From Qipengyuania gaetbuli (GTDB taxonomy: Bacteria; Pseudomonadota; Alphaproteobacteria; Sphingomonadales; Sphingomonadaceae): 64,000 nucleotides of DNA. The translations under genes were made by a program, and so were the position numbers. The DNA lies in NCBI RefSeq assembly GCF_020524765.1, contig NZ_JAIVLR010000001.1:806001-870000 (forward strand), read 5' to 3'. This document shows positions 1 through 64,000 of the stretch, one piece after another. The notes under the pieces were generated by a model. It was given only the letters and a program-made list of their open reading frames with translations, did no database searches and was not told the origin of the DNA. Numbering within the stretch: the stretch's first letter is position 1; each line of letters opens with the position of its first letter.

Positions 1-492
1 GGCGGGCACGAGCAGGAAGATCACGAAGATCAGGCTCATCATGCGCGCCATCCGGTCACCGCCCACGCGGTCGCGGATGATGGCCGGCGGCAGGGCAATG
101 ATGCCCGCCGCAAAGAAACCTTGGGCCGCACGCAGCGCCACCAGCCCGTCGAAACTGGTCACCAGCGCGCAGGCGATCGACAGCACGATGTAGAGGAACA
201 GCGCGACGAACAGCACGGGCCGTCGGCCGTACCGGTCGGCAAATGCCCCCGGCACCAGCGTGCCGATGCCAGCGGCGAGCAGGTAAGCGCCGACCACGAA
301 CTGGCGGCGATTGCCCTCCGCACCCAGGTCCCCGGCCAGCACGTCGAGCGCGGGCAGGATTGCGTCGATGCCGAAAGCATTCAGCGCCATCAGCAGCGCC
401 ATCATCCAGATGAGTTCGCGCTCGCCTATCGGCGCACGCCTTGCGGCGGCGGCCGGGGGTCGTTCCCCGCTGGCAAGCTGGTCGTTTCGCAT
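1..492 (-). CDS. MFS multidrug exporter, Bcr/CflA-like (3' end cut off by window edge)
   Basis: The frame is open from an ATG at 492 to the window edge, giving the first 164 residues of a major facilitator superfamily protein. After a short polar N-terminus come hydrophobic segments, with an ADRYGRRPVL-type loop between helices 2 and 3, which is the MFS signature, and a short FDGLVALRAAQGFF helix typical of Bcr/CflA-type drug/H+ antiporters. The protein should sit in the inner membrane and export small molecules; the substrate cannot be read from this fragment. It is divergent from dinB with 65 bp between the two starts, so the promoters probably share that gap. Family call is fairly sure, substrate unknown. 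Confidence 0.75.
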   Translation of the reverse strand, partial: MRNDQLASGERPPAAAARRAPIGERELIWMMALLMALNAFGIDAILPALDVLAGDLGAEGNRRQFVVGAYLLAAGIGTLVPGAFADRYGRRPVLFVALFLYIVLSIACALVTSFDGLVALRAAQGFFAAGIIALPPAIIRDRVGGDRMARMMSLIFVIFLLVPA

Positions 493-557
493 TTGCACAA
501 AATGGCGGGTGGCGCACAAGGTTCCGCTTTGCAACCCGTGTCGCTATCTGATGTTGC

Positions 558-1673
558 ATGAGCGACACGGAAGGCAGCGATGAGGAGGAGGCCGACGGCC
601 TCAGGAAAATCATCCATGTCGACATGGATGCCTTCTTCGCCAGCGTCGAACAGCGCGACAATCCGGAACTGCGCGGCAAGCCCGTGGCGGTCGGCGGGTC
701 GAGCGGGCGCGGCGTGGTCGCCGCCGCCAGTTACGAAGCGCGCAAATTCGGCGTGCGGAGCGCGATGCCCTCGGTCACGGCCAAGCGCCTGTGCCCCGAC
801 CTCATCTTCTGCAAATCGCGCTTCGACGTCTATAGCGAGGTCAGCCAGCAGATCCGCGCGATCTTCCGCCACCATACCGATCTTGTCGAACCGCTGAGCC
901 TCGACGAAGCCTATCTCGACGTGACGGAGGACAAGCTGGGCATCGGCAGCGCGACCCGCATTGCCGAACTGATCCGGCAGGAAATCCGCGCCAAGACGAA
1001 GCTGACCGCGAGCGCGGGCGTGTCCTACAACAAGTTTCTCGCCAAGCTCGCCAGCGACCAGAACAAGCCCGACGGCCTGTGCGTGATTCGTCCCGGCGAA
1101 GGCGCGGCCTTCGTCCAGTCGCTGCCCGTCCGGCGCTTCCACGGTGTGGGCCCCAAGGGCGCGGAGAAGATGGATCGGCTGGGCATCGAGACCGGTGCCG
1201 ACCTTGCCGCCAAGGACATCGAGTGGCTGCGCGCCCATTTCGGCAGCTTCGCAGATTACCTCTTCCGTGCGGCGCGGGGTATCGACCTCAGGCCCGTCCG
1301 CTCCAGCCGTATCCGCAAGTCGGTCGGAGGCGAGCGCACCTTCAGCCGCGACCTGTCATCGGGCAGCGAATTGCGCGAGACGATGGAGGACATCATCGAC
1401 ATCGTCTGGGGCTATATCGAACGGGCAGAAGCGAAGGGGCGCACGGTCACGCTGAAGATGAAGTACACCGACTTCCAGATTTTCAGCCGCACAAAGACGG
1501 TCGACAGGCCGATCGAGAGCAAGGAAGAATTCGCCGCCATCGGCCGCGCATTGCTGGAAGAAGTCCTGCCGCTGCCCATGCCGATCCGGCTGATGGGCCT
1601 GACCTTGTCAAAACTGCAGCGCGACGGCGAGGACGAGCCGTCCCGCCCCGACGCGCAGCTCAGCCTGCTCTAG
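558..1673 (+). CDS. dinB: DNA polymerase IV (Y-family translesion polymerase)
   Basis: 371 residues, normal for DinB. It copies past damaged template bases, usually as part of the damage response. The palm carries the HVDMDAFF motif with catalytic D22 and probable steric-gate F27, and SLDEAYLDV with D116 and E117. Helix-hairpin-helix, thumb and little-finger regions follow (GERTFSRDL, and TLKMKYTDFQ). The last residues, QLSLL, fit the beta-clamp binding consensus QL(S/D)LF, so the protein should be recruited by the sliding clamp. The acidic extension before the palm (SDTEGSDEEEADG) is longer than in E. coli DinB. Its stop overlaps the end of the convergent Nudix gene by 4 bp. No clear LexA box was identified. 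Confidence 0.95.
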   Translation: MSDTEGSDEEEADGLRKIIHVDMDAFFASVEQRDNPELRGKPVAVGGSSGRGVVAAASYEARKFGVRSAMPSVTAKRLCPDLIFCKSRFDVYSEVSQQIRAIFRHHTDLVEPLSLDEAYLDVTEDKLGIGSATRIAELIRQEIRAKTKLTASAGVSYNKFLAKLASDQNKPDGLCVIRPGEGAAFVQSLPVRRFHGVGPKGAEKMDRLGIETGADLAAKDIEWLRAHFGSFADYLFRAARGIDLRPVRSSRIRKSVGGERTFSRDLSSGSELRETMEDIIDIVWGYIERAEAKGRTVTLKMKYTDFQIFSRTKTVDRPIESKEEFAAIGRALLEEVLPLPMPIRLMGLTLSKLQRDGEDEPSRPDAQLSLL

Positions 1674-2140
1674 CCTGCGCGCTGGCGCCACAGCTCCAGC
1701 CGCGCGCGCGTGCGCGGGCTGAGCGGTTCGGGCAGCGAATGCGTGGGAAAGAAGCGCGCTTCGACGATTTCGCGCCCGTCGGCCTTTGGGACGTCGTTCA
1801 CCACGCCCGAGAAGATATGCGCCGTGTGCGCTGCGCCCGAAAGTGTTTCGTTGATCGTGCCGATCTGCTTGAGCGCGCTGATCTCGCAGCCGACTTCCTC
1901 GCGCAATTCGCGCCGGGCGGCGTCTTCGGGCCTCTCGCCCCGGTCGATGCCGCCGCCGACAAAGTACCAGAAATCGGGACCGTAGCTGTGTCGCACCAGC
2001 AGGATCTGCCCTTCGAAGTCGCGCGCGATCACGCTGACACCGTCGCGGCTCACGCCGGTGCGCTGCCGCACGATGGCGCGGATACGATAGGCGATGCGTA
2101 GGGCGAACCGGTGGGCCGGAACCGGGATCAGGTGAAGCAT
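1670..2140 (-). CDS. Nudix hydrolase
   Basis: 156 residues with a complete Nudix box starting at about residue 62: GGGIDRGE followed by RELREEVG, matching GX5EX7REUXEEXGU. Such enzymes hydrolyse nucleoside diphosphate derivatives using a divalent metal held by the box glutamates. The phrase LLVRHSYGPDFWYFVGGG resembles ADP-ribose and housecleaning Nudix proteins, but the substrate cannot be assigned. The start lies 13 bp inside the end of the upstream pgl gene, so the two are probably translated from one message. The 3' end overlaps dinB by 4 bp in convergent orientation. Confidence 0.88.
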   Translation of the reverse strand: MLHLIPVPAHRFALRIAYRIRAIVRQRTGVSRDGVSVIARDFEGQILLVRHSYGPDFWYFVGGGIDRGERPEDAARRELREEVGCEISALKQIGTINETLSGAAHTAHIFSGVVNDVPKADGREIVEARFFPTHSLPEPLSPRTRARLELWRQRAG

Positions 2141-2748
2141 GTCACCGGCTGGCTCGCGCCCGACAGGAAACGGGCGACGGGAAGGTCGCTGGCACCGGCA
2201 GCGGCTGCATCGAACACGGCGCGCTTGTCCTCGCCGCGGATCACGAAAGCAACCTGCGCGGAATCGAGCAGGGCCGGCAGCGTCAGGCTGATGCGGTCGA
2301 AAGGGGCTTCGGGCGGCAGCGGATCGGGGGTCAGGCGCACGATCCGCCGTGCTTCATCGAGCTGCGGATCGGTGTTGGGGAAGAGCGAGGCGATATGCCC
2401 GTCCGCCCCCATGCCGAGCCAGGCAAGATCGAAGCGCGGCACGGCTTCCATTTCGGTCAGCGTCACCACTTCGGCACCTGCCGGCTCGAACAGGGCGCGC
2501 AGCTTGCCGGTGTTCGAGGCTGCATGGTCTTCCGGCACGATCCGGTCGTCGTTCGGCCAGACAACCAGCCGCGCGAAGTCGAGATCGCTTTCCAGCAGCT
2601 TGCCGATGATGGGAAAGGGGGTCGAGCCGCCCGGCACGGTGATGGTCACCGGACCTTCGGTGGACGCCAGCGCCTCCCCAAGACGGGCCGCCAGCCAATC
2701 GGCGATCGCGCCGTCGTCCGCATTCTCGATGATCGTTACGTCAGCCAT
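2128..2748 (-). CDS. pgl: 6-phosphogluconolactonase
   Basis: 206 residues from the ATG at 2748; an upstream in-frame extension exists but reads as non-coding and crosses the dps terminator, so the shorter start was chosen. The enzyme hydrolyses 6-phosphogluconolactone to 6-phosphogluconate in the oxidative pentose phosphate or Entner-Doudoroff route. Seen motifs are VPGGSTP (phosphate-binding loop) near residue 40 and WPNDDRIVP followed by HAASN, corresponding to the family DERxVP...SN signature, with DDR in place of DER. GMGADGHIASLFP is the second family signature. It overlaps the downstream Nudix gene by 13 bp. No zwf or edd lies in the window. Confidence 0.9.
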   Translation of the reverse strand: MADVTIIENADDGAIADWLAARLGEALASTEGPVTITVPGGSTPFPIIGKLLESDLDFARLVVWPNDDRIVPEDHAASNTGKLRALFEPAGAEVVTLTEMEAVPRFDLAWLGMGADGHIASLFPNTDPQLDEARRIVRLTPDPLPPEAPFDRISLTLPALLDSAQVAFVIRGEDKRAVFDAAAAGASDLPVARFLSGASQPVTCFT

Positions 2749-2760
2749 GCCCGTCACATA

Positions 2761-2794
2761 CAGCAAACCCGTCCGCACCCAAGGTGCGAACGGG
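2761..2794 (-). terminator. rho-independent terminator downstream of dps
   Basis: Read on the minus strand, a 12-bp stem (CCCGTTCGCACC pairing with GGTGCGGACGGG, one G-U pair) with a 3-nt loop is followed by TTTGCTG. It lies 27 bp past the dps stop and just before the pgl start, so it separates dps from the pgl-Nudix pair. Confidence 0.8.
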
Positions 2795-2821
2795 CCTGAA
2801 TTGGTATTTTTTCCGAAGGCC

Positions 2822-3283
2822 TTACTTGGCGGTCTGGTTGAGGAACCAGATGCGCTCCTCCGTCTGGTCGATCCAGTCGTCGACGATGCCGCTGGTGGCA
2901 TTATCGCCCACCGCTTCGGCTTCTTCCTTCACTTTGGCCAAGCGGTCGTGAAGCTTGCGATTGTCGTCGCGCAGTTCGGCCACCATCGCATCGGCGGTGA
3001 TGGTGACGTCGTCCTGGTCGGCGATCTTGGTCTCGCTCGCGATCGTTCCGATCGAGGTGAGCGTGTATTCATCGTTCTTGCGCACGCGCTCGCCGATGGC
3101 GTCGACCGTCCCGATGAGCTGGGCGGCCTGTTCGTCGAACAGCAGGTGCAGGTCGCGGAAACGCGGCCCGGCGACGTGCCAGTGGAAGTTCTTGGTCTTC
3201 ATGTAGAGCGCCAGCGTATCGGCCAGCGCGCCGTTCAGAGCGGTCACGAGACCGGCTTTCGAATTGTTGCCGAGTTCGGCCAT
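2822..3283 (-). CDS. dps: Dps-family DNA-binding ferritin-like protein
   Basis: 153 residues from the ATG at 3283, which has AAGGGG seven bases upstream; this start removes an unlikely N-terminal extension. Dps dodecamers oxidise and store iron with peroxide and can coat DNA in stationary phase. The ferroxidase signature is visible as NFHWHVAGPRF followed by DLHLLFDEQ (His, Asp and Glu ligands shared across the dimer interface). The N-terminus is short with a single lysine, so strong DNA compaction is uncertain. It is probably monocistronic because a strong terminator follows. No OxyR or Fur site was recognised upstream. Confidence 0.93.
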   Translation of the reverse strand: MAELGNNSKAGLVTALNGALADTLALYMKTKNFHWHVAGPRFRDLHLLFDEQAAQLIGTVDAIGERVRKNDEYTLTSIGTIASETKIADQDDVTITADAMVAELRDDNRKLHDRLAKVKEEAEAVGDNATSGIVDDWIDQTEERIWFLNQTAK

Positions 3284-3382
3284 GATTTTTCCCCTTTGTC
3301 GGATTTCTGTCTTGTCCAACCAACGGTCGGGCAAGCGGGGAGTTTCATGGTGTATCTAGGTCGGCTTAATCGCTTCAGACGA

Positions 3383-3943
3383 TTACGATATCAATCCGCG
3401 AACGAATAATCCGATTGTTACAGCCATCACTGCGAGCATGAAAGCAAGGCCAAGTCGCAGGCCTCTCAGCGGCAATTTTGCAAGCCTCGGCCCCAAGGCA
3501 TAGCCGGTCGCCATGGCCGCCATTCCGCCGATTGCGCCTCCCGCCGCGGCCATGTGCGGCAGGGCGAGCGCCGCCCCCAATGCGAAGACGACGAAGCGCG
3601 CAGCATCGGTCGCCTGCCGCAAGATCAGCGTGAGCGCAGCCGCGCCGAGCGAGCGGGTCGGCTCCTCCGGCATCCGGCCGCGGATGGGCCATGCCAGTTC
3701 GGCTGCAGACAGCAGCAGCGCCAGCGCGACGAACATCTGCGATGCATTGATCGACAGCATTTCGGCAAACCGACCGCCCGCCCATCCGGCCAGCGCGCCG
3801 GTCAGCGCCGCGCAGGCTAGCGCGGTAGCGAGGAGACCTGTCGAGGGCCCCAGCTTCGTCCTCAAATGCGCCACCAGCAGTTGGTCGCGCGCGCCCGCCG
3901 ACAGCACGAAGCTGGCGACAAGGGCGAAGAAAAACGCGCTCAT
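3383..3943 (-). CDS. GDT1/TMEM165-like membrane protein with degenerate signature
   Basis: 186 residues with about six hydrophobic segments arranged as two similar halves, the size and layout of the UPF0016/GDT1 cation transporter family. The family motif ExGD(K/R)(T/S)Q is recognisable but altered: the first half has S15-A-G17-A18-R19-D20-Q21, so the two acidic residues that bind Mn or Ca are absent, and the second half has QATDAAR, which keeps an Asp. It may therefore be a divergent transporter or one that no longer carries cations. It ends 100 bp from dps and starts 10 bp from the end of the PhoX-like gene, which is also on the minus strand, so co-transcription with the latter is likely. 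Confidence 0.5.
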   Translation of the reverse strand: MSAFFFALVASFVLSAGARDQLLVAHLRTKLGPSTGLLATALACAALTGALAGWAGGRFAEMLSINASQMFVALALLLSAAELAWPIRGRMPEEPTRSLGAAALTLILRQATDAARFVVFALGAALALPHMAAAGGAIGGMAAMATGYALGPRLAKLPLRGLRLGLAFMLAVMAVTIGLFVRGLIS

Positions 3944-3953
3944 TCCCTGCCCG

Positions 3954-5270
3954 TCAGGCGGCCCAGGGCCCGGTAATCGCTATCGTGCGGGTCGGCGAAT
4001 AGGCGTTGACGAAGAACCACTTGCCATCGGGTGAGAAACACCCGCCGGCCAGTTCGGTCTGCAGGTGCAAGCGTCCGAAGTCGTAGGGCTGACCGTCAGG
4101 CGTGATACCGCGCAGATGATTGTCGACGACCGGCGTGTACTGGTCCTCGCACACGATCAGATGGCCATTTGGCCCGACCGTCAGGTTGTCGCCGTAATTG
4201 AACTGGTGCTGGCTCTCGCTTTCGAAGAACAGCGAGAAGCGGTCCGCGCCCTTCCCGCGTCCCGGGGTCAGGCGGAAGACCTGCCCGAACTTGGCGAACC
4301 CGCCGCTGGTCGAGCAGACATAAAGTTCGTTCTCGCCCATGTGGATGCCCTCTCCCCTCGCAATCACGGCAGCGCCCATGCGGGCGGCGCGGGTGCGCAG
4401 GTCGTCTTCGGGTGCCTCCACATCATCGAGATCGATCCACCGGACGGCGAAATCGCGGCCCACCGGCATGACCGGCGTATCGAAATTGCGCGTATCGGCG
4501 ATGCCGTCGACGACCATGGCCTGCAACTTGCCGCCTTCGGCCAGCTTGCCCGCGACTTTCGGGATGAAGCGGTAGAGCACGGAATCCGACCGGTCCTCGG
4601 TCAGATAGACGTATCCGGTGACGGGATCGACGCAGGCGGCTTCGTGGTTGAAGCGGCCCATGGCCTTCAGCGGCACGGCATCGACCAGCCCTTCCGCATC
4701 GGCGGGCACTTCGAACACCCAGCCATGGTCGCGCCCCAGCTTGTCGGGCGCGATCTGGTCGGGCTTGCTGACGAATTCCTCGCAGGTCAGCCAGCTGCCC
4801 CAAGGTGTGATCCCGCCCGCGCAATTGCGAATCGTCCCGGCGAGCGAGCGGTATTCGCGCTTCTTCTCCAAGGTAGAAGCATCGAGCACCAGCGTGGTCG
4901 TGCCGCCCGGCAGGACGAACTGGCCCGCTGCCTTGTCATAGCCGGTGGGGATGGTGCCGCCCGACCCGTCGGTGGGGACAAGCTCATGGTTGCGCACCAG
5001 CGCGATCTCGCCGTTCGGCAGCGGCAGGCAGCCCATGCCGTCGGCCTTGTCCGGCACCGTACCCCCGTCGTTCATCACGTCGTCAAGGCTCGACAGCAGC
5101 CGGTAGGTGAAACCTTGCGGCAGGTCGATGAGGCCCGCCGGATCGGGCACGAACGGGCCGTAGCCCACCGCCTGCGTCGCACCGCGCGTCATGCAGCCGC
5201 TGAGCGTGAGCGCTCCGAAAGCGGTGGCAGTGGCGGACAGGAACTGGCGGCGGTGCAACTGGGCGGTCAT
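3954..5270 (-). CDS. PhoX-like (DUF839) Tat-exported lipoprotein
   Basis: 438 residues from the ATG at 5270, preceded by GGAGAG at 7 bp. The N-terminus has an RRQFLS twin-arginine motif, a hydrophobic stretch and an LSGC lipobox, so the folded protein should pass through Tat and be lipid-anchored in the periplasm. The body matches the PhoX/DUF839 beta-propeller family: NHELVPTDG, GTIRNCAGG with GSWLTCEE, FNHEAACVDP, YLTEDRSDS and a C-terminal GGCFSPDG. PhoX enzymes are Ca- and Fe-dependent alkaline phosphatases; the acidic metal ligands in TCEE and TED are kept here. Whether it is a phosphatase or a related propeller is not settled. No Pho box was recognised. Confidence 0.82.
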   Translation of the reverse strand: MTAQLHRRQFLSATATAFGALTLSGCMTRGATQAVGYGPFVPDPAGLIDLPQGFTYRLLSSLDDVMNDGGTVPDKADGMGCLPLPNGEIALVRNHELVPTDGSGGTIPTGYDKAAGQFVLPGGTTTLVLDASTLEKKREYRSLAGTIRNCAGGITPWGSWLTCEEFVSKPDQIAPDKLGRDHGWVFEVPADAEGLVDAVPLKAMGRFNHEAACVDPVTGYVYLTEDRSDSVLYRFIPKVAGKLAEGGKLQAMVVDGIADTRNFDTPVMPVGRDFAVRWIDLDDVEAPEDDLRTRAARMGAAVIARGEGIHMGENELYVCSTSGGFAKFGQVFRLTPGRGKGADRFSLFFESESQHQFNYGDNLTVGPNGHLIVCEDQYTPVVDNHLRGITPDGQPYDFGRLHLQTELAGGCFSPDGKWFFVNAYSPTRTIAITGPWAA

Positions 5271-5351
5271 CGAAAGTCTCTCCATTGGCCGAGTGGCCTC
5301 GCCATGCGATAGCAGGGTGACTCGCAAATGACAGCACGAGAGGAGAGGCGG

Positions 5352-6146
5352 ATGAAATTGACCGAAGGCATGGCCGCAGTGGTGACCGGCGGCGCATCGG
5401 GACTGGGCAAGGCAAGCGCCAGCGCACTGGCGGACCTGGGCCTCAAGGTGACGATCTTCGACGTCAACGAGGAGGCAGGCCAGGCCCATGCAGAGGCCAT
5501 CGGCGGCCATTTCGCCTATGTCGACATCACCGACGAACAATCGGTGGTCGACGGTTTCGCCTCGGCCCGCGCGGCGCACGGACAGGAACGCGTGACGGTC
5601 CACTGCGCCATGACCAGCCGCCGCGGCAAGACGCTGGGCTGGGACAAGGAGACAGGTGGCTACAAGCGTCTCTCGACCGAAGATTACGCTTTTGGGGCGG
5701 AGGGCATCCTCGTCTCGTCCTATCGCATCGCCAGCCACTCCGCGCTGGGCATGGCGAACTCCGAACCGCTGAACGAGGACGGGGAGCGCGGCTGCATCAC
5801 GCTGACCGCCAGCGTGGCCGCGCAGGACGGCCAGATCGGGCAGGTCATCTACGGCAGCTGCAAGGCGGGCGTGAACGGCCTCGTCCTGCCTATGGCGCGC
5901 GACCTCATGGACCTTGGCATCAGGGTGAACTCGGTCATGCCGGGCATTTTCGCGACACCGCTGATGCTGGGCATGAAGGACCGCAACCCGCAGATGTGGG
6001 ACCAGCTCAATGCCAGCGTCCCCTTTCCCAAGCGGCTCGGCCATCCGGAGGAATTCGCCTCGCTGATCTGCGAGATTGCTCGCAACAGCTACATCAACGG
6101 ACACCAGTTCCGGCTCGACGGCGCGATCAGGATGCCGCCGAAATAG
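5352..6146 (+). CDS. short-chain dehydrogenase/reductase
   Basis: 264 residues; the ATG at 5352 has GAGAGGAG upstream and puts the Rossmann motif near the N-terminus, so it is preferred over the ATG 24 bp earlier. Motifs are TGGASGLG (cofactor binding), FDVNEEA with an acidic end to beta-2 suggesting NAD(H), and the catalytic Ser with YGSCK (YxxxK). The C-terminal GHPEEFASLICEIA and RLDGAIRM are typical of classical SDRs. Sequence flavour resembles type II 3-hydroxyacyl-CoA dehydrogenases (HSD17B10-like), which would suit branched-chain or fatty acid breakdown, but the substrate is inferred only. It is divergent from the PhoX-like gene. Confidence 0.85.
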   Translation: MKLTEGMAAVVTGGASGLGKASASALADLGLKVTIFDVNEEAGQAHAEAIGGHFAYVDITDEQSVVDGFASARAAHGQERVTVHCAMTSRRGKTLGWDKETGGYKRLSTEDYAFGAEGILVSSYRIASHSALGMANSEPLNEDGERGCITLTASVAAQDGQIGQVIYGSCKAGVNGLVLPMARDLMDLGIRVNSVMPGIFATPLMLGMKDRNPQMWDQLNASVPFPKRLGHPEEFASLICEIARNSYINGHQFRLDGAIRMPPK

Positions 6147-6238
6147 GGGGCCATCGCTCAACCCGTCGCGCGAAGGCTTGACTGGCATCGCCTTTGCGGG
6201 AGAACCTGCGGGCAGAGCCGTTTTCGGGGGAATTTGCC

Positions 6239-7228
6239 ATGCGTTTGCTTCTTGCCTTTGCCGCTTTCACCGCCCTTGCAGCCGCCCAGCCGGCCCTTGC
6301 GCAAGGGGAGAAGGTCAGCTCCGTCGTGGAGCTTGCCCAGAAGGCGGAATTGCTGAAGCCGGGCCAATGGGTCTGGGCCCCCGAAATCTCGCCCGAAGGT
6401 CCGGTGGTGGTCTATGTCGACCTGACCCGCCAGATTGCCGACATCTACCGCAACGGCGTGCGCATCGGGGTGTCGACCGTCTCCACCGGCAAGCCCGGTC
6501 ACGAGACGCCGACCGGCGTGTTCGCGATCCTCCAGAAGGACCGCAACCACCACTCCTCGACCTATAACAATGCGCCCATGCCCTTCCAGCAGCGGCTGAC
6601 CTGGGACGGGGTGGCGCTGCATGCAGGCGGCCTGCCGGGTTATCCGGAAAGCCATGGCTGCGTGCACCTGCCCTACAAGTTTGCCGAGCAGCTGTTCGGC
6701 ACCACCTCGATGGGCGGCACGGTGATCGTGCAGGGCCGCGCCGGCGCGCCGATCAAATATCCGGCTGGCGGCGTGCTGTCGCCGGCAACCGCTTCGGGGC
6801 TGCCCGAAAACTACCGGCCGCTCGCCGCGGACGAAACCTTCCGCTGGGACGACGAGGCGGCAGAGCCGGGTCCGCTTTCGGTGGTCATCTCGACCTCGGA
6901 CAACAAGATGGTGGTCATGCGTTCGGGCAAGGAAATCGCCCGTTCCCGCATCGAACTGGACGGCGCGCCGAGCGAGACGATCGTGGCGACCCTGTCATTC
7001 GATCCCGACGGAACCCCGCACTGGTCGATGGTGCCCCTGCCCGGCCATCACGATGCGACCGGCCACCCGATCGACCCGAGCGTGCTCAACCGCCTGCGCA
7101 TCCCGCATGGCATGATCACGCGCCTGCGTGCACAGATGACCGCAGGGACGCATGTCCTGCTGACCCATGCCAGCGTCGATGCCAACACGACCGCCGTGCC
7201 GCTGACGGTGATGGCCGCCAACGACTGA
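6239..7228 (+). CDS. L,D-transpeptidase (YkuD domain), secreted
   Basis: 329 residues from the ATG at 6239, which directly begins a signal peptide (MRLLLAF to PALAQ) and has GGGGGAA upstream. The YkuD catalytic centre is HAGGLPGYPESHGCVHLP, with the nucleophilic Cys in SHGC. Such enzymes form 3-3 peptidoglycan cross-links or attach proteins to peptidoglycan in the periplasm. A linker and an extra C-terminal region of about 150 residues follow the domain and contain no motif I recognise. It converges on tRNA-Gly and has no obvious operon partner. Confidence 0.9.
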   Translation: MRLLLAFAAFTALAAAQPALAQGEKVSSVVELAQKAELLKPGQWVWAPEISPEGPVVVYVDLTRQIADIYRNGVRIGVSTVSTGKPGHETPTGVFAILQKDRNHHSSTYNNAPMPFQQRLTWDGVALHAGGLPGYPESHGCVHLPYKFAEQLFGTTSMGGTVIVQGRAGAPIKYPAGGVLSPATASGLPENYRPLAADETFRWDDEAAEPGPLSVVISTSDNKMVVMRSGKEIARSRIELDGAPSETIVATLSFDPDGTPHWSMVPLPGHHDATGHPIDPSVLNRLRIPHGMITRLRAQMTAGTHVLLTHASVDANTTAVPLTVMAAND

Positions 7229-7250
7229 GAATTCCGGGCTTTCGGAAAGC

Positions 7251-7324
7251 TGGAGCGGGTGAAGGGAATCGAACCCTCGTCGTCAGCTTGGGAAGCTGCT
7301 GCTCTACCATTGAGCTACACCCGC
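7251..7324 (-). tRNA. tRNA-Gly (anticodon CCC)
   Basis: On the minus strand the acceptor stem GCGGGTG pairs with CACCCGC and is followed by TCCA, so CCA is encoded. The D-arm GCTCAATGGTAGAGC, anticodon loop TTCCCAA and T-loop GGTTCGATTCC are all present. The anticodon reads CCC. Confidence 0.96.
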
Positions 7325-7439
7325 GAGGCGGCGCGGCGCTTGCCACGGATGGCGCAGCGCGGTCAATCGGTTCCGGCAGCAGCGGAAAAAGGGGCCGGCG
7401 CGGGTTCACCTTCGCGGTTTAGCCGATAGAAGGGGGCCC

Positions 7440-8513
7440 ATGGCGACCAAGCGTGAATGGGTGAACTGGGCGATCGGGCGGATCGAGGCGGACTTCAACC
7501 GTTCGGCCGATACGCACCTGATCCCCCTGCCTGTGCCCGCGCTGCCCGATATCGCCATCTACCTGAAGGACGAATCGAGCCACCCGACCGGCAGCCTCAA
7601 GCACCGGCTGGCGCGTTCGCTGTTCCTTTACGGCCTGTGCAACGGCTGGATCTGCGAAGGCACGCCCATCGTCGAGGCATCGAGCGGGTCGACCGCAGTG
7701 TCCGAAGCCTATTTCGCGCGGATGCTGGGCCTGCCCTTCATCGCCGTGGTCCCCAAATCGACCGCGCAGGCGAAGATCGACGCCATCGCCTTTCATGGCG
7801 GCAAGTGCCACTTCGTCGACAATCCTTGCGAGATGTACGACGCGGCCCAGTCGCTCGCCGACGAGCTTGGCGGCCATTACATCGACCAGTTCACTTTCGC
7901 CGAGCGCGCGACCGACTGGCGCAGCAACAACAATATCGCCGAATCGATCTTCGCGCAGATGGCGCGCGAGCCCCATCCGGTGCCGCGCTGGATCGTCTGC
8001 GGCGCAGGCACCGGCGGCACCTCGGCCACCATCGGCCGCTTCGCCCGCTACAATCGCCACGACACGCGCGTCTGCGTGGCCGATCCGGAAGGCTCGGTGT
8101 TCCATCGCCACTGGGCCGACCGGTCGATCGAGCGCGTCGACCATCCCTCCGGCTGCATCGAGGGCATCGGCCGCCAGCGGGTCGAGCCGAGCTTCCTGCC
8201 CGACGTGGTCGACCGCATGGAGGCGGTCAGCGACGAATGCTCCATCGCCGCCGCCCACGAGGTGAGCGAACGGCTGGGAAGGCGCTGCGGCGGATCGACC
8301 GGGACCAATGTCTGGGCCTGCGCCAAGATCGCCGCCGACATGGCCGAACGCGGCCTCAAGGGCTCCATCGTGTCCATCCTGTGCGACGACGGCGCGCGCT
8401 ATGCCGACACGATTTTCGACGCTGGCTGGCTGGCGCAGAAGGGCTTCGACATCACGCCCCAGCGCAAGAAGATAGCCCACTTCTTCGAGACCGGCACATT
8501 CGCAGCCGGCTGA
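7440..8513 (+). CDS. PLP-dependent cysteine synthase-family enzyme, Cds1-like
   Basis: 357 residues. It belongs to the beta-family of PLP enzymes: the Schiff-base lysine lies in [11 protein letters not shown], the substrate loop is [10 protein letters not shown], and the phosphate-binding glycine loop is [10 protein letters not shown]. Length and sequence style fit the Cds1 group (mycobacterial L-cysteine desulfhydrase, which releases H2S from cysteine) rather than CysK or CysM, which have a different active-site loop. The gene is 27 bp upstream of a DUF819 transporter and probably in one operon with it. Desulfhydrase activity is inferred from the family; other beta-elimination substrates are possible. 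Confidence 0.75.
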
Positions 8514-8540
8514 CCGGATACTCCCCGAGGAGAGCAATAC

Positions 8541-9755
8541 GTGATTACCGACGACCGGATCATCCTGGGCCTGCTGGGCGTGGTGCTGGCATTCGTCTTC
8601 GCAACGCGCGACCGGCCGGGCTGGCAGAAGTTCTACACTTTCGTGCCGATCATCCTTGTCTGTTACCTCGTCCCCTCTCTGATGGTGACCTTCGGCCTGA
8701 TCGACGTCACGGAGAGCAATCTGTGGACCGTGGCGAAGGACTTCTTCCTGCCTGCCGCCCTGTTCCTGATGACGCTGAGCATTGATCTCAAGGGCATTCT
8801 CGGCCTCGGCAGCAAGGCGATCATCATGTTCCTGACCGCCACGCTCGGCATCGTGCTGGGCGGTCCGGTCGCGCTGTTCATCGTCGCACAGTTCGACCCC
8901 TCGATCATCGGGACGGGCGACAATGCCGCATGGCGCGGGCTTGCCACGCTCGCCGGGAGCTGGATCGGCGGCGGTGCCAACCAGACCGCGATGCTCGAAG
9001 TCTACGGCTACAATATCGAGCGCTATTCGGCGCTCATCGCGGTCGACATCATCGTCGCCAATATCTGGATGATCTTCCTTCTCTACGGCGCAGGGGCGAG
9101 CGAGAAGGTCGACCGCTGGCTCGGCGCGGACAGCAGCGCGATCGACGCGCTGCGCGACAAGATGGCCGATTACACCAGCTCGGTCGAACGCGTGGCCAAG
9201 GCCAACGACTATGTCCTGCTCTTCGGCGTGACACTGGCCGTGGTCGGCCTGTGCCATCTCGCCGGCAATGCGCTGGGCGGCTTCTTCGCCGAATTGCAGG
9301 GCGAGGACGCGACGCTGGCGAGCGGGTTCTTCTGGGTCGTGGTCATTGCAACCACGTTCGGCCTTCTCGCCAGCTTCACCCGCGCCCGCGAACTCGAAGG
9401 CGTCGGCGCGAGCAAGTTCGGCACGCTGTTCATCTTCCTCCTCGTCGCGATCATCGGCACGAAGATGGACGTGACCCAGCTAGGCGAAGCGCCCGGCTTC
9501 ATGGCCGTCGGCCTGATCTGGATGGTCTTCCACGTCATCCTGCTGCTGGCCGTGGCAAAGCTCATCAAAGCGCCGTTCTTCTTCGTGGCCGTCGGCAGCA
9601 AGGCGAACGTGGGCGGCGCGGCTTCGGCACCGGTCGTGGCAGCGGCGTTCCATCCGGCCCTTGCGCCAGTGGGTGTGCTGCTCGCCGTTCTGGGCTATGC
9701 CTTGGGCACATACGGCGCGATCCTGTGCGCGCAGATGATGGCAGCGGTCGGTTAG
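8541..9755 (+). CDS. DUF819 family integral membrane protein
   Basis: 404 residues with about ten to eleven hydrophobic segments and a GSWIGGGANQTAMLEVYG stretch plus a C-terminal GSKANVGGAASAPVVA stretch, which are typical of DUF819 (YjcL-like) proteins. The two Gly-rich, small-residue motifs resemble the discontinuous helices of secondary transporters, so it is probably a substrate transporter of the inner membrane. GAGGAG lies eight bases before the start, which may be GTG at 8541. It follows the Cds1-like gene by 27 bp, suggesting that it moves a sulfur amino acid or related compound; this is inference only. Confidence 0.75.
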   Translation: MITDDRIILGLLGVVLAFVFATRDRPGWQKFYTFVPIILVCYLVPSLMVTFGLIDVTESNLWTVAKDFFLPAALFLMTLSIDLKGILGLGSKAIIMFLTATLGIVLGGPVALFIVAQFDPSIIGTGDNAAWRGLATLAGSWIGGGANQTAMLEVYGYNIERYSALIAVDIIVANIWMIFLLYGAGASEKVDRWLGADSSAIDALRDKMADYTSSVERVAKANDYVLLFGVTLAVVGLCHLAGNALGGFFAELQGEDATLASGFFWVVVIATTFGLLASFTRARELEGVGASKFGTLFIFLLVAIIGTKMDVTQLGEAPGFMAVGLIWMVFHVILLLAVAKLIKAPFFFVAVGSKANVGGAASAPVVAAAFHPALAPVGVLLAVLGYALGTYGAILCAQMMAAVG

Positions 9756-9844
9756 GCGCAAATCAGGGCGGTTTCATTTGATACCGGTTGATTTCGGAGC
9801 CTCGCCTTGCCAAGGCCGCTGGCAAGAAGAGAGAGGATTCCCCC

Positions 9845-11338
9845 ATGCGTCAGGTTGACCATTTCATCGTCGGCGACAGCCCCGCCGCCACCCGCAAGCA
9901 CCAGATCTGGAACCCCTCAACGGGCGAGGTCCAGGCCGAGGTCGCGCTGGGTGATGCGGCGCTCCTGCAGCAGGCCGTCGATGCGGCGAAGAAGGTCCAG
10001 CCCGCCTGGGCGGCAACCAACCCGCAGAAGCGCGCCCGCGTCATGTTCGAATTCAAGCGGCTGGTTGAAGCGAACAAGCAGGAACTCGCCGAACTGCTCT
10101 CGAGCGAACACGGCAAGGTGGTGGAAGACGCGCATGGCGACGTGCAGCGCGGTCTGGAGGTCATCGAGTTCGCCTGCGGTATCCCGCAGGCTCTGAAGGG
10201 CGAATACACGCAAGGCGCGGGCCCCGGCATCGACGTCTATTCGATGCGCCAGCCGCTCGGCATCGGGGCTGGCATCACCCCGTTCAATTTCCCGGCGATG
10301 ATCCCGATGTGGATGTTCGGCATGGCGATCGCGGCAGGCAATGCCTTTATCCTCAAGCCGTCCGAACGCGATCCCAGCGTGCCGGTGCGCCTTGCCGAGA
10401 TGATGCTCGAGGCAGGCGCGCCCGAAGGTCTCTTGCAGGTTGTCCACGGCGACAAGGAAATGGTCGATGCCATCCTCGACCATCCCGACATTCCCGCGAT
10501 CAGCTTCGTCGGCTCGTCCGACATCGCGCAGTACATCTACTCCCGCGGTGCGGCCAATGCGAAGCGCGTGCAGGCCTTCGGCGGCGCGAAGAACCACGGC
10601 ATCGTGATGCCCGATGCCGATCTCGACCAAGTGGTGAACGATCTTGCCGGCGCAGCCTTCGGTTCGGCTGGCGAGCGCTGCATGGCGCTGCCCGTCGTAG
10701 TGCCGGTGGGCGAGGATACGGCCGACAGGCTGCGCGAAAAGCTAATCCCAGCGATCAACGCGCTGCGGGTCGGTGTCTCCAACGATCCCGATGCGCATTA
10801 CGGACCGGTCGTCACGCCCGAACACAAGGCGCGCGTCGAAGGCTGGATCGACACGGCCGAAAAGGAAGGCGCCGAAGTCGTAATCGACGGCCGCGGCTTC
10901 CGCCTGCAGGGCCACGAGAACGGCTTCTTCGTCGGCCCGACGGTGCTCGACCGCGTCACCACCGACATGGACAGTTACAAGGAAGAAATCTTCGGGCCCG
11001 TGCTCCAGATCGTGCGCGCCAGGGACTTCGAGGATGCGGTCCGCCTGCCGAGCGAGCACCAGTACGGCAACGGCGTAGCCATCTTCACCCGCAACGGCCA
11101 CGCCGCGCGCGAATTCGCGAGCCGCGTGAATGTCGGCATGGTCGGCATCAACGTGCCGATCCCGGTCCCCGTCAGTTACCACAGCTTCGGCGGCTGGAAG
11201 CGTTCGGGCTTCGGCGACATCGACCAGTACGGCATGGAAGGTTTGAAGTTCTGGACCAAGGCCAAGAAGGTCACCCAGCGCTGGCCCGACGGCGGCGGCG
11301 ACGGGTCGAACGCCTTCGTCATCCCGACAATGGGATAA
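9845..11338 (+). CDS. mmsA: methylmalonate-semialdehyde dehydrogenase (CoA-acylating)
   Basis: 497 residues from the ATG at 9845 (GAGAGGA upstream). The enzyme converts methylmalonate semialdehyde to propionyl-CoA with NAD and CoA at the end of valine degradation. Family hallmarks are GITPFNFPAMIPMWMF, FVGSSDIAQYIY and the catalytic Cys in GSAGERCMALP. The absence of the usual general-base glutamate of hydrolytic aldehyde dehydrogenases, with GGAKNHGIVMPDAD at that position, identifies the CoA-acylating type. Other valine genes follow at 13030-17160, so the region forms one pathway cluster although small genes lie between. Confidence 0.95.
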   Translation: MRQVDHFIVGDSPAATRKHQIWNPSTGEVQAEVALGDAALLQQAVDAAKKVQPAWAATNPQKRARVMFEFKRLVEANKQELAELLSSEHGKVVEDAHGDVQRGLEVIEFACGIPQALKGEYTQGAGPGIDVYSMRQPLGIGAGITPFNFPAMIPMWMFGMAIAAGNAFILKPSERDPSVPVRLAEMMLEAGAPEGLLQVVHGDKEMVDAILDHPDIPAISFVGSSDIAQYIYSRGAANAKRVQAFGGAKNHGIVMPDADLDQVVNDLAGAAFGSAGERCMALPVVVPVGEDTADRLREKLIPAINALRVGVSNDPDAHYGPVVTPEHKARVEGWIDTAEKEGAEVVIDGRGFRLQGHENGFFVGPTVLDRVTTDMDSYKEEIFGPVLQIVRARDFEDAVRLPSEHQYGNGVAIFTRNGHAAREFASRVNVGMVGINVPIPVPVSYHSFGGWKRSGFGDIDQYGMEGLKFWTKAKKVTQRWPDGGGDGSNAFVIPTMG

Positions 11339-11385
11339 CAACCGGCTGCGGGGCGTTGGAAGGAGGCGTTTTCAAGGAGATATCG

Positions 11386-11862
11386 ATGCGCTTCCTGCTC
11401 TCCGCCGCCCCGCTGCTGCTGTTGGCGGGCTGCTCGGACCCCGTGCGGGATGCGGACAGGCAGGATGGTGGGGATGCTGCCATGCCGGTCGAACCCGGGG
11501 GCGGCCCCGGCGATGGCGCGACGCCGCTTCCGGACGCCCTTGTATCGGACGATATTCCCGAGGCCTTCCGCGGTATCTGGGATTATGCCGAGGGCACCTG
11601 CGACCCCGCATCGGACCTGCGCATCGAGATCGCGCCCAAATCGATCGCCTTCTACGAATCGCGGGGCGAGGTCACGCGGGTCGAAATCGACAATCCGGAC
11701 CGCATCGTCGTCTCGCTCGCGATGGAGGGCGAAGGCGAAAAATGGGAAATGGCGCGCCAGTTTACGCTGAGCGAAAACGCGACCATACTCACCCCGCGTT
11801 CAGTGAACGAAGAGCAGTTCGAGCCGATGCCGCTCAAGCGGTGCGATAGCCAAGGAGAATGA
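11386..11862 (+). CDS. hypothetical lipoprotein
   Basis: 158 residues from the ATG at 11386, with AAGGAG seven bases upstream. A signal peptide ends in the lipobox LLAGC, so it should be a lipid-anchored envelope protein. The mature part has a Gly/Pro/Asp-rich linker, then a compact domain beginning DIPEAFRGIWDYAEGTC and ending in PLKRC, with two cysteines that could pair. I recognise no catalytic motif. The downstream I78 gene starts 2 bp after its stop and its ribosome binding site lies inside this gene, so the two are co-translated. Confidence 0.7.
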   Translation: MRFLLSAAPLLLLAGCSDPVRDADRQDGGDAAMPVEPGGGPGDGATPLPDALVSDDIPEAFRGIWDYAEGTCDPASDLRIEIAPKSIAFYESRGEVTRVEIDNPDRIVVSLAMEGEGEKWEMARQFTLSENATILTPRSVNEEQFEPMPLKRCDSQGE

Positions 11863-11863
11863 G

Positions 11864-12160
11864 ATGCGCCTGATTTTCGCTGCGATGACCGCCCTTCCCC
11901 TTGCCGCCTGCGCCACGACGAGCGGCACCGACGACCTGCCCGCCGCCCGCGCCGAAGGTTCGTGCAATGCGGCCGCCGCACAGGGCCACATCGGCCACAC
12001 CGCCAGCCAGGGCATGGGCGCTGCCATCCTCAAGGACAGCGGCGCGCAATCGCTGCGCTGGGGTCCACCCGAATCGGCATGGACGATGGACTATCGTCCC
12101 GACCGGGTGAACGTGCGCTACGACCGCGACATGAAGATCACCGAAGTCACCTGCGGTTGA
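11864..12160 (+). CDS. I78 family peptidase inhibitor-like lipoprotein
   Basis: 98 residues with a signal peptide and LAAC lipobox. The C-terminal half, with RWGPPESAW, MDYRPDRVNV and ITEVTCG, is the signature of the I78 (elastase inhibitor-like) family, whose conserved Asp-Arg pair and C-terminal CG are kept. These small proteins are thought to inhibit serine peptidases at the cell surface. It is coupled to the lipoprotein before it and overlaps the RidA-like gene after it through a TTGA junction. Confidence 0.75.
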   Translation: MRLIFAAMTALPLAACATTSGTDDLPAARAEGSCNAAAAQGHIGHTASQGMGAAILKDSGAQSLRWGPPESAWTMDYRPDRVNVRYDRDMKITEVTCG

Positions 12161-12564
12161 GCGAGCGGCGGCACGCCTTCACCGGCTCACCCTACGAAGC
12201 ACAGTTCGGGTTTGCGCGCGCGGTGCGCGTCGGCAACCGCATCATCGTCGCCGGGACCGGACCGGTGGAGGACGATGGCTCCTCGACCCAAGGCGGCGCG
12301 GCCGACCAGGCCGCGCGCTGCTGCACGTTGATCCTGCGCGCCATCGAGGAGTTGGGCGGCACGGCAGCGGACGTGGTGCGCACGCGAATGTTCCTGACCG
12401 ACCCGGCCGACCAGGACGCGGTAGGCGAGGTCCACGCCCGCTTTTTCGGCGCGGCGAGCCCTGCAGCGACGATGGTCGGCGCCGCGTGGCTATGCCGCAG
12501 CGAATGGCGCGTCGAGATCGAGGCCGAAGCGGTGCTAGGCGAGGGAACTTCGGGCGGCGCCTAG
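12157..12564 (+). CDS. RidA/YjgF family protein
   Basis: 135 residues starting with TTG at 12157, which overlaps the TGA stop of the I78 gene (TTGA). No better start exists, since upstream codons are inside the I78 gene. Motifs GNRIIVAGTGPVEDDG, QAARCCTLILRAIEELGG and VVRTRMFLTDPADQDAV match the RidA/Rid fold. RidA proteins hydrolyse reactive enamine/imine intermediates from PLP enzymes; the key Arg in this group is the one in VRTRMF. The precise subgroup is uncertain. The last 4 bp overlap the convergent DUF2892 gene. Confidence 0.8.
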   Translation: MSERRHAFTGSPYEAQFGFARAVRVGNRIIVAGTGPVEDDGSSTQGGAADQAARCCTLILRAIEELGGTAADVVRTRMFLTDPADQDAVGEVHARFFGAASPAATMVGAAWLCRSEWRVEIEAEAVLGEGTSGGA

Positions 12565-12764
12565 CCCGTCTTGCAGGTGCTGATGCCGAAGGGCAGGTAA
12601 GCCGGGCAGAACGAGACGAGGCTCGTCACCACGAAAATCGCCGCGACCACGTAAGCGATGGTGGCGAAAAGGCCGGTGATCGTTCCGGTTGCTGCAAGCA
12701 CGACGAGCACGACCGCGGCAATCAGGCGGACGGTCTTGTCGAGCGATCCCATATTCTTGCGCAT
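12561..12764 (-). CDS. DUF2892 (YgaP-type) small membrane protein
   Basis: 67 residues. The ATG at 12764 has AAGGAG eight bases upstream; a GTG directly before it is an alternative. MRKNMGSLDKTVR at the N-terminus, two transmembrane segments and the PFGISTCKTG end are the DUF2892 pattern, the membrane part of rhodanese-associated YgaP. The conserved Cys pair (FCPAY and STCK) is present. No rhodanese domain is attached or adjacent, so its role is unknown. Confidence 0.85.
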   Translation of the reverse strand: MRKNMGSLDKTVRLIAAVVLVVLAATGTITGLFATIAYVVAAIFVVTSLVSFCPAYLPFGISTCKTG

Positions 12765-13029
12765 CACTGGTTCTCCTTAGGGCCAATCCTGGCTGGCAAA
12801 CCCCTTCGTCGGGGGATGCGCACAGACTAGGCCTAAACCGGGCTGCGACATTGATCTGGCGCAATATCGACCTTCGGGGATTTGGCCCGAAATGCGAGGG
12901 CAACAAAGCTAGCTTGTCCAAGAGCGCCAAGCAGCGATTGGAAAGCGGGGCCGCACCGCCCGGCAATCGTTCGCCTGAGAGGAGGCGCGCCCCTTCCCTC
13001 CGGCCTCCAGCAGCGCTAGAGCGCGGGCC

Positions 13030-14175
13030 ATGACAGGACAATTCCAGCTCACCGAAGAACAGCTCGCGATCCAGGAGATGGCGCAGCGTTTCACCGCCGA
13101 CAACATCACCCCGCACGCTGCGGAATGGGACGAGAAATCGCACTTCCCGCGCGACGTGATCCAGCAGAGCGCCGAACTCGGCTTCGGGGCCATCTACGTG
13201 TCGGAAGAAAGCGGCGGCATCGGCCTCGGCCGGCTCGAGGCGGCACTGATCATGGAAGCCATGGCCTATGGCTGCCCGGCGACCAGCGCCTACATCTCGA
13301 TCCACAACATGGCTGCCTGGATGATCGACCAGTTCGGCGGCGCGGAAGTGAAGGCAAAGTATCTTCCCGATCTCGTCACCATGGACAAGATCGCCAGCTA
13401 CGCGCTTACCGAACCGGGCAGCGGCTCGGACGCCGCAGGCCTCAAGACCAGCGCGCGGCTCGACGGCGACCACTACGTCCTCAACGGCACCAAGCAGTTC
13501 ATTTCGGGTGGCGGCTTCAACGACGTCTACGTGACGATGGTCCGCACCTCCGATCACAAGACCAAGGGCATCACCTGCCTCGTGATCGACAAGGACACGC
13601 CCGGCGTTTCCTTCGGCAAGCCGGAGAAGAAGCTTGGCTGGAATGCCTCGCCCACCGCGCAGGTCATTTTCGAGGATGCGCGCGTACCCGTCGCCAACCG
13701 CGTGGGGGACGAGGGCGAGGGCTTCCGCTTTGCCATGATGGGCCTTGACGGCGGCCGCCTGAACATCGGCGCCTGTTCTTTGGGTGGGGCACAGCGCTGT
13801 CTCGACGAGGCAGTGGCATACACCAAGGACCGCAAGCAGTTCGACACGCCGATCGCGGACTTCCAGAACACGCAGTTCATGCTCGCCGACATGGCGACCG
13901 AGCTGGAAGCCGCCCGCGCCCTGCTCTACCTCGCCGCGGCCAAGGTGACCGACGGCGCGCCGGACAAGAGCAAGTTTTCCGCCATGGCCAAGCGCCTCGC
14001 GACCGACAGCGGTTCGAACGTGGTCAACAACGCGCTCCAGCTGTTCGGAGGCTACGGCTACCTGCGCGAATATCCGATCGAGCGCTTCTGGCGCGACCTG
14101 CGCGTGCATTCGATCCTGGAAGGCACCAACCAGGTGATGCGCATGATCGTGGGACGGGACCTGCTTCGCCAATGA
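13030..14175 (+). CDS. acyl-CoA dehydrogenase, probable isobutyryl-CoA dehydrogenase
   Basis: 381 residues, the usual ACAD length. FAD and substrate signatures are YALTEPGSGSDAAGLKTSA and QLFGGYGYLREYPIERFWRD, and the catalytic base is most likely the Glu in ILEGTNQ. The enzyme oxidises an acyl-CoA to the 2-enoyl-CoA and passes electrons to ETF. Its immediate coupling to a 3-hydroxyisobutyryl-CoA hydrolase (4 bp overlap) and the mmsA/mmsB context make isobutyryl-CoA the likely substrate, the first step after the branched-chain keto acid dehydrogenase in valine breakdown. The 265 bp upstream up to the DUF2892 start hold no gene and probably the cluster promoter. Confidence 0.9.
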   Translation: MTGQFQLTEEQLAIQEMAQRFTADNITPHAAEWDEKSHFPRDVIQQSAELGFGAIYVSEESGGIGLGRLEAALIMEAMAYGCPATSAYISIHNMAAWMIDQFGGAEVKAKYLPDLVTMDKIASYALTEPGSGSDAAGLKTSARLDGDHYVLNGTKQFISGGGFNDVYVTMVRTSDHKTKGITCLVIDKDTPGVSFGKPEKKLGWNASPTAQVIFEDARVPVANRVGDEGEGFRFAMMGLDGGRLNIGACSLGGAQRCLDEAVAYTKDRKQFDTPIADFQNTQFMLADMATELEAARALLYLAAAKVTDGAPDKSKFSAMAKRLATDSGSNVVNNALQLFGGYGYLREYPIERFWRDLRVHSILEGTNQVMRMIVGRDLLRQ

Positions 14176-15214
14176 ACGACGATATTAACATCCACCGCCA
14201 CGGCGCGGTCGGCCACCTTTCGCTGAACCGACCCAAGGCGCTGCACGCGCTGACGCTCGACATGTGCCACGCGATGAGCGCGGCGCTGAGCGAATGGGCG
14301 GGCGACGACGCCGTCGAGGCCGTGGTGCTCGACCATGCAGAGGGACGCGGCTTCTGCGCGGGCGGGGACATCAACCTGCTGCGCAATTCTGCGCTGAACG
14401 ACGGCGGCGCATCGGGCCGCGCCTTCTTCCACGACGAGTACCAGCTCAACCACCAGATGATGACCTATGACAAGCCGATCGTGGCTTTCATGGACGGCAT
14501 CACCATGGGCGGCGGCGTGGGCATCGCCCTACCGGCCAGGTACCGCGTTGCGACCGAACACACGCGCTTCGCCATGCCGGAGACGGGCATCGGCCTGTTC
14601 CCGGACGTTGGCGGCGGCTGGCACCTTTCGCGCCTCGGCGGACGGCTCGGCCAGTTCCTCGCGCTGACCGGCGCACGGCTCGACGGGGCGGAGTGCCTGT
14701 GGGCGGGTATCGCCACGCATTACCTCCCGGCCGAGAAGCTGCCAGAGGCGAAAGCCCGCATCATCGAGCACCCGGGCCGCATCGCCGGCATCCTTTCGGA
14801 GCTTTCGGTGACGCCCCCGCAGGCCCGGATCGAGGGCAATGCCGACAAGATCGCCAAGCATTTCGCCTCCGACCGCTACGAGGACATCCTCGCCAGCTTG
14901 GAGGCCGACGACAGCGACTGGGCGGCCAAGGAACTGGCGACGCTCGGCACGAAAAGCCCGCAAACCTGCAAGGTTGCACTGCGCCAGTTGGCCGAAAGTC
15001 AAAATCTCGACAATTTCGCCGACAACATGGTGATGGAGTACCGCATCGCTTCCCGCGTCCTGACTCGCCCCGATTTTGCCGAGGGCGTGCGCGCGGTGAT
15101 CGTGGACAAGACGAACGACCCCAAATGGGATCCGGCGACGCCCGAGGGCGTGAGCGATGAGCTGATCGACAGCATCTTCGCCCCGCTTCCCGCAGACGAG
15201 GAATGGAAACCCCT

Positions 15215-15218
<4 letters not shown>
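14172..15218 (+). CDS. 3-hydroxyisobutyryl-CoA hydrolase (crotonase family)
   Basis: 348 residues, longer than simple enoyl-CoA hydratases and typical of HIBCH-type hydrolases. The oxyanion-hole segment is [13 protein letters not shown] and the catalytic segment is [21 protein letters not shown] with the Glu and Asp expected for a hydrolase. It should release 3-hydroxyisobutyrate from its CoA ester, the substrate made by hydration of methacrylyl-CoA. The C-terminal helical part, with [12 protein letters not shown], is also family-typical. It overlaps the ACAD gene before it and the hydratase gene after it by 4 bp each, so all three are translationally coupled. Confidence 0.92.
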
Positions 15219-15997
<779 letters not shown>

Positions 15998-16009
15998 GGG
16001 ACAGAGCCT

Positions 16010-16297
16010 ATGCTCATTTTCCCGCCCTACTTCTTTCTCATCCTTGCGATCATTGGCTTCGTAATCGGTTACGTGCTTGCCTGGTTCACTAACCGGCCGG
16101 TGCGCTCTATCGGTGTCGGGGTATTCGGCGTAGTGTTTGTGGGCCTTTTCATCCTGGACTGGACGATCCCGGACCAGCCCGCCGATGCGTTATGGCTGAT
16201 TGCGATGCTAGGCGCGCTCTATGGGGCTGCGACGGGCCTGCCCGCATTGTTCGGTGCTGCGGTCGGGCGGAATTTGAAGAAGGAAATGCTCAAATGA
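16010..16297 (+). CDS. small hypothetical membrane protein in the valine operon
   Basis: 95 residues with three hydrophobic segments (about 4-24, 35-52 and 60-80) and a basic C-terminus (RNLKKEMLK). No family recognised. It sits between the hydratase and mmsB and shares an ATGA junction with mmsB, so its translation is coupled to the pathway even though it has no evident enzymatic part. It may be a passenger or an assembly or transport accessory; nothing in the sequence decides this. Confidence 0.65.
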   Translation: MLIFPPYFFLILAIIGFVIGYVLAWFTNRPVRSIGVGVFGVVFVGLFILDWTIPDQPADALWLIAMLGALYGAATGLPALFGAAVGRNLKKEMLK

Positions 16298-17160
16298 AAA
16301 TCGCCTTCATCGGCCTCGGCAACATGGGCGGCGGGATGGCCGCAAACCTCGTCAAGGCGGGGCACGAGGTGAACGCATTCGACCTTTCGGAAGCGGCGCT
16401 TGCGGCCGCCAAGGAAAACGGCTGCGCGACTTTCACCGATGCCAGTGAGGCCGTGCAGGGCGTCGACGCAGTGGTCACCATGCTGCCCAATGGCGGGATC
16501 GTGAAATCGGTCTACGAAGGCAGCGTGATCGGCAAGGCTCCGGCAGGCGCCGTCCTGCTCGATTGCTCGACCATCGACGTCGCCACCGCAAAGGAAGTCA
16601 TCGCGAAGGCCGAGGCCGCCGGATACGACATGGTGGACGCGCCGGTTTCCGGCGGCATCGCGGCGGCCAACGGCGGCACGCTGACTTTCATGGTAGGCGG
16701 CACCGACAAGGCGTTCCAGCGGGCCAGCGAAGTGCTCGAACCCATGGGCAAGGCCGTCATCCACGCAGGCGATGCAGGTGCGGGCCAGACGGCCAAGATC
16801 TGCAACAACATGCTGCTCGCAATCACCATGATCGGCACTGCCGAGGCCATGACCATGGCGAACAAGCTCGGCCTCGACCCGCAGAAGTTCTACGAAATTT
16901 CCAGCGTGTCGAGCGGCTACAACTGGTCATTGAATGCTTACACCCCGCTTCCCGGCGTCGGCGTGCAGAGCCCGGCGGACAATGACTACCAGGGCGGCTT
17001 TGCAACCGCGCTGATGCTCAAGGACCTGCGGCTCGCGATGGAAGCGGCGGCCAGCGTCGATGCGACGACCGTGCTGGGTTCGCAGGCTGCGGAGATCTAC
17101 GAGGCGTTTGCGGAACAGAACGGCGCGCTCGATTTCTCGGCGGTAATCAAGACCCTCTGA
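16294..17160 (+). CDS. mmsB: 3-hydroxyisobutyrate dehydrogenase
   Basis: 288 residues from the ATG at 16294, which overlaps the stop of the small membrane gene. The Rossmann motif is GLGNMGGGMAANL, followed by DAPVSGGIAAANGGTLTFMVGG (substrate-binding loop, described here in two parts: DAPVSGG and the GTLTFMVGG strand) and the catalytic lysine in GQTAKICNN. It oxidises 3-hydroxyisobutyrate to methylmalonate semialdehyde with NAD, feeding MmsA. With the genes at 9845 and 13030-15997 the window encodes the full route from isobutyryl-CoA to propionyl-CoA. The end overlaps the convergent Nmad3 gene by 14 bp. Confidence 0.95.
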   Translation: MKIAFIGLGNMGGGMAANLVKAGHEVNAFDLSEAALAAAKENGCATFTDASEAVQGVDAVVTMLPNGGIVKSVYEGSVIGKAPAGAVLLDCSTIDVATAKEVIAKAEAAGYDMVDAPVSGGIAAANGGTLTFMVGGTDKAFQRASEVLEPMGKAVIHAGDAGAGQTAKICNNMLLAITMIGTAEAMTMANKLGLDPQKFYEISSVSSGYNWSLNAYTPLPGVGVQSPADNDYQGGFATALMLKDLRLAMEAAASVDATTVLGSQAAEIYEAFAEQNGALDFSAVIKTL

Positions 17161-17869
17161 TTTCCTCGATTATCGCCGCGAGCCAGTCTCGCGGCGCTTT
17201 CCGGCGTCCGATATCGGCCACGAATTCCTGCCCGCGCGCGACGCTGCGCAGGCGATTGCCGCGCAGCCAGCGATCGGGCCTGTCGTGATAGCTCAGGCCG
17301 CCGGGCTTCAGCCATGCCGGCCGCTGCCAGATCGATGGCGGGCCTTCGGGCACCGTAAGCCGCAAGGCATCGCTCGCCCGCGCCGCTACCTGTCCGCGTC
17401 CCGAATAGACCGTGTCGTTGCTGCCGTGCATGGCAAGCGCGTGCGGATGGCCGCGTTCGACCAGCCAATCGGGCGCTCCGCCAGCGAGCGGGATGATGTC
17501 CTCGATCTCGAGAAAGCCGAAAATCCGGTGGTGCGGATCGCCGCCATTTTCGCGGAACAGACCGAAGAAGAGGAACACGTCCCCGACGCCCACGCCGCGG
17601 TTCTCAAGATGGGTTTGTGCCGCCCCGACCTGGCCGAACAGGCAGCGGCCTTCCTCGACGAACATGGGATCATGGTGGCAGGCCTCCTGCGCGCCATACC
17701 GGCCGCGGCTGGCCGAATGGGCATGGTCGCCAAGCCCGAGATCGCCATAGGTCGTATTCGAAGCCGCGCCGGCGGGGATCGGCAGGCTGACAGGCGCTCC
17801 GCCCACGATAGGCGAAGGTCCGCCACCTGCGGCGCTGTCGAAACCCTTCCTGCTGAAAATGATCCGCAT
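17147..17869 (-). CDS. Nmad3-type protein (nucleotide modification associated domain 3)
   Basis: 240 residues from the ATG at 17869. The start MRIIFSRKGFDSAAGG followed by PSPIVGG, then GDLGLGDHAHSASRG and a central HHRIFGFLEIEDI match what I know of the Nmad3 family, first described computationally in DNA base-modification gene clusters. The biochemical activity is not established. Here it stands alone on the chromosome, convergent with mmsB and 64 bp from a divergent nucleotidyltransferase-like gene, with no methylase or glycosyltransferase next to it. Conserved His and Asp residues in the GDLGLGDHAH region could form an active site. Confidence 0.6.
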   Translation of the reverse strand: MRIIFSRKGFDSAAGGGPSPIVGGAPVSLPIPAGAASNTTYGDLGLGDHAHSASRGRYGAQEACHHDPMFVEEGRCLFGQVGAAQTHLENRGVGVGDVFLFFGLFRENGGDPHHRIFGFLEIEDIIPLAGGAPDWLVERGHPHALAMHGSNDTVYSGRGQVAARASDALRLTVPEGPPSIWQRPAWLKPGGLSYHDRPDRWLRGNRLRSVARGQEFVADIGRRKAPRDWLAAIIEEIRGS

Positions 17870-17933
17870 ACGCCCCTCGGTGCCCGTCCCCCCACCCGAT
17901 GACAAGCCGGACAGTGCTGGCTAGAGCAGGCTC

Positions 17934-18734
17934 ATGAGCCTGAACGAGAACCAAAAAGTCACTGCTCTGGTCTTGGCGGGAAAACGGTCCGGAGCGCTCG
18001 ACCCCTTGGCCGAGGCGGCAGGCGTTGCGCAAAAATGTGTCGTCCCGGTGGCGGGCAAGCCGCTGGTCGAGCATGTGGTCACTGCCCTCGCGGATTGCCC
18101 CGAAGTGGGCGACATCCGCGTAGTCGCGCACGAGCCTGACGAAATCGCTGCCATCGATGCGGTCGCCGCTTTGGCCGCGCAAGGCCGTCTCACTTTCCGG
18201 ACCGGCGCGCACAATCTCGTCGACAGTATCTTTGCAGGCGCGGAAGGAGCCTCGTTCCCGCTTGTCGTCACCACCGCCGACAATTGCCTTTGGCGGGCCG
18301 AAGATTATTCCGAATTCATCGCCAAGGCGCTGTCCGCCGGAGCCGACGCCGGTGCCGCCCTCGCCCGCAAGGAAGATGTACAGGCCGCCGATCCGCGCGG
18401 GCAGGCGAAATTCTACCAGTTTGCCGATGGCGGCTTTTCGAACTGCAACACCTACTGGGTCGGCAGCGAGAAGGCGTTGAAAGCCGCCGAAGTCATGCGC
18501 GGCGGCGGACAGTTCGTGAAGCACCCGATGCGCATCGCGCAGGCCTTCGGCTTCATGAACCTGATCCGCTTTTACCTCGGCAACGGCACGCGCGAGAAGC
18601 TGTTCGGCCAGGTCGGCCGCCGCATGGGGTTGAAGATGGAACCGGTCGTCATGTCGAACGGCACTTGCGCCATCGACGTCGACAACCGGCGCACATGGGA
18701 AGTCACCGACCGGTTGCTGCGCGAACGCAGCTGA
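17934..18734 (+). CDS. MobA-like nucleotidyltransferase family protein
   Basis: 266 residues. The N-terminal ALVLAGKRSG with a following KCVVPVAGKPLVEH is the NTP-binding loop and lysine motif of GT-A-like nucleotidyltransferases (MobA, IspD, GlmU type), and VVTTADNCLW fits the metal-binding Asp position. The loop has KRSG rather than the GGxSxRMG of MobA, so it is a divergent branch. The likely reaction is NTP transfer to a phosphorylated small molecule; the acceptor is unknown. It faces the gcvPB 3' end with 4 bp between and starts close to the divergent Nmad3 gene, with which it might share a promoter region. Confidence 0.7.
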   Translation: MSLNENQKVTALVLAGKRSGALDPLAEAAGVAQKCVVPVAGKPLVEHVVTALADCPEVGDIRVVAHEPDEIAAIDAVAALAAQGRLTFRTGAHNLVDSIFAGAEGASFPLVVTTADNCLWRAEDYSEFIAKALSAGADAGAALARKEDVQAADPRGQAKFYQFADGGFSNCNTYWVGSEKALKAAEVMRGGGQFVKHPMRIAQAFGFMNLIRFYLGNGTREKLFGQVGRRMGLKMEPVVMSNGTCAIDVDNRRTWEVTDRLLRERS

Positions 18735-18738
18735 CCGG

Positions 18739-20310
18739 TCAGGCCATGTTCGGGTCGTTCCAGGCGAGCACCGGCTTGCGGGCGGCCTGCGTTTCGTCGA
18801 GGCGACGACGCGGCGCGTAGTGCGGCGCGGTCTTCATAGTCTCGTCACCCGCCTTAGCCCGTTCCGCAACGCTGCGCAGCGCCATGATGAACTGGTCGAG
18901 CGCCGCCTTGCTCTCGGTCTCGGTCGGCTCCACCAGCATCGCGCCGTGCACCACCAGCGGGAAGTACATGGTCATCGGGTGGTAGCCCTCGTCGATCAGC
19001 GCCTTGGCGAGATCGAGCGTCGAGAGGCCCTCTGCGAAACCGTCGTCCGAGAACAGCGCCTCGTGCATGCACGGACCGCTCGGCCCGAAGGGCGCATCGA
19101 GTACGTCTTCCAGGCTGCGCAGGATGTAATTGGCGTTGAGGACCGCGTCTTCCGCCACCTGCTTGAGACCGTCCGCGCCGTGGCTGAGGATATAGGTCAG
19201 CGCGCGGGTGAACATGCCCATCTGGCCGTGGAAGGCAGTCATGCGGCCGAAGGCCTGCACATGGCCGTAATCGGCGGCGTTCTCTTCCTCGACGAGATGG
19301 ACCACGCCATCGGTAGTGCGCGCCGTGAAGGGCAGCGGACCGAAGGGCGATAGCGCCTCGGACAGCACCACCGGGCCCGAACCCGGGCCGCCGCCGCCGT
19401 GCGGGGTGGAGAAGGTCTTGTGCAAATTGATGTGCATCGCATCGACGCCGAGGTCGCCGGGGCGCACCTTGCCCACGATGGCGTTGAAGTTCGCGCCGTC
19501 GCAATAGACGAACCCGCCGGCCGCGTGCACCGCGTCCGAGATCGCCTTCATGTCGCGTTCGAACAGGCCGCAGGTGTTGGGGTTGGTAATCATAACCGCC
19601 GCAACATCGGGACCGAGGCGGGCCTTCAGGGCCTCCAGGTCGACGCGCCCTTCCGGGGTCGCGGGGATGTCCTCGACTTCGTAGCCGGCAAAGGCGGCAG
19701 TGGCCGGATTGGTGCCGTGGGCGCTTTCGGGCACCAGCACGACCTTGCGCGCATCACCGCGGGCTTCGAGTGCGGCGCGAATGCACAGGATGCCGCACAG
19801 TTCGCCATGCGCGCCTGCCTTGGGGCTCATCGCGACGCCGTGCATGCCGGTCAGCTCGATCAGCCAGTGAGCGAGCTCGTTGATGACTTCCAGCGCACCG
19901 GGCACGGTCTGCACCGGCTGGAGCGGGTGGACATCGGCGAAGCCGGGCATCCGCGCGACCTTCTCGTTGAGGCGCGGATTGTGCTTCATCGTGCAGCTTC
20001 CGAGCGGGAAGAGGCCGAGATCGATCGCATAGTTCTGGCGCGAGAGGCGCGTGTAGTGACGCACGGTTTCCGGCTCGGACAGGCCGGGCAGGCCGATCGC
20101 AGCTGCACGCTCCATGCCGCCGAGGCGCGTGGTAGCGCCGGAAGGTTCGGGTAGATCGACGCCGGTCGTCTCGACATGGCCGATTTCGAACAGCAGCGGC
20201 TCTTCGAGCATCAGCGCACGGTTGCCGGTCACGGTATCGGGACCGCTCATCGCATTGTGGTCCTGCACGGGAGTGCCGGGCTTCCAGCCGGACTGGTTGG
20301 GCGCGTTCAT
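18739..20310 (-). CDS. gcvPB: glycine dehydrogenase (decarboxylating) subunit 2
   Basis: 523 residues, the PLP-carrying half of P-protein, which is a single chain in many bacteria but split here. The PLP lysine is in [17 protein letters not shown], and [19 protein letters not shown] near the end is typical. With GcvPA it decarboxylates glycine and hands the aminomethyl group to lipoyl-GcvH. It overlaps gcvPA by 4 bp (ATGA) and is the last gene of the gcvT-H-PA-PB operon. It has a somewhat long N-terminus starting [10 protein letters not shown]. Confidence 0.96.
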
Positions 20311-21668
20311 GCCAGCACCTCCTCGAGTGCGGAGGCAAGGGTTTCGACATCCTCCTCCGTGGTGGTTTCGGTGACCGCGACCAGCAGGCCGTCGGCCAGT
20401 TCCTCATTGTCCGGATAAAGCCGGCCCAGCGACACGCCGCCGAGAATGCCCCGGTCGGCCAGCTTGCGCACGACCTTGCGCGCGTCCTGACCGAGGCGGA
20501 CGGTGAATTCGTTGAAGAAGCTGTCGTTGAGCACGCTCACGCCGGGGACCTTGGCCAGCCGGTCGGCGGCGTGGCAGGCGAGGCGGTGGTTTTCCATCGC
20601 CAGACGGCGCAGACCCTTCTCGCCGAGCAGCGTCATGTGGACGCTGAAGGCAAGTGCGCAGAGGCCCGAGTTGGTGCAGATGTTGCTCGTCGCCTTCTCG
20701 CGGCGGATGTGCTGCTCGCGCGTGGACAGCGTCAGGACGAAGCCGCGCTTGCCCTCGGCGTCGACAGTCTCGCCGCACAGGCGGCCGGGCATCTGGCGCA
20801 CGTGCTTGGGATCGCGCACCGCAAAGAGACCGAGGTAGGGACCCCCGAACTGGAGGCCCACGCCGATCGACTGGCCTTCGCCCACGACGATATCCGCACC
20901 CTGTTCGCCCGGCGACTTGATCGCGCCCAGCGCCACCGGCTCGGTGTTGACGACGATCAGCAGCGCGCCCTTTTCATGCGCGGCATCGGCGATCTGCTGG
21001 AGGTCGGGCAGGCGGCCGAGGATGTCGGGATACTGGACCACGACGCAGGAGGTCTGGTCGTCTATCCGCGCAATCAGCCCGTCATTGTCGGGCTGCGCCT
21101 GCAGTGCCGGGCGCGCGTGGGCGATCTCGTCCTCGGTGAACTTTGCCATGGTCTTCACGACCTCGGAATAATGCGGGTGCAGCGCGCCCGAGAGCACGAC
21201 GCGCTTCTTGCGCGTTACGCGCCCCGCCATCGCGACCGCTTCCCAGCACGCGGTCGAACCGTCGTACATCGAGGCGTTGGCGACCGCGCAGCCGTAAAGG
21301 CGTGCCACCTGCGTCTGGAATTCGAACAGCATCTGCAGCGTGCCCTGCGCGATTTCCGGCTGGTAGGGCGTGTAGGCAGTAAGGAACTCGCCGCGCTGGA
21401 TGATGTGGTCGACGCTGGCCGGCACGTGGTGGCGATAGGCCCCCGCCCCGAGGAAGAAGGCCGCATCCGCCGCCGCGAGGTTCTTCTTCGACAGTCGCCG
21501 CATGTGCTTTTCGACCGCCATTTCGCTGGCGTGCATCGGCAGGCCTTCGATCGGGCCGGACAGGCGTGCCGCTTCCGGCACGTCGACGAACAGCGCATCC
21601 ACATCGGGAGCGCCGATCTTTTCCAGCATGGCCGAACGGTCGGCATCGGTAAGCGGCAGGTAACGCAT
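20307..21668 (-). CDS. gcvPA: glycine dehydrogenase (decarboxylating) subunit 1
   Basis: 453 residues, the usual length of the N-terminal P-protein subunit. The start [15 protein letters not shown] and motifs [18 protein letters not shown] and [14 protein letters not shown] are diagnostic. It forms the alpha subunit of the glycine decarboxylase heterotetramer. Translation is coupled to gcvPB through a 4-bp overlap, and gcvH lies 38 bp upstream. The sequence is complete with no frameshift. Confidence 0.97.
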
Positions 21669-21706
21669 CTTGGAAAAACCCCTAGTGCCCTTTGCGGGCA
21701 GTCAGA

Positions 21707-22078
21707 TCAGAGACCGTCGCAGAAGCTCTTGTAGGCAGCCTGGTCCATCAGGCCTTCGAGCTGCGACTTGTCGGAGACGGTCATACGGAAGAACCAGCCG
21801 TCCTCTTCGGGCGAGCTGTTTACCAGCGCCGGATCGTCTTCCAGCGCGCCGTTGGCCTCGGTCACTTCTCCGCTGATCGGCGCATAGACGTCGCTCGCGG
21901 CCTTGACGCTTTCGACCACGGCGGCGTCCTTGCCCTTTTCGAGCATGGTGCCCACGCTCGGCAGTTCGACGAAGACGATGTCGCCGAGCTGACCCTGTGC
22001 GTAATCGGTAATGCCGACCGTGGCGGTGTCGCCTTCGAGGTCGATCCATTCGTGTTCGTCGGTGAAGTAACGGGCCAT
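21707..22078 (-). CDS. gcvH: glycine cleavage system H protein
   Basis: 123 residues. The lipoylation site is K59 in [12 protein letters not shown], and the surrounding sandwich ([19 protein letters not shown]) is intact. H protein carries the aminomethyl group between P and T proteins on its lipoyl arm in the cytoplasm. It follows gcvT by 3 bp, so both are translated from the riboswitch-controlled message. Confidence 0.97.
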
Positions 22079-22081
22079 GTG

Positions 22082-23257
22082 TCAGTTCCCTCTGTGATAG
22101 CGATGGGGGACGAAGGGCATGGGTACGACCTTCGCCGGCAGTCTCTTGTTACGAACCTCGATCTCGACCTCGGTTCCCGGTTCGGTATGGCTTTGCGCCA
22201 GATAGCCCATGGCGATGGGCGCGCCGAGCGTGGGCGAGAAGCCGCCGCTGGTAATGCGGCCGATCTGCTTGTCGCCGTCGAACACCAGCGCACCTTCGCG
22301 GGCGGGCAGGCGCCCTTCGAGCGAGAGGCCGACGCGCTTTTCGGCCGGACCTTCGTTGAAGACCTTCATCACCGCCTCGTGACCCATCCAGCCACCTTCC
22401 TCGCGGCGCTTCTTGGTCAGCGCAAAGACGAGCTCGGCGGATACCGGATCGGTTTCGGTGGTGATGTCATGGCCGTAGAGCGGGAGGCCCGCTTCGAGGC
22501 GCAGGGAATCGCGTGCACCAAGGCCGACCGGACGAACCTCGATTTCGGCGCACAGGCGATCGCACAGGCTCTCGGCGAATTCGGCCGGGACCGAGATTTC
22601 GAACCCGTCCTCGCCGGTATAGCCGGCGCGCGTGATGCGCAGCGGCCATTCGCCGAAGTCGTGCGTCACGCTTTCCATGAACACCATGTCGTCGATGACG
22701 TTGCGCATGACGCGGTTGAGCGCGGTCGCGGCGTTCGGACCCTGCAGGGCGATCAGCGCCTGTTCGTCGAGATGGGTCAGGGTAATTTCGTCAGGCAGGT
22801 GCTCGCGCAAATGGGCGATATCATCCCACTTGGTCGCGCCGTTGACAACGAGGTAATAGGCCGGATCGCCCCAGTGCCCTTCGGTGCCGGCTTCCTCGTC
22901 GGCCTCGATCCAGGGCGTGGCATTGGTGACCATGAGGTCGTCGATGATGCCGCCGTTCTCGTCGATCAGCAGCGAATAGCGCACCTTGCCCGGCTTCAGC
23001 GAGGCGATTGCGCCGGGCAGCAGCTTCTCGAGCTCTTCCGCAACGTTCTCGCCAGTCAGCATGAGCTGGCCCATGTGGCTCACATCGAACAGGCCCGCCT
23101 GGGTGCGTGTCCATTCGTGTTCAGCGACGATGCCGTCGAACTGGATCGGCATTTCATAGCCGGCAAAGGGCACCATGCGCGCGCCCTTGCGGTGATGCCA
23201 CGCGTCCAGCGGCAGCTGCTCGATTTCCTGCACAATGTCGTCGTTATCGTCGCTCAA
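22082..23257 (-). CDS. gcvT: glycine cleavage system aminomethyltransferase (T protein)
   Basis: 391 residues. It transfers the one-carbon unit from lipoyl-GcvH to tetrahydrofolate, releasing ammonia. Diagnostic segments are FAGYEMPIQFDGI, FDVSHMGQL with the folate-binding Asp region, AGYTGEDGFEI and a C-terminal GYLAQSHTEPGTEVEI. The first residues (MSDDNDDIVQEIEQLPLD) form a somewhat acidic extension. It is the first gene after the tandem glycine riboswitch, whose 3' end is about 54 bp upstream. Confidence 0.95.
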   Translation of the reverse strand: MSDDNDDIVQEIEQLPLDAWHHRKGARMVPFAGYEMPIQFDGIVAEHEWTRTQAGLFDVSHMGQLMLTGENVAEELEKLLPGAIASLKPGKVRYSLLIDENGGIIDDLMVTNATPWIEADEEAGTEGHWGDPAYYLVVNGATKWDDIAHLREHLPDEITLTHLDEQALIALQGPNAATALNRVMRNVIDDMVFMESVTHDFGEWPLRITRAGYTGEDGFEISVPAEFAESLCDRLCAEIEVRPVGLGARDSLRLEAGLPLYGHDITTETDPVSAELVFALTKKRREEGGWMGHEAVMKVFNEGPAEKRVGLSLEGRLPAREGALVFDGDKQIGRITSGGFSPTLGAPIAMGYLAQSHTEPGTEVEIEVRNKRLPAKVVPMPFVPHRYHRGN

Positions 23258-23310
23258 GACCCGTCCTCAAAGCCAAGCATGGCAGCGCCCGGAGCGGACG
23301 CCGTTACAAC

Positions 23311-23505
23311 CCATGCCCCCTCTGTCGGGTGACCTGAGAGACTGGCCTGCAAATGAGCAGGTTTACCCCTTCGGTGGCGCATCGCGACTTGCACGAAGCG
23401 CGCTTTCCAGAGTGTCGATGGCAGCGCACGGTCCTGAGGCCTGAGAGTTTCCGGGGCGGTTGCTCCTTCGGCGCTGGCGGGTGTCCCCGGACCAGCTCTC
23501 CCATG
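23311..23505 (-). promoter_or_regulatory. tandem glycine riboswitch
   Basis: On the minus strand two aptamers follow each other upstream of gcvT. The first runs from GGGAGAG through GCCGAAGGAGCAA to AAACTCTCAGG; the second runs from ACTCTGGAAAGCG through CACCGAAGGGGTAA to AGTCTCTCAGGTCACCCGACAGAGGG. The CCGAAGG(A/G)GnAA and CTCTCAGG elements are the conserved glycine-aptamer cores. In this family glycine binding normally turns on glycine cleavage genes. The remaining gap from the gcvT start at 23257 to the serine hydrolase end at 23599 holds only this leader and short flanks. Confidence 0.93.
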
Positions 23506-23598
23506 CGCGCCTGCCGCAGAATCGCTTCCGTGGCCGACGCGAAACGCCCTGCGCGATAAGCGGGGCGCGGTCAATTCCCCAAGGCAGCCGAAGTGCGC

Positions 23599-24783
23599 CT
23601 ATTTCCCCGCTCTCGCAGCCTTTTCCATTGCACGGCGGACCAGCCTGACCTCTTCGGGCGCAAAACCGCCTTCGTCGGGCGCGGTGCGGTCGGGCACGGA
23701 GGAGGTGAAATAGGCGATGCCGCGTCCTCCGACCGGATCGAACCACAGGCCCGATCGCAGGCCGTAGGCCTCTCCCGCATGGCCGACATAGGCTTTGCCG
23801 TCCCCGACAAGCGTGTCGGCACAGGGGGCGGGCCGCATCTGGATTGCCTGGAAGCCCAGTGCATAGGCGCAAAAAAAGTCTTCCTCGTTCGGGGCGACGA
23901 GGCCCAGCGAAGTGCCGATCTGGCCCCAGCGGCGCGCCGAGACCACGCGTTCATCGACCGTGACCAGCGCCTGGCCGAGCCGTGCAAGGTCGAGCATCCC
24001 GATCCTCACCCCGCCCTGCGGCGAGAAGATCGAGGCATTGGTGCCCGGCACATAACCGTCGAGCGTACAGGGGATGCCCTCGGCGACGGGGAAAGTACAG
24101 TTGGGCGGGAGGTCTGCGGCATCGTCGCGCGCTACTTCGCCCGTGCTGCGATAGAGCGTCACGGCCCGCGCAATGGTGTCCGGCTCGCAGCCGATCCAGT
24201 TGAGACAGGCATCGATGCCGAGCGGGGCAAAGACCAGCCGGTCGACGAGGCGGTCGTAGCGCTCCCCGCTCGCCGCCTCGAGCACGGTTGCCACCACCGG
24301 CGAGCCGAGATTGGCATATTCGAACGGCGCTTCGCCCGGGGATGCTTCGGCATACCATGCGCCGGGTTCGGAAAGCTTCGCCTCGAGGCTTTCGCCGAGC
24401 GGGATGACATAGCCCGCACCGTCGCGCAGGCCGGAGCGGTGGGACAGGATCTGCGCGACCGTAACCGGTGCGTCGGGAAAAGCGGGGTTGCGCAGTTTCC
24501 AGCCGAGATAGCGTGACACGTCGGCGTAGGGATCGAACTTGCCCTCGTCCGCCAGCTTCATCGCGGCGAGCGCCATGACCAGTTTTGAAATGCTCGCAAT
24601 CCGCACCGGATCGTTCGCTTGGACCGCCCTGCCGCTGTCGCGGTCTGCCAGCCCCTCCACGATAACCGGCTCCGCGCTCTCGGCATCGAAGAGCACGGCA
24701 ACCGCCGCGGGCCGTTGCTGAGCCGGCAGGCTGGCGCAGGCCGGCAGCATCATGAGGGCGGCTATGGCAGGAGCGATCCGCAT
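23599..24783 (-). CDS. serine hydrolase of the beta-lactamase/D,D-peptidase fold, lipoprotein
   Basis: 394 residues from the ATG at 24783, which starts a signal peptide ending in the lipobox L13-P-A-C16. The active-site Ser-Lys pair is S64-I-S-K67 and the second motif is YANLG (YxN); a GHAGEAYG segment near the C-terminus takes the place of the KTG/HxG motif. This is the class C-like esterase, D-aminopeptidase or beta-lactamase family; true beta-lactamase activity cannot be claimed. The protein should face the periplasm. It starts 37 bp after the end of the TauE/SafE gene and may be read from the same transcript. Confidence 0.85.
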   Translation of the reverse strand: MRIAPAIAALMMLPACASLPAQQRPAAVAVLFDAESAEPVIVEGLADRDSGRAVQANDPVRIASISKLVMALAAMKLADEGKFDPYADVSRYLGWKLRNPAFPDAPVTVAQILSHRSGLRDGAGYVIPLGESLEAKLSEPGAWYAEASPGEAPFEYANLGSPVVATVLEAASGERYDRLVDRLVFAPLGIDACLNWIGCEPDTIARAVTLYRSTGEVARDDAADLPPNCTFPVAEGIPCTLDGYVPGTNASIFSPQGGVRIGMLDLARLGQALVTVDERVVSARRWGQIGTSLGLVAPNEEDFFCAYALGFQAIQMRPAPCADTLVGDGKAYVGHAGEAYGLRSGLWFDPVGGRGIAYFTSSVPDRTAPDEGGFAPEEVRLVRRAMEKAARAGK

Positions 24784-24820
24784 GGTAGGCGACGATTGCC
24801 GCACCCTGCGCGCCTGTCAA

Positions 24821-25737
24821 TCAGCCGCGGTTGAGCCAGAGGAGATAGAGTGCCGACAACACGATCCATCCGCCGTCCAGTGTCTTGAGCCGCCGTGCGC
24901 CGAGCCACAGCGCGATGGGGCGCGCAAGGAAGCCGCCAAGTGCCGCACCGGGCCCTGCGAGCAGCACGACTTCCCACTGTATGGTGCCCGCATCGATATG
25001 CCAGATAGCGCCGCTAATGACGCTGACCGAGGAGATCAGGCAGGCGGCACCCGTGCACAGCAGCACCGGATAATGCCGGATGAAAAGATAGAGCGCGACC
25101 AGTTCGCCGATCCCAACGGAGAACAGGGCAGTGAGCACGCCGCCCGGGATAGCCAAGACCAGGAGTACTATCAGGTCGAAGCGCTCGAGCCGGTCTTTTT
25201 CGGGCCGGGCGAGATTGACCGTCCACGTGGAGGCGATCAGGGCAATGCCGAGCAGGATGGAAAAACCCTTGTAACCCATCAGCACCGCATGCTGGTCGAA
25301 CGACGTCAGCCGCTGCGTCAAGAGCATTGCGGGCAGCGACAGGGCCAGGACGGCAAGCGCGACAGTGAAGAAATCGCGGGGCGACACTACCGCGTGCAGC
25401 GGCTCCGGCTCGGGCTGGTGATACAGGCGATCGGTCCAGCGCAGCGCGCCCATCGTCATGCCGAAACTCTGGATGCACATGGAGACGCCGACCACCTGCA
25501 GCGGCTGCAGGTCCATCACGCTCCATTCGCGCAGCGCGTTGAACACCGGCACGAAGACCACGCCGCCGCCGGTGCCCGAGGTGTTTGCGATAATCGCGCC
25601 GATGACACCGATGCCGGGCAGGAACCACAGCCGCCCCATCAACTCCGGATCGAAGGGAACGGAGAGCAACAGCAGGGCATAGGCGACCAGCAGCACGCAG
25701 CCGCCGATCACTACCAGCCGCCCCTTGGGCAGCGCGC

Positions 25738-25762
<25 letters not shown>
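24821..25762 (-). CDS. TauE/SafE (TSUP) family permease
   Basis: 313 residues from the ATG at 25762, which lies 25 bp inside the end of metH with GAGAG just before it. About eight hydrophobic segments and the two family repeats, [16 protein letters not shown] and [18 protein letters not shown], identify the sulfite/sulfonate exporter family (TSUP), although the substrate is unknown. Overlap with metH places it in the methionine-cycle operon, which suggests a sulfur compound. An N-terminal tail of about 15 residues precedes the first helix; a later start is possible. Confidence 0.85.
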
Positions 25763-28343
<2,581 letters not shown>

Positions 28344-28344
<1 letters not shown>

Positions 28345-29384
28345 CAGGCGGCAATCGTGAAAGGTTCGAGGCCCGCAAGGCGCATGCCGGGCGAAATCTC
28401 GGGGATTTGGCGAGGGGGCAGCCCCTTCACCGCCTCGGCCATGGCGGCGATATGCGCAGGCGTCGAACCGCAGCATCCGCCCAGCGCATTCAAGCGGCCG
28501 TTCTCCGCCCAGACCCGGGTCAGCGCCGCGGTGGTCTCAGGAACCTCGTCATACTCGCCCAGGTCGTTCGGAAGTCCTGCGTTGGGGTAGGCCATCAAAT
28601 AGGTGTCCGCGATATTCGAAAGGATCTGGACGTGCGGACGCAGCTGTTCCGCACCGAAACTGCAGTTGAGGCCGATGGTCAGCGGTTTCGCGTGGCGCAC
28701 GGTATACCAGAAGGCCTCCACCGTATGGCCCGAGAGGTTCCGGCCCGACAGGTCGGTCAGAGTGAGCGAGATCATCAGCGGAATATCGCGGCCAAGTTCG
28801 CGCTCCAGCTGCTTGATCGCCATGATCGCGGCCTTGCAATTGAGCGTGTCGAACACCGTTTCGACCAGAATGAAATCCGCGCCGCCTTCCAGCAGCGCGC
28901 GGCATTGCTCGACATAGACGTCGACGATCTCGTCGAAGGTCACTTCGCGAAAACCCGGGTCCTCGACGTCGGGCGAAAGCGACAACGTCTTGTTGGTCGG
29001 GCCAACCGCACCGGCAACGAAGCGGGCGACACCGTCTCCCCGCGCATCGACGGCTTCGCGGATGATCCGCGCCGCAGCGACATTGATGTCATGCACGAGC
29101 CCTTCGGCGCCGTAGTCCGCCTGGCTGATCCGGTTGGCGTTGAAGGTATTGGTCGCAAGGATGTGCGCGCCAGCGTCGATATAGCTGTCGCAGATCGCGC
29201 GGATGACCTGCGGCTGGGTCAGGTTGACGAGGTCGTTATTGCCCTTCTGGTCATGGGCCAGCCCGGTGCTGCCGGCATAATCTTCCGCTGCCAGCTTCGC
29301 GCGCTGGATTTCGGTCCCGTAAGGGCCGTCCTTGATGAGTATGGCTTTCGCGGCGGCAGCCTCGAACTCTTTACGCTTCGACAT
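28344..29384 (-). CDS. metH: methionine synthase homocysteine-binding subunit
   Basis: 346 residues from the ATG at 29384. It is the homocysteine S-methyltransferase domain, with zinc ligands C241 (GLNCSFG), C304 and C305 (GGCCGSTP). Early motifs are [10 protein letters not shown] and [13 protein letters not shown]. It works with the B12/folate protein encoded by the next gene, to which it is coupled by a 1-bp TGATG overlap. It begins 1 bp after the end of metF. Called as part of MetH rather than an independent BHMT because of this arrangement. Confidence 0.93.
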
Positions 29385-29385
29385 G

Positions 29386-30306
29386 TCAGGCCTTCGGGCG
29401 CAGGCCGAGCATGTGGCAGATCGCATAGCTCAGCTCGGCGCGGTTGAGGGTGTAGAAGTGGAACTGGCGCACCCCGCCCGCATAGAGGCGGCGGCACAGT
29501 TCGGCAGCGATAGTGGCGCTCACCAGCTGGCGCGCCTCGGGGCGGTCGTCGAGACCGTCGAAAAGCCCCTCCATCCAGTGCGGGATAGCCGTGCCGCACA
29601 GGCCCGACATACGCTGGACGGCAGCGAAGCTGAGCACCGGCATGATGCCCGGGACGATCTCGCCCTCGATCCCGGCCGCGGCCGCACGGTCGCGGAACTC
29701 GAAGAAACACTGCGGATCGAAGAAGAACTGGGTGATGGCCCGCGTCGCGCCGGCATCGAACTTGCGCTTGAGATTGTCGAGATCGGCCTGTCTATCGGGC
29801 GAATCCGGATGCACCTCCGGATAGGCGGCCACCGAGATCTCGAAGTCGGCCACCTTCTTGAGGCCCGCGATCAGCTCGGCCGCATTGGCATAGCCACCGG
29901 GGTGGGGCGTGTAGGCAGAGCCGCCATCCGGCGGATCGCCGCGCAGGGCGACGATGTGCCGCACGCCTTCTTCCCAGTATTCGCGTGCCACAGCATCGAC
30001 CTCCTCGCGCGTGGCGTTGACGCAGGTCAGGTGTGCCGCAGCGGGCATCGAGGTTTCGTTGACGATCCGGCGCACCGCGGCATGGGTCCGCTCACGCGTG
30101 GAGCCGCCCGCGCCATAGGTCACCGACACGAAGCGCGGACCGAGCGGGGCCAGCGTTTCGACGCTGTGCCATAGAGTTTCGGCCATCGCCTCGGTCTTCG
30201 GAGGGAAGAATTCGAAGCTGACTTCGATATCGCCCGGCAGGCCGGAGAAGAGCGGCGTTTCGAGCGCGCGCTGGGCTTCGCGCATCTGGTCGAGCGTCGG
30301 GCTCAA
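29386..30306 (-). CDS. metF: methylenetetrahydrofolate reductase
   Basis: 306 residues if translation begins at the TTG at 30306, which overlaps the TGA of the upstream regulator gene (TTGA) and has AGGAAAG four bases before it. The ATG at 30285 is the alternative (299 residues). Family motifs are SFEFFPPKTEAM with the catalytic Glu, VTYGAGGSTRERT, ALRGDPP and FFFDPQCFFEF. It reduces methylenetetrahydrofolate to methyltetrahydrofolate with FADH2, supplying the methyl group used by the MetH pair downstream. Confidence 0.94.
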   Translation of the reverse strand: MSPTLDQMREAQRALETPLFSGLPGDIEVSFEFFPPKTEAMAETLWHSVETLAPLGPRFVSVTYGAGGSTRERTHAAVRRIVNETSMPAAAHLTCVNATREEVDAVAREYWEEGVRHIVALRGDPPDGGSAYTPHPGGYANAAELIAGLKKVADFEISVAAYPEVHPDSPDRQADLDNLKRKFDAGATRAITQFFFDPQCFFEFRDRAAAAGIEGEIVPGIMPVLSFAAVQRMSGLCGTAIPHWMEGLFDGLDDRPEARQLVSATIAAELCRRLYAGGVRQFHFYTLNRAELSYAICHMLGLRPKA

Positions 30307-31262
30307 GAGGCTTTCCTTCCTGCGGCCGCGCGGCGCTGCGCGACCCAAATCTTTACGGCCAGCTCGCCGTCTGCAAGGGCAATCGGGGTTTCAGGGTCGA
30401 ACCCTGCATCGGCCAGTAGCCCTGCCATTTGTTCGTCGGAAAAGCCGAGGCGGGCATGCGCGTGGCGCTCGCGCAATTCCTCGCGCTGGTGAGCTGCAAA
30501 GTCGACGATGGCGACGCGTCCCCCGTTGCGCGTGACACGGGCGGCCTCGGCCAGGACGGTCGCGGGATTCTGCGCGAAATGCAGCACTTGGTGGAACAGC
30601 ACGGTATCGAAGCTCGACGGGGCAAAGGGGAGTTGGGCGAAATCGCCCTGCACCAGCTCGACTCGCTCGGTCGGCAGGTGCTGGAGCTTTGCGCGGGCAA
30701 CGCGCAGCATTGCAAGGCTCTTGTCGAGCGCGACGATATGGTCCGCTCCTCCGGCGAAAAGTTCCGCCATGCGGCCCGTGCCGGTTCCGATATCGAGCAG
30801 CCTGCCAAGCCGGTTGTCACCAAGCGCCCCGCGCAATGCCGTCTCCACCTCCGCGTCGGAAGAATGTAGCCGGCGTAGCTCGTCCCAATCATGCGCATGA
30901 TCGGCGAAATACTGTTCGGCCTGCTCTTCCCGCGCGGCACGGATTTCCGCCAGCTTGCGGCGATCGTCCTCGCACAGGCCTGCGAATTCGGCATCCGATC
31001 GTTCGGCAGCTTCCAGCAGTATGCGCACGTCGCTGCACAATGCATCATCGGCGCGCGCACGCAGGAATATCCAGCTTCCTTCGCGGCGGCGCTCTGCAAG
31101 GCCGGCATCGCACAGGATGCCGATGTGGCGCGAAACGCGCGGCTGGCTCTGACCCAAGATCTGCGCAACCTCGCCCACAGCGAGCTCCATCGAACCCAGC
31201 ACCCGCAGGATACGCAGGCGCGTCGGGTCGGCAAGCGCACGAAAGATGGCCTCGGTTCGCAT
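30303..31262 (-). CDS. ArsR-type regulator fused to SAM-methyltransferase domain (SahR-like)
   Basis: 319 residues. An ArsR winged helix covers about 1-90 (ALADPTRLRILRVLGS and QSQPRVSRHIGILCDAGL), and a class I methyltransferase fold follows with motif I at 155-164 (LLDIGTGTGR) and GGRVAIVDFA later. There is no cluster of metal-binding cysteines of the ArsR type. The domain pair and the position at the head of the metF-metH operon fit the SahR family, described by comparative genomics as S-adenosylhomocysteine-responsive repressors of methionine-cycle genes; whether this one methylates anything is doubtful. A 24-bp palindrome lies 7 bp upstream of its start, so it probably autoregulates the operon. 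Confidence 0.85.
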   Translation of the reverse strand: MRTEAIFRALADPTRLRILRVLGSMELAVGEVAQILGQSQPRVSRHIGILCDAGLAERRREGSWIFLRARADDALCSDVRILLEAAERSDAEFAGLCEDDRRKLAEIRAAREEQAEQYFADHAHDWDELRRLHSSDAEVETALRGALGDNRLGRLLDIGTGTGRMAELFAGGADHIVALDKSLAMLRVARAKLQHLPTERVELVQGDFAQLPFAPSSFDTVLFHQVLHFAQNPATVLAEAARVTRNGGRVAIVDFAAHQREELRERHAHARLGFSDEQMAGLLADAGFDPETPIALADGELAVKIWVAQRRAAAGRKAS

Positions 31263-31268
31263 GGAGCA

Positions 31269-31292
31269 ACATATAAAGATATTTTTATATGT
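31269..31292. promoter_or_regulatory. 24-bp near-perfect palindrome, likely operator of the met operon regulator
   Basis: The half sites are ACATATAAAGAT and ATTTTTATATGT; the ideal complement would be ATCTTTATATGT, so only one base breaks the symmetry. It is strikingly AT-rich in a GC-rich genome, includes TATAAA/TATA elements that may be the -10 box, and ends 7 bp before the ATG of the ArsR-methyltransferase gene. No good ribosome binding site is present between, so a very short or leaderless message is possible. It also lies 231 bp upstream of the GH3 gene. Confidence 0.75.
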
Positions 31293-31523
31293 GTAAACGT
31301 AGCAAAATCGCAGTCGCCGAAAGGTGCCCTGCGTGCGACCGGCAAAGCCTTGGCGCTAACGGGAAATTTACCACCAGCCGCCAGAATTCTCCGCGAACCG
31401 TTCGCGGGGGCCCGTTCCCCGTATCCACCCCGTGCTTGCGGAGGGACAAATGGCGAAGCGCTCCCGCTCCCGGCCGATGCCGGCGCGACTGCCCCTCACG
31501 GGCAGGCGGGCGGAGGCGCGCGC

Positions 31524-33551
31524 ATGATCCACCTGCTGCCCGACAGCGATTGCGAACGCGTCGTATCCGACCTACTCGCCTACATGACAGTCGAGGAAAA
31601 GGCCGGCCAACTCGCCATCGTCCAGGCGCCCGATCCTCAGGACCGGGCCGAAACCGAGGCTTTTGCCCGCGCCATCCGCGATGGCCGCGTCACCGCGGTC
31701 GAGGGGATAGGCTCGAAACTTCAGGCGGAAGCCTTCCAGCAGATCGCGATCGAGGAATCCCGGTTGGGCATTCCCTTGCTCTTCCCCGCCGAAACGGCGA
31801 CCGGCGTAGACACCATCTTTCCCGCACCGCTCGCTGCTGCCGCCAGTTTCGACATGGATGCGATCGCCGCGGCGGAAAGCGTCATTGCGGACGAGGCCAA
31901 CGCCCGCGGGATCAATTGGGCGCTAGGGCCCGAAGCGGGATACCTCCGGCCTACTACGGGCAGCGCCTATCCTGCTTCGGTAGAACAGGTCCAGCTTGCC
32001 GCCCGCATTGCCGCGGCGCGTGTCGCGGGACTGCAGGCGGCGGGCGACACGTCGCGCGAGAGCGTGCTTGCGTGCCTCGACCTTTCCCGCGTCCTTCGCC
32101 CCGGGAGCACCGCCGGGCGGCAGGAGATTGCCGATGCTTTGCGGATCGCTGCCCATGTCGCGCAGCAAGGCTATCTCGGTTCGATATCCTTCGGAGGTGC
32201 CGACACCAGTCACCGCGGCGCGCTCCAGCGCGCGTTCTCCTTCCTCCATGGCCCGGGTTCCTTCGAGGGCATGGTACTGTCTGAATGGCAGGCCCTGGCC
32301 GCGGCTGCACGAAACAGCGAACACGTGGAAATCGGCGATTACATGCCGATCGATGCCATTGTTTCGGCGGTCGAGAAGCGCGAAATTCCCCTCTCGCGGC
32401 TGGACGATGCGGCGGCCCGCGTCCTGCGCGCCAAATACGCACTCGGCCTGTTCAGCCTGCCGCTGGGACGCGAGGCGGTGCGCCGCCGGGGATCGCTCCC
32501 AACCCCGATACAGAACCGCCAAGCGGCGCTGGACCTCGCCAAGAAGTGCTGCGTGCTCCTGCGCAACGAGCCGACGATGCTGCCGCTTGGCGTCGATTCC
32601 GGCGACATTCTTGTCATCGGCAATGCCGCCAACGACCGGTCCCTTCCGGTCGCTGGGCGCGGCGGCCCGGGTGCCAGCGTCATCGACGGGCTGGAACAGC
32701 TCGGCATTCCCTACAAGTTCGCGCCCGGCCTCGCCCTGCGGCGCGAGAACGGGGCCGTCGGCCGGCTGGTCGAGGCCGACAGCATGGCCATCGGCATGGC
32801 CTGCGAAGCGGCCAAGCGTTCGCGCACGGTCGTAGTGGTGCTGGGCGAATGCGAGAACGGCAGACTGGCGGAAGCAGAGCACCAGCTCCTGTCCTCACTG
32901 CGCACGGTCACCGAGCGGATCGTCCTCGTCACGCTCGGCACGCTGCCGCTCGATCCGGTCGTGTCCGGCGGCCCGTTACCGGCCGTGCTCCACGCAGGGC
33001 AGCTGGGCACCATGAGCGGCCATGCCATCGCCGAGATCCTGACCGGCGAGGCTGCACCCTGCGGGAAGCTACCCGTGGCCATCCCGGCTAGCGAGCATAA
33101 TCGCGGACTACCCTTCGGACATGGCCTCAACTATGCCGATTTCGCGTTGACCGACCTCACGCTCGACTTGGCGACCGACCACATCGTCGCCAGTGCCCAG
33201 CTGCGCAACATGGGCGAAATTTCAGGCGTTGAAACGGTCCAACTGTTCGTCCGCCGTTATCGTGGCCGCCACCTGCCCAGCCGGATGGACCTGCGCGATT
33301 TCGAGCGCGTCACCCTTGCACCAGGAGAACGGCAGACGGTCCGTTTCGAGCTAGCCCGCGAAGAGGTCGGCGAGTTCCGCGAGGACGGCCGACTGGTCGC
33401 CGAAGGAGGCACGCTCGACATTCGCATCGGCCTGTCGGCGGGCCGCACGCTCGGCGGGGAGATCGAACTTCCCGAAGCCGTCGCGCGCGCCATGGGCGGG
33501 TTCGTCAAGGGCTTGCCCGGCAGTGCCGCAGACAGCCGCCGCCGCGCCTGA
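31524..33551 (+). CDS. GH3-family protein with altered active-site residues
   Basis: 675 residues from the ATG at 31524, with GGAGG seven bases upstream. Overall it follows the beta-glucosidase/xylosidase family: MTVEEKAGQL, a barrel, an alpha/beta sandwich, PFGHGLNYADF and a C-terminal fibronectin III-like domain. Yet the residues that define GH3 catalysis differ: E90 replaces the substrate-binding Asp and T93 the His before G94, L-D-L (185-187) replaces KHF, and the nucleophile motif SDW reads S253-E254-W255. No signal peptide is visible. It may be inactive or have changed chemistry. It is divergent from the met operon and convergent with DUF2891. Confidence 0.8.
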   Translation: MIHLLPDSDCERVVSDLLAYMTVEEKAGQLAIVQAPDPQDRAETEAFARAIRDGRVTAVEGIGSKLQAEAFQQIAIEESRLGIPLLFPAETATGVDTIFPAPLAAAASFDMDAIAAAESVIADEANARGINWALGPEAGYLRPTTGSAYPASVEQVQLAARIAAARVAGLQAAGDTSRESVLACLDLSRVLRPGSTAGRQEIADALRIAAHVAQQGYLGSISFGGADTSHRGALQRAFSFLHGPGSFEGMVLSEWQALAAAARNSEHVEIGDYMPIDAIVSAVEKREIPLSRLDDAAARVLRAKYALGLFSLPLGREAVRRRGSLPTPIQNRQAALDLAKKCCVLLRNEPTMLPLGVDSGDILVIGNAANDRSLPVAGRGGPGASVIDGLEQLGIPYKFAPGLALRRENGAVGRLVEADSMAIGMACEAAKRSRTVVVVLGECENGRLAEAEHQLLSSLRTVTERIVLVTLGTLPLDPVVSGGPLPAVLHAGQLGTMSGHAIAEILTGEAAPCGKLPVAIPASEHNRGLPFGHGLNYADFALTDLTLDLATDHIVASAQLRNMGEISGVETVQLFVRRYRGRHLPSRMDLRDFERVTLAPGERQTVRFELAREEVGEFREDGRLVAEGGTLDIRIGLSAGRTLGGEIELPEAVARAMGGFVKGLPGSAADSRRRA

Positions 33552-33553
33552 CC

Positions 33554-34543
33554 TCAGCCCTTTTCGAGCAGCGCCAGCAGGGCGAAGCTCGCCAGCCAGT
33601 GCTCGCCCATGTAATCGCCCGCGACATGGGGCATGGCAGCCTCTAGGTGTTCCTGCGCCCTTGCCTCCAGTAGCTCCTGCGCGGAATGATCGCCCAGCGC
33701 GCGTGAAGCTGCACGCAGGTTCCACGCCCGGCTGAGGTTCAACCCGTCGAGATGGGCGATCTTGCCATCGCTGCGGTCCGACACCGTTACGGGCCTGCAC
33801 TCGCGCTCCACCCAGCCGTTCGACAGGACCAATCCGTCGAGCCACGGCGCGTACTGGAGTTGCGGCATGATGCGGCTCATCAGCAAGGCGACCGACAGGA
33901 CGGGCGAGAGGAATTCATCGCCGCCCGGCTCCCACCCGGCATAGTCCCGCCGCCGGCCGTATGCGGCCAAGGCCCATTCGTCGATCGTCGCAACCAGAAC
34001 GCAATCGCGCTCAAGCGCCCACTCGCGCGCCAGCGTGAGCGCGAAGGCGGAATTGTAATGCGAGCCGACGGTGATCGGATAGGTCAGGATGCGCAGGTAG
34101 TCTCGAAACAGTCCGGCAAAGGCACGGGCAAGCGGCTCAAGCCTCGCGCCCCAGTCCTTGTCGCTATGCCGCGCAGCCTCGTGGTGGAGATAGAGCAGCC
34201 ACGCCCAGCCATAGGGCCGTTCGAAAGCGCGCGAGTAGGTCCGGCCCAGATAGGCGAGTTCGACTGCCAGCTTCTCCTCGGTGAAAGTGTTATCCGCCAG
34301 CGCGGCAATCTCCGCCGCTTCGGGCATGCCCGGATAGAGCCGGCGCAAGCTGAGCAGGGTCCACCAGCCGTGAACGCAGCTATGCCAGTCGAAACTGCCG
34401 AAGAAGACGGGATGCGCCTCACGCGGGGGGCGCACGTCGTGTTCGCCCTCGAACACGTGGTCGTCCTTGTAGGGATAGGGCCGCGCCACGTGGCCCAGTG
34501 CAGTGCGCGCGAAATGGCGGGCAATGTCTTCGGTCAGCTCCAC
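33554..34543 (-). CDS. DUF2891 family protein
   Basis: 329 residues if started at GTG 34543, which overlaps the DUF979 gene by 10 bp and has GGAG upstream; the first recognised residues are ELTEDIARHFARTALGH. The FFGSFDWHSCVHGWWTLL segment and GWAWLLYLHHEAA are characteristic of DUF2891, a soluble alpha-toroid-like family with no established function. Conserved His and Trp residues in the first motif suggest an enzymatic pocket. It is the last gene of the 5-oxoprolinase-DUF969-DUF979 run, so a role in the same pathway is inferred. Confidence 0.78.
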   Translation of the reverse strand: MELTEDIARHFARTALGHVARPYPYKDDHVFEGEHDVRPPREAHPVFFGSFDWHSCVHGWWTLLSLRRLYPGMPEAAEIAALADNTFTEEKLAVELAYLGRTYSRAFERPYGWAWLLYLHHEAARHSDKDWGARLEPLARAFAGLFRDYLRILTYPITVGSHYNSAFALTLAREWALERDCVLVATIDEWALAAYGRRRDYAGWEPGGDEFLSPVLSVALLMSRIMPQLQYAPWLDGLVLSNGWVERECRPVTVSDRSDGKIAHLDGLNLSRAWNLRAASRALGDHSAQELLEARAQEHLEAAMPHVAGDYMGEHWLASFALLALLEKG

Positions 34544-35484
34544 AGCAGGAATGCTCCGACATAGATGATCACGACATTGCAGACCCACAGCGGCAATGCG
34601 GTGCCGACCTGCTGGCGGATGACGGCGTTCTGGTCCTTCAGTTCGAGCAGCGCGGCAGGCACGATGTTAAAGTTGGCCGCCATCGGTGTCATCAGCGTCC
34701 CGCAGAACCCCGCGAGCATGCCGACCGCGCCGATCACCGCCGGATTACCGCCATAGCCTTCGACCAGCAGCGGGATGCCGATGGCTGCAGCCATGACCGG
34801 GAAGGCGGCAAAGGCATTGCCCATGATCATCGTGAAGAGCGCCATGCCCAGCGCGAAGACCACAACGGTAAGGAATATGCTGCCATCAGGAATGATCGCG
34901 CCCGCGATGCCGCCGATGATGTCGCCCACGCCTGCCAACGCGAATACCGCACCTAGGGCCGCGAGCATTTGCGGCAGGATACCGGCCCATCCGATCGAAT
35001 CGAGGAGGCGGCGTCCCTCTTCCGCTGCCGCCAGGACCGGCGGCCTCAGCCAGAGCATCGCGGAAGTGAGCGCGATGAGCGTGCCGAGGCTGAAGAGGAT
35101 CAGCGTTTCGCGGCGTTCGGCCAGTAGGCCGCTCTCGCTGAGCGGCGTGTAATTGTAGAGCAGCGTGCCAGCGACAGCCGTCAGGGGCACGATCAGGGCA
35201 GGAAGGAACAGCCGGTTGCCTAGTCTGTCGGAATGCGCCTGCCGCTCTTCCAGCGTCGTCGTGGCCGGGTCGCTGCGCTTGAGCAGGCCGAGCCCCGCAA
35301 TGCCGACCAGCGCGAGGACGAGCACGCCATTTGCGAAATCGGATAAATGGCTGCCGAACAGGAAACTCGCTGCCAGCAGTCCCCAGAAGGCGGCATTGCC
35401 CCATTTCGCATCGCGCAGGGACAAGAGCGACCAGACAAGGAAGAAACCGCCTGTCAGGATATAGAGCCATTCGTAGGTAATCAT
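34534..35484 (-). CDS. DUF979 family membrane protein
   Basis: 316 residues with about nine hydrophobic segments. The C-terminal region GMLAGFCGTLMTPMAANFNIVPAALL, quoted in parts as GFCGTLMTPMAANFN and IVPAALLEL, is the family hallmark. DUF979 and DUF969 genes occur next to each other and probably form one two-component permease. Here both lie directly behind 5-oxoprolinase with 4-bp overlaps, so uptake of 5-oxoproline or a related hydantoin-like compound is the obvious inference. No biochemical evidence is known to me. Confidence 0.85.
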   Translation of the reverse strand: MITYEWLYILTGGFFLVWSLLSLRDAKWGNAAFWGLLAASFLFGSHLSDFANGVLVLALVGIAGLGLLKRSDPATTTLEERQAHSDRLGNRLFLPALIVPLTAVAGTLLYNYTPLSESGLLAERRETLILFSLGTLIALTSAMLWLRPPVLAAAEEGRRLLDSIGWAGILPQMLAALGAVFALAGVGDIIGGIAGAIIPDGSIFLTVVVFALGMALFTMIMGNAFAAFPVMAAAIGIPLLVEGYGGNPAVIGAVGMLAGFCGTLMTPMAANFNIVPAALLELKDQNAVIRQQVGTALPLWVCNVVIIYVGAFLLWS

Positions 35485-36152
35485 GCCCCTGCCCTCCCCA
35501 GACGCCGGTCGAGCGAACGGATCCGCCAGCCGTGGATGATGAAGGCGCAGATCGCCGTGGGGATGGCCCAGACCGACAATTGCAGCGGGGTAAGCGGATA
35601 GCCGTAGCTTTCGAACACCCCCTGGATCAGCAGGATGGAGGCGATCGCGAAGAAGATGTCCTCGCCGAAGAACAGGCCGATATTGTCGGTTGCCGCCGAC
35701 ATGGCCTTGACCTTCTCGCGGTCTTCATCGGCCAGTTCGCCGTGTGATTTCTCCGCCGCGGCTTCCGCCATCGGGGCGACCAGCGGGCGGACCGTCTGCG
35801 GGTGGCCGCCAAGACTGGTGAGGCCCAGCGCCGCGGTAATCTGCCGGAACAGGAGGTAGATCGTCAGCAACTTGCCCATGGTTGCGCCGCGAATGCCCTC
35901 GATCACTGCGCGGGCGCGTTGCTGCAGCCCGTAGCGTTCGAGCAGGCCGATCACCGGCAGGATAATCCATGTGACCGAGATGTAGCGGTTGTCGTTGAAA
36001 GCCTTGCCCAGCGCCTCGATCACCGCGACGAGGTCTAGGCCGGCAAGGACGCCGGTCACCAGCGCCGCCGTGACGACCACCAGCAGCGGATTGAAGCGCA
36101 GCGCAAAGCCCGCCACCACGATGGCGATGCCGGCCAGCGGCCAGTAGTTCAT
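35481..36152 (-). CDS. DUF969 family membrane protein
   Basis: 223 residues from the ATG at 36152, preceded by GGAGGAACGGGA. About five to six hydrophobic segments; [24 protein letters not shown], in particular [14 protein letters not shown], identifies DUF969. It overlaps the 5-oxoprolinase gene by 4 bp upstream and DUF979 by 4 bp downstream, which points to a stoichiometric complex with DUF979. Likely an inner-membrane transporter subunit. Confidence 0.85.
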
Positions 36153-39100
36153 TCCCGTTCCTCCCCATATCCGCCCCCGCCGGGCGTCAGAATGACGAAA
36201 GCGTCGCCCGGCCGCATCTCTGCATGTCCGGTCGCGCCCAATTCCTCGATGCTGCCATCGGCGCGCTCGACCCAGTTGCGCCCCGGCTGCGCATCGCCGC
36301 CGCCGCAAATCCCGCGCGGCGGGATTGCACGCCGGTTGGCGAGCATGTTTGCGCGCATGGGTTCGAAGAAGGTGACGCGCCGCTCCACTCCGTCTCCCCC
36401 GCGGTGCGCGCCCGTGCCTCCAGAGCCGCGCCTGATGGCGAAGCGGTCGAGCCGCACCGGCAGGCGCGTTTCCAGGATTTCGGGATCGGTCAGGCGCGAG
36501 TTGGTCATGTGGGTCTGCACCGCACTGGTCCCCTCGTGATCGGGCCCTGCGCCCGAGCCGCCGGCGATGGTCTCGTAATATTGGTGTCGCTCGCTTCCGA
36601 AGGTGAAATTGTTCATCGTACCCTGCGACGGCGCAAGGCGACCGGTCGCAGCGAACAGGGCGTCGGTCACGACCTGGCTGGTTTCGACATTGCCGGCCAC
36701 GACCGCCGCGCCCGGCTCGGGGTCGAGCATCGAACCTTCGGGGACGACCAGTTCGACAGGCCGCAGGCAGCCGTCGTTCATGGGAATCGCGTCGTCGATC
36801 AACGTACGCAGGACATAGAGCGCCGCTGCGCGCGTGATGGAGCGCGGCGCGTTGAAATTGTCGGGCAACTGCATGCTCGTCCCGGTGAAATCGAACACGG
36901 CGCTGCGGCTTTCGCGGTCGATGCGGATAGCCACCCTGACTTCGGCGCCATTGTCCATCGGATAGGCGAAGCTGCCGTCGTCAAGCCGGTCCAGCAGCCG
37001 CCGCACACTTTCCTCCGCATTGGCGAGGACGTGGCCCATGTAGGCGGCGACCACCGCTTCGCCCTGGTCCCGAGCCGACTGGACGAGCAGCTCGCTCCCC
37101 CGCGTGCAGGCGGCCAGCTGGGCGCGCAAATCCGACAGATTGCGGTCCGGATTGCGCGCCGGATAGCGGGCCGATGCAAGGACTTCGCGCACGGCGTCCT
37201 CGCGGAAATACCCCTCGTCCACCATAAGGAGGTTGTCGATCAGGACACCCTCTTCCTCGATCGTGGCGCTTTCGGGCGGCATGGAACCCGGCGCGATGCC
37301 GCCAATGTCCGCATGGTGGCCGCGCGCCGCAACGAAGGCATCCGGTTCATCGCCAGTCTCGCCATAGAACACCGGCACGATGACGGTGATGTCGGGCAGA
37401 TGCGTGCCGCCGCGATAGGGATCGTTGAGGACGTAGGCATCGCCGCGTCGGAAGCCGCGCCCGTCCCGGCGTTTACCGCGCGCCTCGATGACGCGGGCGA
37501 TGCTGTCGCCCATCGAACCGAGGTGCACGGGGATATGCGGTGCATTGGCGATCAGCGCGCCGCTCGCATCGAACAGCGCGCAGGAGAAATCGAGCCGCTC
37601 CTTGATGTTCACCGAAGTCGCGGTCGACTGGAGGACCACGCCCATTTCCTCGGCAATGGCCATGAAGAGGTTGTTGAATATTTCGAGCCGGACAGGATCG
37701 ACGACTGTTCCGGCGGCACGGTCACGTTCGAGCGCCTCGGTCCGGGTGAGCACCAGGCTTCCTTCCTCGGCTAGCCGCGCTTGCCATCCGCGTTCGACCA
37801 CGGTTGTCGAGCCGGGGTCGATGACCAGCGCCAGTCCGGCAATTTCCTCGCCCACCTGCATGGCGCTGCGTTCCACCGTCGGCCATGTGCCGCTAGCGTT
37901 GCCTCTTGCTTCCTGCGGCTCTGCCTCGACTGCGCCGAGCCCACCCGAGGTGCCGCTGGCCTCCACGCTCAGCGCCTCCACGACAATGGGCGCAGTCTCG
38001 TCCGAATAGCCAAAGCGCTGGCGGTGCAGCCGGCGGAAGGCCGCGTCCATTTCCCGCGGCTCGCCGCAGGGTACGGCCAGCATGGAATCGCTGCCCGCAA
38101 AGCGCAGCCGCAAGCTCGCATCGATGCGGATATCCGCGACACCCTGCGCAGCAAGAGCATCGCGCGCCTCGGCTTCCAGCGCGGCCAGATCGGCAGAATA
38201 ATCGTCGCCCAGCGCGCGCACCAGGCTGACCTCGCGGATCGTCTTCACGGGCGCAAGGCCGATGCCATAGGCGGACAGGATTCCGGCAAGCGGATGCACG
38301 AGGACGGTCTCGATGCCCAGTTCGTCGGCCACCTTGCAGGCGTGCTGCCCGCCCGCCCCGCCGAAGCAGGCCAGAGCATAGGCAGTCACGTCGTGCCCGC
38401 GCGCGACCGATATCTTGCGAATTGCATTGGCCATGGAATCGACCGCGATAGCGAGGAAGCCTTCGGCGATTTCCTCAAGCGGCCTTGCCTGTGGCAGCAA
38501 TGCCGCCACTTCCTCCAGCCGCCGGCGTGCTGCTTCCGGATCGAGCGGTTCGTCGCCTGCGGGCCCGAAGACGCTCGGGAAGAAGGCCGGATCGAGCCTG
38601 CCGAGGAACAGGTTGCAATCGGTCACCGTCAGCGGCCCGCCCTTGCGGTAGCAGGCCGGCCCGGGATCAGCACCTGCGCTTTCCGGTCCGACGCGGAAGC
38701 GCGAGCCATCGAAGCGGCAGATCGAGCCGCCCCCGGCAGCCACCGTGTGTATCTGCATCATGGGCGCGGCCACACGCACACCTGCCACGACGCTATCGCC
38801 GGTCAGCTCGTACTCGCCCGAATAATGCGCGACATCCGTGCTGGTCCCGCCCATGTCGAAGCCGATGATCCTGTGATGCCCCAAGGGTGCGCTGGCCGCG
38901 ACCATGCCAACCACGCCGCCGGCCGGACCGGACAGGATCGCGTCCTTGCCGCGAAATGCGCCGACTTCGGCGAGACCGCCGTTCGACTGCATGAAGCGCA
39001 GCCTCTCGGCCTCGGGTAGCTCCGCCTGCAGCCCGTCGGTATAGCGCCTGAGCACGGGCGAGAGGTAGGCATCGACCACGGTCGTATCGCCGCGCGGGAC

Positions 39101-39700
39101 GAGCTTGATCAGCGGGCTGACCTCGTGGCTGACGCTGACCTGCGCGAAGCCCATCTCGCGCGCGATGGCAGCGATTTGCGCCTCGTGGTCACGGTATTTC
39201 CAGCCGTGTACCAGCACGATGGCAAGGGCATCGAAACCTTCCGTGCGCAGCTGTGCTAGATCGGCACGGACCTGCTCCTTGTCGAGCGGCTTGAGGACTT
39301 CGCCATCCACTCCGACGCGTTCGTCCACCTCGACCACGCGTGCAGGCAATTGTTCGGGCAGGACGATGTGGCGCGCGAAGATTTCCGGCCGCGCCTGCGT
39401 CCCGATGCGTAGGGTATCGCCGAACCCGCGCGTAATCAGCAGGGCCAGCCGCTCTCCCTTGCGCTCGAGCAGGGCATTGGTCGCAACCGTGGTCCCGACA
39501 CGCAGTTCGGCAATCGGGCCCGGGCCGTGGCGTGCCATGAGGCGGCGCACTGCCTCGCTCGCCGCATCGGCATAATGGCCGGGGTTTTCGCTCAGCAGCT
39601 TGTCGGTCACCAGCCGCCCGTCGGGCGTGGTGGCGACAACGTCGGTAAAGGTCCCCCCGCGATCGATCGCGAAGCGCCATGCGGCTGCTCTCTCGCTCAT
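36149..39700 (-). CDS. 5-oxoprolinase (ATP-hydrolysing), HyuA-HyuB fusion
   Basis: 1183 residues from the ATG at 39700. The first half is the HyuA/OPLAH ATPase part ([50 protein letters not shown]), and the second half from about residue 650 is HyuB ([41 protein letters not shown]). Prokaryotes often encode these separately, while eukaryotic 5-oxoprolinase is fused as here. It should convert 5-oxoproline to glutamate using ATP, although related N-methylhydantoinases share the architecture. The next three genes overlap it or each other and include the DUF969/DUF979 permease. Confidence 0.88.
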
Positions 39701-39800
39701 CGCGCGCACCCTAGGCGCGCGCGCGGCTCATGCAAGACGCGATCGGACCGCCGCGCCGCGACACATCATGCGAAGGGCGCGGCGACACCGATAGTCGGAG

Positions 39801-40205
39801 TTAATCGGCGGCTTCTGCCGCGCGCGGCTTGACGGTGACGGTGGTGCCTTCGTCGGAAGTCGCAGTAAACGAACCGTCCGCTCCCCGCTCGCCTTCGGTC
39901 CAGCAAAGGCCATCCTCACCCGTCGGCGTGAAGCAGGACTTGCCGTCCACGACCGCCCAGGTGCCGGAAATCTGCGAACCGTCGGCAGCGGTCGCGACAT
40001 AGGTCCCGTCGGCGCTGGTTTCCATCACGGACGCAGTACCGTCTTCCAAGGTCACGTCATAGGTGCCGGGCCCCGTACCATTGGCGGTCGTCATCTCAGG
40101 AGCTTCCGCAGCAGCCGGCGTTTCCTCGACAGCCGGTTCTTCTGCCGGTTCGGCAGTGCAGGCGACAAGGGTCAGTGGCAGGATGGCAATGGCAAGATAG
40201 CGCAT
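39801..40205 (-). CDS. hypothetical lipoprotein
   Basis: 134 residues from the ATG at 40205. The signal peptide ends with a lipobox LTLVAC, and a Glu/Ala/Pro-rich linker of about 25 residues follows. The mature domain (GTYDVTLEDGTASVM through KSCFTPTGEDGLCWTEG) is a small beta-rich unit with one Cys pair. The GTYDVT...DGT pattern recurs in sphingomonad lipoproteins, but no function is known to me. It stands alone between 5-oxoprolinase and the aldehyde dehydrogenase. Confidence 0.75.
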   Translation of the reverse strand: MRYLAIAILPLTLVACTAEPAEEPAVEETPAAAEAPEMTTANGTGPGTYDVTLEDGTASVMETSADGTYVATAADGSQISGTWAVVDGKSCFTPTGEDGLCWTEGERGADGSFTATSDEGTTVTVKPRAAEAAD

Positions 40206-40294
40206 GAGGTCTCTCCCTCCCGAAAGGGCGACCACAGGCGCTCTCTTACCACGCCTTCATCAAATGCGGAAACGCCGTTCCGCTTGGCGGCGGA

Positions 40295-41719
40295 TCAGAT
40301 ATCCGCGTCGCGCTTCACCGTGATGACCTGCGGATAGGTGAATTCCTTGAGGCCATCGATGCCGTATTCCGCGCCGAAGCCGGACTGCTTGTGCCCGCCG
40401 AAGGGCGCCAGCGGCGAGATGTGGAGGTATTCGTTCACCCACACAGTGCCGGTTTCGAGCTGCTCGGCGATTTCGACGCCTTTGTCGGCATCCTTGGTCC
40501 AGACCGCACCGGCAAGACCGTATTCGGAATTGTTGGCGCGCTCGATCGCTTCCTCGACGCTGGAGAATTTCATCAGCGGCATGACCGGGCCGAACTGTTC
40601 CTCGGCCACGATACGCGCGTCCTCCGGCGGATTGTCGAGGATGGTGATCGGCACGTAATAGCCGGTGCCGGAAGGATCGACGTCGCCGCCGGTGAGGAAC
40701 TGGTAGCCCTGGTCCTTGGCGTCCTGGATCAGCTCGCACACGCGGTCGAACTGCTTCTTGTTCTGGATCGGTCCGACGCCGGTGCCCTGCTGCGAACCGT
40801 CGCCCACGACCACGCCCTTGGCATATTCGGCGATCGCCTTGGACAGATCGTCGTAAATGTCCTCGTGGATGTAGATGCGCTTGGCCGCGACGCAGATCTG
40901 GCCTGCGTTGGAGAAGCTCGACCAGAACAGCTGTTCGGCGACCTTCTCGACATCGGCGTCGGGCAGGACGATCGACGCATCGTTACCGCCCAGTTCGAGC
41001 GTAATGCGCTTCAGGTCGCGGCTGGCGCCTTCCATGATCTTCTTGCCGGTCGCGGTGGAGCCGGTGAAGGTGATCTTGTCGATGTCCGGATGCTCGGTGA
41101 TCAGCGGGCCGAGCTCGTCGGGACCGGTGATGATGTTCACCGTGCCTGCGGGCACAATGTCCTTGATCAGCTCTGCGATCCGCAGCGTGGTCAGCGGAGT
41201 GAAGGGCGAGGGCTTGAGCACGATAGTGCAGCCCGAAACCAGCGCGGGGACGATCTTCTGGATCGCCATCATGACCGGGAAGTTCCACGGCACGATGCCG
41301 CCGACCACGCCCACCGGCACGCGGCGGGTACGCGACAGGCGGGTGTCGTCGTCCTGGTTGATCACATCGTCGAGCGTCAGCGTCGACTGGGCGGCGGCAA
41401 GGCCGGCAGCACCAAAGATTTCCATCTGCGCCTGCGCGTGCGGCTTGCCCTGTTCCGTGGTCAGCAGGCGGAACAGTTCATCGCCATTGTCCTTGATCGC
41501 GGCGGCAATTCCCTGGACCACCTTCTGGCGTTCCTCGGCACTGGTCTTGCGCCAGCTCTTGAAGGCGCGGCGTGCAGCGGCGACGGCGCGGTCGAGTTCG
41601 TCCTTCCCGCAGGACGGGACGAGGCCGACGACTTCCTCGTTGGCCGGGTTCACGACCTCGAACGTGTCGGAGGTGGTGACCATCTCCCCGTCGATCAGGT
41701 TCGCATAGGTCTTGGTCAT
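40295..41719 (-). CDS. NAD(P)-dependent aldehyde dehydrogenase
   Basis: 474 residues. Complete catalytic set: VGGIVPWNFPVMM (cofactor loop), FTGSTATGKKIM, the general base in LELGGND and the nucleophile in NAGQICVAAKR. The C-terminal PFGGHKQSGFGAEYG is typical of the family 71/ALDH2-like group. It oxidises an aldehyde to the acid; the particular substrate cannot be assigned. It lies 75 bp beyond the GH42 gene on the same strand going leftward, so it could share a transcript with it, but a functional link to galactosides is not evident. Confidence 0.9.
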   Translation of the reverse strand: MTKTYANLIDGEMVTTSDTFEVVNPANEEVVGLVPSCGKDELDRAVAAARRAFKSWRKTSAEERQKVVQGIAAAIKDNGDELFRLLTTEQGKPHAQAQMEIFGAAGLAAAQSTLTLDDVINQDDDTRLSRTRRVPVGVVGGIVPWNFPVMMAIQKIVPALVSGCTIVLKPSPFTPLTTLRIAELIKDIVPAGTVNIITGPDELGPLITEHPDIDKITFTGSTATGKKIMEGASRDLKRITLELGGNDASIVLPDADVEKVAEQLFWSSFSNAGQICVAAKRIYIHEDIYDDLSKAIAEYAKGVVVGDGSQQGTGVGPIQNKKQFDRVCELIQDAKDQGYQFLTGGDVDPSGTGYYVPITILDNPPEDARIVAEEQFGPVMPLMKFSSVEEAIERANNSEYGLAGAVWTKDADKGVEIAEQLETGTVWVNEYLHISPLAPFGGHKQSGFGAEYGIDGLKEFTYPQVITVKRDADI

Positions 41720-41794
41720 GGTTCTCTCTCCTCAAGCCGCAAGAATCGGTTGCTTATCGAGACCCTATATGGCGGACGGTCCCGCGACAATGCG

Positions 41795-43654
41795 CTATCG
41801 CTCGAAGCGGACTTCGCCTGCGATGTAGTCGAACTCGAACAGCGTATCGCCGCGCCTGCGACGGCGTATGCCTTCGGGCAGCGGCTCCGCTTCCAGGCCT
41901 GCTGCATTGGCGGCGCGCTGGACCAGCGTGTCTAGGAAACTGCCCTGCGGCCAGGCCGCGGCAATCCAGGCCCGGCCGTGGCGCAGGGCTACGACTTCGC
42001 CGCTTGTCGCAACCATCTCGGGCATGGCCTCGCCTTCGTAATGGTCGAGCCAGCCGCGCGCTTCCCAGCCATCGCCTGCCATCGCCAGACGATCGGACAG
42101 GCTTTCACTGCGCACCACCCGCCCGCCGATGAACTCGTCCAGCCCTTCATGAAGGAGCGCATCGGGAATGCCGAAGTCGAGGTCCCGCGTGCCGGTCCGC
42201 GGTCCGATGACGACCTGCGCCTCGCTCCCCGCCAGCTTGGCGACGAGTTCATCCGGCACGATCGGCAGGCAGTGAACGACGACCAGCGCATAGCCATCGA
42301 GCGGAGCCGAAGGCGAGACAATGTCGACGTTCAGTCCCAACCGCCGAAGCGAAGAATAGGCCGCAAACGCCGCCCATAGGGCCGAGCGTCCTTCCCCCTG
42401 CGGCTGGATCTGCGTCATCCATTCCGCGTCATAGGCGAACACCAGCGCCGCCTGCTTCGGGGCCTCGCCCGGATCGCCGATCCTCGCGAGGTCGTCCGCC
42501 GCTGCTCGCGCTTCTGCGAGTGCGGGGGCAGGTGTCGCATCGGGCCGAAGCAGCCCTGCGTGCATCTGCTCCTGCGCCTTGGGAAACTGCCGCCAGCGGA
42601 AATAGCTCACCAGCTCGGCCCCGTGCGCGAAGGCTTCGAGCGTCCACAACCGCACCATGCCGGGCAGCGGCGCGGGATTGTGCCGCGCCCAGTTGACCGG
42701 ACCCGGTTGCTGTTCGAGCACCGACCACCGTCCGTTCTTCGCGCAGCCGCGATAGAGGTCGTGATGGAAGGCGGCGATGTCGGGATGCCCCTGCCGCGCA
42801 TATTTCCGCTTCTCTTCCTCGGAAAAGCGGAACATCTCGAGGAAGCCGAGCGGGTAACTGTCCCACCCCAGCACGTCGAGATCGGCGGCAAGGTCGTGAT
42901 GGTCGTAGCCGGTGTAGAACCCCATCGCATTGTGCGTGATGTCCCGCCCGGGCGACAGCTCGCGCAGGATGTCGACCTGCACGCGGTTGAACCGCACGAC
43001 CTGGTCGGAAGAAAAGCGCCGGAAAGCGAGCCAGTGCGCGGGATTGGCTTCCGTCACGGTGAGGTTCGGCAGGTCCACCTCGTCGAGTGTCCGGTATTCC
43101 ATCGACCAGAAGACATTGCCCCATGCCTCGTTCAGCGCCTCGACGGACCCGTAGCGGGCAGCGAGCCAGGTGCGGAAGGCATCGCGCGCGGCGGGCGAGA
43201 AGCTCTGCACGGTGTCGTGGCAGCCATATTCATTATCGGTCTGCCAAGCGACGACGCCGGGATGCCGGCCATATCGTTCGGCAACCGCGCGCGTGATCCG
43301 CGCCGCTTCTTTGCGGTAGCCCTCGTGACTGAAGCAGTAATGCCGCCGCGAACCGAAGCCGCGCGGCCTGCCATCGCGGTCCAGCGCGACCATGTCGGGC
43401 ATCCGGTCAACCAGCCATTTGGGCGGCGTCGCCGTGGGCGTGCCCATGATGATGCCGAGCCCTGCTGCATGGAGCGTCTCTACCGCGCGGTCGAGCCAGC
43501 CCCAGTCGAAGCGGCCGGGTTCGGGTTCGATCCGGCTCCACGCGAATTCGCCGATCCGCACGCGGGTGAGGCCCGTCTCGCGCATCAGGGCAGCATCCGC
43601 CGCCCAACGGGCTTCGGGCCAATGTTCCGGATAGTAGCAAACGCCGAGGTCCAT
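41795..43654 (-). CDS. GH42 beta-galactosidase
   Basis: 619 residues. The start MDLGVCYYPEHWPEARW and the acid/base N141-E142 in WQTDNEYG are diagnostic of GH42; the nucleophile is E314 in SVLEQQPGPVNW. A trimerisation-type domain and a C-terminal beta domain follow (LVVVHCLPIVPDELV). No signal peptide, so it acts on sugars already taken up. It is divergent from the sodium/sugar symporter with 63 bp between starts, and together with GH36, galT and galK makes a galactoside-use locus. Confidence 0.93.
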   Translation of the reverse strand: MDLGVCYYPEHWPEARWAADAALMRETGLTRVRIGEFAWSRIEPEPGRFDWGWLDRAVETLHAAGLGIIMGTPTATPPKWLVDRMPDMVALDRDGRPRGFGSRRHYCFSHEGYRKEAARITRAVAERYGRHPGVVAWQTDNEYGCHDTVQSFSPAARDAFRTWLAARYGSVEALNEAWGNVFWSMEYRTLDEVDLPNLTVTEANPAHWLAFRRFSSDQVVRFNRVQVDILRELSPGRDITHNAMGFYTGYDHHDLAADLDVLGWDSYPLGFLEMFRFSEEEKRKYARQGHPDIAAFHHDLYRGCAKNGRWSVLEQQPGPVNWARHNPAPLPGMVRLWTLEAFAHGAELVSYFRWRQFPKAQEQMHAGLLRPDATPAPALAEARAAADDLARIGDPGEAPKQAALVFAYDAEWMTQIQPQGEGRSALWAAFAAYSSLRRLGLNVDIVSPSAPLDGYALVVVHCLPIVPDELVAKLAGSEAQVVIGPRTGTRDLDFGIPDALLHEGLDEFIGGRVVRSESLSDRLAMAGDGWEARGWLDHYEGEAMPEMVATSGEVVALRHGRAWIAAAWPQGSFLDTLVQRAANAAGLEAEPLPEGIRRRRRGDTLFEFDYIAGEVRFER

Positions 43655-43717
43655 GCGCTTGCGTCTATCGCCGTTTGTCGCGATGGATGCCAGCGGGAAA
43701 AGGGAGGGACGCGAACC

Positions 43718-45199
43718 ATGTACGATACGGCCGAATTCGGCAGCCTGGTCCAGGTCGGCGTGTTCGCCGGTCTGACCGCGCTGGTGGGCCTGCTGACCTG
43801 GTTGAAGGTTCGCGGCGCGTCGCGCGACGGGTCGGAAAAGGACGTCTATCTCGGCGGCAAGGGCCTGACATGGTTCTTCGTTGCCGGTTCGATCACCCTG
43901 ACCAACCTGTCGACCGACCAGCTGGTCGGGATGAACGGCAACCAGATGCTGCTGCTCGCATGGTGGGAAATCGCCGGTTTCGTCGGGCTGATGGCCTTGG
44001 CCTTCGTTTTCGTGCCTCTCTACTATCGCTACAACTGCACGACCGTGACGGAGCTGCTGGAACGACGCTATGACGGGCGCTCTATCCGGACGCTGATCTC
44101 GGCGATCTTCATCCTCGGAAACCTGCTGATCTACCTCCCCGCGGCACTCTATTCGGGCGGGCTGTTCCTGCAGTCGCTGTTCGGCGCGGGGATACCGCTG
44201 CTGGCCTTCTCGCTCGGCCTTGCGCTGATCGGCGCTGCCTATACCGTGTTCGGCGGCCTCAGGGCCGTGGCGGTGATGGACACATTTTCCGGCATCGGCA
44301 TCCTGTTCCTGGCGCTGGTGATCGTGTTCCTCGCGCTGGCCGCGGTCGATTTCGACATCGTCACCGGCGTGCCGGCAGAACGGCTGAGCATGGTGGGCGC
44401 GGCGGACAGTCCGATCCCCTTCCACACGCTGTTCACCGGCATGGCCTTCATCCAGATCTTCTACTGGTCGACCAACCAGAACATCACGCAAAAGGCGATG
44501 GCCGCCCCCACCGTGCGCGAGGCGCAGAAGGGCGTCTTCGCCGCAGCTGCCGTGCGCATCCTGGTGGTCCCGCCGATCGTGGTCGTACCCGGCGTGGTCG
44601 CCTACAAGCTGTTCGGCGATGTCGGCGATGCGGCTTACGGACGGCTTGTCGCGGAAGTCCTGCCGTCATGGCTCTCGGGCGCCTTCGCGGCCATGGTGGC
44701 CGCTGCCGTGATCACGACCTTCAGCGCCGTACTGAACTCCACCGTCGCGCTCTATTCGGTCGACTTCCACGAGCGATTCGTGGGCGAAGTGAAGAACCAC
44801 TGGAAGCTGGGCGCGATCATGAGCGTGCTGGCGACCGCATTGGCCATCGTGATGGTCCCCGTGTTCCAGAACGCGGAAAGCATCATCAACCTGCTCCAGC
44901 AGCTCAATGGCCTGTCTTCCATGCCGATCCTGTCGGCCTTCATCGTTGGCCTGCTGTTCCGCAACGTCGCCGCGCGCTCGGCCATCGCCGGAGTCGTGTG
45001 GGGCATCGCTCTCTACGGCCTCTTCACCTTCAACGAGGGCTTCGCGGCGAGCGTGGGCATCCACTACATCGACTTCATGGTCGTAACGCTCTTTACCTCG
45101 GTCGCTGCGGCACTCGCGTTCAACCGCTTCGCGCTTGGCCGGCGCGCCGAATGGATCGGCTTTGCCCTTTTCCGCGGCGAGGACAAAGCCGCCGCATGA
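43718..45199 (+). CDS. sodium/solute symporter (SGLT-like)
   Basis: 493 residues from the ATG at 43718 (GGGAGGGA upstream). About fourteen hydrophobic segments in the SSS family order: YLGGKGLTWFFVAGSITLTNLS near the start, YRYNCTTVTELLERRYDGR, IFYWSTNQNITQKAM in the middle and a conserved AVITTFSAVLNSTVALYSVDF stretch containing the sodium-site serines. Closest in style to vSGLT galactose carriers. It should import galactose or galactosides with sodium. Its stop overlaps the GH36 start (ATGA), giving one transcript with GH36, galT and galK. Confidence 0.92.
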   Translation: MYDTAEFGSLVQVGVFAGLTALVGLLTWLKVRGASRDGSEKDVYLGGKGLTWFFVAGSITLTNLSTDQLVGMNGNQMLLLAWWEIAGFVGLMALAFVFVPLYYRYNCTTVTELLERRYDGRSIRTLISAIFILGNLLIYLPAALYSGGLFLQSLFGAGIPLLAFSLGLALIGAAYTVFGGLRAVAVMDTFSGIGILFLALVIVFLALAAVDFDIVTGVPAERLSMVGAADSPIPFHTLFTGMAFIQIFYWSTNQNITQKAMAAPTVREAQKGVFAAAAVRILVVPPIVVVPGVVAYKLFGDVGDAAYGRLVAEVLPSWLSGAFAAMVAAAVITTFSAVLNSTVALYSVDFHERFVGEVKNHWKLGAIMSVLATALAIVMVPVFQNAESIINLLQQLNGLSSMPILSAFIVGLLFRNVAARSAIAGVVWGIALYGLFTFNEGFAASVGIHYIDFMVVTLFTSVAAALAFNRFALGRRAEWIGFALFRGEDKAAA

Positions 45200-47304
45200 G
45201 CACGGCCGACCTGCTGGCATTGCACGGGGACGAATGGAGCCTCGTCCTCGAACGGAGCGAGCGTGCCGTACCCCTGTGGCGCCATCTGGGCGCAAGGGTA
45301 GAGCCGGGCACGCTCCCGAAGCTGGCGGAACTGCGCGGTTCGGCGACCTTTTCGCTCGAAGGCGACCATGCGATGGCCGCGCTGCCGGTGGCAGGCCTCG
45401 GCTGGTTCGGGCCGCCGATCCTGTCCTTGCGCGATGGAACGGGCGCCTCGCTGCCGGTTCACTTCGACACATGCGAGGCCAGCAGCACAGCCGGTTCCCT
45501 CGTCCTCCAAGCGGCCGATAGCATCAGCGGCATCTGCTTCACCTCGACTTACCGTAACCTTCCCGGTGGCGGGCTGGAAATCGCCCATCATCTCGAGAAC
45601 CGGTCGCAAGGTGCTGTCACCGTCGACCGGCTGGCGAGCGCGGTCCTGCCCCTTCCCGCATCCGCGCGCGAGATCGTCTCCTGGCGCGGGCGTCACAATG
45701 CCGAACTGGTCGAATGCCGCGAACCCATGCCCGCGCATGGCTGGCAGCGCGAGACGCGGCGTGGACTAACCGGCCATGGGGGCCTTTGCGGCGCCTATAT
45801 CCTGGCCGAAGGAGCAGGCTGGCACACCGGCCTCGTCATGGCGATGCAGCTTGGCTGGTCGGGCGATGCAAGGCTGGCGATAGAGCGCGACGACGAAGGG
45901 TTCTGGGTCGCCTCGGCAGAAGCCTCGTTCCAGCCCGGCGAGGCGGTCTTGCAACCGGGCGAAAGTTTCACGGCTCCGCCGCTGCTCGTCGCCATATCGC
46001 CCCGCGGCCGCAACGGAGCGATGGCGCAGATGCACGGCGCCGTGCGTGACCGGATCGCGTGGCCGGGCGGCGCGATGCGCCCGCGACCGGTGCATCTCAA
46101 CAGCTGGGAAGCGGTCTATTTCTCGCATGACGAGGCCCGGATTGTGGCGCTTGCGCAAGCCGCTGCGGAGATCGGGGCCGAACGCTTCATCCTCGACGAT
46201 GGCTGGTTCAGGGGCCGCGACCACGACCGCGCAGGTCTCGGCGACTGGACTCCCGATGCGCGCAAATATCCGCATGGCATCGCCCCGCTGGCCGACACGG
46301 TACGCAGCCTCGGCATGGAATTCGGGCTCTGGGTGGAGCCGGAAATGGTCAATCCCGATAGCGAGCTCTACCGCGCGCATCCCGACTGGCTACTTGCGGA
46401 AGACGGGCGCGAGCGGCCGACTGCGCGTAACCAGCTGGTGCTCGACCTGCGGCGCGAAGACGTTCGCGACTACCTGTTCGGCGCACTCGACAAGCTGCTG
46501 TCCGGAGCAAGTATTTCGTATCTCAAGTGGGACCACAACCGCGACCATGCCCCATCGGGCGGAGCGGCGCAGACCCGCGGCTCCTACGTCCTGCTGGAAC
46601 GCCTGCGCGCCGCGCATCCCGAGGTCGAGATCGAAAGCTGCGCGGGCGGCGGCGGCCGGATCGATGCGGGGATCGCCGCCTATACCCACCGCTTCTGGAC
46701 CAGCGACAATATCGACGCGGTCGCGCGTGTGCCGATGCAGCGCGGCTTCCTCGCCTTCATGCCGCCCGAGGTCATGGGTTCGCATGTCGGCGCCAGTCCG
46801 AGCCATGCGACAGGCCGCAGCCAGTCGCTCGATTTCCGCGCCGCCATCGCTTGCCAGGGCCATCTCGGGGTCGAGCTCGACCCCGCTGCCATGGCGGAAG
46901 ACGAGCGCCGGCGCCTCGCTGGCTGGATCGAGTTCTGGAAGGAATGGCGCGGCGTGATCCACGGCGGCCGGACCCTGCTGGGCGAGGGAGCGGACGGGAT
47001 CGTCTGGCAGGCGCAGGGCACCACGGAAGAGATGCTGCTGTGGGTCATCCGCCGCGAGCATGGAGAAGATCGCCGCGCCCAGCCGGTCACGCTGCCCTTT
47101 GCCTGCGGGGGCGAGTGGGACGTCCAGCTGCTCCGCCACGCCGGACAGCATGGCGTGCTGACTCCGCGGGCGGCCCCTGCCATCAAGGCCATGCGCGAGG
47201 CGCCGCACCGCTTCTCCGGCAGCTGGCTGGCGAACGCAGGACTTCCGGTGCCGGCTCTGGCCGCCGAAAGCGCGCTGATCTATCACCTCAAGGCCGTACG
47301 ATGA
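45196..47304 (+). CDS. GH36 alpha-galactosidase
   Basis: 702 residues. The nucleophile is D446 in YLKWDHNRD, the acid/base is D504 in WTSDNID, and the substrate pocket includes LDDGWFRGRDHD and ESCAGGGGRID; the N-terminal beta-sandwich and C-terminal beta domain are both present. Length is normal for bacterial GH36. No signal peptide: it should release galactose from alpha-galactosides such as melibiose in the cytoplasm. Coupled by ATGA junctions to the symporter before it and galT after it. Confidence 0.95.
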   Translation: MSTADLLALHGDEWSLVLERSERAVPLWRHLGARVEPGTLPKLAELRGSATFSLEGDHAMAALPVAGLGWFGPPILSLRDGTGASLPVHFDTCEASSTAGSLVLQAADSISGICFTSTYRNLPGGGLEIAHHLENRSQGAVTVDRLASAVLPLPASAREIVSWRGRHNAELVECREPMPAHGWQRETRRGLTGHGGLCGAYILAEGAGWHTGLVMAMQLGWSGDARLAIERDDEGFWVASAEASFQPGEAVLQPGESFTAPPLLVAISPRGRNGAMAQMHGAVRDRIAWPGGAMRPRPVHLNSWEAVYFSHDEARIVALAQAAAEIGAERFILDDGWFRGRDHDRAGLGDWTPDARKYPHGIAPLADTVRSLGMEFGLWVEPEMVNPDSELYRAHPDWLLAEDGRERPTARNQLVLDLRREDVRDYLFGALDKLLSGASISYLKWDHNRDHAPSGGAAQTRGSYVLLERLRAAHPEVEIESCAGGGGRIDAGIAAYTHRFWTSDNIDAVARVPMQRGFLAFMPPEVMGSHVGASPSHATGRSQSLDFRAAIACQGHLGVELDPAAMAEDERRRLAGWIEFWKEWRGVIHGGRTLLGEGADGIVWQAQGTTEEMLLWVIRREHGEDRRAQPVTLPFACGGEWDVQLLRHAGQHGVLTPRAAPAIKAMREAPHRFSGSWLANAGLPVPALAAESALIYHLKAVR

Positions 47305-48311
47305 GCCATCCCGACCAACCTCACCGCCGCCTCAACCGCCTGACGGGCGAGTGGGTGCTCGTCAGCCCACAGCGCATGAAGCGTCCGTGGCAGGGCGAAA
47401 CGAAGCCTGCCGCCAACGCAGTCCGCCCGGCGCATGACGCGTCGTGCTACCTGTGCCCCGGCAACGAGCGCGTCGGCGGCGTGCGCAACCCGGATTATGA
47501 GGGCGCCTTCGTCTTTCACAACGACTTTCCGGCCCTGCTGGAAGAGCGCGAGGGCAGCCCCCGCACCGGCCTGTTGTGCGAGGAACCGGCGGCGGGCGAG
47601 GCGCGGGTCATCTGCTATTCGCCCGACCATTCCGCCACTCTCGCACGCATCGACGACGCAGCGCGGCGCAAGGTAATCGAGGGCTGGTGCGAACTCTCGC
47701 GCGACCTCGGCAGCCGGTGGGAGCACGTGCAGATTTTCGAGAACAAGGGCGCGATGATGGGGGCTTCGTCCCCGCACCCGCACGGCCAGGTCTGGGCCGG
47801 CGACTTCGTACCCACGCTGGTCGCGCGCGAGGACGCCTGCCAGCAGGAACACCGCGAGACTTACGGGTCGGCCCTGCTCGCAGATGTCCTTGCTGCCGAG
47901 GAACAGGAAGGCGAGCGTGTCATCGCGGATAACGCCCACTGGCTCGCAGTCGTGCCCCACTGGGCCGCCTGGCCGTTCGAAACGCTGGTGATTGCGCGCG
48001 ACGATGTGGCGCGTCTCGAGGATTTGTCGGACAACGCGCGCGATGCGCTTGCCGCACTGCTGGGCAAGCTGCTCGCCGGTTATGACGCGCTGTTCGATAC
48101 CGATTTTCCCTATTCGATGGGATGGCACGGCGCGCCGCACGGGGCCGGCGATGACTGCCCACACTGGCGGCTCCATGCGCATTTCTACCCGCCGCTGCTG
48201 CGCTCTGCCGAAATCCGCAAGCACATGGTCGGCTTCGAACTGATGGCCGAAACACAGCGCGACCTGACGCCCGAAGCCGCGGCGCAGCGCCTGCGAGAGG
48301 TGATGAAGTGA
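47301..48311 (+). CDS. galT: galactose-1-phosphate uridylyltransferase
   Basis: 336 residues. The active site is H159-P-H161-G in SSPHPHGQVW with H161 as the uridylylated residue, and C49 with C52 (CYLCPGN) are zinc ligands. The enzyme exchanges UMP between UDP-glucose and galactose 1-phosphate (Leloir pathway). It overlaps GH36 and galK by 4 bp. No galE is present in the window, so the epimerase must be elsewhere. Confidence 0.96.
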   Translation: MSHPDQPHRRLNRLTGEWVLVSPQRMKRPWQGETKPAANAVRPAHDASCYLCPGNERVGGVRNPDYEGAFVFHNDFPALLEEREGSPRTGLLCEEPAAGEARVICYSPDHSATLARIDDAARRKVIEGWCELSRDLGSRWEHVQIFENKGAMMGASSPHPHGQVWAGDFVPTLVAREDACQQEHRETYGSALLADVLAAEEQEGERVIADNAHWLAVVPHWAAWPFETLVIARDDVARLEDLSDNARDALAALLGKLLAGYDALFDTDFPYSMGWHGAPHGAGDDCPHWRLHAHFYPPLLRSAEIRKHMVGFELMAETQRDLTPEAAAQRLREVMK

Positions 48312-49390
48312 GCGAGGAACTGGCCGCCTCGGCGCGGGAGCAATTTGCCTTTGCCTTCGGCCACGCACCGCAGGGTGTCGTGTTCGTCCCCGGAAGGGTC
48401 AATCTCATCGGCGAGCATGTCGACTATAATGACGGGTTGGTCCTGCCCATGCCGGTGCGGGAGGGCACGGCGATCGCGTGGCGCTCGGTATCGGGCGGCG
48501 AAGTCCACGCGAAGGCCGCCGATTTCGGCACCGAGGACAGCTTCGACCTTTCCGCGCCCGAGAAGCCGGAGGCAACCGACTGGCGCGCCTATGTGCGCGG
48601 CATGTGCGCGCTCGCCCCTGTACGACCGGCGTCGGGCTTGCAGCTTCTGATCACCGGCAACCTGGCACGCGGTTCGGGCCTGTCGTCTTCGGCCTCGCTC
48701 TGCGTCGCGGTCGGAAAGGCGCTGGCCGAGGCCGCAGGCGATGAGGCCGATCCGGTAGCGCTTGCGCAAGCGGCGCAGCGGACCGAGCACGAATGGGCGG
48801 GCGTTGCCTGCGGCATCATGGACCAGATGGCTGTCGCTGCCGGAGAGCCGGGCAAGGCACTGATGCTCGACTGCCGCGACCTGTCGCGCCAGCTGGTCGC
48901 CCTTCCGCCAGATTGGGCCGTGGGCATCGTCGATTCCGGTGTCACCCGCGGGCTGGTCGATGGCGAATACAACGCGCGCCGCGCGCAATGCGAAAGCGCC
49001 GCGGCCAAGCTCGGGGTGGCGAGCCTGCGCGATGCGGACCGCGCCATGGTGGAGTCCGGCGACCTCGATCCACTCGAGCGCAAGCGCGCCCTTCACGTGG
49101 TCGAGGAAATCGCCCGCGTCGGCAGCGCTGCCCGCGCCATTGCCGCGGGCGACCTTCCGGCCATGTGCGCGGTGCTGCGCGAAGGCCATGCCTCATTGCG
49201 CGACCTTTTCGAAGTGAGCGTTCCTGCCGTCGATGATCTTGTTCAAGAGATCGACAGGCTTCTCGGCAATGCAGGCGCTGCGCGCATGACCGGCGCCGGG
49301 TTCGGCGGATCGATCGTGATCGTCGGCGAGCGCGATGCGATAGGCAGTCTTGCGGCCGCTCTCGCGCGCCCGGTCAGGCTTGCGTTCTAG
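48308..49390 (+). CDS. galK: galactokinase
   Basis: 360 residues starting with GTG at 48308, which overlaps the galT stop (GTGA). The galactokinase signature GRVNLIGEHVDYNDG is at the N-terminus, the GHMP ATP loop is GLSSSASLCVAVG, and the third motif is ARMTGAGFGG. It phosphorylates galactose at C1 as the substrate for GalT. The end overlaps the convergent aldose epimerase gene by 4 bp. Confidence 0.96.
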   Translation: MSEELAASAREQFAFAFGHAPQGVVFVPGRVNLIGEHVDYNDGLVLPMPVREGTAIAWRSVSGGEVHAKAADFGTEDSFDLSAPEKPEATDWRAYVRGMCALAPVRPASGLQLLITGNLARGSGLSSSASLCVAVGKALAEAAGDEADPVALAQAAQRTEHEWAGVACGIMDQMAVAAGEPGKALMLDCRDLSRQLVALPPDWAVGIVDSGVTRGLVDGEYNARRAQCESAAAKLGVASLRDADRAMVESGDLDPLERKRALHVVEEIARVGSAARAIAAGDLPAMCAVLREGHASLRDLFEVSVPAVDDLVQEIDRLLGNAGAARMTGAGFGGSIVIVGERDAIGSLAAALARPVRLAF

Positions 49391-50253
49391 GCGGTCGCCT
49401 CCGCCCTGATACGCATGGACACGCGCCACCGCTCGCCCGCCTGGAGAATGCGCATGCCGTTTTCAGGCACGGGGTTATTGAAGACGTCCGTCGCATGACT
49501 GACCGGTTCGACGCAGAAAAAGCCTTCGCCTGCAGGCACATAGACGGTCGTGAAGCCAAGATCCTCGCTAGGGTCGATCACAGCCCGCAAAGCGCGTTCG
49601 GGCCATTCGATTTCGAGCGGCCCCTGCCTGCCGGTATAGACGGTGTCGACCTCGCGGCTAGCGACCGGCCTGCCATCCCACCAGTCGGCCGCCTCCTGCC
49701 TTTGCCGGAGGTCACGCGGGAGGCAGTCCGGGCCGACCTCCCATTCGCCGCGATGGAGGCCGCGGTAGATCGTTTGTCCGGTGCGCGGGAAATAGGGATG
49801 GAAGCCCAGCCCTGCAGGCATCGGGTCGGCTGACAGGTTCTCCAAGTCGAGCGAGGTGAGCAGGCCTTCCTTGTCGAGTACGAAACCGGCGGACGCGCGA
49901 TAGGGCCAAGGCCATGCCCCTCCCGCATTCTCGTGCACCAGAACTGCCCTATCCTGCGAAAGTTCGGCCACCGACCAGGCGGCGAGCCAGCCGAAGCCGT
50001 GGAGGACCGGTTCTCCGACCGCTGCCGGGTGGTTCGGTTCAAGACGTATTTCGCGACCTGCGAATGCGAAGCGCGATCCGGTGATGCGGTTGGAAAACGG
50101 TACGAGAGGGAAGCAGCTGCTGTCCAGCACCCCCTCGCCCGCCGCAGGGCGCAAGATGTCCAGCCCATGCCAGGAAAGGCCCGCGATGCTCCCGCCCCGG
50201 TACGGAGCGAGTTCGAGCCTGTAGTCCCCAGCCGCGATCCCGATGCAGTCCAT
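49387..50253 (-). CDS. aldose 1-epimerase family protein (GalM-like)
   Basis: 288 residues from the ATG at 50253; an upstream in-frame extension runs into tRNA-Ser and was rejected. Motifs are GLSWHGLDILRP, FPLVPFSNRI, HGFGWLAAWSV (catalytic His region), GLGFHPYFPR and FCVEPVSHATD with the probable catalytic Glu. It should interconvert alpha and beta anomers of galactose or a related aldose, which fits its place at the end of the gal cluster although it is on the other strand. The subgroup may act on a different hexose. Confidence 0.85.
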   Translation of the reverse strand: MDCIGIAAGDYRLELAPYRGGSIAGLSWHGLDILRPAAGEGVLDSSCFPLVPFSNRITGSRFAFAGREIRLEPNHPAAVGEPVLHGFGWLAAWSVAELSQDRAVLVHENAGGAWPWPYRASAGFVLDKEGLLTSLDLENLSADPMPAGLGFHPYFPRTGQTIYRGLHRGEWEVGPDCLPRDLRQRQEAADWWDGRPVASREVDTVYTGRQGPLEIEWPERALRAVIDPSEDLGFTTVYVPAGEGFFCVEPVSHATDVFNNPVPENGMRILQAGERWRVSMRIRAEATA

Positions 50254-50367
50254 GGCGCTCTTATAGAACCGAAACAGCTGGGCGAAAGCGGCAGGAGGCG
50301 ATCTGACGCCAAACGCCTGTCGCTTGCCAGCGAACAGCAGTTTCGTTCGGTTCTGGAAGAAGGTGAC

Positions 50368-50457
<90 letters not shown>

Positions 50458-50618
50458 GCATGTCGGGTGCGCTTATCGGGCCATGGGCCCCGGTCGAAGC
50501 GAGCGCGCCCGTTAGCCCACGCCGCGGGCATTGCCAAGCCCTTTCGCGCGCGAAATCGGGGGACGAGAGCCGTACTGCGCTTGTGCCGGGGCATATCGAT
50601 CCCATATTCTCTCCAGAC

Positions 50619-50999
50619 ATGGACAGGACTTTGTTTTTCTCTCCGCAGGCAGGCCGCACGCTCGAGGCGCCCCGCCGTATCCGCACCCGCTTCGCGATCG
50701 GTGACGTCGTCCGGCACAAGGTGTTCGATTTCAGGGGCGTGATCTTCGATATCGACCCCGTCTTCGCCAATAGCGAGGAATGGTATTCGGCGATTCCCGA
50801 AGACATAAGGCCGGATCGCAACCAGCCCTTCTACCACCTGCTCGCCGAAAGCGACGAGAGCGATTACGTCGCCTACGTCAGCCAGCAGAACCTCATCGGC
50901 GATGCGTTGGCGGGGCCCGTCTCGCATCCTGACGTGCACCAGTATTTCCAGCATTTCGAACACGGGCGCTACCGGATGCGCCGCAAGCTCACCCACTAG
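50619..50999 (+). CDS. hspQ: heat shock protein HspQ (YccV-like)
   Basis: 126 residues from the ATG at 50619. The YccV/HspQ domain is clear: RFAIGDVVRHKVFDFRGVI, EEWYSAIPED, RPDRNQPFYHLLAE and YVAYVSQQNLI. In enterobacteria HspQ is a small heat-shock protein and specificity factor for Lon, formerly described as hemimethylated-DNA binding. It lies alone between two tRNA-Ser genes. Confidence 0.92.
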   Translation: MDRTLFFSPQAGRTLEAPRRIRTRFAIGDVVRHKVFDFRGVIFDIDPVFANSEEWYSAIPEDIRPDRNQPFYHLLAESDESDYVAYVSQQNLIGDALAGPVSHPDVHQYFQHFEHGRYRMRRKLTH

Positions 51000-51066
51000 G
51001 ACTGCAGCCGTCTTGCGCTGCTTGGGCAACCCCGCTAGAGGCGCGCCCTTGCCCTAGCCGGCATGC

Positions 51067-51157
51067 GGAGCAGTGGCCGAGTGGTCGAAGGCGCACGCCT
51101 GGAAAGTGTGTATACGGTAACCCCGTATCGAGGGTTCGAATCCCTCCTGCTCCGCCA
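51067..51157 (+). tRNA. tRNA-Ser (anticodon GGA), integration site of the element
   Basis: GGAGCAG pairs with CTGCTCC and GCCA follows. The anticodon loop CTGGAAA reads GGA, and the variable arm TATACGGTAACCCCGTAT marks a class II tRNA. A tyrosine integrase gene begins 171 bp downstream in the same direction, the usual arrangement for insertion into a tRNA 3' end. Confidence 0.96.
51130..51157 (+). other. probable attL core in the tRNA-Ser 3' end
   Basis: Elements with P4-type integrases usually recombine in the T-arm and acceptor part of a tRNA, leaving that part duplicated at the far end. The right end of this element is outside the window, so the core length cannot be measured and the position is inferred. 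Confidence 0.45.
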
Positions 51158-51293
51158 TTTACCTTCAACGCCAGCCAACACCAACTCGCATGAACCAACA
51201 CGGAAGCCAGCATTTCTGCGGGTTTCCGAGCTTCGGAGTTGAGTCGTGCTGCCTCATGTATATTCGTTTAGGTCCGCTCAACTGGTAACTAGC

Positions 51294-51307
51294 GCGGTAG
51301 CTACCGC
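51294..51307. promoter_or_regulatory. 14-bp perfect palindrome upstream of the integrase
   Basis: GCGGTAGCTACCGC is fully symmetric and ends 20 bp before the integrase ATG, with AAGGA between. It is probably an operator for the integrase or for a directional regulator such as the AlpA-like protein; a possible -10 (TATATT) lies at about 51258. The remaining 51158-51293 holds no gene. Confidence 0.5.
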
Positions 51308-51327
51308 CTAACCAAAAGGACCAACGA

Positions 51328-52548
51328 ATGCCCCTTATTGACCGCCAGCTTCGCGCCCTACCCGATGGCTTTCATGCCGATGGGGCGAATGCGCTCTATT
51401 TCCGCGCCCAAGGCGAATCCCGCTCATGGGTCTACCGCAAGACCCTCCATGGCAAGCGCCAGACGCTCGCTATCGGCAAGTATCCCGTTGTCAGCCTCAA
51501 GGAAGCCCGCGCCAAGGCGTTCGCATTGGAGCAGGCGGTAGAGGCCGGACGAGATCCGTTCCTTGAGCGCAAGTTGCAGGGCAGCATTCCGACATTCGAG
51601 CAGGCGGCGCGGCTGGTCCATGCCGAGGTGGTGGCTGGCAATTCCAACGGCAAGCACAACGCGCAATGGATTACGACCCTCGAAACCTATGCCTTCCCGA
51701 CCATCGGCCACAAGCCCGTCAATGCGGTTACGCAGGCCGATGTGAGGCGGGTGCTGGCCCCCATCTGGACCGCCAAGCACTCGACCGCCACGCGGGTTCT
51801 GCAACGCATCACGCGGGTCATGGATTACGCCGTCGGCTGCGGATACTGCGAAACCGAATTGCCCGTCCGAGCCATCCGGCGCGGGCTGCCGAAGGTGAAG
51901 CGCGATGTGAAGCACCATGCTGCGCTGCCTTGGCCGGAAATGCCTGCCTTCTGGACCGACCTTGCCAAGCGCGAAGGACAAGGCGCTGCCGCCCTGCGCT
52001 TCGCTATCCTTACCGCTGCGCGCTCCGGCGAGGTTCGCGGCATGACATGGGGCGAGGTAGATATGGACGCTGCCCTCTGGTCCATTCCCGCCGAACGCAT
52101 GAAGGCCCGCCGCGACCACAACGTGCCCTTGAACGAGGCGGCGCTGGCAGAACTGCGATTAGCCAAGCTGCATTACCGCAATTTCGTCGCCAACAAGGAG
52201 CCGCCCGCCGATGCGCTGGTATTCCCAAGCGCCAAGGCTGGCGGGCCGCTTTCCGACATGACGCTGACGGCCGTGCTGCGCCGGATGAAGCGCGGCGAGC
52301 TGACCGCGCATGGCTTCCGGTCGTCGTTCCGCGATTGGGTTTCGGAGGATACGAACTTTCCAAGCGATGTGGCCGAAGCGGCGCTGGCACATACCGTTTC
52401 CAACGCTGTTGAGGCTGCATACAGGCGCGGCGATTTGCTGGCCAAGAGGCGGCAGTTGATGGGCGCATGGAACGCCTATCTGGAGGGCAGAGGTTCTCTA
52501 GTTATCAACATGACCACCCTCTCGGCGGAGGGCCAAAATCGGGCCTAA
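51328..52548 (+). CDS. tyrosine integrase, P4 type with DUF4102 arm-binding domain
   Basis: 406 residues. The N-terminal DUF4102-type arm-binding domain (LPDGFHADGANALYFR, LAIGKYPVVSLKEARAKA) is followed by a core-binding helical domain and the catalytic domain. Catalytic residues are R232 (TAARSGEVRGM), K259, H328 with R331 (HGFRSSFRDW), H355 (LAHTVSNAVE) and nucleophile Y365 (AAYRRGD). It should catalyse integration into and excision from the neighbouring tRNA-Ser. All catalytic residues are present, so it is probably functional. Confidence 0.96.
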   Translation: MPLIDRQLRALPDGFHADGANALYFRAQGESRSWVYRKTLHGKRQTLAIGKYPVVSLKEARAKAFALEQAVEAGRDPFLERKLQGSIPTFEQAARLVHAEVVAGNSNGKHNAQWITTLETYAFPTIGHKPVNAVTQADVRRVLAPIWTAKHSTATRVLQRITRVMDYAVGCGYCETELPVRAIRRGLPKVKRDVKHHAALPWPEMPAFWTDLAKREGQGAAALRFAILTAARSGEVRGMTWGEVDMDAALWSIPAERMKARRDHNVPLNEAALAELRLAKLHYRNFVANKEPPADALVFPSAKAGGPLSDMTLTAVLRRMKRGELTAHGFRSSFRDWVSEDTNFPSDVAEAALAHTVSNAVEAAYRRGDLLAKRRQLMGAWNAYLEGRGSLVINMTTLSAEGQNRA

Positions 52549-52682
52549 CTGGCTGGCAAATCGGCGCAATCAGGCAACAGCCAAAACGCTACATCTGGAA
52601 GATGAGATTTATTCGGGCGGCTGTTGCTGACCGCTGCGATGTGCATAGAATGGGTGGCCTTGTTACAAACAACGAGGCCTGT

Positions 52683-52919
52683 ATGACGACGCAGAACACT
52701 GCTGCTGAAGCCCCTGACAGCCCCCGCCCGCGCTGGGTCAGCCGCGACCAAGCCGCCGCTGCCTTTGGCGTTCACCCCATGACGCTAGACCGCTGGATTA
52801 AGGCTGGCGATATGCCTGCCTACAAGATGGGCGGGCGCGTGTTCGTCCCCTCATGGGCGGTCTTTCCCGAAGAGGTCTTACCCCAGCCGGAGGCCGCGCC
52901 GAGCGCCACCGCAGCCTAG
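52683..52919 (+). CDS. AlpA/excisionase-like helix-turn-helix protein
   Basis: 78 residues from the ATG at 52683 with GAGG five bases upstream; an ATG at 52650 is an alternative. WVSRDQAAAAFGVHPMTLDRWIKAGDMPAYKMGGRVFVP, in particular VHPMTLDRWIKAG, is a MerR/AlpA-type winged helix. In P4-like elements such proteins activate integrase or act as excision factors. Position directly behind the integrase agrees. No other domain; the tail is Pro/Ala-rich. Confidence 0.75.
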   Translation: MTTQNTAAEAPDSPRPRWVSRDQAAAAFGVHPMTLDRWIKAGDMPAYKMGGRVFVPSWAVFPEEVLPQPEAAPSATAA

Positions 52920-52949
52920 TTGCCAACCGCTTTCTGAAGGAGGCCACCC

Positions 52950-53618
52950 ATGGCCTTTGATAACGAAGGCGGCGGGCCAACTACGACCCCGCCGCCCCCA
53001 AACGCCACGCAAATAGCGCCCGCCGATGATACGGCAAACCCTAGCAGGAAGCTAGAGTTTGACCTGCTCGATGAAGCGTTCGCTGGCGATATGCTGACGG
53101 GGGCCGACTTCGCCAAATTGAGCGAGCTAGGCGTAGATGCCATGGCGCTTGCGCGGATAGGCCAGAGCGCGCCCATGCGCGTGATTTACGCCGAGCCAGC
53201 GGGCCGTGGCCTATACCGCCCGTCATTTGCCGGAAGCCGCTGCCTGCAAGTTGCGGTCATGGAAGCCGCCGAGGTTTCGCCCTTCGCCGCCGACAGCCCC
53301 GATACGGTGGAAATCAACCGCGTGGCGAACCTCATTGCCATCCCGCTTGCCAAGCCGGAACGATACCGTTTGCGCAAGGCCGGAGCCTTCGCGCTTGGCC
53401 TGCCGCTGGTCTGGTCCGGACGGCCCGTTGATGTGGTCGAGACGCCGCTGGAATGGCTTCGCGCCGGAGGCAACGCGCTCTGCATTCTGGATTGGACGCC
53501 AAGCTGGCGGTTCAGGATGCTCATGGACGCCTCCGAACTCCGCCCCACAACCGAATTTCTGCGCATCCAGTTGCGGTCTGCCCTGACCCGCGACGGCCTG
53601 CCGATTGCCAAGGATTGA
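52950..53618 (+). CDS. hypothetical protein of the replication module
   Basis: 222 residues from the ATG at 52950, with AAGGAGG upstream. No family recognised. An N-terminal Pro/Asn-rich linker (about 10-30) precedes a mixed alpha/beta body with LLDEAFAGDMLTGADFAKL, ISLIAIPL-like strands (VANLIAIPLAKPERYRL) and a C-terminal PSWRFRMLMDASEL. It ends 4 bp before the DUF3987 gene and is probably co-expressed with it, so a role in replication initiation or control is inferred from position. Confidence 0.65.
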   Translation: MAFDNEGGGPTTTPPPPNATQIAPADDTANPSRKLEFDLLDEAFAGDMLTGADFAKLSELGVDAMALARIGQSAPMRVIYAEPAGRGLYRPSFAGSRCLQVAVMEAAEVSPFAADSPDTVEINRVANLIAIPLAKPERYRLRKAGAFALGLPLVWSGRPVDVVETPLEWLRAGGNALCILDWTPSWRFRMLMDASELRPTTEFLRIQLRSALTRDGLPIAKD

Positions 53619-53622
53619 ACCA

Positions 53623-55197
53623 ATGACGAGCGCATACGAGCCGGAATCGGGAGCGACGATTACCACCCTTGCGGACCTCAAGGAACGCGAGGCGCGGGTG
53701 GCTGGCGTCGGCAGCCCCACGCCCCTGTTCGCATCCGTGCCCAAGGGCAAGGAATACCCCGCCGACGCGCTTGGCCCCATCATGGGACCAGCCGCCCGTG
53801 CCATCGCAGCGTCGGTGCAATGCCCTCTGGCCATGGCGGCAAATGCGGTTCTATCGGCGGCATCGCTGGCAGCCCAACTGCGGGCTAATATCGAAATCCC
53901 CATCTTGGGTGGCAAAGCCAACCCGCTGTCGCTGTTCCTGCTGACCGTTGCCGCCAGCGGCGAACGCAAGAGCACGGCAGATGCGGCCTCGTTGGCAGCG
54001 GTAGATACCCTCAGCGAAAAGCTGGCCGAGGAGGCCGCGCCGGAAAAGCTGCGCTTCGAGAACCTGACCGCCGCCCGCAATGCGCACGTTGCCCACCTGA
54101 AGCGGAACCACTCCGACAACGAGGCCGAACTGGCAAGGCAACTTGAGGCCCTGGGGCCTGCGCCCCAGCCGCCGCTGTTCGCCCGCTTGGTTTCCAAGAC
54201 CGACCCTACATGGGAAGGCATCTACAACATCTTGAAGATTGGCTACCCGACGCACGGCATCATGGCCGACGATGCTGCGACCTTCCTTGGCGGCTATGCC
54301 ATGCGGGCCGAAAACAAGTCAGCTACGACCAGCAACCTGTGTCGCATTTGGGACGGCGGCTCGATTGACCGCATTCGCGGCGGCAGCGGCGACGGGGCCG
54401 AGGTTCTGCTGAACCGAAGGATGGCCATGCACCTCATGGTGCAGAGCAAGGTCGCCACCGAGTTCATCGTTGACCCCGTTTTCCGCGAGCAGGGTTTGCT
54501 TGCCCGCTTCCTTATCACCCAGCCGGAAAGCCTCGTCGGCAGCCGCTTCCACAATGACGCATACCGCGATGCCGTGCGCCAAGGGCAGGACGCCATCAAC
54601 AAGTTCCATGCGGCCATCTACCAAACCCTATCCGGTCCGGTGGATTGGCGCGACCCGCAGAACCGCAACATGGGGCCGAACTTCCGCCTGCTGCGCCTCA
54701 CACCCGATGCCGTTGCCGCATTTGAAATGCAGACCAACGCCATCGAAGAACGGATGCGCGAAGGCGGCGATTGCGACGACATACGGCCCTTCGCCGGACG
54801 CCTGACCCAACAGGCCATTCGCATCGCTGGCATCATGACCATCATCGAAAACCCGCAAGCCGAGGAGGTTGACGAGGAAACGCTGCTCTCCGCGATGGTC
54901 CTTTGCGACTTCTACCTCAGCGAAACGAAGCGGCTCTACAACCTTGCCGAGATCGAGGCCGAACTGAAGCAGGCCGACGCCTTGCTGAAACGCCTGCAAC
55001 AGCACGCCCGCGAGCGGCGCGAGGTCGCCCTGCCCGAGATCTACCAGAAGAAATACGCGGGACTGAAGAACGCAACCGACGCCCGCCGAGTGGTCGGGGT
55101 GCTGGAAAAGCACGGTTGGCTGGTCCCCATCAAGGGAGGGGTCGAGGTCGAGGGAACCCATTACAACGAAGCATGGAGCATCCGTGATGACGTTTGA
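53623..55197 (+). CDS. DUF3987 (YfjI-like) replication-associated protein
   Basis: 524 residues from the ATG at 53623. The DUF3987 core is clear: CPLAMAANAVLSAASLAAQ, a P-loop-like SG-E-R-K-S-T at about 112-118 after LFLLTVAA, and GIMADDAATFLGGYAM as the Walker B-like strand. The C-terminus (LPEIYQKKYAGLKNATDARRVVGVLEKHGW) looks like a winged helix. DUF3987 proteins accompany primases and helicases on plasmids, prophages and islands. No separate primase or helicase gene is seen, so this may be the element's own initiator. The 3' end overlaps the iteron gene by 11 bp. Confidence 0.8.
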   Translation: MTSAYEPESGATITTLADLKEREARVAGVGSPTPLFASVPKGKEYPADALGPIMGPAARAIAASVQCPLAMAANAVLSAASLAAQLRANIEIPILGGKANPLSLFLLTVAASGERKSTADAASLAAVDTLSEKLAEEAAPEKLRFENLTAARNAHVAHLKRNHSDNEAELARQLEALGPAPQPPLFARLVSKTDPTWEGIYNILKIGYPTHGIMADDAATFLGGYAMRAENKSATTSNLCRIWDGGSIDRIRGGSGDGAEVLLNRRMAMHLMVQSKVATEFIVDPVFREQGLLARFLITQPESLVGSRFHNDAYRDAVRQGQDAINKFHAAIYQTLSGPVDWRDPQNRNMGPNFRLLRLTPDAVAAFEMQTNAIEERMREGGDCDDIRPFAGRLTQQAIRIAGIMTIIENPQAEEVDEETLLSAMVLCDFYLSETKRLYNLAEIEAELKQADALLKRLQQHARERREVALPEIYQKKYAGLKNATDARRVVGVLEKHGWLVPIKGGVEVEGTHYNEAWSIRDDV

Positions 55198-55825
55198 CCC
55201 AGCCGAACGCCTCCGCCGCCTGCGCATGGAAAAGGCCAAGCAAGCCGAACTAGGCGACGGCGAGATTAGCCGGATTAGCCAGATTAGCTCGCCTGCGCTT
55301 GGCGATAGCGGGAACCACGCGGAAGCTGACTTTAGCCGGATTAGCCAGATTAGCTCGCACCCTGTTGCTGACAGCGGGCCGGAACAGGCTGGCGAGATTA
55401 GCCGGATTAGCCAGATTAGCCGCCAACCTATTCCCAAATCGGGCGGATTCGGGGGAGAGAAAGAGACGAATCAGTCTGTCTCTCGAGCTAATGTAGCTAA
55501 TCCGGCTAATCCGCAGGCCGATGGGAATAGAGAGTCAGAATCGTCTATTCTCGGAGCTAATGTAGCTAATCCGGCTAATCCGGAAGCAGAGGCCCAGACC
55601 GAGCCGAAAGCGCCATCCGCTGACGATGAGCGCGTTGCTATCCGCTCCCTCCTCGCGTCGGCATATCTCAACTTCGGCATCATCGTTCAGGTCAGCCATG
55701 GACGCATCAAGCTGTCCGCCATGGCCGAACCGCCAGCCGATGTCGTTGACCTGCTGATTGCCGAAAAGCCCGCCATCATCCGCGTGCTTGGTTCTAACGG
55801 GCGCAGCCCTGCGAGGCGCGACTGA
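55187..55825 (+). CDS. hypothetical protein encoded across an iteron array
   Basis: 212 residues from the ATG at 55187 (GGAG eight bases upstream; a GTG directly before it is possible). The first third contains three SRISQIS repeats and the middle two ANVANPANP repeats; these are the forward and reverse readings of the same DNA heptamer repeats described separately, so the protein sequence seems shaped by the DNA. The C-terminal 70 residues (DDERVAIRSLLASAYLNFGI and VVDLLIAEKPAIIRVLG) look like a small folded domain similar to TubC/NRPS-docking-like or DNA-binding ends on DUF3987-linked proteins. Function unknown. Confidence 0.6.
   Translation: MTFDPAERLRRLRMEKAKQAELGDGEISRISQISSPALGDSGNHAEADFSRISQISSHPVADSGPEQAGEISRISQISRQPIPKSGGFGGEKETNQSVSRANVANPANPQADGNRESESSILGANVANPANPEAEAQTEPKAPSADDERVAIRSLLASAYLNFGIIVQVSHGRIKLSAMAEPPADVVDLLIAEKPAIIRVLGSNGRSPARRD
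55264..55580. repeat. iteron-like array: five triplets of GATTAGC/GCTAATC
   Basis: Three triplets read GATTAGC on the plus strand at 55264, 55273, 55282; 55330 (degenerate, TTTAGC), 55339, 55348; and 55396, 55405, 55414. Two triplets read GCTAAT(G/C) at 55487, 55496, 55505 and 55556, 55565, 55574. Within each triplet the spacing is exactly 9 bp. The two orientation blocks face each other across about 65 bp. Such arrays usually bind a replication initiator. Confidence 0.85.
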
Positions 55826-55936
55826 TGGCCCCCGATACCACCCACCAGCGCCAAGGCCGCTGTGCGCCAATGACAGGCCGCACAGCGCCCCGCCGGATGC
55901 CCACTGCCCTACCCGCCAGCACCAAGGAGGCGACCC

Positions 55937-56350
55937 ATGCTTGAAGCCCATATTGCAGGCCGCGCCATCCGCGATGCCGAAATCAAGAAGGCTGCCAATG
56001 GCGGCTCACAATATGCCGTAGCGTTCATCGCAGTCAGCATGGGGAGCGCCGACGATGTGATTGTTCGCTGCCTTGGCTTTAAGCAAAACGCCGAGGCGGT
56101 TGCCTCAATCCGCAAGGGTCAGACGGTTAGCGCGCTAGGCAAGTTGGAACTGTCCATTTGGGATGCCGAAGGCGGCCCGCGAATAGGCGCAACCCTGCTG
56201 GCTACGAACATTCTCGCCGCCCGCACTGCCGGAGCGCGGAACAACCCGACCAGCCGAAAAGCCCCGCCCAAACGCGAGGAAGCGCAGCGGACCATGGACC
56301 GTGCCTATTCCAACCAGCCCCGCGAAAATGACCCGCCATGGAACCCGTAA
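55937..56350 (+). CDS. single-stranded DNA-binding protein-like (OB fold)
   Basis: 137 residues from the ATG at 55937, with AAGGAGG upstream. The pattern AGRAIRDAEIKKAANGGSQYAVAFIAVS, VIVRCLGFKQNAEAVAS, IRKGQTVSALGKLE and a final strand TLLATNI is that of a short SSB-type OB fold. A basic/polar linker and an acidic end with NDPPWNP could substitute for the DDIPF interaction tip. It would protect single strands during replication of the element. Distinct from the chromosomal SSB in sequence, so an element-borne copy. Confidence 0.7.
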   Translation: MLEAHIAGRAIRDAEIKKAANGGSQYAVAFIAVSMGSADDVIVRCLGFKQNAEAVASIRKGQTVSALGKLELSIWDAEGGPRIGATLLATNILAARTAGARNNPTSRKAPPKREEAQRTMDRAYSNQPRENDPPWNP

Positions 56351-56514
56351 GGCCATGCGGGGCCTGCACCAGCGGGAGGGGGGGCGGGGGGGGATCGACC
56401 GTTCGTATCGCAAAACGAGGAGCGGCCACCAGACTGCTTTTGAGGAGCAATGCCCTGTTTTTGCCTCCGAACGTTTAGCTGGGCTCCGGCCCGAAGAGGG
56501 GGCATTCTCGGCCC

Positions 56515-57018
56515 ATGGCAGGAAAAGTGACCAAATCCGGAACCGTGGCGGCCAAGCGCAAGGCGCTGGAAGCTGCGCAGGAACAACCGCTGGAGCCGCC
56601 GGAGGGCGTCAGGCTGACCAAGGCCGAGCGGCGCATCTTCGACCAGTTGGCGGAAGGGACGCTGGCGGAGGAGCGGACGCTTGCTCTAGCGCATCTTCTG
56701 GCCCGCTGCGCGCAGATGATGGAACGGGCCAAGGTATTTGAGCAGGCGGCCAAGAAGCAGCCGTTCGTCGTTGCGCAGTCAGGCGTTTATGCTGGCCAGC
56801 CCATTCCCAATCCGGCCATCAGCGCGAAGCTGGCGCTGGAACGGCAGATTGGAAGCAGCTTGCGGCAGGCGGGGCTAACGCTTCATGCGGCGGCGCATCG
56901 GGCGGCGACCAACAACCCGCATTCCCGCGCTGAGCAGGAGGCCAAGGAGGCGGCCAAGGAAACGGCTCCTTACGCTCACCTCCTCGGCGGCAACGTGAAG
57001 CCGATCAAGCGAGCGTAA
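56515..57018 (+). CDS. small terminase subunit, P27 type
   Basis: 167 residues. The helical sequence with an N-terminal basic region (MAGKVTKSGTVAAKRKALE), LTKAERRIFDQLAEG, and the C-terminal NPAISAKLALERQIGSSLRQAGLTLHAAAHR segment, in particular RQIGSSLRQAGLT, fits P27-family small terminases, which recognise the packaging site. No large terminase gene follows. An isolated terS is a hallmark of phage satellites that redirect helper packaging. The stop codon lies inside the left 19-bp inverted repeat. Confidence 0.6.
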   Translation: MAGKVTKSGTVAAKRKALEAAQEQPLEPPEGVRLTKAERRIFDQLAEGTLAEERTLALAHLLARCAQMMERAKVFEQAAKKQPFVVAQSGVYAGQPIPNPAISAKLALERQIGSSLRQAGLTLHAAAHRAATNNPHSRAEQEAKEAAKETAPYAHLLGGNVKPIKRA

Positions 57019-57033
57019 CGCTTAGCTGTAACG
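57015..57033. repeat. left 19-bp inverted repeat flanking the zinc-finger gene
   Basis: The bases GTAACGCTTAGCTGTAACG are the exact reverse complement of a sequence found twice, overlapping, at 57746-57764 and 57759-57777. It starts inside the terS stop codon and ends 2 bp before the end of the zinc-finger gene. Confidence 0.85.
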
Positions 57034-57034
57034 G

Positions 57035-57730
57035 CTAGTATCCCCGCTCCTCCCTACGCTTGGCGATGGCCGCTTCGACATCGGCCCGCCATGCCGCGCT
57101 GAGCTTCTCCGCCTCGGAGTCAAGGATGGGCGGGTAGGCTCGCTCGAGGGCATAGAACAGTTCCTTGCGGGTCTCAGGGCTTGGGTTCATTTCGCCAATG
57201 ACGGTGCCCTTTATTTGTTGCAGGTGCTTCTTTTCCATGCCGCGCCTGAATTCCGCATTGCGGGCTTCCTTGATGCCAGCATCCAGTCTGTCTGCCTGTT
57301 TCATGAGATAATCGTGGGCCGCAAAGAAGCCGAGGCGTTCAGCGTTGTCGGCATCAAAGCGAATTTCTTGCTCAAGGCTGGCTCCAATCCATCCCGCGAG
57401 GGTGTCAGGGCCAAAGGTTTCCACCGCCCATGCAATGTCATCCGCGAGCTTGTTCAGCTTGCGCTTCTCCGGCCCCTTGCGGAGGTCGGCTGCAATGCGC
57501 AGCGTAACGCCTGTGGGCGTGACAGGGGCAGGCGTGGGCCGCTGGACAGGCGGGGCGGGCGCAGGGGCGGGCGCTGGCTTAGGCTTGGGAGGCGCGCTGG
57601 CCTTGGGCTTGGCCTTTCCGCCCTGCCGATAGAGGGCCACGCGACAGGCGGGCGAGCAGGTCTTGGCGTCGGAACGCAGGGCGGTAAATGTTACACCGCA
57701 GTTGTTACAGATAAGTTCGGGCATTGGCAT
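57035..57730 (-). CDS. zinc-finger protein of unknown function
   Basis: 231 residues on the opposite strand to its neighbours (M1 at 57730, or M3 at 57724). The N-terminus holds a zinc-finger-like C8-x2-C11 and C25-x3-C29 set (LICNNCGVTF, TCSPACR), followed by a Pro/Ala/Lys-rich linker of about 35 residues and a helical domain of about 150 residues (KRKLNKLADDIAWAVETFG and GMEKKHLQQIKG). I do not recognise the helical part. The gene is bounded by perfect 19-bp inverted repeats, three tandem 13-bp copies of which occupy its promoter, suggesting that it binds them. Confidence 0.65.
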   Translation of the reverse strand: MPMPELICNNCGVTFTALRSDAKTCSPACRVALYRQGGKAKPKASAPPKPKPAPAPAPAPPVQRPTPAPVTPTGVTLRIAADLRKGPEKRKLNKLADDIAWAVETFGPDTLAGWIGASLEQEIRFDADNAERLGFFAAHDYLMKQADRLDAGIKEARNAEFRRGMEKKHLQQIKGTVIGEMNPSPETRKELFYALERAYPPILDSEAEKLSAAWRADVEAAIAKRREERGY

Positions 57731-57741
57731 CCTGTTGACGT

Positions 57742-57780
57742 TAAGCGTTACAGCTAAGCGTTACAGCTAAGCGTTACAGA
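57742..57780. repeat. three tandem 13-bp repeats upstream of the zinc-finger gene
   Basis: TAAGCGTTACAGC is repeated at 57742, 57755 and 57768 without gaps (the last copy ends in A). They lie 12-50 bp upstream of the start of the minus-strand zinc-finger gene and would cover its promoter. Two overlapping 19-mers inside match the single inverted copy past the end of the gene. Confidence 0.88.
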
Positions 57781-57839
57781 TTACCCGTAACAATGCGGGG
57801 TGCAACTCTTATGTTGCAGGACGATACGGGCCGATTTCG

Positions 57840-57880
57840 CCTAGCCGACTGGCCCGATGCGGGCGTAGCCACAGCGGAAA
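57840..57880 (-). pseudogene. 3' remnant of a zinc-ribbon gene
   Basis: On the minus strand the codons read RCGYARIGPVG and stop, matching RRGHARIGPIG and stop at the end of the zinc-ribbon gene at 60437-60658. Upstream of these about twelve codons the similarity ends, so only the last part of a second copy remains. The rest of 57781-57962 holds a piece related to the intergenic repeats and no gene. Confidence 0.5.
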
Positions 57881-57962
57881 TGGACTGACCAATTAGAATT
57901 GCCCACAAAAGCGGTCATTCCGCTAACGACCCGATAGCTGATATTAGAGAACGGACATTTTT

Positions 57963-58973
57963 CTACTTTGCACCGAGACTTCGGAGGGTCTTTTGCAACC
58001 CCTCCACCACTAGCGCAAGCCGCGCATAGTCCAATGTATCCGGCAGATCGGATTCCTTATGATAGTGCGGGTTCCTGAAGATTGCAGTGTCCGTGACCAT
58101 GATGGCGGGAATGCCCTGCTGAGAATAGCTCCAATGGTCTGACCAGTCGATGCCTTGCATCAGAGTGGGGGCAGTGCCCCCGACCGAAGGGATGGTGGCG
58201 TGGGTCCGGAACTCACCAATCACTGTTTGCAGGAAATCTCTGGAAGTAAGGTCACCGACAAACGCGATGAAGTTCCCGGTACTAGGATACCGGAGCGAAA
58301 GCGGGAATGGATAGTGCTGGCTGCCGGCTTCGGTCGAGAAATAGCCCATCGTTTCAAGCGATATCATACCGATCACCCGCTCGGGATTGTGGATCGAGCG
58401 GGCATGAACGAGGCTGCCCATTGCGTTGGTTTTGAAATAGGGCGGCTCTTCATTGGCGTAGAACACTAGCTTGACTTCAAGCTCTGCCTTTCCGTCGAGC
58501 GGCTTTAGTTCGCGCGCCAATTCGAGAAGTGCGGCCACGCCACTAGCATTGTCATCTGCGCCAGGTGATGCCCCAGCAGTGTCATAATGCGCGCCGACGA
58601 TGAGGATTGGTGCGTCATCGGTTTTTGCTGCCAATCGGACTAAAAGGTTATCGGCAGGAGTAAGCACTTCCTGCTTCTCTATGGCATAGCCATATCCTTC
58701 AAGTTCGCCCTCAATATAGGCGAGGCTTCGCTTGATCGTGCTGGTGCTTTGAAGGTTGCGCGAAGTGACCGCGAGTTCGCGAACATGGGTTTCGAGACGA
58801 TTTTCGAGTTCGATATCCTCAGGCGCTTGTGCCCCGCCCAAATAGGACTCTCCCGGAGTGCTGGTGGCCCACATGAATAAGCCGAACAGTAATACGATAA
58901 TGATCATTATGATCGCAAAGAGAATACGGCGATTTTTCCTGCCGGTTTGCTCTGATGCAGCGATATAGTTCAT
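57963..58973 (-). CDS. M28 family zinc aminopeptidase, membrane-anchored
   Basis: 336 residues from the ATG at 58973. One transmembrane helix at about 18-36 anchors a periplasmic peptidase. Zinc ligands and catalytic residues of the M28 family are visible: H129 and D131 (GAHYDT), D140/D141 (GADDNASG), E175/E176 (YANEEPP), the Glu of SLETMGY and the His of NPHYHKESD. It probably cleaves N-terminal residues from peptides. It is transcribed against the replication module, has lower GC than its neighbours and is probably cargo rather than a phage function. Confidence 0.88.
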   Translation of the reverse strand: MNYIAASEQTGRKNRRILFAIIMIIIVLLFGLFMWATSTPGESYLGGAQAPEDIELENRLETHVRELAVTSRNLQSTSTIKRSLAYIEGELEGYGYAIEKQEVLTPADNLLVRLAAKTDDAPILIVGAHYDTAGASPGADDNASGVAALLELARELKPLDGKAELEVKLVFYANEEPPYFKTNAMGSLVHARSIHNPERVIGMISLETMGYFSTEAGSQHYPFPLSLRYPSTGNFIAFVGDLTSRDFLQTVIGEFRTHATIPSVGGTAPTLMQGIDWSDHWSYSQQGIPAIMVTDTAIFRNPHYHKESDLPDTLDYARLALVVEGLQKTLRSLGAK

Positions 58974-59096
58974 TGTGATCCCATAATTGCTTTTGACGCG
59001 GAGAAATTGCAATCGTCCAATTGCGCACTCTGTTGAGTGCCACGCTAAGGCAAATGTTCATCAATGCGTGCAAAAAATGCTTGAACGTTCCGGCGT

Positions 59097-59185
59097 CCGC
59101 TTCCCACCCCATCTGACGACAGGTTCATCGAGTTGGCGATTTGCCATGAGCGGACTGGCAGCTAACGACCCGATTGCTAACGTTC
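59097..59185. repeat. intergenic repeat copy 1
   Basis: Contains CCCATCTGACGAC, a TTCATCGAGTTGGC segment, CCATGAGCGGA and GCTAACGACCCGATTGC, shared in order with copies at 59615 and 60015. It lies between the divergent M28 and small membrane genes. Confidence 0.7.
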
Positions 59186-59208
59186 CAACGTTCACATAGT
59201 ACTGCTGT

Positions 59209-59616
59209 ATGAAGATCTCAGATCGCCTCAAGCCTCATTTTTTCACCATAGCAGTTGCGACCGGATTGGCTTTGGCATGGGTTCTGAGCCCACTCGACTG
59301 GTTCGATGGTTTCGTGTTGTTTTTGCTCGGGTCTGTCGCAGGCGACTGGAACCGCCAGCTAAATCCAGTTGTCGATGGAACTGAGGGGCCCGTATTTCCT
59401 TGGGATGAGATGAATGCTGGCGACAAACTGGCCTATTTCCTTCCAGCTTTGGCGATCACAGTCTTTGGACTAATTTTCCTTGCGATGGCTATTCAGTTTT
59501 CACGGGTCGCCATAGACTGGACCAGCATCGGCGTTGCCATTTTCGTTGTCGTGCTGGGGCTCGGTCACGGCTACTGGAAGTGGCTTCATCGCTATCGCTC
59601 GGTTGATGGCAGCTAA
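59209..59616 (+). CDS. hypothetical membrane protein (cargo)
   Basis: 135 residues with about four hydrophobic segments (near 10-25, 30-45, 74-95 and 102-120) and a conserved-looking loop DWNRQLNPVVDGTEGPVFPW. No family recognised. The start ATG at 59209 directly follows copy 1 of the intergenic repeat and its stop is followed by copy 2. The composition is visibly more AT-rich than in the chromosome. It might partner the divergent peptidase or be independent. Confidence 0.6.
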   Translation: MKISDRLKPHFFTIAVATGLALAWVLSPLDWFDGFVLFLLGSVAGDWNRQLNPVVDGTEGPVFPWDEMNAGDKLAYFLPALAITVFGLIFLAMAIQFSRVAIDWTSIGVAIFVVVLGLGHGYWKWLHRYRSVDGS

Positions 59617-59697
59617 CCACCCATCTGACGACGGTTTCACCGAGTTGGCATAGTGTCAGGAGCGGAAGTTCGGCTAATGACCCGATTGCGGACATTT
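59615..59697. repeat. intergenic repeat copy 2
   Basis: Begins at the stop of the membrane protein gene: ACCACCCATCTGACGAC, TTTCACCGAGTTGGCAT, CAGGAGCGGA and GCTAATGACCCGATTGCGG in the same order as copies 1 and 3. Confidence 0.72.
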
Positions 59698-59737
59698 GGG
59701 TCATGAACCAAAAGCAGTTGGTCTAAGGAGCGCGACT

Positions 59738-60007
59738 TTGAAACCTCGTATAACGATCAGTCTCAGCGAAACCGGAGAGTTGCTGATTTTCCTCAACGAG
59801 GAGGGAAAGAGCGATCTGATGCGCGAACTTCAACGCCTCGACTTGCACTACGAGCACTTCCATCTTGGTGTGGAGGATTTGGGGGGGCTTGACCTTAGCG
59901 ATGTTCCCTATGACCCCAAGGACCAGATCGTGCGGTATGCGAAGGTTCTGTTCCGACCGGACGAGTGGGATCGCGAATACTACCCGCATGTTATGGAGAA
60001 GAACTAG
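59738..60007 (+). CDS. small protein, possible Imm32-like immunity protein
   Basis: 89 residues if translation starts at TTG 59738, which has a strong AAGGAG six bases upstream; an earlier in-frame TTG lies inside the repeat. The sequence MKPRITISLSETGELLIF, EEGKSDLMRELQRL and LGVEDLGGLDLSDVP resembles the Imm32 family associated with polymorphic toxins, but the match is from memory and weak. No toxin gene is adjacent. It is flanked by intergenic repeat copies 2 and 3. Confidence 0.45.
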   Translation: MKPRITISLSETGELLIFLNEEGKSDLMRELQRLDLHYEHFHLGVEDLGGLDLSDVPYDPKDQIVRYAKVLFRPDEWDREYYPHVMEKN

Positions 60008-60014
60008 CGTCCGG

Positions 60015-60096
60015 TAACCACCCAGTTCGTGACTGATTTTCCGAGCTAGAGATATGCCATAAGCGGGCCGGCTGGTACTACCCGATTGCGGCCATC
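60015..60096. repeat. intergenic repeat copy 3
   Basis: A more diverged copy: AACCACCCAGTTCGTGAC, TTTTCCGAGCTAGAG, GCCATAAGCGGGC and TACTACCCGATTGCGGCCAT. A shorter piece with CCGCTTCCCACCCC shared with copy 1 also follows the next gene at 60339-60352. Confidence 0.6.
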
Positions 60097-60150
60097 CCAT
60101 GGAAGTGTGATGGCTAAGAAGCGAGTAGAGCGACAGGAGTGAACCGCGCG

Positions 60151-60330
60151 ATGGTGGAACGAATTAATCGAGCAAGGCACATAATATTCCCCATTATCGC
60201 CGTAACAGGGTTGATTGCGTTGCGGGAAAGCACCGGCTTCAGCAGTTGGGTATTATTAATCCCAGTTTTGCTTACTACCTTTCTCCTCATCTCCGTGTGG
60301 GATCGGCTTACCGGTCGCCGCGACGGCTGA
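60151..60330 (+). CDS. small membrane protein (cargo)
   Basis: 59 residues from the ATG at 60151, with GGAG eleven bases upstream; a GTG at 60139 would add four residues. Two hydrophobic segments (ARHIIFPIIAVTGLIAL and SWVLLIPVLLTTFLLISVW) with basic ends suggest a membrane hairpin. No family recognised. Like the preceding cargo genes it follows an intergenic repeat. Confidence 0.45.
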   Translation: MVERINRARHIIFPIIAVTGLIALRESTGFSSWVLLIPVLLTTFLLISVWDRLTGRRDG

Positions 60331-60436
60331 ACTTCTTTCCGCTTCCCACCCCAAAAGTCGCCATTCAGGGCAAGCAGGAAGCCACCCAATACCGGACATG
60401 GCGGCGATAGCTTGAACAGCTTCCAACCAACCCCGC

Positions 60437-60658
60437 CTAGCCAATCGGCCCGATGCGCGCATGGCCACGGCGGCGGCATTGCAGGCATCGCATACGGACT
60501 TCTAGCTGCGCAATCTGCATCGGAAGCGAGCGGTTGAAGCACTGGTCGCGCAGGGCGGAGGCCTTGAGAATGACCACGCGGCCACAGGCGCATTCCACTT
60601 GGAGGTTTAGGCCCGCCTTCACGTAGTCGGCCACGGTATCGAGTCGCTTGCTTCCCAT
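60437..60658 (-). CDS. small zinc-ribbon protein
   Basis: 73 residues from the ATG at 60658. Two Cys pairs, C23/C25 (VECACGR) and C58/C61 (MRCLQCRRRGH), frame a helical middle (LRDQCFNRSLPMQIAQLE), a layout seen in small proteins of sphingomonad mobile regions that I cannot name. The basic RRRGHAR end suggests nucleic acid binding. A remnant of the same 3' end lies at 57840-57880. No strong ribosome binding site is visible. Confidence 0.55.
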   Translation of the reverse strand: MGSKRLDTVADYVKAGLNLQVECACGRVVILKASALRDQCFNRSLPMQIAQLEVRMRCLQCRRRGHARIGPIG

Positions 60659-60688
60659 GCAACGGCCAATGGAACAGGGCAAGAACAC

Positions 60689-61395
60689 GCGTCAATGGCT
60701 TGCCGAAAATTGCGCCGACTCGGATTTGCTAACTGCACGTCCGGATTCGGGTTTGGCGCAACCGTAAGTTTCGGGATTTGCCCGCGAATATATTTTCGCA
60801 GATTCATTTTGGGGCTTGTGCGCCGACAAACCCAAGCGTTTCCGGTGCGTCGCTGCGTTGCACCCGACTCATACACCTCGCAGGAATGGCGGTTTTGCGC
60901 GCTAAATCTTCATTCACCCTCTTGCGCCCGACTCCGCGCTGACCGACTATGGGTTGGTGAGGCAGCGATGCCGCACGCTGTGCCGGACCTGTGGGGAAAA
61001 AGGGGATAAGATTCTGCCTCGCCCTCATCGGACGGTGCTAAAGAGGATTTGGCAACAGTCGTGGGGTTCAAACTCAGGGCTGGGGGGGCACAGAAATCAC
61101 GCCCTGCGTGCCTCGTGTGCTTTGCGAAGCGGTCAGCGTCCGAATGCGGTCGGCCTAGCGAAGCAGTTGGCCCCTTTCACAAGGGCTAACCAGCGAGGCT
61201 GTCGCCCCCCTGCCATCCTTCTACGCTTAGCGCGCACGCAGCTTCAAGCGCATTGTTTGCTTGACACCCCCCAATGCGACGAACTGGTCGCTGGAACTGG
61301 CGGTTTTCTGCGCCCCAAGTCTTTAGGAAAACTAGCCTCGGTCTTCTGCGCGACCTCCGGCATCGTGGCGGCATATCCCCCGTGGAGGACTTGCC
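60689..61395. other. 707-bp stretch without a confident gene
   Basis: Open frames at 60695-61009 (+) and 61186-61416 (-) have no recognisable domain or good start. An AT-rich segment with ATATATTTTCGC lies at about 60788, a G7 run at about 61082, and TTGACA at 61261. The stretch may hold the promoter and leader of the coiled-coil gene run that begins at 61396. Confidence 0.4.
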
Positions 61396-62025
61396 GTGCG
61401 AACACTCAATGCCCACTGCGCCACCGCCATCAGCAAAACGAAGGCGGCCATTACCGCCCTCGATGCGGACTACGCGCAGGCACCAGCCCCCTTCAGCCCC
61501 CGTCCCAATGCCAGCGCAGGCGAGCTGCTCCTTGCCGCCAAGGATGCTGACGTTGACCCGCTGGCGATCGTCAACCTCAACCGTGCGCGGCTCAAGCGCA
61601 GGCTGAAGGAGGCCCGCGCCGAACTGGTTACGGCGAAGGAGCGGCTGGCCGACCTTGAACTTGCTGTCCGTTGTCTACGCACCAACCGGAAGCCCGATGG
61701 CCTGCCGCCCGATCTCGCGGCGGCGGTGCGAACCGTGAAGGCTGCCAGCGCGGCAGGCGTCCTCAATGCCAGCCAAGTTGCCGCGCAGATGGAAGGGCCG
61801 CTCAAGGTTGCCCGCAAGCGGCTGGATGCGAACAGGCTTCGGCAACGGGCGCTGGTGGCAACTGCGCTGGTGGCGGCATCGAACCAAAGCGCGCTCTACC
61901 TCGGACGCTGGCCCACCTTCAAAGGGCTTGCCTCCAAGAAGGCCGAGCAAACGGAAACCCTCAAGCGCGCCCGCAACAAGCTGAACGCAGCGGCCAAGGC
62001 TGCGCTGCGCAACGTGGAGGCATGA
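61396..62025 (+). CDS. hypothetical coiled-coil protein (structural-type)
   Basis: 209 residues starting with GTG at 61396, with GGAGG seven bases upstream. The segment LNRARLKRRLKEARAELVTAKERLADLELAV, in particular RLKEARAELVTAKERLADLE, is a clear coiled coil; the C-terminal third is Ala/Lys-rich helical. Family unknown. It opens a run of overlapping genes (ATGA junction with the next) whose composition is typical of phage morphogenesis or tail-assembly proteins, but no specific function can be assigned. Confidence 0.6.
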   Translation: MRTLNAHCATAISKTKAAITALDADYAQAPAPFSPRPNASAGELLLAAKDADVDPLAIVNLNRARLKRRLKEARAELVTAKERLADLELAVRCLRTNRKPDGLPPDLAAAVRTVKAASAAGVLNASQVAAQMEGPLKVARKRLDANRLRQRALVATALVAASNQSALYLGRWPTFKGLASKKAEQTETLKRARNKLNAAAKAALRNVEA

Positions 62026-62492
62026 GCATGGAACTGGAAACCCGACTGGCCCAGCTTGAAGCAACCGTCATGAGCCTAGCCGATGCAGTTGCCAGCAAGA
62101 GCAGCGGCAGCGCGGTTGCAGACCGCGAGGCGCGGCAGGGCTTGGAAGCCATCCGTAACGAGGTTGCCGAGTTACGCTTAGCCAAGGACGCTGGCGAAAC
62201 CCGCGTCAAGGAACTGGCCGACAGCGCCGCCAATGCTGCCGTCAGCCGCGTCATGCGGGTTCTGCCGAAGCAAGTTGCCGAAATGGTCTTTGAGCCGATT
62301 ACCGACGACATGACGCAGATGCAGGCCGACCAGAAGCGCCTGTCCGGCACGCTGACAGCCAAGATTGAGGGCGTTGCTGCCGAAGCTGGCGCAAGCGCGC
62401 TGGCCGCCAAGAACTCAGCCTCAGCCCAGGCTCAAGCCGCCGCCGATCACCTTGTCGCGGCTGCCTTTCAATTCACCCACGGAGACGCCTGA
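62022..62492 (+). CDS. hypothetical coiled-coil protein
   Basis: 156 residues from the ATG at 62022, which overlaps the previous stop (ATGA); ATG 62028 is an alternative. It begins with a heptad pattern (METRLAQLEATVMSLADAV-like: LETRLAQLEATVMSLADAV) and continues with REARQGLEAIRNEVAELRLAKD. Ala and Gln are abundant in the second half. No family recognised. It ends in a TGATG junction with the next gene. Confidence 0.58.
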   Translation: MSMELETRLAQLEATVMSLADAVASKSSGSAVADREARQGLEAIRNEVAELRLAKDAGETRVKELADSAANAAVSRVMRVLPKQVAEMVFEPITDDMTQMQADQKRLSGTLTAKIEGVAAEAGASALAAKNSASAQAQAAADHLVAAAFQFTHGDA

Positions 62493-62920
62493 TGGCAGAA
62501 CGCAGCACCAAAGACTTAGCCGCCGCCCGCATTGACGCAGCCATTGGCAAGAAGGCTGCCGAAGCCGCCGAACGCAGCGCCGCAACCGCGCAGACCGTCA
62601 ACGTCCTGTTTGCCGAACTGGTGGAAATGGGCGTTTGCAAGCGCGGCGGGCGCAGCCTCGCAACGCTGGCGGCTGGCATTGAGCATGAGGTTGCCGAACG
62701 CACCCGCGATGCGGTGAACAAGCTGCTACCCAAGGGCGTCCGCAAGCTGACCGATGCAGACGCGCCGCCGCCGCTGCCGCTGGCAACGCACAAGGCGCTG
62801 CTGGGGGCCATTGCTGCCGAAACGATTGCTTACGCCGAGAAGGCCAAGAAGGCTGATGCGAAGCGGCGCAAGGACGAGGCCATCATTGCCAAGCGCGCTG
62901 CGCAGACGGGCGAAATGTGA
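62492..62920 (+). CDS. hypothetical protein, alanine-rich
   Basis: 142 residues from the ATG at 62492, sharing one base with the previous TGA. Helical throughout: IDAAIGKKAAEAAERSAATA at the start, AGIEHEVAERTRDAVNKLL in the middle and a basic coiled end (AEKAKKADAKRRKDEA). No motif recognised. Coupled on both sides by TGATG junctions, so it is made together with its neighbours. Confidence 0.57.
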   Translation: MAERSTKDLAAARIDAAIGKKAAEAAERSAATAQTVNVLFAELVEMGVCKRGGRSLATLAAGIEHEVAERTRDAVNKLLPKGVRKLTDADAPPPLPLATHKALLGAIAAETIAYAEKAKKADAKRRKDEAIIAKRAAQTGEM

Positions 62921-63162
62921 TGGCGAAGGCCCCCGCTAAGAAGGCCCCGCCTGCCAAGCCCGCGAAGCTGACGGATGCGCAACTCATCGAGCAGCTGATT
63001 GACTTGCCGCCCGTTCGCGCCGCTGCCGTTGTGCTGGCCGTGGCTGCCGCTCACCCGCCTTCGGTAGCGGCTCGCATCGTCATCCCTGCGCTTGGCTGTG
63101 TTCGCAGCCACAGGGCCACGCCGCCCGCCTTTGTCCCGCAGGCCGCCGATGGTTCCGCTTAG
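62920..63162 (+). CDS. small hypothetical protein
   Basis: 80 residues from the ATG at 62920 (TGATG junction; a GTG at 62917 is also in frame). A Lys/Ala/Pro-rich start (AKAPAKKAPPAKPAKLTDA) is followed by a helical segment with LIEQLIDLPPVRAAAVVLA and a short tail. No family recognised. The next gene begins 14 bp inside it. Confidence 0.5.
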   Translation: MAKAPAKKAPPAKPAKLTDAQLIEQLIDLPPVRAAAVVLAVAAAHPPSVAARIVIPALGCVRSHRATPPAFVPQAADGSA

Positions 63163-63799
63163 CCTCCTCGCGCATGAATTGGCGCATGGGATGGGCGCAT
63201 TCCTTGCCGATGCTGAGTGCTGCGAATTCGCCATCCAGCAAACCAAGGAGGGGGCACGCTGCACAACCCGAATGCCGCCCGTCGCGCTACCCGATCAGTT
63301 CAGCGAGGTGGCCGCTGGCCCACTTCTGGATTTGATGCTTGCGGGCAAACTGTCGCCCGCTGCCGATGTGGGGCAGGCAGCAGAAGCCCTGAACGTTTGG
63401 ATGCGCGGGCTACAGGAAGCCAAGATACCAAGCGCCATGGACAGCGATGCTGCGCGGGCGTTCCGCTTTGGCCGCTGCCTTGACGGAGCCGAGGCGTTCT
63501 CGGCCCTGCAATGCGCCCTGACCGCCGCTGTGCTGGCCCATGGCGCTTACAAGCAGCATGGCGCGCATCTTTGGCTTGTCGCGGCCCGCCTCGGCACCCT
63601 GCGCCCCGAACAGGCGCTCGCATTCCAAGCCAACGACATCGTGAACTTGCTGGAGCACAAGCGCCCCTTGCCGTTGCGCGAAGTGGTGCTGCGCGATTGG
63701 CTGGCCGGAAGCGAGGAGCGGGCGAACGAGGCCATGGCGGTTGAGGCCGAACTGGTCGCCGTCCAACTTGATAGGGGCATCATCAAATGGCGGACCTAA
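63149..63799 (+). CDS. HExxH-containing protein of unknown family
   Basis: 216 residues from the ATG at 63149, which overlaps the previous gene by 14 bp. H9-E10-L-A-H13 in LLAHELAHGMG is a zinc-peptidase type motif very close to the N-terminus; a later E (SEVAAGPLLDLML) could be the third ligand. The rest is helical with FRFGRCLDGAEAFSALQ and a C-terminal ERANEAMAVEAELVAVQ. It could be a small metalloprotease, or the motif may be coincidental. The following gene starts 13 bp before its stop. Confidence 0.55.
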   Translation: MVPLSLLAHELAHGMGAFLADAECCEFAIQQTKEGARCTTRMPPVALPDQFSEVAAGPLLDLMLAGKLSPAADVGQAAEALNVWMRGLQEAKIPSAMDSDAARAFRFGRCLDGAEAFSALQCALTAAVLAHGAYKQHGAHLWLVAARLGTLRPEQALAFQANDIVNLLEHKRPLPLREVVLRDWLAGSEERANEAMAVEAELVAVQLDRGIIKWRT

Positions 63800-64000
63800 C
63801 CCGCACCATTCAAATCAACGTCGTTTCGACTGGCGATGCCGAAGCCCGCCGCCTGATTACCTCCATCAACGGTGCAACCCGCGCTTCTGCGCAGTGGGCG
63901 CGAGAGCAGCGCCTTCTGCGCGATGCAACGACCCAAACGGACCGCGCCATGGACAGGGCCGCCACCACGGCGCGAACCTACGGACAGGCCATCAATACGG
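63787..64000 (+). CDS. possible tail tape-measure-like protein (5' part only)
   Basis: The first 71 codons are open to the window edge. MADLTRTIQINVVSTGDA followed by repeated helical, Thr/Ala/Arg-rich sequence (ATTQTDRAMDRAATTART) resembles the N-termini of phage tape-measure and minor tail proteins, which begin with a short strand and continue as long coiled coil. The assignment is tentative because only the beginning is visible. Confidence 0.4.
   Translation, partial: MADLTRTIQINVVSTGDAEARRLITSINGATRASAQWAREQRLLRDATTQTDRAMDRAATTARTYGQAINT

Follow-up and report, generated by a model that had tools for sequence, protein, structure and literature searches.

Facing triplets of 9-bp-spaced repeats behind a DUF3987 gene are probably iterons of its MCM-like product and a likely replication origin of a small integrated element

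Introduction

In a 64,000-nt stretch of the Qipengyuania gaetbuli genome (contig NZ_JAIVLR010000001.1, positions 806,001 to 870,000, hereafter "the window"), fifteen short repeats in five groups of three are embedded in an open reading frame that begins within the end of a DUF3987 gene. The same DNA can be read as regularly spaced sites and as repeated peptides. This raises the question of which of the two is selected, and, if it is the DNA, which protein reads the sites and what they are used for. Here, we address this question by a comparison of DUF3987 loci from many genomes.

Results

The array and its surroundings in the window

The array consists of five triplets with an exact spacing of 9 bp, three on the plus strand followed by two on the minus strand, the two sets facing each other. 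The plus-strand triplets are located at 55264..55288 (core 55265-55288; GATTAGC three times with a 9-bp period), 55330..55354 (core 55331-55354; CTTTAGC, GATTAGC, GATTAGC), and 55396..55420 (core 55397-55420; GATTAGC three times). The minus-strand triplets, at 55487..55511 (core 55487-55510) and 55556..55580 (core 55556-55579), each comprise GATTAGC, GATTAGC, and CATTAGC. An earlier, sequence-only reading of this DNA had described fifteen heptamers; the five 9-bp triplets, three facing two, are confirmed. The units are not all identical, i.e. GATTAGC is exact in 12 of the 15, with CATTAGC in two and CTTTAGC in one. The hexamer ATTAGC is exact in 14 units, and the remaining one reads TTTAGC.

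The two-unit pattern GATTAGCNNGATTAGC (up to two mismatches) had 10 matches versus 0.31 expected, a number reached in none of 100 shuffles, and the pattern ATTAGCNNNATTAGC (up to one mismatch) had 10 matches versus 0.04 in shuffled windows. Across the 2.8-Mb genome assembly, the three-unit pattern with up to two mismatches was found at the five places in the window alone. With 15 units at 9 bp, the array shows the evenly spaced, repeated direct copies of a short site that are looked for in an iteron origin. The first heptamer follows the stop codon of the DUF3987 (PF13148) gene by 66 bp, in agreement with the earlier statement that the array lies directly behind a replication-type gene. The extra triplets of the window probably arose by 66- and 69-bp duplications, because Tandem Repeats Finder reports the plus-strand triplets as a 66-bp repeat with 2.5 copies.

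The surrounding genes have one direction and the order tRNA-Ser, integrase, excisionase-like HTH gene, an unknown gene, DUF3987, array ORF, SSB-like gene, and terminase-small-subunit-like gene. The tyrosine integrase gene (51328..52548, plus strand) adjoins tRNA-Ser 51067-51157, and the genes that follow on the plus strand encode the excisionase-like HTH_17 protein (52467..52919, true start probably downstream), the DUF3987 protein of 530 aa (53605..55197), a single-strand-binding-like protein (55937..56350; a weak assignment, with Pfam SSB at 0.0022, below the cut-off, and phrog_44 at 4e-5), and a terminase small subunit-like protein (56515..57018; likewise weak, with Terminase_4 at 1.5e-4, below the cut-off, and phrog_83 at 9.2e-6). 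This is the order of PICI/SaPI elements (integrase, excisionase-like gene, rep, ori 3′ of rep, terS), with a weak terS and the array itself in the place of the ori. Judged from its gene content, the locus looks like a small integrated satellite-type island. A second copy of the tRNA-Ser 3′ end outside tRNAs was found neither in the window nor in the genome; the att site may be short, decayed or different. Two tRNA-Ser genes, 50368-50457 and 51067-51157, lie on opposite strands 0.6 kb apart, the integrase gene following the second. At 57742-57779, close to the likely island's downstream end, there is a perfect tandem repeat of TAAGCGTTACAGC with 2.9 copies.

The DUF3987 protein of the window matches PF13148 with an E-value of 6.7e-71 (239.8 bits, cut-off 27). 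Its predicted structure resembles MCM helicases, with an AAA+ core of the MCM fold and a C-terminal winged helix. No MCM profile is among its Pfam matches, a profile search of the PDB sequences with DUF3987 returned Septin-6 alone (E 0.59), and the winged helix by itself gave weak generic PDB matches (best E 0.011). Scans of two collections, genome_contigs and viral_contigs, with the single DUF3987 sequence returned no relative, and an alignment was needed. Phages gave one weak partial match.

Arrays with a 9-bp period accompany DUF3987 genes in relatives

For the comparison, 80 of 341 confirmed loci from genome_contigs were kept and combined with 34 loci from viral_contigs, yielding 114 loci. 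A de novo scan for a 6-mer occurring three times at 9 bp (up to one mismatch) identified 239 arrays in these loci, versus 5 in one codon-shuffled copy. In the zone from −150 to +700 of the DUF3987 stop, 9-bp arrays were present in 86 of 115 loci including the window (152 arrays). Control periods in the same zone gave 0 arrays (12), 4 (15), 0 (8), 8 (10), 4 (7), and 9 (18). The density of period-9 arrays was 1.59 per kb in the zone versus 0.072 per kb outside, i.e. 22 times lower. An enlarged set comprised 206 loci whose downstream sequence extends for at least 300 bp, still including five rows more than 95% identical to earlier ones; 133 of them had a 9-bp array, and 73 had none by the de novo scan. 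Together with the period control, this shows arrays that adjoin the proposed initiator gene and are conserved in relatives, as looked for in an iteron origin.

The E. coli K-12 yfjI region contained no 9-bp triplet at up to one mismatch, and one at two mismatches, in intA. At the same stringency, no triplet was found beside DUF3987 in two Psychrobacter plasmids that carry a repM of their own. One of these plasmids carries an A/T-rich 9-bp repeat ahead of repM.

Two residues of the DUF3987 protein predict two bases of the sites

Arrays with a TMGC core (M = A or C) were found in the zone of 76 of 114 loci (in this layout set, L088 was dropped as a duplicate of L008). We calculated the mutual information between the DUF3987 alignment columns and the core xTMGC for the 76 loci, using the residue numbering of the window protein. 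Base M tracks residue 481, with a z-score of 36 versus 5.6 for the next column: Gln occurs with A in 42 loci and Arg with C in 27, so that 69 of 76 fit, with seven exceptions. Base x tracks residue 477 (z 16; neighbouring residue 476, z 10), which is Arg in 47 of the 50 loci with G, while other residues occur with T or A, and once with C. The codons for residues 477-481 of the window protein (P477 ... Q481) are at 55033..55047 on the plus strand; positions 477 and 481 covary with bases x and M, respectively. In the predicted model, the two residues sit on the helix preceding the usual recognition helix. Arg with G and Gln with A are textbook base preferences.

The covariation was also analysed on a tree that was built without the C-terminal part. 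Base M changes 21 times on this tree. In 10 independent, well-supported M pairs, Arg481 changed in the same way in 8.8 and in the opposite way in 0.0 on average (median p 0.004), and for x and Arg477, 6.4 of 7 independent pairs changed in the same way and none in the opposite way (median p 0.03). Among 989 tree-aware column-residue tests, residue 481 had net values of 9.4 (Gln) and 8.8 (Arg) of 10, and all other columns had values of 3.9 or less. In addition, Arg at residue 485 occurred with C at unit position 8 in seven of eight C-loci, suggesting that this residue may add a contact.

The simple code was then applied to loci that were not used for its derivation. Of 101 further loci that were fetched, 97 matched the profile; 37 were left after removal of five rows more than 95% identical to training rows and of 55 rows that scored below 300 bits. 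The test covered 24 of these 37, the other 13 lacking a TMGC array in the zone. The rule predicts the majority base of the array, i.e. G for Arg or Lys477 and otherwise not G, A for Gln481, and C for Arg481; Lys was included because of the training exception L080. Two rows with Asn or Lys481 were given no M prediction. The predictions were correct for x in 24 of 24 and for M in 19 of 22 cases (Fisher p 4e-7 and 0.002, respectively, both uncorrected for relatedness). Three arrays that are right by majority contain one deviating unit (L220, L230, and L166). The three misses for M are L153, which has a mixed array, L222, and L228. In the latter two as well as in the training locus L054, Ser477 together with Arg481 goes with ATAGC, making this a consistent exception to the simple code. 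Mixed arrays with Gln481 are found in L017 and L085 as well as in L153; Asn or His481 occurs with C in L049, L066, L056, L059, and the held-out L236, and Lys481 with A in L229. The exceptions for x are L080, L100, and L111.

The following cases were judged by eye. In distant subfamilies whose downstream bases differ (GTCAG, GTCAC, TTTAGG, and AATAGG), the first bases mostly follow the rule; L041, L165, L191, L207, L212, L215, L216, L218, L188, and L204 are unclear or do not fit. Paracoccus versutus pTAV4, with Arg, Gln and GTAGC, fits the code, as does L255, a circular Pseudomonas putida record of 19249 bp (NZ_CP043577.1), with Arg, Arg and GTCGC. L255 has a triplet with the predicted core at 10605-10630, downstream of DUF3987, and contains an integrase-domain gene; DUF3987 is the sole replication-type gene in PLSDB's gene table, which is incomplete. 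The GC skew of this 19.2-kb circle rises throughout and gives no origin signal.

Taken together, the tree-aware covariation and the held-out loci strongly support the DUF3987 protein as the reader of the iteron sites. A search for the binding protein had been proposed by the sequence-only reading, and the answer is very probably the upstream DUF3987 protein itself. The element also encodes an excisionase-like HTH protein and an integrase, and some arrays are found inside integrase genes, which would fit binding of the excisionase-like protein, or of an arm domain of the integrase, in excision. It is, however, DUF3987 residues 477 and 481 that predict the bases, in tree-aware analysis and out of sample and, by eye, mostly in the distant subfamilies too, so that we regard another binder as highly improbable.

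The sites are kept as DNA

All five triplets of the window are hosted by one ORF (55184..55825, plus strand; 213 aa, with a true start perhaps a few codons downstream). This ORF overlaps the last bases of the DUF3987 gene 53605-55197. SRISQIS and, from the inverted units, ANVANPANP repeats are indeed both read in its single frame, as the sequence-only reading had stated in concluding that replication sites and protein repeats are one object. An open frame that takes up all triplets in both orientations could indicate that the repeats are selected as functional peptides and that the regularity of the DNA is a consequence. Several results argue against this. The ORF has no match in Pfam, PHROGs or NCBIfam up to an E-value of 0.01, a word-based search of 5.8 billion proteins returned its own copy alone, and none of the array ORFs from 66 other loci matched it by BLASTP. 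Within ORFs that share one common C-terminal motif, the arrays occupy five of the six combinations of strand and frame (17 loci, 29 arrays), most commonly in plus frame 1 (16) and minus frame 0 (7). Frame counts based on the longest spanning ORF were set aside because some of these frames are probably spurious (e.g. L026 and L027). The triplet pattern (up to one mismatch) was found in two of 249 genomes from the same family, the window's own genome and one other (G129), in which two triplets flank the DUF3987 gene in frames other than that of the window; the downstream one reads ELAPLAPLAD, and the other lies close to the N-terminus of the DUF3987 frame and reads MDANPANPANW.

Codon usage is also informative. 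In arrays read as VA.VA.VA (77 peptides, some overlapping, from 60 loci), the Val codon is GTA in 89 of 96 cases with Gln481 and GTC in 124 of 126 cases with Arg481. GTG accounts for 46% of the valines in the same DUF3987 genes and occurs once in these arrays. The Val codons thus track residue 481, so that the choice of a silent base in one gene mirrors an amino acid encoded by a different gene. The sequence-only reading had named a kept peptide with synonymous changes that destroy the heptamers as the outcome that would contradict it; the relatives show the opposite, since the DNA sites persist, with silent codon positions tied to them, in spite of differences in frame and peptide. Since arrays of the same kind are also found inside integrase and primase genes (see below), selection for the peptides is hardly credible, and selection of the array sites as DNA is strongly supported by these comparisons. 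The "one object" thus holds for the DNA; the SRISQIS and ANVANPANP repeats look like a by-product, which the hosting ORF carries because the sites sit in coding DNA.

Sites inside integrase and primase genes

In twelve loci, the integrase frame, 2-5 kb upstream, contains a single triplet (L019, L022, L027, L028, L037, L044, L050, L061, L065, L068, L074, and L080). It is located in the same loop of the tyrosine integrase, before W-x-[IV]-PA-[SE]-RMK, and is read, for example, as ATSATSAT before WTIPASRMK. The identity of the integrase was confirmed by Pfam in the five loci examined. Examples of triplet positions are 2350-2371 (L019), 1608-1629 (L022), 3046-3067 (L028), 3064-3085 (L061), and 3543-3564 (L074). 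In L025, a triplet (5309-5330) lies in an upstream Toprim/DUF7146 primase-type gene, Toprim being identified by Pfam. In total, 24 upstream arrays were listed, and those other than the 12 in integrase genes are elsewhere or may be due to chance. The integrase gene of the window contains no triplet. In two loci (L027 3383-3408 and L068 8667-8748), the arrays of the element itself are accompanied by a second, different type of 9-bp array (TGACAGAA / TTTTGTCGG), giving the impression of two neighbouring origin systems.

Units mostly come in threes, and the spacing of paired arrays follows the helical repeat

Among the runs of three or more units, 128 of 132 have exactly three. Runs of two numbered 46 in the zone, versus about 21 expected from the density outside. 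In L080, eight GTAGC units at 9-bp spacing (7556-7631) were found, versus three in nearly all runs. The orders along the gene strand in the 76 loci were − + (36), + (23), − (5), ++ (4), −++ (4), +− (2), −−+ (1), and +++−− (1), the last, inward-facing order being that of the window alone. Opposed arrays were present in 44 of the 76 loci.

The start-to-start distance of the − + pairs (n = 41) was 37-38 bp in 11, 47-49 bp in 25, and 58 bp in three cases, with 28 and 71 bp found once each. Eleven new − + pairs had distances of 82, 49, 38, 38, 38, 47, 49, 59, 49, 38, and 49 bp and kept the phase of a 10.5-10.9-bp period (V-test p about 1e-5); the p-values for the layout are optimistic because the loci are related to one another. 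Since the arrays are phased on one face of the helix, a protein bound to duplex DNA is favoured. By construction, facing arrays are also inverted repeats, and their linkers match between arms in 43% of positions, compared with 36.7% when the arms are taken from different loci (38 pairs, p = 0.007), as might be expected if they formed a single-stranded hairpin of RNA or DNA, e.g. a regulatory stem or a rolling-circle origin. However, the stem would be interrupted at more than half of the linker positions, local duplication would account for the small excess, and a scan of 50000-64000 brought no Rfam family except tRNAs to the gathering score. Together with the phasing of the arms and the residue-base code, both of which point to duplex binding, this leaves a hairpin very improbable indeed.

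The AT content between paired arrays was 1.4% above the locus mean (n = 37 relatives, window excluded), and that of the flanks ranged from −3.2% to −0.5% within 200 bp and was +4.2% at 200-300 bp downstream (n = 37-38). An AT-rich unwinding region beside or between the iterons was therefore not seen in the paired relatives (n = 37-38, window excluded).

Discussion

The most probable explanation, to which we assign a probability of about 0.8 on the basis of comparative sequence analysis, is that the repeats are double-stranded DNA iterons for the winged helix of DUF3987 and that, taken together, they most likely serve a small integrated mobile element as its replication origin. DUF3987, a predicted MCM-like AAA+ helicase, would recognize groups of three xTMGC-type sites. 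Where such groups oppose each other on the same helix face, they would position two oppositely oriented helicase assemblies, and these would then open the DNA in both directions. Three units would hold half a hexamer, and each pair of opposed groups would load two helicases. We infer physical binding, hexamer loading on the triplets, DNA opening, and origin function; the assignment of the site as an origin draws, by analogy, on the layout and on the replicative-helicase nature of the protein. Several observations speak against an origin: the paired relatives show no AT-rich centre, the order in the window is inward-facing, the reverse of the commonest one, and 73 of the 206 loci have no array by the de novo scan.

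These observations leave some room for a different role of the same binding, in which DUF3987 would use the triplets as copy-number, incompatibility or autoregulatory sites (iteron handcuffing) and the DNA would be opened elsewhere. That no AT-rich segment lies between the arrays or within 200 bp is compatible with this role, as is the extra triplet inside the integrase gene of twelve loci, which is why such sites cannot be confined to one origin-like place. Yet the main arrays follow the helicase gene on its 3′ side rather than occupying its promoter. Many of them form inverted pairs in helical phase, an arrangement close to that of PICI origins, of which one was tested in E. coli according to PMC6092414. 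A purely regulatory role is thus unlikely, and an origin read by DUF3987 is the preferred interpretation.

A more far-reaching version is put forward tentatively, as a possibility that we would not yet call probable. DUF3987 proteins may represent a large class of MCM-like, self-sufficient initiator-helicases of bacterial mobile elements, with origin recognition by a short colinear code (477 to x, 481 to M, and perhaps 485 to the second base after GC). The triplet would be the landing site of half a hexamer, and the inverted phased pair would load two opposed helicases, similar to an MCM double hexamer. Origin identity might be switched by one residue together with the array, the sites being hidden in passenger coding DNA, even in the integrase gene.

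Iterons have precedents, also within coding DNA, and so do origins that lie 3′ of rep. In phage lambda, the iterons of the initiator in ori are inside the initiator's own gene O. The present sites are likewise in coding DNA, here that of the next gene and in relatives also of integrase or primase genes. The alpha protein of satellite phage P4 is a primase-helicase with a C-terminal winged helix that binds short iterons at two sites kilobases apart, ori and crr. The second triplet 2-5 kb upstream in 12 loci recalls crr/ori; helicase type and iteron sequence differ from P4, and the upstream triplet is here in the integrase gene. The SaPI origin has the same pri-rep-ori layout as in PICIs.

For PICIs, PMC6092414 describes an origin that directly follows rep on its 3′ side and contains an AT-rich region bordered by two sets of iterons, and reports that the rep-ori of EcCICFT073 was tested in E. 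coli. The present system resembles PICI/SaPI elements in having an integrase gene, an excisionase-like gene, a replication helicase gene, two opposed iteron sets immediately 3′ of it, and a terminase small subunit gene further on; it shares the opposed sets, but an AT-rich centre was not seen in 37 paired relatives. It also differs in that the helicase is DUF3987, which may be distinct from the SaPI/PICI Rep, that the triplets strictly have a 9-bp spacing, that the sites are inside coding DNA, and that the specificity is readable from two residues. In the Vibrio PLE satellite, the origin iterons are bound by the element's own initiator RepA_N (PMC7145576), which has no helicase activity and has its iterons in a noncoding region, in contrast to the coding DNA here.

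DUF3987 has been used as a primase/replication marker of Vibrio PICMI satellites (PMC10803314), and it has been described as a predicted helicase of mobile elements, with the suggestion that the WH domains of PrimQH fusions recognize origins (PMC5862659). The word iteron is absent from the main texts of these two papers, and no paper linking DUF3987 with iterons was found in the literature searched. As far as that literature shows, the new aspects are the DUF3987 iteron system, the rules for triplets and their phasing, the residue-base code, and the embedding of the sites in passenger genes.

A more general consequence is that DNA sites can leave repeated peptides, e.g. VANVASVAT or SRISQIS, as their shadows in small proteins. 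DUF3987 is a widespread family of "unknown function" and a marker of satellites; it now gains a probable DNA target, a probable role as an origin-recognizing helicase, and a two-residue rule that predicts the DNA it reads. Thereby, origin recognition, incompatibility, and specificity change of DUF3987 elements become directly testable.
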